DNA of 28,511 bases from positions 34,186 to 62,696 of the IMG/VR virus record IMGVR_UViG_3300001450_000034. One strand, written 5' to 3'. The position numbers were made by a program, and so were the translations under genes. The notes under the pieces are model-generated. The model did no database searches. It was not told where the DNA came from and was given only the letters and a program-made list of their open reading frames with translations. Position 1 is the stretch's first letter; every line of letters begins with the position of its first letter. This DNA is from a virus. This document shows, one piece after another, positions 1 to 28,511 of the stretch.

Positions 1-2
1 TA

Positions 3-1235
3 ATGAATAAGAATTGGCATATCACCTCGCAGGTAGTTGGTTTACAACAAATGGGAGTGCGGTTGGCGGGTTTAAGTGTTAAGCAACTCAATTCAGAAAT
101 AAGAGCACAAACTGTTAAATTAAATGCCCAAAGGACAATTATAATGGCTAAAGAAAACGAGTTAATAATGAATAGTGCTTTAACGGAATCAGAAAGGGCT
201 TTATTAAATCTTGAGACAACAAGATTAAGAAATGAGTATAATATAGGACAAGCAGGTTTGAATGTTAAGAGGGCTAGACTTAATTTTATGGATAATGAAA
301 TAGTAAAGCAACATCTATTGAATAGGACTACTGAGCAGTATTTGCAGACCACAACAACAACTCAACGGGCAGAGGTAAATGAATTATATCTTAAGATGAT
401 ATTAGCGGCTCAAGATGATGAAACATTACTAACTAAAATTAAATTAATAGATGTAAAGTTGTTTGAAATGCAAGTTAATCAAGCAGTAGCGGCCGGACAA
501 ATCACCGAAATACAAGGTCGTAAATTACTTGGGCTAGCCTTGAAAAAAGAAATGTTTACAAGAACGAGCCTAATGAAAATCACAATGATGACAACAAACT
601 CTTTAATGTTAGCCTCTATGGCTATGATGCTATTAGGGAATAATACAGATGCTATGGAGGCTTCGGCAATTCTAATGACATTAGCATTCGTTCCTATGAT
701 TGGTATGACTATGCAGGCAACTGCTCAAATGACTAAATTAGCAGGTGCTACGGCTTATGCTAGTGGTGGTCTTACAATACTATTCGCCACGATAGCCGCC
801 GCCGCCGCTTATGGTTTATCAAAGCACTTTGATTTCTTTGGTGATGCAGGCTCCGATATGGATGATATGATGGAGCAGTTAGAAGCAGATACGGCGGAAG
901 CAGAAAGGTTATACAAACAATTCGCACTAGAACAAGAAAACTATATGAGTGGTGAAATGGGTATGATGGATGACTGGACTAGCAGTATTGATGATATGAC
1001 AGATTCTATGCAAGAGTTTGATGATAAAAGATTAGAAATATTCTTTGGTGGAAGAAGGTCTGCTATGGATGGTGCTATGTTTAAGGAATTAAAACAGAAC
1101 GGTGTTGAGAACTTATACTTCGCACCGGAGGTTTTTGTGACCAATAATTTTAATGGAGTCACATACGCAGAAGCGGCAGATTTAGTTTCAGACTCGATTG
1201 AAGAAAGATTAAAAGCAACGGGTGTTCTTCAATGA
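3..1235 (+). CDS. Tail tape-measure-like protein, C-terminal part (possibly cut by window edge)
   Basis: The reading frame is open to the left window edge, so the ATG at 3 may be internal and the true gene longer. About the first 190 residues are rich in charged and polar heptads and look like a long coiled coil. Three hydrophobic segments follow (about 197-215, 222-243 and 249-275, the last with a run of alanines), then an acidic Met-rich stretch (about 280-340). The C-terminus (VTNNFNG...AADLVSDSIEERL) resembles the short end motif common in tape-measure proteins. Such proteins set tail length and leave the tail during DNA ejection. The stop overlaps the start of the giant tail gene (ATGA), which supports a tail role. 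The assignment rests on architecture and position, not on a specific sequence signature. Confidence 0.6.
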   Translation: MNKNWHITSQVVGLQQMGVRLAGLSVKQLNSEIRAQTVKLNAQRTIIMAKENELIMNSALTESERALLNLETTRLRNEYNIGQAGLNVKRARLNFMDNEIVKQHLLNRTTEQYLQTTTTTQRAEVNELYLKMILAAQDDETLLTKIKLIDVKLFEMQVNQAVAAGQITEIQGRKLLGLALKKEMFTRTSLMKITMMTTNSLMLASMAMMLLGNNTDAMEASAILMTLAFVPMIGMTMQATAQMTKLAGATAYASGGLTILFATIAAAAAYGLSKHFDFFGDAGSDMDDMMEQLEADTAEAERLYKQFALEQENYMSGEMGMMDDWTSSIDDMTDSMQEFDDKRLEIFFGGRRSAMDGAMFKELKQNGVENLYFAPEVFVTNNFNGVTYAEAADLVSDSIEERLKATGVLQ

Positions 1236-4200
1236 CAAGACACATGATGAATCATAATAGTCAGACTAGAAAATACACTTCCGGTCAGCCTTTCGATGAA
1301 GATTATCAAGTTTGGTTATCGGGGTATTGGGAAGATTTTACATCATCTTATTCATTACCGGAGGCATCTAGCAACACATTAAATCTTTCAGATACTCATT
1401 TTGGAAATCCTTTGAATGCAGAAGCAAGACTAAATCCCCATTACAGATGGTCTTATGCGGATAGGACTTCAACATATAGTGGAGCAACAGTTTATGGTGC
1501 AGGGATGGTCACTAATGATATAAAAGAACTCCATAATTTAAGTATGGCGGAATGGTTTAGCGTAGACCCTGTTAGGTTAGGTAAAGGAAGAGATTTTACT
1601 TCTAAAATAAATAACGAATATTTAGATTCTCATGCTCATAGTAATAGGTATAGGTTAGGTGGTAAAGGAGAATTAGATAGTTATATTCTTATGACTACTT
1701 CTCATGTAGCAGGTGGTAAGTATATTATAGATAATGGGGAAATAGATTCTTCTTTTGCTAGGTCTGATAGTGTGGGATATAATTTTTCACAGACAGCAGG
1801 TATTACTGGAGCAGTTAATACATCATACGCATCATCCAATGGTGCAGTATTGAATGCGGCACTTATTGATTATTCGGAAGTATTTAATGATTCCGGTCAA
1901 GATGCTAAAGTATTTAGAACCGTTAGTGCAAGCACCACAGGCTCTTTTACAATAGATACTGCCCCTACTGATATACTAACAACAGGAACATGGAGCTCTA
2001 ACCAACACGCCGCATACATATTAGGGGCTGAAATAAAATCCCCTTCACGCACTCCATTCCTTGCTATAAGAAACACAATGCCTGTGACTCATAGAATAAA
2101 TGGAGATGTTGCACCTACGGGAACAGACGGTGTATGGAGATACACAGGTGCTAAAAGAGAACTGCATCACTTTAGAGTTGGGGATATTGTTCAAGTTGGT
2201 AAGCACGATGAGTATGCTGTCATACAGGCATTCAACAGCGATAAGACTTCAATCACAAAACTATACAGTTTAAGCAGAAATCAATTATTAAATGTTAGTA
2301 AGTTCAAAAGCACCTCAGGGGATTACATAGAAGGTGGAGCGTCAGAATCCAATGTTGATATTAGAAAATGGTTCGAGCCTGTTATGACTTATGATGGTTC
2401 TTTGAATTGTGTAGGTGATGGTGATACATTCCACATTAGATATTGCCCCCTAGTAGTCAAATCTAACGGCCTTCCTGATAGTGATAGGGTTGCACATTAC
2501 ATATTAAGAGTTGGCTTCGACTCGTCAAGGCTAAATATGACTTCTAAAGGTAATAGATATGAATTATCCGGTAGTGATTACAACCCTTCTCATTCTTGCG
2601 CCGCTATACAGTTTGAAATACAACCGCACTCAACATCCGAAGCACAAAAAATAGACCATAATGTAAACTTAGTAAGGGTAAGTAGTCTTGATTCTAGTAT
2701 AGCATCCGCTCATAAACAATCTTTTATTGACTATGACGCAACAAGCACAATAACGACCCCAAACTATTCTAACGAGTGGCAACAATGGATGGATATAGAC
2801 GTAGTGATGGACTTTACTAACCAAAGATATAAGGTCTATGTTGATGGTTTTGAAAGTGGAACTTTTAATTTTGAAACTAAACCTTCGGGAGGTTCTTGGG
2901 TCGCATCAGATTTATATGGCTGGCACATGGACCACGCTTCACTTCAAAAAGACGGTTCATATACACCGGACAATGGAGGTAATGAATATGCTTTGACCGC
3001 AGGTAAGTTTTGGGGTCCAAAATCAGAAATTACTACTACTATGTGGACTTTAATAGACAGGGCAGGTATAGTTAATGAGATAACTAACCCTGTAAGAAAC
3101 AGCCCTAATAGTATTGTTGCCGCTAATGATTTATCAATCCAAGAGATAACTTATGATGCAGGCATAAACGAAACTTCTAGGTTATCTATGCTAATAATAG
3201 ATGATGATAACGAAAGACAAATACAAGATATATTTTCATCATCCCCTTCGGAGTGGATGGTTTTGTTATTCAAGAATGGTATAGACTCTATTTATTGGAA
3301 TGGATTTTTGGATAAAGTAAGGGTAACACAAGATGGTAAGAAGAAAACAAGAACTATTCAATTAATATCAAGAGATGCTATTGGAAGATTAGACGGTATA
3401 ATGCCTTATTGGGAAGTTGGTCAGAACGAATTAACAATATCCACTAACTACAAATACAGAGAAGCAGAAGCAAGAATGGTTTCGGAAAACTTTTACTTTG
3501 GTGCAAGAGCATTACTTAGGGGTAATGAAACAATAGGAATGGACCACCAAACAAGAGCGAAAGATTCTTATGCTTCAACAACAGAAATAGGAGCAATATC
3601 GGGGTATTATACTTCTAGGTATGACCAAAGGACTAGACTATATTCTGCTAACCCTATTCAGATGTATGTTGGTCAAGATGACTTTGGACCTAAAGTTGAT
3701 AGTGATGTCTATAACACAGCACCTACGGCAGAGCATTCTGATAAGAATATATGGAGACAATGGAATACTAGAAAAATATTGGGCTTTAGTGATGGAAGGA
3801 GCATGGGGCAAAAATACATAGTAGCACATTGTATAGAGCATGGGCTTTCAGTTAATGACGAGTTTAAGATATATGGTGAACATCATACAAATGCCTTTAC
3901 TACGACAAGCGCAGGCGTTAATGGTTTAGATATAGTAGTAAAGAAAATAATAGACATACATCATTTTGCTTTTGAATACAAATCATCAGTCGGTAATATA
4001 TTCGGCCATCTAGGTGATGAAGCAGGGCATTTTTGGTCGGTTATAACAAGACATACTGATAAGCATGGTCTAGGTTTTGACTTAGGTTCGACAAGCCCCT
4101 ATACCTATACAGGTTGGGCTCAAGGAAACTTTAGTAGTAATAGTGCTCGTGGCTTAATACCAATATCACAAAACTTCGCAACAGGTATGGGGAGGTTTGA

Positions 4201-7200
4201 TGCAAGCAATACTAAACAATGGAGTTCTTATTACACAAACAACGTATGGACTCTGAATGACAACCAAGTGGTTACCTCCAATATTGCGGCGACTGAAGAA
4301 ACGATAGATAATAATAGTGATGGTCAGAGTGATTCTTTTATTAACAATACAGTATCTAAAGCAATGAGTATACAGTTTGATAATGGAGATGAAAATTATG
4401 CTCCTACTGGTGTGCCTAATTTTAGAGGTTATACTTCTTACCAATTCAAACCTTTGGGTGTGATAGAGTTAAAACATAACAGTATTTATCCACTAATCGA
4501 CTTACATGGTTTAGGAACGGTAGGTCCTTTGTTTAATTTTAACGATGGAAGATTATTGCCTACTTCTTCTGACGCTTATGATTATAGACACGCGTTAGAG
4601 TATGTTGGAACAATAGGAACGACATTCAGAAGTCAATTATTTAGTATTGTTGATTATTACCGCGCCTTTAGAAAAACTCTAGAAAAACATAGTAGTAATG
4701 GTAGGGAGATTATAGGCACTCCCGAAGGAACAGTTAGTCAAGCACCTAGAACCACAGGGGTAGGTATTGACTATAACCTAAGAATGCTTATTAGGGGTAA
4801 TGATATAGACCAAAGAGACCCTCATAAGATACCTTCTCTTAGTGTGACCGAAAATAGTTTAGGGGCAAGCGATACATATGAAGGAAGAGCAACTAACTTT
4901 ATACAAAGAGGAAACACAGGTATTAAAATAACAGCACAAAGCGGTTCGGGCTCTAACATCCAACTGACTATAACTACTTCACAAACTTTTCAATTACCAT
5001 TCTCAGGTTTTGGAACATTTGGACCTAATGGAACCGCACAAGGTTTGTTTAGATGGACTGGGGTTGATGATACTAACCACAAACTAACAGGGGTTACTAT
5101 ATTAGCATCGGGCTCTACTTCATTAGCACAGCATATAAGTAATAATACGGCATCACTTACACCCTTTATTTTTCCTGTAATATCAACTAACCAAGCATTA
5201 TTTACTCCACCTACTGCAAGACAACCAAAACAACAATATAGAGTTGCACACGCTTCTTATATGCACGATATTGCATCCTCGATGTGGTTTAGAATGGTGT
5301 TCGGTATCATAGAAGAGCAGGCGGCAGGTGTTGATGGACCACCACATAATGAAAAGGCTAGAAGGGGTAATAAGTTAAGTAATATGGTAGGTAATAGTTT
5401 GAGCGGTTGGCACTACCAAGAACGTGAAGGTGAAAGTAATGACCTATATACTACACAGTATAGCGACTACTTTACACTAAGAAGCGCATACACAGCAGGG
5501 GGAACGACATTAGTTTTAGATAAAGCAACACCCCCACTTATTGATGAAAACTTTAAGGATAGGAGATATATAGACAAAGGTAGTCTTTCATACGATACAG
5601 GCACAGACCCACTAATAAGTATTCCTTCTAGAGCAAATGCACACTCAACTAAGAGACAGATGCTCAATGGTGGTTTGGTATTTGAAATAGAAAACCCCAA
5701 CGGAACTCTAGATGTGGGGGCGGCAAGGTCAGCACAAATGACTTCGTGTGCTGATGATACGGCATCGTTCACGCATTGGGAAATAGTAAAACTCACACAA
5801 AGCGAGATAGTTAATACACTAAAACCTAACACAGCAGATATAGATGAAAATAATAGTTTCGTAGGTGGTGATTGGACTATGCCTAACAAGAGCACTATTA
5901 CATCATTCCCCGGTCCAATAGTATTAACGGCCGCACATAATCCCTCTAATTTATTAACAGGAAATAAACCTGCCTATACTGACAATAGACTATTCGACCC
6001 AGACTTTTTCCATAGTGGTAATGACGAAGCAGTATCAGGAGCAAGAATGTTCCAAAGCCTAGATATAGGAGATATAATATTTGTTGGTAATACACAAGGC
6101 ACTATTACTAATCAACCCATTACCGGCTCGTTAGATTCACACTATAATGTGGATAATCATTATGGGGAAGATAGAGATTTTGTATCATATAGATGGTATA
6201 GGATTCTTGATAAAGCCACCGACCATTCAACAATTACTATATTCCCCGCAGAATATTCTTACTGTAATCACGATTTACAATCAGATAATGGAACATACAT
6301 AAACAGACATCCGGTAGGTATGCACATTGTCGCTCATGATGCCGTAGGTCAGTTCAAAGGTTGGTATAATAAATTAAAAAGAGGAGCAGATGCAAACGAT
6401 TATCAAGGAGACTTACCCTCTGGATTTCCTACTGTAAAACAACCTATCTGTAAAATATACTCTGGTGATATTACAATAAGTGGCGTAAAGCATCTTAAAA
6501 ACAATCATCTTGCAGGTGCAAAGGGTAGGTTTAGAAGAATTAGAAATAACTTTAATCATGTTTGGTTAAATTGGGCTGATATGAGAAACGATGGAAGCGC
6601 AGACGCAGATGGTTCATTTAGACAATCTAAGTTTGGCTTACTATACCCAACAGAAGAGCAGTATAGTGTTGATTTAGTATTTTCTAGCACACAAGCAGAC
6701 ATTACTTCACTAGGAATAGGAAGTGATGTAGACCTTTGGGAACTAACAGACACAGACCCTTTTACGAATGGTGCTTGGTCTGCTAACTATAATAACAAGA
6801 TAACTAATATGACTCACTTGCATGATTGGGAGTCTAAAGCAGGAGCACCTATTGCTGTTGATGCTAGTAAGTATTTCAACCTAAACACTATGACAAATAA
6901 TGGAAAAATAGGTCAAACTTCGGGAGGCACTAAAAATATTGCAGATTATGATTATACAGTTTCGGGTAATGCTCAACTTATGGATAATTATTGGTGGCAG
7001 GCAGGTCCTCACCCATATACTGCTAAGTATAGACACCCTTATGACCCTAACTTCCAATTTTATGTTAGATACGAAACTAGATTAGCAGAAGATTTAGATG
7101 GTAAGCCATTAATGTTAATAGACTCATCTAATCTTTATCACGGTAGTTATTTTAACGACACTAAAAGTGTGGGAATTATGGAATCAGTAGATGCGGATGA

Positions 7201-10200
7201 TGACCAACTAAATACATTCACATACAAAATGGGGGGTTGTTTTGTCAATAAGTATGATGAGAACCAAAGTAATGCTCAAAGACTATACATGGGATTAGGT
7301 GCAGAAAAGGTCGATAAGTCGGTTGGTGTATGGACTGACCCAATAGGATATAGTATGGGTAATACACAGTCTAGCGAAAATAATAGTGGGGGCATAGTTT
7401 CTAATGGAGAACATACTGTCTATAACGCATGGGCTTCACAAATGGGGCTAGGTTCTATGATGGTAATGCAAGGTCATGTGGAATCTAGAGGTTCAAACAC
7501 TTACTATGACCACGATAAGATTAGAATAATTTTTCAATCACATAATACAGAATCATGGTTATCCGGTTCACAAATCCCCTGTTCTTACGACATTAACAAC
7601 GTGCCTATATCTTATGATATGACAATAGATTCATTCGGTTCAGTAATGGATGGAAGAGGGACAACAACATTACGAATGATTTCTAATATTAGAAAATCTT
7701 CCGGTAATGGCGATGCGGGTAATTACCAAGCATTTAACTATATGATTGGAAGAAACGGAAGGTTCGAGTATAGACCTACTTATAACTCAGGAATTAGTCT
7801 GACTAGAAATGACTTAAATAAATCTGATGTTGACCAAGAAGCAAGAGCTCAATTTACACACGTTAGGATTTATTACAATAATGGTGAATCATTTGTTGAT
7901 ACTCCAACACCTATACTTGATGGTTCACAAGTTAAGTTTAAGATGCTAAACCTACCATCGGTAAGAAGTAGCACAGAAGCAACTGCGGCAGGGGATAGGG
8001 AATTAGAGAGAGTTAGGGATAAAGAAATAACTGTTCTTGCTACAATAAAAGATGATACAAAGGGTTTATTCACAGGCGGTCTGTATGGATATATCTCCAC
8101 ACCATTAGTCCAATGTCTTTCGGGTCTTGCTAGTAGTTATGGCTCGTTTTTCCCACATGGAAATCTTACAGGCCAAATTATAGGCGGGAGACAAAATGCT
8201 ATGGATGGTAATTTAGATGCTACTAATTCTTCACTAATAGGTGCTACGTCAAGTATGGCTTTCCTTGATACGGGCTCTGGTAATCACGGTGGGGGTGGGT
8301 GTAATACTTATGATACCCACGCTACTAAATGGTATGGTCAATACACGCCATACGGTATTCATTGTATAGAAAAGGCTGTTCAAATAGTGCATATACCAAA
8401 AGGAGTTCCAAAAGTAAGCACAGGGTCTAATCAAAAACTAAGAATGTTTATTACTCATAAATCCGCATCTGCTAACGGGGCAGAGTTTAGGCTTTGGTTG
8501 ATAGATTCACATTTCGATTCACAGAGAAGACAGGGCTATACGGGTAATAACCCATTAACTACTGCTAAGATTTCATACTTAGACATAACTAAAAATGGAT
8601 TTCATGAAATATCATTCCCAACGTCATACGGAGCTCCTAGCGGGGCTAAGATGATAGTATCATTCAATAAAGAGTATTGTATGGACTTACTAAAATATAG
8701 AAGTAATCATACGACAAGTTCTAAGTCAAACAAAGGTAATAGAGTAACAACATTACCTTCAACAGATGTTAGTCTATTAGACCTTTCGCATGGTAATCCG
8801 GTCAATGAAGCATCGGCATTCCCGTTAGGATTGTCTCTATATTATAGGCCACATGGTTCAGAAGATTCACAAGGCAGACAAGGACCGTTATGGCAACTTA
8901 GACCAAGAGCACTATACTACGCCCCTAGTGTTGAGATAGTGGATGACTTTGCGTATAGGGTAGGAACTGACTTAAACTATAATGATGACCACCTAAGCAT
9001 AAATACTTCACTTACTGTTAGTAAGTTAAATTGGAAAATAAAAGAACAAGATAACGAAGAATTAGAATTGAGATTAATAAAAAATAAATCACAAGAAGTT
9101 AAATATTTAAGTTTAGGTGTTGGAACGACCCCTACGCCGCCACAAGCAGGCAACCCACCTTCTAATGGTGGTAATGGTCTACCAGGAGGCGGTTTAGGTG
9201 ACCAGATACCATATTTACCGGGAGATGACATAGGCGGAGCTCCGGGTTGGGGTGGGTTGAAACCACCACAAAGAGGAGGCATGGGTTCACAACATGAATT
9301 ATCAGGCGGTATTACTAAAGCAAGCAGAATAAGCAATATATCAGGAGCACCTGTTCAGAATGTTGGCGGTCTAGGAAGCACTATGACTGGTAGTAAGGTT
9401 GGGATTAGTAAAATGAGCAAAGGTGCTACTAATACTATCAAAGGTATTGACAAAATAGATGGAGAAAGATGGACTAATAAGCAAGTAATAAAAAATAAAT
9501 CTACTTCAAAAGAAGCAATAGGGCAAGTTAAATCGACTAGCAGTGGTAGTGCTGTTATAGGAGCAGATGGATTTACTCTACCGGGTGTATCAGCATTGTT
9601 TGCAGATGGAACAAGCATCCCTGCTAAGGCAGATTACCACGAAGGCTCTACAACGATAACTGTTCCTAGTGCAGTATCTAATGACAAAATAAGTGTTGTG
9701 CTTACTGTAAAAGCACCTTTAACCGGCGGCGGGAGCAAATACACTCTGTTTTCCACACTAGAATGTATAGAAACAGGGGAAATGCAACGTAAAGTAGTAA
9801 GTATAACAGCAGATGATACACCAAAAAGAATTGCTCTATTCACAACAAGAAAATTAATAGGTGCGGGAACGGTAGGTAATAGAATTAAAATCACAGTTGG
9901 TCGAGTTCCCGGAGGTGGTTTGCTTGCTAATCCCGATGGTGATGATGACTCACCGTTTTCATCAATGAAAATAAAAAGTATAGAAGTATCATTTAATGAA
10001 ACGAGCAAAGGTAAAGATACAGGTATTATTAGCACTAGGGATAAGATAACTACGAAAGATAATACACAAGGATTTATGAGCGGAACAGATAAAGCGTGGG
10101 ATTCAAAAACTTCTGATGCTACATTTGACGCTTCCGGTAATGTGGTCTATACTAGAAAAGGTAAAGCCGCGTCTAACGCGCTTAGAAAATCAGATGGAAC

Positions 10201-10228
10201 AGGCGGTTATTCTGAGGATGTGCTCTGA
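1232..10228 (+). CDS. Giant tail protein (2998 aa), probable fused baseplate hub, fibre and receptor-binding protein
   Basis: This is a single uninterrupted frame of almost 9 kb, starting in an ATGA overlap with the tape-measure-like gene. It is rich in Asn, Ser, Thr, Gly and Tyr, as beta-rich fibre proteins usually are. Visible parts: a LamG/concanavalin-like strand pair around residues 519-545 (IDVVMDFTNQRYKVYVDG); a compact domain around 610-740 with a pattern seen in phage tail hub proteins (WNGFLDKVRV...TIQLISRDAIGRLDG); a second region around 2150-2290 (YMIGRNGRFEYRP followed by ARAQFTHVRIYY and a DRELERVRDKEITV helix) that resembles gp27/gpD-type hub domains; a Gly/Pro-rich linker around 2630-2690; and a C-terminal beta-rich region. 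It probably forms the tail tip and contacts the host. No catalytic motif was recognised. Domain names here are inferences from pattern. Confidence 0.7.
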   Translation: MTRHMMNHNSQTRKYTSGQPFDEDYQVWLSGYWEDFTSSYSLPEASSNTLNLSDTHFGNPLNAEARLNPHYRWSYADRTSTYSGATVYGAGMVTNDIKELHNLSMAEWFSVDPVRLGKGRDFTSKINNEYLDSHAHSNRYRLGGKGELDSYILMTTSHVAGGKYIIDNGEIDSSFARSDSVGYNFSQTAGITGAVNTSYASSNGAVLNAALIDYSEVFNDSGQDAKVFRTVSASTTGSFTIDTAPTDILTTGTWSSNQHAAYILGAEIKSPSRTPFLAIRNTMPVTHRINGDVAPTGTDGVWRYTGAKRELHHFRVGDIVQVGKHDEYAVIQAFNSDKTSITKLYSLSRNQLLNVSKFKSTSGDYIEGGASESNVDIRKWFEPVMTYDGSLNCVGDGDTFHIRYCPLVVKSNGLPDSDRVAHYILRVGFDSSRLNMTSKGNRYELSGSDYNPSHSCAAIQFEIQPHSTSEAQKIDHNVNLVRVSSLDSSIASAHKQSFIDYDATSTITTPNYSNEWQQWMDIDVVMDFTNQRYKVYVDGFESGTFNFETKPSGGSWVASDLYGWHMDHASLQKDGSYTPDNGGNEYALTAGKFWGPKSEITTTMWTLIDRAGIVNEITNPVRNSPNSIVAANDLSIQEITYDAGINETSRLSMLIIDDDNERQIQDIFSSSPSEWMVLLFKNGIDSIYWNGFLDKVRVTQDGKKKTRTIQLISRDAIGRLDGIMPYWEVGQNELTISTNYKYREAEARMVSENFYFGARALLRGNETIGMDHQTRAKDSYASTTEIGAISGYYTSRYDQRTRLYSANPIQMYVGQDDFGPKVDSDVYNTAPTAEHSDKNIWRQWNTRKILGFSDGRSMGQKYIVAHCIEHGLSVNDEFKIYGEHHTNAFTTTSAGVNGLDIVVKKIIDIHHFAFEYKSSVGNIFGHLGDEAGHFWSVITRHTDKHGLGFDLGSTSPYTYTGWAQGNFSSNSARGLIPISQNFATGMGRFDASNTKQWSSYYTNNVWTLNDNQVVTSNIAATEETIDNNSDGQSDSFINNTVSKAMSIQFDNGDENYAPTGVPNFRGYTSYQFKPLGVIELKHNSIYPLIDLHGLGTVGPLFNFNDGRLLPTSSDAYDYRHALEYVGTIGTTFRSQLFSIVDYYRAFRKTLEKHSSNGREIIGTPEGTVSQAPRTTGVGIDYNLRMLIRGNDIDQRDPHKIPSLSVTENSLGASDTYEGRATNFIQRGNTGIKITAQSGSGSNIQLTITTSQTFQLPFSGFGTFGPNGTAQGLFRWTGVDDTNHKLTGVTILASGSTSLAQHISNNTASLTPFIFPVISTNQALFTPPTARQPKQQYRVAHASYMHDIASSMWFRMVFGIIEEQAAGVDGPPHNEKARRGNKLSNMVGNSLSGWHYQEREGESNDLYTTQYSDYFTLRSAYTAGGTTLVLDKATPPLIDENFKDRRYIDKGSLSYDTGTDPLISIPSRANAHSTKRQMLNGGLVFEIENPNGTLDVGAARSAQMTSCADDTASFTHWEIVKLTQSEIVNTLKPNTADIDENNSFVGGDWTMPNKSTITSFPGPIVLTAAHNPSNLLTGNKPAYTDNRLFDPDFFHSGNDEAVSGARMFQSLDIGDIIFVGNTQGTITNQPITGSLDSHYNVDNHYGEDRDFVSYRWYRILDKATDHSTITIFPAEYSYCNHDLQSDNGTYINRHPVGMHIVAHDAVGQFKGWYNKLKRGADANDYQGDLPSGFPTVKQPICKIYSGDITISGVKHLKNNHLAGAKGRFRRIRNNFNHVWLNWADMRNDGSADADGSFRQSKFGLLYPTEEQYSVDLVFSSTQADITSLGIGSDVDLWELTDTDPFTNGAWSANYNNKITNMTHLHDWESKAGAPIAVDASKYFNLNTMTNNGKIGQTSGGTKNIADYDYTVSGNAQLMDNYWWQAGPHPYTAKYRHPYDPNFQFYVRYETRLAEDLDGKPLMLIDSSNLYHGSYFNDTKSVGIMESVDADDDQLNTFTYKMGGCFVNKYDENQSNAQRLYMGLGAEKVDKSVGVWTDPIGYSMGNTQSSENNSGGIVSNGEHTVYNAWASQMGLGSMMVMQGHVESRGSNTYYDHDKIRIIFQSHNTESWLSGSQIPCSYDINNVPISYDMTIDSFGSVMDGRGTTTLRMISNIRKSSGNGDAGNYQAFNYMIGRNGRFEYRPTYNSGISLTRNDLNKSDVDQEARAQFTHVRIYYNNGESFVDTPTPILDGSQVKFKMLNLPSVRSSTEATAAGDRELERVRDKEITVLATIKDDTKGLFTGGLYGYISTPLVQCLSGLASSYGSFFPHGNLTGQIIGGRQNAMDGNLDATNSSLIGATSSMAFLDTGSGNHGGGGCNTYDTHATKWYGQYTPYGIHCIEKAVQIVHIPKGVPKVSTGSNQKLRMFITHKSASANGAEFRLWLIDSHFDSQRRQGYTGNNPLTTAKISYLDITKNGFHEISFPTSYGAPSGAKMIVSFNKEYCMDLLKYRSNHTTSSKSNKGNRVTTLPSTDVSLLDLSHGNPVNEASAFPLGLSLYYRPHGSEDSQGRQGPLWQLRPRALYYAPSVEIVDDFAYRVGTDLNYNDDHLSINTSLTVSKLNWKIKEQDNEELELRLIKNKSQEVKYLSLGVGTTPTPPQAGNPPSNGGNGLPGGGLGDQIPYLPGDDIGGAPGWGGLKPPQRGGMGSQHELSGGITKASRISNISGAPVQNVGGLGSTMTGSKVGISKMSKGATNTIKGIDKIDGERWTNKQVIKNKSTSKEAIGQVKSTSSGSAVIGADGFTLPGVSALFADGTSIPAKADYHEGSTTITVPSAVSNDKISVVLTVKAPLTGGGSKYTLFSTLECIETGEMQRKVVSITADDTPKRIALFTTRKLIGAGTVGNRIKITVGRVPGGGLLANPDGDDDSPFSSMKIKSIEVSFNETSKGKDTGIISTRDKITTKDNTQGFMSGTDKAWDSKTSDATFDASGNVVYTRKGKAASNALRKSDGTGGYSEDVL

Positions 10229-10740
10229 TTCAAAACGACTTTTTGAGTATATGCTTCAATTAACCACGCAACATAATCCTCTAATGTTTCGACTTCAAAA
10301 TAATGTGTAGCGGGAAAACGAAATAGAAAGGTCTTTTTGAATGCCGCAATCCTACTTTTCATTCTCGCTTTTTGTATCACGGCGTTTTGTTTACCTCCTT
10401 TTTTACCTTTAGCAAAAAATGGTTTAAGGTCTTTTGTCTCACCATAGACAACTAAGTAGGGTATTTGCTCATTATTTTTTGCGTAATCATTCATATCCCT
10501 TAACTGAGCCGCTATGGTTCTAGACCGCCCTTGTCCTATTATTGACGCAGATAAGTCCTTGATTTCTTTAGCCTCTATAATCCAATCGCCTATGATATAA
10601 TCCCCTGTCTTAAGACGAGTGACATACACTTTACCTTTTGGGTCTGTTTTAGCATCACCTAAAGACATAAAGAGTTTATGTATTACCTTATCATTTTCTC
10701 TATCATCAACTATGAGATAACCACTAGGTAAGTCGCGCAT
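10207..10740 (-). CDS. ERCC4-type structure-specific nuclease (XPF/Hef/Mus81 family), stand-alone
   Basis: The 177-aa product carries the ERCC4 nuclease signature: VDDRE at 11-15, GDY at 46-48, then EAK at 56-58 followed by D62. This matches the family motif GDXnERKX3D except that the Arg is Ala. Family members cut branched DNA such as flaps and stalled forks. No helicase domain (as in Hef) and no convincing C-terminal helix-hairpin-helix dimerisation domain is visible. The frame stays open up to an ATG at 10845, which would add 35 residues. I prefer the ATG at 10740 because an archaeal TATA-like element (CTTATAAG, 10762-10769) lies 25-26 nt upstream of it, as for other leaderless starts here, and because the ERCC4 domain begins right after it. 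The 3' end overlaps the convergent tail gene by 22 bp. A role in processing replication or recombination intermediates is inferred. Confidence 0.8.
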   Translation of the reverse strand: MRDLPSGYLIVDDRENDKVIHKLFMSLGDAKTDPKGKVYVTRLKTGDYIIGDWIIEAKEIKDLSASIIGQGRSRTIAAQLRDMNDYAKNNEQIPYLVVYGETKDLKPFFAKGKKGGKQNAVIQKARMKSRIAAFKKTFLFRFPATHYFEVETLEDYVAWLIEAYTQKVVLNQSTSSE

Positions 10741-10934
10741 GACCAAACGACTTGGCCTACGCTTATAAGTATTACTATCAGTTTGGGTGTCCTTCGTTGC
10801 ATGAATCGACACTAATGAAGCAACAAATACACTTCCTAGAGCCATGCAAAGGTATAATCAGGACTGACCCGCACCGAACACAAGGTTCTATATACACAAT
10901 ACTTTATAGGAGAACCGGACCTATAAAAACCTTT
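10741..10934. other. 194-bp gap between primase and ERCC4 nuclease genes
   Basis: If the ERCC4 gene starts at 10740, this is the longest non-coding stretch in the window. It has a T-rich stretch right after the primase stop on the minus strand, several TATA-like strings, and GAAC/GTTC half-sites at 10876-10879, 10885-10888 and 10912-10915. No RNA gene or convincing small frame was seen other than the 35-residue upstream extension of the nuclease frame. Confidence 0.4.
10762..10769 (-). promoter_or_regulatory. TATA box, leaderless promoter of the ERCC4 nuclease gene
   Basis: On the minus strand this reads CTTATAAG, close to the archaeal TATA consensus. Its centre is 25-26 nt upstream of the ATG at 10740, the spacing expected if transcription starts at the start codon. 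The upstream region to 10934 holds further AT-rich TATA-like strings (TATATA at 10889-10894, TATAAAG at 10902-10908), so a longer transcript is also possible. Confidence 0.45.
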
Positions 10935-11966
10935 TTAGTATTCACGCCTAGTTCCGTCATCTCGCCAACATGGACCTGAACATAGGCCACGCTTACAGAA
11001 CCACGCACAAGACGTAGACCTGCCGTATGACACAAGAGTATTTAGTGCTTTCCTTGTGACCTGTTCATTGTAGTCTTGCCAGTTGAGTTTCTCAATAAAC
11101 TTTACTGCTAAATCTATCATTTCCTGTCTTTGGTCATAACTCAACGCTGATGGTTCAGCAAAATTACGAAGATGCTCAAATAAATGCTGTGCTAATGCGA
11201 CACGAATATGATGTGGGGGATTTGATACTTCTATTTCTCGTTGCAGACATGGTATCATAGGTATAGCCTCTTGCGTTCCTTCTATGACCGTAAGTTGCTG
11301 TATATTCCAATCACCCATGAGGTCTAGTGGATTATTAGAAGCCCACTCCCTTATGTCAAACCCTGCTTCTTTTCTTTTTACTCCCCAATAGGGGTGAAGA
11401 TGTGAAGCAAGTGAATCCTTTGGCCTTTCTGCTATTTGAGTCGCCTGTGGAGTCGCTTTGAAAACATTCACATCCACCATTACCGCAAAACGCCCCCTTT
11501 TAGCGTTATATGTATGTGGTATTCGACATAATTTTCTTGGATAACCAACACCATCTAGTGTCAAAAGACCTGAAGCCATCTTTCTTTGGTATCTATCAAT
11601 AGTATGTCTCCATCTGCGTGAATCTACCGGCACATTAAATAATTGATGAATATGAAAACCTCTTCCTGTCGCAACTAATCTTACATCACCCTCTAGTCTA
11701 CACAGAAGCATAGCAACATCATCTTTAACTTGCTCTATTGTATAGTCATCAGTAGAATCAAAATCCCACCATGCTCTATCCATGATGGCTGTATTATCTT
11801 TGTCATCCATATCACCAAAGGAATAGAGACTTGTATATAAGTCTGCTTTACCATTGAGTTTTCTTACATATTCTTTGAAGTTAAACTCGCTAGTGCATAT
11901 CTTTCTTTTCAAACCTATTTCACGAGGAAATGTCAGTAGGTCCATCATATCCTTCAACCGCGCCAC
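10935..11966 (-). CDS. Single-chain archaeo-eukaryotic primase with PriS-like catalytic and PriL-like C-terminal parts
   Basis: The N-terminal part carries archaeo-eukaryotic primase motifs: DFD at 68-70 (metal-binding acidic pair), TGRGFHIH at 100-107 (the SGRGxHxW-type motif) and CRIPHTYNAK at 147-156. The C-terminal part (about 236-333) looks like the Fe-S domain of the large primase subunit: a Pro-Cys site (C240), a helical stretch with HHIRVALAQHLFEHL, then clustered cysteines C320, C324, C329 and C333. PriS-PriL fusions are known from some archaeal plasmids and viruses. The product would make primers for the polymerase encoded upstream. The longest frame starts at a GTG and overlaps the preceding zinc-ribbon gene by 47 bp. 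ATG codons at 11948 and 11945, preceded by AAGGAT, are good alternative starts. Residue numbers refer to the longest form. Confidence 0.8.
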   Translation of the reverse strand: MARLKDMMDLLTFPREIGLKRKICTSEFNFKEYVRKLNGKADLYTSLYSFGDMDDKDNTAIMDRAWWDFDSTDDYTIEQVKDDVAMLLCRLEGDVRLVATGRGFHIHQLFNVPVDSRRWRHTIDRYQRKMASGLLTLDGVGYPRKLCRIPHTYNAKRGRFAVMVDVNVFKATPQATQIAERPKDSLASHLHPYWGVKRKEAGFDIREWASNNPLDLMGDWNIQQLTVIEGTQEAIPMIPCLQREIEVSNPPHHIRVALAQHLFEHLRNFAEPSALSYDQRQEMIDLAVKFIEKLNWQDYNEQVTRKALNTLVSYGRSTSCAWFCKRGLCSGPCWRDDGTRREY

Positions 11967-12117
11967 ATCCTTGACAAGTCCTAATTCGATTCTTAGATAA
12001 ACCTTTGCCTTCTTGCATCCCTACCGCAAATGTATGTGTTATATTCCACATCTTTAGTTTGCCACACTCTTCGCACATTTCTATTGTTGTTAAGTTTTGT
12101 AATTCTCTTGTATTCAT
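11920..12117 (-). CDS. Small zinc-ribbon protein (65 aa)
   Basis: Two CxxC pairs (C15/C18 and C48/C51), separated by about 30 residues, form a zinc-ribbon layout. The start overlaps the stop of the Cas4-like nuclease gene (ATGA), and the 3' end overlaps the primase frame, so the three are almost certainly co-translated. Such small ribbons can act as transcription-factor-like or DNA-binding adaptors. The specific role is unknown. Confidence 0.65.
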   Translation of the reverse strand: MNTRELQNLTTIEMCEECGKLKMWNITHTFAVGMQEGKGLSKNRIRTCQGCGAVEGYDGPTDISS

Positions 12118-12971
12118 GCTATCACCGTTGGGTCTTGACCCGCACCATGTAACTCTTCATCACAGGATAAATAGAAATCACAATAGTTTGCACAGAAATA
12201 TTCACTCCATTTAGGAGTCCAATCTTTCATCTTAAGAGTATTAACTATTCTATCATAGTCTTTTTCAAAAGCAGTGTGGCTACGCTTACCTAGTTTCTCT
12301 ATGACTGTTATTCCTTTCACATCTCCAACATAGACTTCTTTGTTTTTGCTACTTAGTAATGTTGTTGCAGTTCTAGGGTTGGTGCAATCAGAGGATATTA
12401 ACATCATGTGTGTAACAGGACCATATTTTTCTTCATAGCCTAGTAGCCTAATCATTCTAGCATAGAAACATAGTTCTCTTCGCACCCTGCTTAACTTAGC
12501 GGTGCTTAGGTCACCTGTTTTCAATTCCATAATACAAAGACCACCATCGGGGTGTAGCATAAGACCATCCCACATACCCGAAAGAACAATATCATATTCA
12601 GGGTCATACACCTCCTTCTTTACTTCTGCCTCAATCGGCAAGAAGAACTCGTTGCCCCATACTTCCAAGCGTTGTGTCTCCATAACTGCGATTTCGTCAA
12701 AGGTGTCGTCATATTCTGTTCCAACGGGCAACTGCCCTCGTATAGATGCAAGACCTGTATGTTCATCTTTATTGGTGTATAAGTCCTCAACACCCTTATG
12801 AACAATAGTGCCTTTAAGCATTAACTCGGTGGCAGGTATTCTTACATCGGGCAACGCTACCTTGTTCCACCAATACTTACGAGGACACTGCCTTGCGTTC
12901 ATGAATGATGATTTACTCATACGGAGCCTAACATCACCTATAACTTCATAGGGATTATAGGATGATTCCAT
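12114..12971 (-). CDS. Cas4/RecB-like PD-(D/E)XK nuclease with Fe-S cluster cysteines
   Basis: The 285-aa product has the layout of Cas4/AddB-type exonucleases. It has an N-terminal cysteine (C29 in ARQCPRKYWW), the GTIVH motif (54-58), an active-site Asp in GMWDG (D135), ELK (149-151) forming the D...ExK site, a YxR-like helix near 166-172, and three C-terminal cysteines in CANYCDFYLSC (C260, C264, C270) that would complete a 4Fe-4S cluster with C29. Family members degrade or trim DNA ends. No CRISPR array or other cas gene is present, so this is best read as a viral recombination or repair exonuclease, possibly working with the Sak4-like ATPase. The start lies 4 bp after the preceding stop. 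Confidence 0.85.
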   Translation of the reverse strand: MESSYNPYEVIGDVRLRMSKSSFMNARQCPRKYWWNKVALPDVRIPATELMLKGTIVHKGVEDLYTNKDEHTGLASIRGQLPVGTEYDDTFDEIAVMETQRLEVWGNEFFLPIEAEVKKEVYDPEYDIVLSGMWDGLMLHPDGGLCIMELKTGDLSTAKLSRVRRELCFYARMIRLLGYEEKYGPVTHMMLISSDCTNPRTATTLLSSKNKEVYVGDVKGITVIEKLGKRSHTAFEKDYDRIVNTLKMKDWTPKWSEYFCANYCDFYLSCDEELHGAGQDPTVIA

Positions 12972-12975
12972 ATAC

Positions 12976-13341
12976 TCACTCTTCTTCTGCGAATGGATTG
13001 TCTATATGAGAAAATCCTGTCATACATTCTTCGACTTCTTTACCGTCTTTGTCTATTCTGTTAGGACAGACCGGCATAGCCTGTATTTCTTCAAACGCAT
13101 GAGGATAGATTATTTTCATACCGCACCCACTACATTCTTCTTTAGCCGCTAGACCTGCGTCTAATAGATGAAGATGTAAAAGTGTTGTCATATTCTCAGC
13201 GTGTTTGCTAAAGTCAATAAACACACTCACTAATTGATTATGCTTTTCCTCAATCAAATCCACTTTTTCTTTCATTTCTCTTAAGTCTTGTTGCATGACC
13301 TGTTTTACTGTCATTTTCTTCGGTGTTCGCTGTCCTTTCAT
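12976..13341 (-). CDS. Coiled-coil and zinc-binding protein of unknown function (121 aa)
   Basis: The start at 13341 gives a TAATG overlap with the polymerase stop codon, a typical translational-coupling arrangement. A longer frame to 13401 would overlap the polymerase by 61 bp and is less likely. Residues about 13-60 form a charged amphipathic helix likely to be a coiled coil. C70, C73, C92 and C106 follow as a possible zinc site, and the tail is acidic (AEEE). I do not recognise the family. Its place between the polymerase and Cas4-like genes suggests an accessory replication or repair role, which is inference. Confidence 0.65.
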   Translation of the reverse strand: MKGQRTPKKMTVKQVMQQDLREMKEKVDLIEEKHNQLVSVFIDFSKHAENMTTLLHLHLLDAGLAAKEECSGCGMKIIYPHAFEEIQAMPVCPNRIDKDGKEVEECMTGFSHIDNPFAEEE

Positions 13342-15542
13342 TATAACCACTCTACTGTTTTTCTTCCCTTCTTCGCATCGTATAGTGGAGCCATATCCCA
13401 AGATGCTATTTCATAGAAAGGCTTAACTTTCTCTAAAATATATCTGTCAGACATTGTCTCGTAACCTATCCCAATGGTTGCTGGTAGTTCTTCCACCTTG
13501 TCAAAAGATATAAACCTTCCGTTATTATCTATCAATAACCAAAAATATGAACCTTTTCTATATTCTTTTCCTAAGTGGGTATTAGCCCAGAGCGCACCTG
13601 CGGCTGAACCACCTATGGTCTTATAGTCCTTTAGGTCTTTCTTTAGTTTACCTTTCATCTTTAACTCGTCAAGGGATATGCTACCATCTATTATATTATG
13701 TATCATACCGCAGACTTTCTCAGTAACACTTTCTTCGCTTTTACCGTCAAGCATAGAGTTTATAGTTGAGTTCATAGCGTCTTTCATTATCTGAGGCATC
13801 CTTGCTTGTTTAGATTCAATCCCCTTGATATAATAGTCGGGTTCGTGGTATTTACCATCAGTCCATACTACCTTACCTGCGTATCTATTCTTAGCCTTAA
13901 GAAGCATACGCTCACAATACTTTTCAAACTCAGTTTCAATAGGAGCCATTTCTTTATTAATCCAATCCATCATCTCCATACCTGCTTCGGGGGATTCAAC
14001 AGTTACGAAAACAGAATCAGTATGACCATATATAACATCACAGCCCCATTCAATACACTTATCCCTTAATGTGAAAAGAGTGTTTCTTGACGTGCGAGTA
14101 ATAGCCGCCGCTACCGCAGGGTGATACATACCGAATCTGCTATCACCACATACTCCATACAGTGAAGCCACTAAGGACTTTGTTGCGAACTGAGCCGAAT
14201 CCCATTTAGTCTTTTCGTCTTTGGTTGTCGAAGCCTTCATATTACCCTTGTATTCATTTCTTAAATCCGTAAGTAGGTTCATAGCGCGACCTAACGCGCC
14301 TGTTGGTGCATCAGTATCGAATACTGCATTCTTCTCATCAAGCAGTGTTTCCCAAGATATATTATATTTGGTCACATTACTATGATACATGGCTTTTATA
14401 TCCATGATAGCAACTCTTTCATATAGCCCTGCTACCGGTTCTTGTATATCTGCACCTTGATATTCCTCGTAAGCGAACTGCGCTTTGGATGGCATTTGCC
14501 AATCTATCTCTTCATCACGCATAAATAATACTGTTGCTAATCTAGTGACCCAAGGAGTTGTTGCTATATCACACTGAACAATATGCTGTAAATTAATATA
14601 GTGGTCGATACAGTTAAGCATCTTATCTAGTTTGGGAAGTAAGGCTACGTCTTGTATGTTATAGTCAATGTATAGACCGATGTCTGTATAGTATGTATCA
14701 TGCCCATTAGGTAAATCCATCTTTTCCTCATCATCAAGAACAAACTGCGAAACATCCTTAAGACTTTGACCTGGTAGTTGCCCGTTCTTTATTCGCCACA
14801 ACTTACAAAATACAGTCATAAGGTCAATAGTAATTCTGCCTTTGATACACTGCGACCAGTCATCGAACTTATACCTAACAGAACCGTGTGGGCTCATTCT
14901 TTTACCTGCATTCCACCCATACCTTTTACAAGACTCAAATAAAACCCTCATATCAGCACCCATAAAAAACCAACCTGTCAATACATCGGGGTCTTTCTTC
15001 ATCATTACATGAAAGAAATCATCTAACAACTCTTTTTCAGTAGCGAATGCTTTTAGTGGGGGATTGAAAACCTTGTCTCCTAACTTTGAAACCAAAGGTG
15101 GATGTGTTTGACCGGGAGGCGATACAAACCAAGTTAGATACTTACCCATGTAATTATCATACACGGTCGCAACTGTTACTTCTTCCTGTTCATTCCATTC
15201 AAGGTCAACATACCATACACGATGCTTATAGAATGGATAGTCTTTACCATTATCCATAAGTGCTCTATTAGTGAATGGGATATTACATTCCCATGTCTGT
15301 GAAAACTTATCTTTTAATTGTAATACTTCATAGGGGTCAGCAAGTGTAACCTTAGTTAGTTCTTCGCCATAAAGACCTGTGAACCCATCTTCCTTTTTTA
15401 CAGCAGATATTAAATCCGCTTCTGTTGTTTTAAGAAACCCATAAGGATAAATGTCGTTAATAATGTCTTGCTTTCGGTCAAGTGTTACAGGGTCACGATA
15501 CCTTACAGCAACTCTTCTTCCACCTAAACCATCCACTATCAT
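13341..15542 (-). CDS. polB: Family B DNA polymerase with 3'-5' exonuclease
   Basis: At 733 residues this is close to the usual length of archaeal family B polymerases. Exonuclease motifs are intact: Exo I D113/E115 (YVDLEW), Exo II D197 (FMGAD) and Exo III Y294-x3-D298. Polymerase motif A is DIKAMYHS (D381), motif B is KSLVASLYG (455-463) and motif C is YGHTDS (505-510). Two positions are unusual: motif C has His where most family members have the first Asp, and motif B has Ala for the usual Asn before SxYG. The metal-binding Asp of motif A and the second Asp of motif C are kept, so an active enzyme is expected. The C-terminus is KTVEWL, sharing EWL with three other proteins here. The start overlaps the deoxyribosyltransferase-like gene (ATGA), and a TATA-like element lies 25 nt upstream. 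Confidence 0.97.
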   Translation of the reverse strand: MIVDGLGGRRVAVRYRDPVTLDRKQDIINDIYPYGFLKTTEADLISAVKKEDGFTGLYGEELTKVTLADPYEVLQLKDKFSQTWECNIPFTNRALMDNGKDYPFYKHRVWYVDLEWNEQEEVTVATVYDNYMGKYLTWFVSPPGQTHPPLVSKLGDKVFNPPLKAFATEKELLDDFFHVMMKKDPDVLTGWFFMGADMRVLFESCKRYGWNAGKRMSPHGSVRYKFDDWSQCIKGRITIDLMTVFCKLWRIKNGQLPGQSLKDVSQFVLDDEEKMDLPNGHDTYYTDIGLYIDYNIQDVALLPKLDKMLNCIDHYINLQHIVQCDIATTPWVTRLATVLFMRDEEIDWQMPSKAQFAYEEYQGADIQEPVAGLYERVAIMDIKAMYHSNVTKYNISWETLLDEKNAVFDTDAPTGALGRAMNLLTDLRNEYKGNMKASTTKDEKTKWDSAQFATKSLVASLYGVCGDSRFGMYHPAVAAAITRTSRNTLFTLRDKCIEWGCDVIYGHTDSVFVTVESPEAGMEMMDWINKEMAPIETEFEKYCERMLLKAKNRYAGKVVWTDGKYHEPDYYIKGIESKQARMPQIMKDAMNSTINSMLDGKSEESVTEKVCGMIHNIIDGSISLDELKMKGKLKKDLKDYKTIGGSAAGALWANTHLGKEYRKGSYFWLLIDNNGRFISFDKVEELPATIGIGYETMSDRYILEKVKPFYEIASWDMAPLYDAKKGRKTVEWL

Positions 15543-16027
15543 ACTAAGCCGTATGTGGGCTTAGTTATAACATTTGGGTATTTGTTAAAACAATCAAACC
15601 AATCCGCTATATCTTCTATTGCTTCGGCAGAAAAGGTTCTGACAAACTCCCAATCATTATGTGCTATGACCCAAGGATTTTCTTCTAGGCTTATACATAA
15701 CTCATCATCTTCGGCAAACCATATAACCTTCTTGCCGGTCATGTGTGCATACATAATCTCCATACAGGTCCCTATGCTTAATTCTTTAGGAACATAATTG
15801 ACTAGGATAACATCAGAACGGTCTATCATAAGTTTGTCTCGCGGCACTATCAATTCTTTGAATGCTTCGTCATAGTGAACCCCACCATGCTCTGCTGATA
15901 CCATAGGATTGAATACTTCAAAACCTTTACTTGTTAAAATATTATAAGTAGTTTCTCTCCATCCTATTGAACGCCACCTTTCTTCATCTTCAAGAATAGG
16001 ACCGCATAGATAGAAGGTTACGCTCAT
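15539..16027 (-). CDS. Nucleoside 2-deoxyribosyltransferase-like protein
   Basis: The 162-aa product has the family layout: an N-terminal strand and loop YLCGPI (6-11), GFEVFNPM (35-42), VPRDKLMIDRSDVILVNY (61-78, with D72 and N77), and SIGTCMEI (84-91), where E90 is placed like the catalytic Glu of nucleoside deoxyribosyltransferases. NPWVIAH (117-123) is also typical. Enzymes of this fold move or hydrolyse the N-glycosidic bond of deoxynucleosides or nucleotides. In a virus the role may be nucleotide salvage or removal of modified or competing nucleotides. The exact substrate cannot be read from sequence. The gene overlaps both neighbours by ATGA junctions and is probably translated together with the HTH protein and the polymerase. 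Confidence 0.75.
   Translation of the reverse strand: MSVTFYLCGPILEDEERWRSIGWRETTYNILTSKGFEVFNPMVSAEHGGVHYDEAFKELIVPRDKLMIDRSDVILVNYVPKELSIGTCMEIMYAHMTGKKVIWFAEDDELCISLEENPWVIAHNDWEFVRTFSAEAIEDIADWFDCFNKYPNVITKPTYGLV
15565..15570 (-). promoter_or_regulatory. Possible internal TATA box for the polymerase gene
   Basis: The minus strand reads GTTATAAC here, inside the 3' end of the upstream gene. The centre is 25-26 nt before the polymerase ATG at 15542, the same spacing as the clearer leaderless promoters in the window. It may give extra transcription of polB and the genes after it. Confidence 0.35.
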
Positions 16028-16323
16028 TCAATACGCCTTCCCCGAGGTCTGCTAGGAATGTCTAGTTTTCTCAACCATTGATTAATAGTCATTGGACTTA
16101 CACCACATAAGTCTCCTATCTGCTTAAGAGTTAAACCCTTACCCCAATAGTTTTCATTCAGCCATGAATGATTTCTATATGGTTTAGAGGTATCAGCCTC
16201 GCCTGTGGTTAAAAGATACCATACTCCATCTTTAACGAATCTTACATTCGCTTTACAGGGTATTAATTCTTGTATTCCATCTTGTTCTTCATCTATTACT
16301 ATTGCGTATTTTACTTCTGTCAT
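16024..16323 (-). CDS. Small helix-turn-helix DNA-binding protein
   Basis: The C-terminal half contains a clear HTH: LTLKQIGDLCGVSPMTINQW (about residues 64-83), followed by a basic tail (RPRGRR), a pattern also common in phage regulators and homing-endonuclease-associated HTH domains. The first 50 residues form a small beta-rich region (YAIVIDEEQDG, VRFVKDGVWYLL). The frame extends upstream to a GTG at 16401, but a good TATA box lies at 16377-16383, inside that extension. I therefore prefer the ATG at 16323 with a leader of about 30 nt. As the first gene of the polymerase transcription unit it may be an autoregulator, which is inference. Confidence 0.65.
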   Translation of the reverse strand: MTEVKYAIVIDEEQDGIQELIPCKANVRFVKDGVWYLLTTGEADTSKPYRNHSWLNENYWGKGLTLKQIGDLCGVSPMTINQWLRKLDIPSRPRGRRIE

Positions 16324-16376
16324 TTGTTTTGGCTTCCCGCCTATGGGCTTTCTACTATTACGGAAGAGGCATGGGG

Positions 16377-16383
16377 TTATAAA
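16377..16383 (-). promoter_or_regulatory. TATA box for the HTH-deoxyribosyltransferase-polB transcription unit
   Basis: The minus strand reads ATTTATAACC, with TTTATAA matching the archaeal TATA consensus. Transcription would start near 16354, giving a leader of about 30 nt before the ATG at 16323. It lies just after the stop of the GNAT-like gene. Confidence 0.5.
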
Positions 16384-16391
16384 TCTTTGGA

Positions 16392-17330
16392 TTACAGCCA
16401 CTCTGTATAGTTTCTTTTTTCAAAGTAAGAGGCTTTTAATTCTTTCGTCATTTTCATAGCGGGTATAGTCTTGTATATCTTATTTACAACAGACGGTCTT
16501 AGTTTCTGCTTTGCTATCTTACTGGCCGCACCCCTAACTGCCGCACCTCTATTTACATCAATATTATTATGGCCTATTTTTTCTTCCCATGCTTTTGAAG
16601 CATAGTGGAGAAGAACAGGTGTCATATTCTTTATTAACTTATTATCGTAGTCTTTACAGGCCGTATCATATATTAGACCGTTGTCAGTCCTATGTGAAAG
16701 ATGATACCCTATACATTTATCCCCTTCCATAATGGTCAGAAGAAGTGCATCTTCTAATTGTGAATAGGCATTGAACGAGTCAATAAAGAAATTAGATTTC
16801 CATGATTTCTTATCCCTTTGTTTTAACCATCGGCCGGTCAAAGCATTACACGATTCTAGCGTTTTGTATGGGGTGTTGCCCCAATGAACCTGTATATCTA
16901 TCGCGTCTGAGTCGATAAGCGACTCAGCCTTGTTACATGGCTTTCTTAATTGGTTCTTATTCACCCCGTATCTATCGCTGAATGCCCTAAGATTGTATAT
17001 GTATTCTTCATTATCAAACACACATTTGTCACTCGAATACCCATAATCTATGAGGCTAGGAATACCTGCATCGTTTAATTTACTCACCACATCATAACTT
17101 GATGGTAGGATAGCATACAATACTTGAGTTCCCATAATCTGTCTATCTTTTAGAACGACTAATTCATCGTCAATATATCCTAACTTGAATACATGAGGTT
17201 GGTGCATCAATCTAAGGGGGGATTCATAGTATCTAATTAACCTACCACAAGTCATAGATGAAAGCCCTTGATAGAACTCGGTATAGTTTTCTAATGTTAG
17301 TGGCTTGAACTCGCTTAAGTCTAAAGCCAT
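16392..17330 (-). CDS. GNAT-like acyl/aminoacyl transferase (DUF2156/FemAB-type pattern), C-terminal EWL
   Basis: The 312-aa protein resembles tandem GNAT proteins of the DUF2156 type. An N-terminal half begins with FKPLTLENYTEFYQGL. A second half contains YNLRAFSDRYGVNKNQLRK (about 112-130), a WLKQRDKKSW segment and a strand-turn-helix near 195-245 (ALLLTIMEGDKCIGYHL...). These folds transfer acyl or aminoacyl groups. The gene start lies inside the last codons of the DNA methyltransferase gene, an overlap of 10 bp, so the two are translationally linked. The protein ends in YTEWL, sharing EWL with the methyltransferase and polymerase. A role in DNA modification next to the methyltransferase is possible; an unrelated conjugation role is also possible. 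The fold call is from pattern only. Confidence 0.55.
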   Translation of the reverse strand: MALDLSEFKPLTLENYTEFYQGLSSMTCGRLIRYYESPLRLMHQPHVFKLGYIDDELVVLKDRQIMGTQVLYAILPSSYDVVSKLNDAGIPSLIDYGYSSDKCVFDNEEYIYNLRAFSDRYGVNKNQLRKPCNKAESLIDSDAIDIQVHWGNTPYKTLESCNALTGRWLKQRDKKSWKSNFFIDSFNAYSQLEDALLLTIMEGDKCIGYHLSHRTDNGLIYDTACKDYDNKLIKNMTPVLLHYASKAWEEKIGHNNIDVNRGAAVRGAASKIAKQKLRPSVVNKIYKTIPAMKMTKELKASYFEKRNYTEWL

Positions 17331-18499
17331 TCAATATCCTCTGTCTTATCTTCAACATCAAGGTAATGAAACTCATCCTGTATAGTCTTTGGGTCACCCT
17401 TGAAGAAGATTAAAACATTCTGATGAGTTTTTCCTAACTTTCTATTGTTAGCAAACTGTTTGTGGACTCTTATAGGAAGGCTACCTGCAACCGTGATTAA
17501 GATACATTCATTGTATAAGGTAGCACCTGCTGATTGGAAAGCATCAATAGTGTCGCTTACAAAGTTTCGATAGAATCCTTTTTCATTCCTAAAGTCTCCA
17601 ACAACAAACACTGCGAACCTATTAGGTTTGAGCATATCAACAGAACGCTGAATAATATTTCTATATGAATCTAAAAACTCGTGGTGTTCCATAGTGGATA
17701 AATCCCTATCATCTTCTGAATAGACTTCAAGGTCACCATAGGGCGGGCATGAAAATACCATATCCCACTCGCCACCTATCTTATCTTTTATGTCTAGCGC
17801 ATCTCCAACAACCCAATTAGGCATAGGGAAATCTGTATTACCTACTAACTCTAACCCTTGAATCCTATTAGCCTGAACTTGGTCGGAACGTAATTCCATA
17901 CCCGCATACTGATGATTACCATGTGCGGCAACAATTCCTCTTACAGAACCACCGCAGAAAGGGTCAAGAATATTACCACCTTCGGGGCAAAACCAATTAT
18001 ACATTAATTCAGTTAATACAGGGTCGAATATAGAAGTGCCTGTTGCTCTTTTCTGAAAGCCATCTTCTTCTTTTAGGGCGGCACTTGTTGTTCCGTCCTC
18101 ATTCTTATGAAGCCATGCACTATTTTTACCTGTGCCTCCTCCGGGTATTGCTCTAGTATCTTTCTTAGTTTCATTCCATGTTGCTTTGTCTCCAATAGCG
18201 AATGTCTTAGCATTACCTTTTGAATCTCCACCTACCGATACTTCTTCATCACTTAAAAGAAATCCTTCTTTGACAAGTTGGTCTACATCATATTCTTTTT
18301 TACCAAACATATACTTCATGTTCGACTTTGACATAGCAATAAGTGCTTCACCCCTACCTAGTTCTGAACGAATACCTTTACGAGTCCACCAACGCTTTCG
18401 GTCTTGCCAATAGCCTTGGCGAGCATCTAATATACTGAAAGGCGGTGCGCCATATCTCTTTTTTAGTGGTGTTCTTATTATATGTTTTTCTAAACTCAT
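17321..18499 (-). CDS. DNA methyltransferase (amino-MTase, N6-adenine or N4-cytosine type), C-terminal EWL
   Basis: The 392-aa protein has the SAM-binding motif ILDPFCGGS (177-185), an acidic residue closing the second strand (MELRSD, E202), and catalytic motif IV SCPPY (250-254). These mark a DNA amino-methyltransferase acting on adenine N6 or cytosine N4. The first 150 residues are not part of the catalytic core and may hold target recognition. No restriction endonuclease partner is encoded nearby, so it is a solitary viral methyltransferase, perhaps for evading host restriction or marking viral DNA. The C-terminus is DIEWL. The start overlaps the preceding 65-aa gene (ATGA), and the codons for the final EW contain the ATG of the next gene. 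Confidence 0.9.
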   Translation of the reverse strand: MSLEKHIIRTPLKKRYGAPPFSILDARQGYWQDRKRWWTRKGIRSELGRGEALIAMSKSNMKYMFGKKEYDVDQLVKEGFLLSDEEVSVGGDSKGNAKTFAIGDKATWNETKKDTRAIPGGGTGKNSAWLHKNEDGTTSAALKEEDGFQKRATGTSIFDPVLTELMYNWFCPEGGNILDPFCGGSVRGIVAAHGNHQYAGMELRSDQVQANRIQGLELVGNTDFPMPNWVVGDALDIKDKIGGEWDMVFSCPPYGDLEVYSEDDRDLSTMEHHEFLDSYRNIIQRSVDMLKPNRFAVFVVGDFRNEKGFYRNFVSDTIDAFQSAGATLYNECILITVAGSLPIRVHKQFANNRKLGKTHQNVLIFFKGDPKTIQDEFHYLDVEDKTEDIEWL

Positions 18500-18693
18500 T
18501 CTGCATCATATCCTCTGTTGTGTTTTTTCCAAGCCTCAAATAGAGGTATTATATCTCCTGACTCAAATATAGTGCCGGAGGTCATGTGAATTAGGAACGG
18601 TTCATTGTCGAAGGGTTCTGTTAATGCTGATATATCTCTTATATCTATCCAAGTTATACCTGTTGAAGTCGATACGGGTATTATTAATTTCAT
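18496..18693 (-). CDS. Small protein of unknown function (65 aa)
   Basis: It has ATGA overlaps with both the upstream 166-aa gene and the downstream methyltransferase gene, so it is clearly part of the same translated unit. The sequence suggests a small beta-sheet (LIIPVSTSTGITWIDI, then FLIHMTSGTIFE) ending in a helix (IIPLFEAWKKH). No motif was recognised. Confidence 0.6.
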   Translation of the reverse strand: MKLIIPVSTSTGITWIDIRDISALTEPFDNEPFLIHMTSGTIFESGDIIPLFEAWKKHNRGYDAE

Positions 18694-19190
18694 TCTTCTT
18701 CATCTCCATTACAGCATCCACCTGCGCAATCGTCGCACTGTGGTTCATAACAATGTTCACAATCCCAAGTATCATTTGCTCTAGTTTCTGAACCACAATT
18801 ACAAATCATCCATGAAGAATCTAGTTCTCCGTTAAGCGTTACTTTACCTTCGTGTTGGTCTACTAATATCGTAGGTTTTGACTTATGTAATATACCCAAG
18901 TTGGTAGGGTTTTCATGGCAACACTCGATAGGAACGATAGCCAATAAACCTGCATCAACTGCCATTTCACCACCACTAAAATGCCAACAACCATCTCCTC
19001 CCGGAGAAGGATAGACTTCTATTTTGTATGTCTCTTCTGAAAGAGTTCCTTCATTCATAGTCCAATCTAATTCTGCTTCGTAATCTTCGTTTTGCTCAGC
19101 CCAAAGTAATTCACAAAACTCATGCCATCTATTATCTTCTATAACATAACAGGGGTCGCCTGTATAGTATTTGACTTCGTGTAATTCCAC
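18690..19190 (-). CDS. Unknown protein with C-terminal zinc-finger cysteines (166 aa)
   Basis: The longest frame starts at a TTG at 19229 and would overlap the clamp gene by 34 bp. I prefer the GTG at 19190 because a strong ribosome binding site, GAGGTGA (19196-19202), ends 5 nt before it and includes the clamp stop codon. The product has GDPCYVI near residue 11, a VDAGLLAIVP strand near 78, and a C-terminal cysteine cluster (about C130, C132, C144, C147, C152, C155) followed by an acidic end (GDEEE). The GDPCYV...VDxG pattern recurs in phage proteins of unknown function, to my recollection. It lies directly after the clamp gene. Confidence 0.6.
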   Translation of the reverse strand: MELHEVKYYTGDPCYVIEDNRWHEFCELLWAEQNEDYEAELDWTMNEGTLSEETYKIEVYPSPGGDGCWHFSGGEMAVDAGLLAIVPIECCHENPTNLGILHKSKPTILVDQHEGKVTLNGELDSSWMICNCGSETRANDTWDCEHCYEPQCDDCAGGCCNGDEEE

Positions 19191-19195
19191 GAATC

Positions 19196-19202
19196 TCACC
19201 TC
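19196..19202 (-). promoter_or_regulatory. Ribosome binding site GAGGTGA deciding the start at 19190
   Basis: The minus strand reads GAGGTGA, complementary to the archaeal 16S rRNA 3' end, 5 nt before a GTG codon. The last three bases are the stop codon of the clamp gene. Confidence 0.6.
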
Positions 19203-20017
19203 TTGATTACTGCCGCTTGGAATACCCAATCGCCATTGTCGAATACAATCAATAGTCTAATACCCTGTCCTTCCGGTCTAAAATCTATGAAGTATAGTTT
19301 GACCATACTATCATAGTTAGATAGCATTTGTTCTAAACCACCTTCAAAGGTTGTTGAAAAGTCCTCACCAAAAGGTGTATCTTCATTAAGTATTGTCTCA
19401 GTCTGTCCTTTCAAATCGCTACCGGTTAGAACGTATAATGTTTCTTTACCGTCGTGCTGAAAGGTATATTGATTAAGTTTCTGACCATTCATGTTATCAC
19501 ATCTTAAAGCCTCATGAAGAAGGTTAGATGATGTTTCAGCCATGTGCATAGGTAGTCTTTTAGACCCATCACGCATGATATAGCATCCGGCATCAACGTC
19601 TATTTGATTAGACATAGTTACCGATTTATCCTCCCACTGTGCGATTGTTTCTTGACTGTGTGGGAATGCTAGACTACCCGGCTCAGCAACTAATGTTGTT
19701 TGTTTACCCGAACTCTTTATTTTTAGCGAACCATTCATTTGAGTCATAACCACTTCTCCACTATGCGCTGATATAACCCCTAATGTTCTTTCGATGTCGG
19801 GGATAACTATTGCATCTTCATTTTCTGACCATGAACAGGGGATTGAAAACTTACCAAGACTCGTCTTACCATCTCTGACTAGACTTGTTGTGGTGGCACT
19901 ATCCCCGTTGGGTCTAATAACACAACCAATAACCTGTTGTTGAGGTTTCGCATTCACGAATTGCTTTCTTGCTGTTACTTCTAATAATCTCTTGAGGTTT
20001 CCCGTCTTGACTAACAT
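19196..20017 (-). CDS. Candidate DNA sliding clamp (divergent PCNA-like protein)
   Basis: The 273-aa product is slightly longer than typical PCNA (about 245). It is made of alternating strands with few helices. Its C-terminal end (MVKLYFIDFRPEGQGIRLLI followed by FDNGDWVFQAAVIKR) looks like the last strands of a PCNA domain. No sequence motif is diagnostic, and the call leans on context: the window has polymerase, RFC small subunit and candidate partners with shared C-terminal peptides, but no other clamp candidate. The frame reaches a GTG at 20029, but a TATA box centred 27 nt upstream of the ATG at 20017 indicates a leaderless start there. It heads a transcription unit that also holds the methyltransferase and the GNAT-like gene. 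It could instead be another beta-rich DNA-binding protein. Confidence 0.5.
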   Translation of the reverse strand: MLVKTGNLKRLLEVTARKQFVNAKPQQQVIGCVIRPNGDSATTTSLVRDGKTSLGKFSIPCSWSENEDAIVIPDIERTLGVISAHSGEVVMTQMNGSLKIKSSGKQTTLVAEPGSLAFPHSQETIAQWEDKSVTMSNQIDVDAGCYIMRDGSKRLPMHMAETSSNLLHEALRCDNMNGQKLNQYTFQHDGKETLYVLTGSDLKGQTETILNEDTPFGEDFSTTFEGGLEQMLSNYDSMVKLYFIDFRPEGQGIRLLIVFDNGDWVFQAAVIKR

Positions 20018-20040
20018 ATTTGAATCCACCTAGTTACCAC

Positions 20041-20047
20041 TTATAAA
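20041..20047 (-). promoter_or_regulatory. TATA box, leaderless promoter of the clamp-candidate gene
   Basis: The minus strand reads CTTTATAAG. The centre is 27 nt upstream of the ATG at 20017, so the transcript would begin at or next to the start codon. It sits between the stop of the 52-aa gene and the clamp-candidate start. Confidence 0.6.
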
Positions 20048-20049
20048 GA

Positions 20050-20208
20050 TTACGTCCATTTCGACAAAGGTTCATCATTTTCCTTAGCCAATCTTTCTGC
20101 TATGACCGATATAGAGTTTTTTAATTCCCACATCTCATCTTGCAGTTGTCTTATCTCTACAAACATCCTATCCATGTCGTCAGCGACTTGATTAGTTTTA
20201 TCAGACAT
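20050..20208 (-). CDS. Very small coiled-coil protein (52 aa)
   Basis: This short frame runs from an ATG at 20208 to a TAA at 20050-20052. The start overlaps the stop of the 34-aa gene as TAATG, the same coupling seen elsewhere in the window. The product (MSDKTNQVADDMDRMF... ending LSKWT) is mostly one charged amphipathic helix. It fills a gap that would otherwise be empty. Function unknown; it may be a small oligomerising partner of a replication protein. Confidence 0.55.
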   Translation of the reverse strand: MSDKTNQVADDMDRMFVEIRQLQDEMWELKNSISVIAERLAKENDEPLSKWT

Positions 20209-20312
20209 TATATTAACTCTCCGAAACAATGCTTACAAATATAGTTTTCACCATCACAATTATAGGTCATAGTAGTCATCAGTCTGTCAGACCTTCCACA
20301 CCTACTGCACAT
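20208..20312 (-). CDS. Very small zinc-ribbon protein (34 aa)
   Basis: The ATG at 20312 directly follows the stop codon of the Sak4-like gene, and its TAA overlaps the ATG of the 52-aa gene. The product has two CxxC pairs (C2/C5 in MCSRCGR and C26/C29 in YICKHCFGEL), a minimal zinc ribbon. Tight packing on both sides and the paired cysteines support a real gene despite its size. Confidence 0.55.
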   Translation of the reverse strand: MCSRCGRSDRLMTTMTYNCDGENYICKHCFGELI

Positions 20313-21263
20313 TCATACCAACCCCATGTCCGGTAGACCGTTCCATGTTACTTTGTTATCTTTAATTCTCAATACGTCATGTGAAGTCCCAACAAACTCA
20401 CTGCCTGTTCCTTTCATTTCCTCTATGACAGCACGAACAACAAACTCACCTGCTTTAAGAGTTTTGTCTGCTTTGACACCTGCGGCCTCATCACCTTTTT
20501 GTGTGTATCTTGCTAAGAATATCTGCTGGCTCATATTACGTTGTGTTCCATCTACCCAATCCGGTTTTTCACCAACTTTCATAAGAACTTTTTTGCCTCC
20601 ACCATCACCTAGATATTGTCTATGGTCTTTCAGATGGAAAGTAAAGAATACTCTATCTACCGGAAGTGCTTGAATACGGTATAATGTATCTCGGTATGTC
20701 TGATTACGCTCACGCCATTCTTTTTGATTGAATGAATCCCCTTCATCATCAATTACTCCTTTAGCAAGTAATGATTCGCGCATACTAAACTCGCACCACT
20801 TAAGATATGTTGAGCCACCATCACAAATAACTGCGGCAACTTCACCATCTTCACATAAATCTCCAGCGATTGTAACGAATGCTTTGACCTTTTTTACTAA
20901 ACCATGCCACGATACTGTTACTCCATCTTCTTCAAATATAGAGTCATCTGTCTCATCAAACAGTTTAAGAACAATTACGTTAGGGTCATCAGGACAAACG
21001 AATCTGACCGTTGCTTCGGCTGAATTATCGAAGTCAAATATAATGACCTTTTTACCATCCTTAATTTCCTTTGGTGTTCTCGCTAGTGATAATGCAAGAC
21101 CAGTCTTAGCGGTGTTTTCTTTACCGACCAAAGCCATGCGTATAGGTGTGGATAGTAACTTACGCTCAGCATTCTTGTTGAATAAATCCCTATAATGGTC
21201 CACAGTATAAGAAGGAGCGCCGGAGGCTTTCGCCCCCTTTGCCGCCGGTTGAGCCCAAGCCAT
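20313..21263 (-). CDS. Sak4/RadA-like RecA-fold ATPase
   Basis: The 316-aa protein has a RecA-type ATPase core. It has a P-loop at 47-54 (GKENTAKT), then KVIIFDFDNSAE (72-83), a Walker B-like strand AAVICDGG (about 143-150) and a later strand RVFFTFHLKD typical of Sak4-type phage recombinases. The P-loop is unusual: Ala replaces the Gly before Lys-Thr. Such proteins promote single-strand annealing or strand exchange, usually with a single-strand-binding protein, and the upstream gene is an OB-fold candidate. A longer frame reaches an ATG at 21278, but a perfect ribosome binding site GGAGG (21271-21275) lies 7 nt before the ATG at 21263, so that start is chosen. The gene begins just after the upstream stop. 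Confidence 0.75.
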   Translation of the reverse strand: MAWAQPAAKGAKASGAPSYTVDHYRDLFNKNAERKLLSTPIRMALVGKENTAKTGLALSLARTPKEIKDGKKVIIFDFDNSAEATVRFVCPDDPNVIVLKLFDETDDSIFEEDGVTVSWHGLVKKVKAFVTIAGDLCEDGEVAAVICDGGSTYLKWCEFSMRESLLAKGVIDDEGDSFNQKEWRERNQTYRDTLYRIQALPVDRVFFTFHLKDHRQYLGDGGGKKVLMKVGEKPDWVDGTQRNMSQQIFLARYTQKGDEAAGVKADKTLKAGEFVVRAVIEEMKGTGSEFVGTSHDVLRIKDNKVTWNGLPDMGLV

Positions 21264-21265
21264 GC

Positions 21266-22513
21266 TTAATCCTCCCATGATTCAGCATCGACCTGCACAG
21301 CGTCAATTGAATCCACACACCACCAACCATGTGTTGTGAATCTCATTTCGTCATCTCTTGATTTGTAAGTCTGTCCGACAATTAATACTTGTGAACCAAC
21401 ACCGAATGTTAATAGATGCTCATGTGCTTTAGGCACAACCACATCAACTCCGGGTGCGACACTTGTAATGTCTAAATCACCTAAGGTCACAGTATATCCG
21501 CCACGTTCGCGCGGGTCTATATGAACCACTTCACCAACTATTCCGACCCATTGGTCCCACCAATCTTTATCGTCTTTGTGGTCTGTATGGTATTGTTCTA
21601 GTGTTGCGAAAGAAGGTAGTAATCCACCGTTAGGGTAAAGACCGCCTAGCATCTCTGGTATAATACCTTCTGGTCCTGATTCTCCCATAGCCATTGGAGG
21701 TGCTGAGAATATTCCCGCCACTTCTTCATTAGTTACAAGGTCGCTTAGTTCTTTAGCATACGCAGTTTTACCGTCTCGTCCTAAACGAAGGCCGATTGTT
21801 CCGGGTCTGAAACTAGCATATTGTGTATCTGCTGTTTTACCATTTGCTCTAACACTGATAAGGAATGGGTCATCATTTGAACCAACCTTTCGACCTAAGA
21901 AGGATGATGTTCTTTCTTTCTCAGACATAGGTCTTGGTGCTCCGTATTTGAAGTTATTGTCTCCGCTTGGGAACTTAGGTGTAGTATTATTCCATATTAG
22001 ATAGAAAGCATCTCCGTTAGGTAATTCCTTATGGATTCTAGGTAACTCGATTACACTAACCTCATCTATTTCATCATCTAATCCTGTCCTTGACATAAGA
22101 CCGGCGTTAGCATATCTTGTATAACCTGCTCCACTTGCTTCGTAATAAACTATTGCTCCGTTTCTAATCTGCGCTTGTGTTAAAGCATCTTGAACATTTC
22201 CTCTTTGTGTTAATTCACGTTCTGTTTTATTGTAAGCAATTTGAGCCCAATCTTTGTAAGGTGGAACACGTATAAACATTCCCTCGAATTGTTCTAATCC
22301 ACTCTTTTTAAGTCTTTCACCAATCATTTTTAATTGACGGCCTGCAACTCTAGCGGAAAGTATTTCTTGGGTAGTGGAATCTTTACCACTAGCCGCCCAT
22401 GCCGCTCCGTTTTCAGCCATAACTTCATTCATTTTTGTGCGTAACCTCTCTTCGGCAACACCTAAGTTTGCCGCTAGGTCTTTTACTATCTGTTTCGTAT
22501 TTATATCGGTCAT
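21266..22513 (-). CDS. OB-fold single-stranded DNA-binding protein (RPA-like) candidate
   Basis: The 415-aa protein begins with a helical region (QIVKDLAANLGVAEERLRTK). Beta-rich segments follow that look like OB folds: around residues 75-100 (FEGMFIRVPPYKDWAQIAY) and especially about 330-405 (GIVGEVVHIDPRERGGYTVT, QVLIVGQTYKS, WWCVDSIDAV). It ends in an acidic tail (AESWED), as single-strand-binding proteins often do. No zinc finger of the archaeal RPA type is visible. Its position directly before the Sak4-like ATPase and after the clamp loader gene fits an ssDNA-binding role in replication and recombination. Overall similarity is weak, so this is a fold-level inference. Confidence 0.5.
   Translation of the reverse strand: MTDINTKQIVKDLAANLGVAEERLRTKMNEVMAENGAAWAASGKDSTTQEILSARVAGRQLKMIGERLKKSGLEQFEGMFIRVPPYKDWAQIAYNKTERELTQRGNVQDALTQAQIRNGAIVYYEASGAGYTRYANAGLMSRTGLDDEIDEVSVIELPRIHKELPNGDAFYLIWNNTTPKFPSGDNNFKYGAPRPMSEKERTSSFLGRKVGSNDDPFLISVRANGKTADTQYASFRPGTIGLRLGRDGKTAYAKELSDLVTNEEVAGIFSAPPMAMGESGPEGIIPEMLGGLYPNGGLLPSFATLEQYHTDHKDDKDWWDQWVGIVGEVVHIDPRERGGYTVTLGDLDITSVAPGVDVVVPKAHEHLLTFGVGSQVLIVGQTYKSRDDEMRFTTHGWWCVDSIDAVQVDAESWED
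21271..21275 (-). promoter_or_regulatory. Ribosome binding site GGAGG deciding the start at 21263
   Basis: The minus strand reads GGAGG, 7 nt before the ATG at 21263 and inside the last codons of the upstream gene. This makes the in-frame ATG at 21278 unlikely to be used. Confidence 0.65.
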
Positions 22514-22516
22514 TTA

Positions 22517-22523
22517 ATCACCT
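22517..22523 (-). promoter_or_regulatory. Ribosome binding site AGGTGAT of the OB-fold gene
   Basis: The minus strand reads AGGTGAT immediately before the ATG at 22513 (AGGTGATTAAATG), matching the archaeal 16S rRNA complement. Unlike the leaderless starts here, this gene has an untranslated leader. Confidence 0.5.
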
Positions 22524-22556
22524 TTTTCTGTCCTACTTCGCACACCCCGTTACCCC

Positions 22557-22563
22557 TTATAAA
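22557..22563 (-). promoter_or_regulatory. TATA box for the OB-fold and Sak4-like transcription unit
   Basis: The minus strand reads GTTTATAAGG in the 59-bp gap after the RFC gene. Transcription would start near 22534, giving a leader of about 20 nt that includes the ribosome binding site. Confidence 0.55.
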
Positions 22564-22572
22564 CCATTGGGT

Positions 22573-23475
22573 TTATTCGCTTAGAAATCGGCAAAACTCC
22601 CAAATTACATACACTTCGGGAACACCATTTATTAGGTCTCGCCTTGCTTGGATGGATGCTTGGACTACTCTCATCTTGTTTTCATGGTTGTTCATGGTAG
22701 CATCGACTGCTTTTAAGAACACTTGATGTATCGCTTCACGAGCAGGTGCTACGCTAAGTATCTTGACCGCTTCGGGAACATTACCCATTTTGAAACACAT
22801 GGTCAAAACTGAACCCGCATTGATTTCCGGTGTGCTAATAGAGGCTATGAATCCTTTACGGTCTATGGGGGATAAGTAAGAGGCCGCTTGAAGCGCACCG
22901 ATAGCATTTCTCATATCACCACCATGCTTATTGATAATAACTTTCAAATCTTCTTCTGTCATCTCTACCGCTTCCATAACACAGATATGTTTCAAACGCT
23001 CCATAACTAAATCATCGGGTATTGGATTGAATGTTCTGACTTGACACCTTGACTTGAGCCAAGGAGATACTTTGTTCAAATCATTACAAGTAAGTATGAA
23101 AAATCCTTGAGCGTTTTCTATAACTCCTTTTAGTGCGTCTTGTGCTGTGGGTGTTATCCTATCTGCCTCGTCAAGAAGAAATATAGTTTCATACTGTCCG
23201 ATACGAGACATAGGTCCTATATCATCTTCAACGAAATCTATTCCCCTTTGTTTCTTAGTCGAAGCATTAAACTCATGCAATTGGTAAAGTAATTCATCTG
23301 CCATGACACGAGCCATAGTTGTCTTACCACTACCCGGCTCAGGACTATGGAATAAGAAATGTTGCATCGGTGCATCACCATTGACAATCGCTCGCATTTC
23401 AGATACTACCGAATCCTGTGATAATACTTCATCCAACTTCTGTGGTCTATATTTTTCAGCCCAAATTACTTTCAT
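22573..23475 (-). CDS. rfcS: Replication factor C small subunit (clamp loader ATPase)
   Basis: The 300-aa protein opens with the RFC signature WAEKYRPQKLDEV (5-17). It has a Walker A PEPGSGKT (45-52), Walker B IFLLDEAD (98-105), sensor 1 LTCND (128-132) and the RFC-specific SRC motif with its arginine finger (142-144), followed by the lid and the helical collar region. It loads the sliding clamp on primed DNA using ATP. It is a little shorter than cellular small subunits (about 320). No large subunit with an RFC signature is in this window; the 221-aa gene at 24771 may serve instead. The start overlaps the preceding gene by 4 bp (ATGA). A palindrome GGAAATATTTCC at 23492-23503 lies just upstream but is a weak promoter candidate. 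Confidence 0.95.
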   Translation of the reverse strand: MKVIWAEKYRPQKLDEVLSQDSVVSEMRAIVNGDAPMQHFLFHSPEPGSGKTTMARVMADELLYQLHEFNASTKKQRGIDFVEDDIGPMSRIGQYETIFLLDEADRITPTAQDALKGVIENAQGFFILTCNDLNKVSPWLKSRCQVRTFNPIPDDLVMERLKHICVMEAVEMTEEDLKVIINKHGGDMRNAIGALQAASYLSPIDRKGFIASISTPEINAGSVLTMCFKMGNVPEAVKILSVAPAREAIHQVFLKAVDATMNNHENKMRVVQASIQARRDLINGVPEVYVIWEFCRFLSE

Positions 23476-24026
23476 TGTTTCACCCCATTAGGGAAATATT
23501 TCCATGTCTGCCACCATGCAGGTTCTGGTCGCCCACGTTCCCATTTAGCGAATGATTTGCTGTGGTAGTAGCGTCTGTATGCTGTGACCGCATCATCGTC
23601 TTTGTATTCATCAGGCATGGCTTGAGCGTATTCTGTAAAGCCAATGTTAGGTATCTCAGCCCACGCATAGTCTGATGTATCGCCATCGTCTATCTGTAAT
23701 TGCGATAACTGATAGATGCCTTCTTCACAAAAGTGAGTCTTACCAAAACGAAGTGTATACTCACAACATAATTGTTCTGCGTGTTTGTGAAGCCACCACC
23801 AATTAGATGATGACTCACCTGACCAGATAGTGCATGGGTGATTTGGATAACCGCCTTTGAGCGGTGTGCCTTTTTTGGTTATAGGCATAGATTCTGAGTC
23901 TGCACCATGACGTAGTAATGCGCTACCTAGCATCTGATATGACTCAACAATCATTTTAGGGATATGCTTGTCGCACATCATACTAGCGGCTTTTCGTGGG
24001 TTTTCGTCTAGGACAAAGATGTTCAT
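23472..24026 (-). CDS. Conserved phage-type protein of unknown function (184 aa)
   Basis: The product begins MNIFVLDENPRKAASMMCDK and contains NHPCTIWSGESSSNWWWL (62-79), FAKWERGRPEPAWW near the end, and many conserved-looking His, Trp and Cys residues. I recognise this pattern from hypothetical proteins of marine bacteriophages. I cannot give a function and do not trust the glycosylase names sometimes attached to it. Conserved His21, Cys64 and the ESSSNW block suggest an enzyme. The gene has its own leaderless promoter and overlaps the RFC gene by ATGA, so it is the lead gene of the clamp-loader unit. Confidence 0.7.
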   Translation of the reverse strand: MNIFVLDENPRKAASMMCDKHIPKMIVESYQMLGSALLRHGADSESMPITKKGTPLKGGYPNHPCTIWSGESSSNWWWLHKHAEQLCCEYTLRFGKTHFCEEGIYQLSQLQIDDGDTSDYAWAEIPNIGFTEYAQAMPDEYKDDDAVTAYRRYYHSKSFAKWERGRPEPAWWQTWKYFPNGVKQ

Positions 24027-24046
24027 AACACACCCTAAGCGTGTTT

Positions 24047-24054
24047 CTTTATAA
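24047..24054 (-). promoter_or_regulatory. TATA box, leaderless promoter of the 184-aa/RFC unit
   Basis: The minus strand reads TTATAAAG here. Its centre is about 25 nt before the ATG at 24026, so transcription should begin at the start codon. Confidence 0.55.
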
Positions 24055-24561
24055 TCATTTAGGAAAACGGGTGCATTCTAGGCAGTATTCAAGATGTTCT
24101 TCAAAGTATCTTCTCCTACCGCATTTGGTGCATTGTTTTGCACAGGCCGCTTCTTCCTTACTCAGTGCATTGAACGGTAAAGTAAATAGAATGTCGTTAT
24201 AATCCCTAATCAATTCAAAATTAACTTCGTATTGTGGAACGCGCCTTCTCCTACCATCACCAGTAGTAATGATAACAGACTTTTCAGAATTAACCTGCGG
24301 ATTACGAGATAGTATAGTTCCTAAAGAAATAGGACTAGGGGTGCTTAAGAGATTTAACCTATTCATAAGATGCGTTGTTATTTCCTGTTTGGTAAGTGGT
24401 TCATCCACATCCCACAGTATGTTAATCAATTCCCTTCTAATCCTTGCATTATACGCCGCCATTCTTACACCTTTTGTTCTTCTTCCCATATAATAGCCGG
24501 TCAATTGCCCTTTTTCTCCTGCTGAACCCCAAGACTTTCTTTTACGCCCATTATATGCCAC
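24055..24561 (-). CDS. Winged-helix-like protein with C-terminal zinc ribbon
   Basis: A basic N-terminus (about 1-35) is followed by a likely winged helix (about 38-112: RIRRELINILWDVDEPLTKQ, a helix with ITTHLMNRLN, then a basic wing DGRRRRVPQYEV). A C-terminal zinc ribbon has C144/C147 (QCTKCGRRRYF) and C160/C163 (YCLECTRF). This is the layout of a DNA-binding transcription factor or regulator. The frame starts at a GTG at 24561, as there is no in-frame ATG nearer the preceding gene. An ATG at 24462 has a good ribosome binding site (AAGGTG, 5 nt spacing) and may be the true or a second start, leaving the winged helix and zinc ribbon intact. Target genes are unknown. Confidence 0.65.
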   Translation of the reverse strand: MAYNGRKRKSWGSAGEKGQLTGYYMGRRTKGVRMAAYNARIRRELINILWDVDEPLTKQEITTHLMNRLNLLSTPSPISLGTILSRNPQVNSEKSVIITTGDGRRRRVPQYEVNFELIRDYNDILFTLPFNALSKEEAACAKQCTKCGRRRYFEEHLEYCLECTRFPK

Positions 24562-24594
24562 TACCGTATGGGGTGAGGTAATTGTTCTTAAATG

Positions 24595-24780
24595 TTACTG
24601 TTCCAACCACATAGCATAGTCTGCGAGGTCGTCATACTTTTCAGTATCTCTCTTATTCAGATAATTCCGGCTACTAATTTTTGGTTCAAAAATATTGAAA
24701 AAAAGGTTTATAAATCTCATAACATAGATTAGCACAAAGATAATCAAAGGAGATAATAGGGCAAGTTGTATCACAACCAT
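24595..24780 (-). CDS. Small membrane protein (61 aa)
   Basis: One hydrophobic helix (about residues 5-31, LALLSPLIIFVLIYV and onward) is followed by a charged C-terminal tail, consistent with a single-pass membrane protein. The ATG lies inside the last codons of the 221-aa gene (GAATGG), overlapping by 10 bp. A TATA-like element is centred 27 nt upstream. The family was not recognised. It could be a host-membrane protein such as a lysis or exclusion factor, but nothing in the sequence proves that. Confidence 0.55.
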   Translation of the reverse strand: MVVIQLALLSPLIIFVLIYVMRFINLFFNIFEPKISSRNYLNKRDTEKYDDLADYAMWLEQ

Positions 24781-25436
24781 TCTATCAGCGTCTCCTTAGT
24801 TTTCTTTATAGTAGGTGGTGCTTGGTCTATGGTTCTTAACTTATTCCTTACTTCGGGGGCGTTAGCAACAATCATATCTGCATAAACATCGGTAGACCTG
24901 AATCCGAAGGGGATTATTGAATCATCCTTTATTTTCTTCTTAGGCCACGATACACTACTCTGTAATGCCTTCGTGCCAAAGACCAAAGCGGCTTTAGCAT
25001 AATCTTCTTCCATCTGATATCTCGCCATACTTACTATTCTTTGTTCTTCAATCCCCTGCGGTCTATTGACTTTATGGAATGCTTCTGCAAGAGCAAGTGG
25101 GACAGGTTTCATAGCCTTCCATGCCCTGTTTCTATCTGACCACTTCATCATAGCATTGATTGGTGAATTGAAATTATTTTTACCCTTCTTAGCGGAATTA
25201 TGGATTAGTATATTATTACCTTCACGAACACCCTTAATCCCCTTTCTAGGTATCACTACAAGACGATATTGCACCAATTCAGCCCATTCTTTTGCCATAG
25301 ATAGGGGGAATGATTCACAATGTAAAATATAGGTAGTGTCCGGTGCTGTGGGGGGCGATGTCAGTTCACCATACATCAAAATATAGTCTCCGCTCCTAAA
25401 AGAAGCATCATCACCTGCGTAAATTATTACACCCAT
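24771..25436 (-). CDS. Unknown 221-aa protein with C-terminal EWL; possible second clamp-loader subunit
   Basis: The N-terminal 75 residues show strand-helix alternation like a degenerate nucleotide-binding domain without a P-loop (VIIYAGDDASF, DYILMYGE, TTYILHCESF, YRLVVIPRKG). The rest is helical (about 85-200). This is the outline of a non-ATPase clamp-loader subunit such as delta or T4 gp62, or a reduced RFC large subunit. Archaeal RFC large subunits are known to carry a PCNA-binding peptide at the C-terminus, and this protein ends KETLIEWL, sharing EWL with DNA polymerase B. The functional suggestion combines this peptide, the fold impression and the lack of another large subunit here; it is not shown by a motif. 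Its start overlaps the preceding stop by one base (TAATG). Confidence 0.6.
   Translation of the reverse strand: MGVIIYAGDDASFRSGDYILMYGELTSPPTAPDTTYILHCESFPLSMAKEWAELVQYRLVVIPRKGIKGVREGNNILIHNSAKKGKNNFNSPINAMMKWSDRNRAWKAMKPVPLALAEAFHKVNRPQGIEEQRIVSMARYQMEEDYAKAALVFGTKALQSSVSWPKKKIKDDSIIPFGFRSTDVYADMIVANAPEVRNKLRTIDQAPPTIKKTKETLIEWL
24804..24810 (-). promoter_or_regulatory. Possible TATA box for the small membrane protein gene
   Basis: The minus strand reads CTATAAAG inside the 3' end of the upstream gene. The centre is about 27 nt before the ATG at 24780, matching the leaderless spacing used elsewhere. Confidence 0.35.
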
Positions 25437-25711
25437 TATTTCACTCTCCCTACCGGTTGTTGTGGTATTACCCTATGGCCTCCGCATTCGGCACATGATT
25501 CTTTTCCTTCTTTGTGAAATATACTACCGCCACCCTTACATACAGGACATATTATCAATAATCTTGTAATACATATCTTGCATCTTATTTCCCCCGTTGT
25601 AATGTGGTGAATAGTATGCCTAGAGTGTCTCCACTTAGAACATTCAATACAATAACCTTTCCAAGAAAACTCATTCTTCTTCATGTCCTTCTTCATATAC
25701 CCCATCTCCAA
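25436..25711 (-). CDS. Small protein with two zinc-binding modules (91 aa)
   Basis: Eight cysteines form four pairs: C21/C24, C44/C47, C55/C58 (CPVCKGGGS) and C73/C76 (CAECGGHR). The last two pairs resemble the DnaJ-type CxxCxGxG module, which binds zinc. The longest frame overlaps the upstream gene by 41 bp; ATG codons at 25696 and 25684 would shorten this overlap without losing any cysteine. The stop overlaps the next start as TAATG. Function unknown. Confidence 0.6.
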   Translation of the reverse strand: MEMGYMKKDMKKNEFSWKGYCIECSKWRHSRHTIHHITTGEIRCKICITRLLIICPVCKGGGSIFHKEGKESCAECGGHRVIPQQPVGRVK

Positions 25712-26198
25712 ATCCTATTGTCTTAAACACATAGTCGGGATAGATAGTATGTTCACGGTAATTTGCCTTTGCTTCTAAACTCATTTTATTCCACTCATTA
25801 TCAACAACGTCTGACCACCATCTGATACCATAAGCAAGACGAGGAACTGCAACGCGCATAATATCTAAAGTATGAAAGCAAAAGAATAAATCATGTCGGC
25901 CACCTGTTTCTGGTAGTGGGTGGTCCCTATCTTCCATATCAGGAAGAGTAACTGCGCTTCCTATTAGAAGAACTGGATGCTTACCTCCGCAATTACCAAC
26001 TAATTCTTGTAGCACAGATTCTTTACCATTTTCGAGAATGGTCCCCGGCATTACAGCCACCACAGGATAATCCTCTCGATTTACACCATCAAAAGCATTA
26101 AAGTTCCACTCAACCGCATTATATTCTTCTTCACCGTATTTATCCATATATTCTATCTCCATTTCACTTAGCATATATTCTAGCCATGCCTTATACAT
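25671..26198 (-). CDS. Protein of unknown function (175 aa)
   Basis: The protein is acidic, with a helical N-terminus (about 1-25), a mixed middle (YPVVAVMPGTILENG, HPVLLIGSAVTLPD) and a Trp/Tyr-rich C-terminal half ending EEGHEEE. No family was recognised. A TATA box centred 26 nt upstream of the ATG supports this start and a leaderless transcript. It begins a run of tightly coupled genes ending with the small membrane protein or the winged-helix gene. Confidence 0.55.
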   Translation of the reverse strand: MYKAWLEYMLSEMEIEYMDKYGEEEYNAVEWNFNAFDGVNREDYPVVAVMPGTILENGKESVLQELVGNCGGKHPVLLIGSAVTLPDMEDRDHPLPETGGRHDLFFCFHTLDIMRVAVPRLAYGIRWWSDVVDNEWNKMSLEAKANYREHTIYPDYVFKTIGFGDGVYEEGHEEE

Positions 26199-26204
26199 AA
26201 TAAG

Positions 26205-26534
26205 TCAGGCAGGCCAGCCCTTATAAACATAGCGTTGAAAGCGTCTCCATTGATGTTCCGTCAAACCCCATACTTCACGGATAGCAGTAGTTGTTACCTT
26301 ATACTCACCATGATACCATTGATAACCCTCATCATTAAGAACAAACTTAATACCGTCCTCAACCATAAGATTCACAAGTGTTGGGAATACCTCTTTTGGT
26401 ATAGGTTTAGTGGCTAAATGCTTATTTCTCTTACGCCACCTTTCCCTACCAACCTTCGGTAACATATCAGCGATAACATCAATATCAGTATCAAGCGTTT
26501 CAATATCTGCATCAAGAAACTTATATTTCGTCAT
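26205..26534 (-). CDS. Protein of unknown function (109 aa)
   Basis: The N-terminus is acidic (DADIETLDTDIDVIAD), followed by a basic helix (GRERWRKRNKHLATK) and a C-terminal helical region with WGLTEHQWRRFQRYV, which could be a small DNA-binding helix pair. The start overlaps the upstream gene by 14 bp. The last codons contain the TATA box of the next gene. Confidence 0.5.
   Translation of the reverse strand: MTKYKFLDADIETLDTDIDVIADMLPKVGRERWRKRNKHLATKPIPKEVFPTLVNLMVEDGIKFVLNDEGYQWYHGEYKVTTTAIREVWGLTEHQWRRFQRYVYKGWPA
26221..26227 (-). promoter_or_regulatory. TATA box, leaderless promoter of the 175-aa gene
   Basis: The minus strand reads GTTTATAAGG, nearly identical to the element before the OB-fold gene. 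The centre is 26 nt upstream of the ATG at 26198. It lies inside the coding end of the 109-aa gene. Confidence 0.55.
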
Positions 26535-27156
26535 CTGTTAATTCCTCATACGATACTTCTATGGCAGGGGCTTTTAATGTTGATACTCTTAATTCCACTT
26601 GGTCTAGTAATTTAGGATGTTCCTTCAATGTATCTACCAAGACATACATTACTTCATCCAATTGACGTTGCGCTAAGAGAAGTTGATTATCAACACCTAT
26701 TTCCTTTTTCAATTGACCTGCTAACTTAAGATAGCCACCTAACTGACCTGTAAGTCTAGTTACATCAGCAATAAAATCACTATCTATGTATGTTTCATCT
26801 CTTTGGGCTTCTAATTCTTCAATCCACGTTGCTAATCTTTGAGCCATATTTTCTGCTAGATTGACAGTATTAATAGTGTCTTGTCTCATGGCTTCGATAA
26901 GCCCTGCTTTTAGTGGGTCATAATCTTCGTGGTCTGCTAAGTGAACATTTACTGAGCCAGGTAGCCAACCATATTTCTGTTCTAAGAAAGAAGCGGTAGT
27001 TTCGCCCCTGTATAATTTCATTTCCAACTCAACTTTATTAAGTGCTTCACACATAGGACAATCGGGAGGCGTAAGAACCCATCTAAGAGCGTCAGCCCAA
27101 TCTCCTTTAGGACCCAAACGCATTAATTTTTCTTCTATCAATTTTCTTGTTTTCAT
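26521..27156 (-). CDS. Cys/His-HTH DNA-binding protein, possible terminase small subunit-like
   Basis: Residues about 33-75 follow a pattern common in phage DNA-binding proteins: a CxxC pair (CPMC, C33/C36), a helix-turn-helix (SFLEQKYGWLPGSVNVHL) and an HxxxH pair (HLADH), together likely a zinc-stabilised HTH. The remainder (about 85-195) is long helices likely to oligomerise, ending in an acidic tail. This resembles the general build of small terminase subunits, but no large terminase is in the window and it sits in the replication module directly after the helicase-like gene. A replication initiator or origin-binding role is equally possible. The start overlaps the upstream stop (ATGA). 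Confidence 0.55.
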   Translation of the reverse strand: MKTRKLIEEKLMRLGPKGDWADALRWVLTPPDCPMCEALNKVELEMKLYRGETTASFLEQKYGWLPGSVNVHLADHEDYDPLKAGLIEAMRQDTINTVNLAENMAQRLATWIEELEAQRDETYIDSDFIADVTRLTGQLGGYLKLAGQLKKEIGVDNQLLLAQRQLDEVMYVLVDTLKEHPKLLDQVELRVSTLKAPAIEVSYEELTDDEI

Positions 27157-28478
27157 TGTTCAACACTACTCCATTCTCCCCATTTTACTTCGGGTTTTGC
27201 TCTTTGTGGGGGTGTATCGTGTCCTATGCGACACATAACACCCTTTCTTCCTCTTCCTTCCTTGACTGTCTTAAACTCTTTATACCATGAGTTTCCTTCT
27301 AATGATTCTTCAATCCATCTTTTTGCTGTTTGATAGTCTCCGTTAGTAACCATTTTGGCAACTTCTTTCACAAGGGTAGACTTGGGCATATCACGATTCC
27401 AAAAGGTTGATTTGATTAACTCCATATCTGCATCCATTACTGTTCTTCTCATCCTAAGTGCATCATCAAGATACTTTCTCAGTTCATCGTTTATTGATAC
27501 TTCAAAGACCGGCATAGGCTTATATGTTTCTTGCATCATCCAATACCCAACCATTAGTCTCCTAAACAAATCTGCTTCCCATGACCTAACGTCTTTATTT
27601 TCTAACCAATCTTGAACATCCTGTCCGAAGCGGACCTGAACAGGGGGATTTAATACTGCCTCTAACTGCCGCTTCATAAAGAACCTTCTTATTACTTCTC
27701 TTAAAGCATTAATCTTAAGTCTTTGGTCGTGTGGCATATTAGCCTGTTTTTGGTTAGCCCTCTTAAATGCCAATTCCTTTTGAGGGTTCATGTCAATATC
27801 AATGATAAAGAACCTTCTGTCAAGACCGGATTCTAATTCAAATCGACCGGGTTGAGTTCCGCCCCATACAGTATATCTTGTTGTATATCTGACCCAACCA
27901 CTTCGCATAGACTTATTTACTCTACCATTATCGGTGGATGTAAGCATTTGATTCATCATATCTGTGCTGTGGTCTTTATTTCCCGCATCCACTAAACTGC
28001 TGAACTCTTCAAATCCTAAGAAGCCACCACACATCTCACGCGCAAGTGGTCGTCCAACAATAATCCCATCTTCATTTACAGACCCAAACATACCGGCTTC
28101 GGTTATACTGTTAGGTCCAATCATAGTTCTAAAACCTTCTCCTTGCCATCCTTTAGGATTCCAAAGCAGACCTGTGCCTTGTGCTAAGAATGTGTCGATT
28201 AAGATTGACTTACCCGAACCTTTCATACCTCTCATTAGTATATGTAGGCGTGTGTCAGCCGCTCTTGCTCCGGGTGTATAGAATGGGGCATTAGGGTGTC
28301 TCATAGGGCAGGGTTCGATTACGAACTCTTCACCTTCTGTAAAATCACAAGTAGCACACTTGTTCAAAGTATTAAATATATGCGAGCCAACAGAAGCAAT
28401 AAATATCGGTATCTTATCTTCTAGGTCTATCAGATAATTCAAATCGCAGTAGTTTTGTGTTGCCTTAAATATATTCAT
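27153..28478 (-). CDS. MCM-like AAA+ ATPase, probable replicative helicase (5' end may lie outside window)
   Basis: The protein has Walker A GMKGSGKS (84-91), a Walker B-like FLGFEEF (153-159), a sensor 1 strand ending GGTQPGRFE (206-214) and LESGLDRRFF (215-224), the position of the MCM arginine finger (LLSRFD in cellular MCMs). Three cysteines and a histidine near 41-61 (CATC, then CPMRH) could be a remnant zinc site, and a helical C-terminal region could be a winged helix. Differences from cellular MCM: Walker A is not GDPGxAKS and sensor 1 has Gln instead of Asn. The ATG at 28478 has a GGTGA ribosome binding site, but the frame stays open to the right edge of the window (KGKWLTDGEQ before the Met), so the gene may be longer. 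Another AAA+ family is possible. Confidence 0.6.
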   Translation of the reverse strand: MNIFKATQNYCDLNYLIDLEDKIPIFIASVGSHIFNTLNKCATCDFTEGEEFVIEPCPMRHPNAPFYTPGARAADTRLHILMRGMKGSGKSILIDTFLAQGTGLLWNPKGWQGEGFRTMIGPNSITEAGMFGSVNEDGIIVGRPLAREMCGGFLGFEEFSSLVDAGNKDHSTDMMNQMLTSTDNGRVNKSMRSGWVRYTTRYTVWGGTQPGRFELESGLDRRFFIIDIDMNPQKELAFKRANQKQANMPHDQRLKINALREVIRRFFMKRQLEAVLNPPVQVRFGQDVQDWLENKDVRSWEADLFRRLMVGYWMMQETYKPMPVFEVSINDELRKYLDDALRMRRTVMDADMELIKSTFWNRDMPKSTLVKEVAKMVTNGDYQTAKRWIEESLEGNSWYKEFKTVKEGRGRKGVMCRIGHDTPPQRAKPEVKWGEWSSVEQ

Positions 28479-28511
28479 TTGCTCACCATCGGTAAGCCAC
28501 TTTCCTTTTTT

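Follow-up and report, generated by a model that had tools for sequence, protein, structure and literature searches.

Why should four unrelated proteins of one virus end in the same three amino acids? This question is raised by a 28,511-nucleotide stretch of the IMG/VR virus record IMGVR_UViG_3300001450_000034, analysed here as a whole and referred to as the window. Re-reading of its sequence bore out that EWL followed directly by a stop codon closes the genes of a family B DNA polymerase (PolB), a DNA methyltransferase (MTase), a 312-aa protein and a 221-aa protein (Table 1), and that the codons of this tag differ between them as the preliminary description claimed (GAG TGG TTA TAA, GAA TGG CTT TAG, GAG TGG CTG TAA and GAA TGG TTG TGA, respectively). 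The range given there for the four genes ended at 24800, whereas the 221-aa gene actually extends to 25436. The MTase matches N6_N4_Mtase (E = 1.3e-10) and phrog_498, DNA methyltransferase; a relative of the 312-aa protein in one related locus (L006) matches LPG_synthase_C (E = 1.9e-7).

Table 1. Positions in the window of the EWL-ending genes, their tags, and the genes of the predicted sliding clamp and its loader.
Feature	Position	Strand	Remarks
Family B DNA polymerase (PolB), 733 aa	13341..15542	-	ends ..GRKTVEWL; DNA_pol_B, E = 6.7e-35
PolB EWL-stop tag	13341..13352	-	tag codons 13344-13352
312-aa GNAT-like protein (LPG_synthase_C kind)	16392..17330	-	ends ..KRNYTEWL
312-aa protein EWL-stop tag	16392..16403	-	
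N6/N4-type DNA methyltransferase (ParB-MTase kind), 392 aa	17321..18499	-	ends ..KTEDIEWL
MTase EWL-stop tag	17321..17332	-	
Virus-encoded sliding clamp, proposed tag receptor	19196..20029	-	predicted fold
RFC small-subunit-like clamp loader, untagged	22573..23475	-	phrog_168 clamp loader, E = 6e-44
221-aa orphan protein	24771..25436	-	ends ..KETLIEWL
221-aa protein EWL-stop tag	24771..24782	-	

In the virus's own 62.7-kb record these are the only genes, 4 of the 69 called, whose products end in W-[LIVMF]. The probability of at least four EWL ends among 69 genes, calculated from composition, is 1.9e-11, or 1.5e-7 once corrected for the 8000 possible 3-mers, and in the wider comparison EWL ends 48 of 842 non-redundant proteins, with 0.075 expected. 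Chance or composition as the source of the shared ending is ruled out by these values. The four-protein observation is thus confirmed, and it is larger than first reported.

To define what is conserved, 67 related IMG/VR loci were compared; they belong to a family of marine tailed viruses that probably infect archaea. The invariant core is Trp at position -2 and Leu, Ile or Val at position -1, followed by the carboxylate. This W-[LIV] ending was found in 63 of 64 loci for PolB, and in every locus for the 221-aa protein (40/40), the MTase (14/14) and the 312-aa protein (9/9). It was found in none of the RFC-S, Sak4-like, RPA-like and clamp families of the related loci. Glu, which had been included in the proposed motif, varies across the 67 loci, and the basic-x-x-x portion is likewise unconserved. 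The last residues of PolB and of the 221-aa protein (L versus I/V) co-vary with p = 0.0015 when phylogeny is ignored; this co-variation was kept out of the evidence because only 2 to 4 independent pairs are left once phylogeny is considered.

Besides PolB and the 221-aa protein, the relatives carry the W-[LIV] ending on N6/N4 and C5 methyltransferases, Dam, DpdA, GNAT and PLP enzymes. Enrichment on modification proteins, part of a check proposed earlier, was indeed observed: 16 of 18 recognisable DNA-modifying enzymes are tagged, compared with 58 of the 1364 remaining genes (Fisher p = 1e-19). The two untagged enzymes end in ..RVDLF and ..MEVSE. Comparison of the same enzyme families inside and outside the clade revealed tags on: (i) DpdA, 6/6 versus 0/73; (ii) ParB-MTase, 7/7 versus 0/18; (iii) Dam, 2/2 versus 0/6; and (iv) C5 MTase, 6/6 versus 0/1. 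As the decisive control, this comparison indicates that presence of the ending depends on the virus clade rather than on the family of the enzyme, and it establishes, at the level of sequence, a clade-specific gain of the tag on enzymes from unrelated families.

The differing codons had been taken to mean that conservation acts on the protein and that no DNA feature is involved. This was too quick, as every tag in the window overlaps the start of the next gene: in all four genes GA[A/G]TGG holds the next start codon, with a 10-base overlap. The start codons are a GTG at 13350 (the probable start of a 124-aa gene) in the PolB tag, a GTG at 16401 (an HTH gene) in the 312-aa tag, an ATG at 17330 (the 312-aa gene) in the MTase tag and an ATG at 24780 (a 61-aa ORF) in the 221-aa tag. 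A constraint at the DNA level therefore had to be excluded, in which ATG or GTG plus G of the next gene (xxR-TGG) would force Trp at -2 and the peptide would be a by-product of the overlap. However, 36 of the 49 non-redundant tagged PolBs keep W-[LIV] though their embedded frame runs for no more than 35 codons before it closes, and because these PolBs are without such a start, the overlap does not explain the tag. Thirteen tagged PolBs have neither ATG nor GTG at the site (GATTGG, GGTTGG, GCTTGG), and some 221-aa genes have CTG there. Moreover, the overlap puts no restriction to L, I or V on the last residue, and it cannot account for the full PIP boxes (QKTLGEWL) or for the LDF endings of haloviruses, which lack TGG. 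As an origin of the peptide this artefact has scarcely any probability. The overlap is refuted as a sufficient cause, and the start of the next gene inside the tag remains a real feature.

The grammar of the endings resembles that of the PIP box, the consensus of PCNA partners (Q-x-x-h-x-x-a-a; PMC3504372), which in archaea generally lies at the extreme C-terminus (PMC3504372). Its hydrophobic or aromatic anchors at positions 7 and 8 are occupied by W-[LIV] in the PolB, 221-aa, MTase and 312-aa families at the frequencies given above. The combination of Gln at position 1 with an aliphatic residue at position 4 is absent from the four endings of the window and present in (i) a subfamily of MTases, with the full PIP boxes QKTLGEWL and QRTLAEWL; (ii) the PolB, ending in QTSLEDWW, of a distant relative whose genes stand in the same order; and (iii) the PolBs of HSTV-2 (QSGLGAFI) and HRTV-27 (QRGLADYV). 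PolB, the 221-aa protein and the four endings of the window often lack the Gln and the hydrophobic residue that a full PIP box would have, and the tag can therefore be described as a degenerate PIP.

The protein encoded at 19196-20029, suggested earlier as the clamp, gave no sequence-profile match in PDB or Pfam. As a predicted fold, the suggestion was upheld: the AlphaFold model (pLDDT 92.8, pTM 0.90) has the repeated beta-alpha-beta domains of clamps, and every one of the best 50 Foldseek matches listed against PDB was a beta clamp or PCNA, with E about 2e-10 and a best TM-score by target of 0.71 among the matches listed. The protein thus models as a sliding clamp. Nearly every locus has this divergent clamp, a family of 61 members, in the same operon-like block as the RFC-S homologue. 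A tblastn search with the clamp and the 221-aa protein in named phage records gave no match.

The 221-aa protein is universal in the clade. Its model has a mean pLDDT of 80.5, falling to 40 at the last residue, and regular structure is absent after residue 203; EWL thus probably hangs on a flexible linker, modelled with low confidence. Clamp-loader subunits recur among the Foldseek matches of this model, none of them significant, and both hhalign against RFC-S and the HCTV-1 RFC-L and a profile search against PDB were negative. A role as a clamp-loader subunit is unproven, and the predicted folds are only suggestive of it.

Taken together, the clamp model, the distribution following the clade and the grading into full PIP boxes support the view that the shared ending is very probably a C-terminal PIP-type clamp-docking tag that couples DNA modification to replication. 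The proposal of a clamp-binding peptide common to the polymerase and DNA-modifying enzymes has therefore received strong comparative support, from which we infer the binding itself. The tag might instead dock on another hub of the replisome, the RPA-like 415-aa protein, the Sak4-like protein or the primase, which match the clamp in universality and synteny; this is unlikely, given the PIP-type grammar of several endings, the position of the halovirus counterpart on RFC-L, a clamp partner, and the precedent of T4, where the receptor is the clamp (PMC2988020). Binding to host PCNA, which would bring the viral enzymes to host-loaded clamps, would use the same chemistry as host PIP boxes, but it appears very improbable in viruses nearly all of which encode a divergent clamp (by predicted fold) in the same block, with its own loader. 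Degrons or HbYX-like proteasome contacts can, as is generally known, be short hydrophobic C-termini. Nevertheless, the tag is restricted to PolB, the 221-aa protein and enzymes of unrelated folds that act on DNA and is nearly absent elsewhere, and the tail of the 221-aa model is of low confidence and without regular structure; we give a degron, a chaperone or proteasome contact, or such a motif almost no credence.

Under clamp docking, the tag would be what is left of a PIP box when only its last turn is kept: two hydrophobic anchors, Trp and Leu/Ile/Val, and immediately after them the free carboxylate. Carried on a short flexible linker, Trp and the aliphatic residue would plug into a hydrophobic pocket of the virus's own clamp. 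Docking would give the polymerase processivity and would hold the MTase, the GNAT-like enzyme and the 221-aa protein at the fork, in relatives also Dam, C5 methyltransferases and DpdA; nascent viral DNA would therefore be modified during synthesis, presumably before host restriction. This offers a simple mechanism for modification full and early enough to evade restriction, in which a three-residue ending turns enzymes of unrelated families into clamp clients. We further lean towards the idea of the tag as a replisome address that is inherited: any acquired DNA-modifying enzyme (N6/N4, C5 or Dam methyltransferase, DpdA, GNAT) would gain the clamp peptide of the lineage, so that in archaeal tailed viruses hypermodification of DNA would generally take place on the clamp while the DNA is being replicated, each lineage using a different peptide. 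The clamp-docking reading also provides a rule of prediction for these genomes: an uncharacterised protein that bears the ending of its lineage is a candidate factor of the replisome or of DNA modification, examples being the 221-aa protein, universal in its clade, and the DUF6610 protein gp69 of HVTV-1.

A genome scan for the host revealed a single PolB relative; its contig, assigned to an Altibacter bin, is likely a misbinned virus. In the open-access literature we found no paper joining archaeal viruses, PCNA/PIP and methyltransferases, the closest being T4 reviews. The claim that such a tag is undescribed in archaeal tailed viruses is thus about right for the literature searched, except that HVTV-1 and HCTV-1 were found here to carry a different shared ending.

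Like the archaeal and eukaryotic PIP box, the tag lies at the extreme C-terminus, has a final hydrophobic/aromatic pair and includes several full-consensus members. Unlike it, most members retain no more than the final two anchors, in the order Trp then aliphatic with the carboxylate directly after, and the tag occurs on many enzymes that modify DNA within a single virus clade. The bacterial beta-clamp motif QL[SD]LF and QLTLF of Sulfolobus PolB1 are also short hydrophobic clamp peptides, differing in having L-x-L-F instead of a Trp-aliphatic pair. Some endings within the clade that lack W-L, ..RVDLF and ..RIDLF, resemble the QL[SD]LF type. In T4, gp43, gp55 and gp33 bear similar, interchangeable C-terminal clamp epitopes (PMC2988020). 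Both systems place one C-terminal peptide on unrelated proteins of one virus, carried on a linker that is flexible in T4 and probably so here, interchangeability being a T4 feature. The T4 peptides are hydrophobic-acidic and mark the polymerase and late-transcription factors, whereas here the polymerase, methyltransferases, DpdA, GNAT and an orphan protein are tagged and no gp55 or gp33 homologue was identified. The haloviruses HVTV-1 and HCTV-1 share the ending [VP]L[DEGS][FWY] on RFC-L, PolB, GNAT, HNH and DUF6610, and HVTV-1 also on a D12 methyltransferase; HVTV-1 DNA carries dPreQ1, yet no DpdA was found (PMC6884629). Thus, the same functional set is tagged as in the W-[LIV] clade (PolB, GNAT and, in HVTV-1, MTase), with RFC-L in addition, but by a different peptide.

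The preliminary description claimed that four unrelated proteins of the window share an identical EWL ending encoded by differing codons, and the sequence confirms this: PolB, the N6/N4-type methyltransferase (MTase), the GNAT-like 312-aa protein and the 221-aa protein all terminate in E-W-L-stop. Among the 69 genes called in the whole 62.7-kb record, of which the window covers positions 34186-62696 (gene calls were mechanical throughout), only these 4 have W-[LIVMF] C-termini. The chance of at least four EWL endings is 1.9e-11 given composition, and 1.5e-7 if any 3-mer is allowed.

Using PolB, 67 related loci (92 to 42% identity) were retrieved from IMG/VR, and their genes were called mechanically and clustered. 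The most frequent C-terminal 3-mer was EWL, found on 48 of the 842 non-redundant proteins where composition predicts 0.075. The tryptophan and aliphatic end of the proposed peptide are conserved, giving a W-[L/I/V]-COOH core, but the glutamate is not, being replaced by Q, G, D, K, S, R, N, V and others. All four families keep this core: PolB in 63 of 64 loci, the 221-aa protein in 40/40, the MTase in 14/14 and the 312-aa family in 9/9. W732 is invariant in the 30-row PolB alignment; the sole untagged PolB (locus L053) has an unrelated C-terminal sequence, probably through a frameshift. In one 221-aa relative (locus L055) the linker preceding the tag is deleted and the terminal EWI kept. The tag is absent from the clamp, RFC-S, Sak4-like and RPA-like families (50 to 61 members each in the related loci) and is therefore not a general trait of replication proteins. 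Relatives of the RPA-like 415-aa protein often end in GWD or GWDA, a separate conserved acidic-aromatic C-terminus. The clade is probably archaeal, judging by gene content and by haloviruses as its nearest named relatives. The loci are metagenomic, shared descent being handled only via outside-clade controls and non-redundant counts; co-variation of the last residue between PolB and the 221-aa protein carries no information once phylogeny is considered.

Conservation had been ascribed to the protein and not to a DNA repeat. In all four window genes, however, the next gene starts within the tag, an arrangement recurrent in the clade, and such an overlap would force Trp. Yet 36 of 49 tagged non-redundant PolBs retain W-[LIV] though the overlapping frame runs into a stop within 35 codons, 13 have no ATG/GTG at that place, and the overlap puts no L/I/V constraint on the last residue. 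The overlap is thus real but secondary.

Positions of the features discussed (L-numbers denote compared loci)
Feature	Position	Remark
Start codons inside tags	GTG 13350, GTG 16401, ATG 17330, ATG 24780	GA[A/G]TGG, 10-base overlap each
Cas4/PDDEXK-like nuclease	12114-12971	
Candidate clamp	19196-20029	
RPA-like 415-aa protein	21266-22513	
DUF6610 protein HVTV-1 gp69	L073:33803-34963	LEF/LDF ending, adjoins GTP cyclohydrolase and Que genes
HCTV-1 gp64	L175:2643-3806	Positional counterpart of gp69; viral LEF/LDF ending

In 19 further relative genomes, read piecewise, W-[LIVMF] endings were found on 74 of 1382 called genes. Setting aside PolB and the 221-aa protein, the carriers that can be identified are mostly DNA-modifying enzymes drawn from unrelated families: methyltransferases of the N6/N4 type (at least two kinds), several C5 cytosine methyltransferases, Dam, DpdA (a 7-deazaguanine transglycosylase, E = 4e-74), acyltransferases of the GNAT and LPG_synthase_C types, and one PLP enzyme. 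With MTases, Dam and DpdA found by Pfam searches as the denominator, 16/18 such enzymes in the genomes retrieved are tagged vs. 58/1364 other genes, PolB and the 221-aa protein among the latter (Fisher p = 1e-19); the two untagged ones terminate in RVDLF and MEVSE. In four loci (L044, L046, L047, L049) a protein of ~82-105 aa encoded downstream of the 221-aa gene ends in GGWL, ADWL, GAWL or GVLF and is a probable further carrier in one subclade. About half of the Cas4/PDDEXK-like nucleases (the window's and its relatives) terminate in -EW with nothing after it (GVGEW, DEEW); this may be a docking end related to the tag.

Were the tag a property of the enzymes themselves, homologues elsewhere should bear it. 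Of 79 DpdA relatives from IMG/VR with complete C-termini, W-[LIV] occurs in 6, exactly those whose contigs also carry clamp-loader, clamp or 221-aa genes of this clade, and in 0/73 beyond the clade (42-54% identity). ParB-MTases are tagged in 7/7 cases inside vs. 0/18 outside (p = 2e-6), Dam in 2/2 vs. 0/6 and C5 MTases in 6/6 vs. 0/1; named homologues encoded by viruses of Enterococcus, Listeria, Mycobacterium and Haloarcula are likewise untagged. Judged from these sequences, enzymes entering this virus lineage have therefore most likely acquired the conserved and selectively distributed ending repeatedly, as an addition behind conserved catalytic domains.

The proposed receptor, whose gene occurs in nearly every related locus spanning the region, had no match in Pfam, PHROG or PDB profile searches. 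Its AlphaFold model (pLDDT 92.8, pTM 0.90) supports the suggested sliding-clamp fold as a prediction: all 50 PDB matches listed are beta clamps or PCNA (E about 2e-10). W-[LIV] would dock in the clamp pocket, so that viral DNA would be modified co-replicatively, and the modification may shield it from restriction. The clamp's interdomain region (residues about 121-135) holds a conserved, PIP-like [Q/K]-x-T-[ILV]-x-[EQ]-W string (SQETIAQW, SQNTLKEWH, TKKTVKEWS) similar to the tag, which might act as a latch for self-docking or simply cap a helix (T-x-x-E capping box). The 221-aa protein is universal, syntenic with RFC-S and tagged in every member; profile comparisons were negative. Its model (pLDDT 80.5, pTM 0.51) has an alpha/beta part, helices and an unstructured tagged tail, and clamp-loader subunits recur, none significantly, among its PDB and BFVD fold matches. 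A second clamp-loader subunit (compare RFC-L, gp62) is our best, if tentative, guess, a clamp-tethered transcription factor being the main alternative.

In archaea, PIP boxes are usually found at the very C-terminus (PMC3504372). An MTase subfamily ends in complete Q-x-x-L-x-x-W-L boxes (QKTLGEWL, QRTLAEWL, QQTLGEWL), a distant PolB (L307, 27% identical, gene order kept) in QTSLEDWW, and halovirus PolBs in QSGLGAFI (HSTV-2) and QRGLADYV (HRTV-27). The window's four endings are degenerate: they retain the two terminal anchors but no Gln, and are therefore not counted here as full PIP boxes. L307 (NZTP01000016), a contig binned as an Altibacter MAG, encodes RFC-S-like, RPA-like, Sak4-like, clamp-sized (274 aa), PolB, Cas4-like, 343-aa and ERCC4-like proteins in the replication gene order of the clade, and is probably a misbinned, distantly related virus.

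Unlike the window's clade, the haloviruses HVTV-1 and HCTV-1 share the ending [VP]L[DEGS][FWY], carried by RFC-L (SVLDF), PolB (GVLSW), GNAT (DPLDF) and an HNH protein (LDY); the HVTV-1 D12 methyltransferase ends in DVLDF. Because RFC-L works as a partner of the clamp, its presence among the carriers supports clamp docking. An ending of this type is also borne by the DUF6610 protein adjoining queuosine-precursor genes. HVTV-1 DNA carries dPreQ1, yet no DpdA was found (PMC6884629), and the DUF6610 protein is a candidate for the missing transglycosylase. T4 provides the experimental precedent for one clamp peptide common to unrelated proteins of one virus (PMC2988020).
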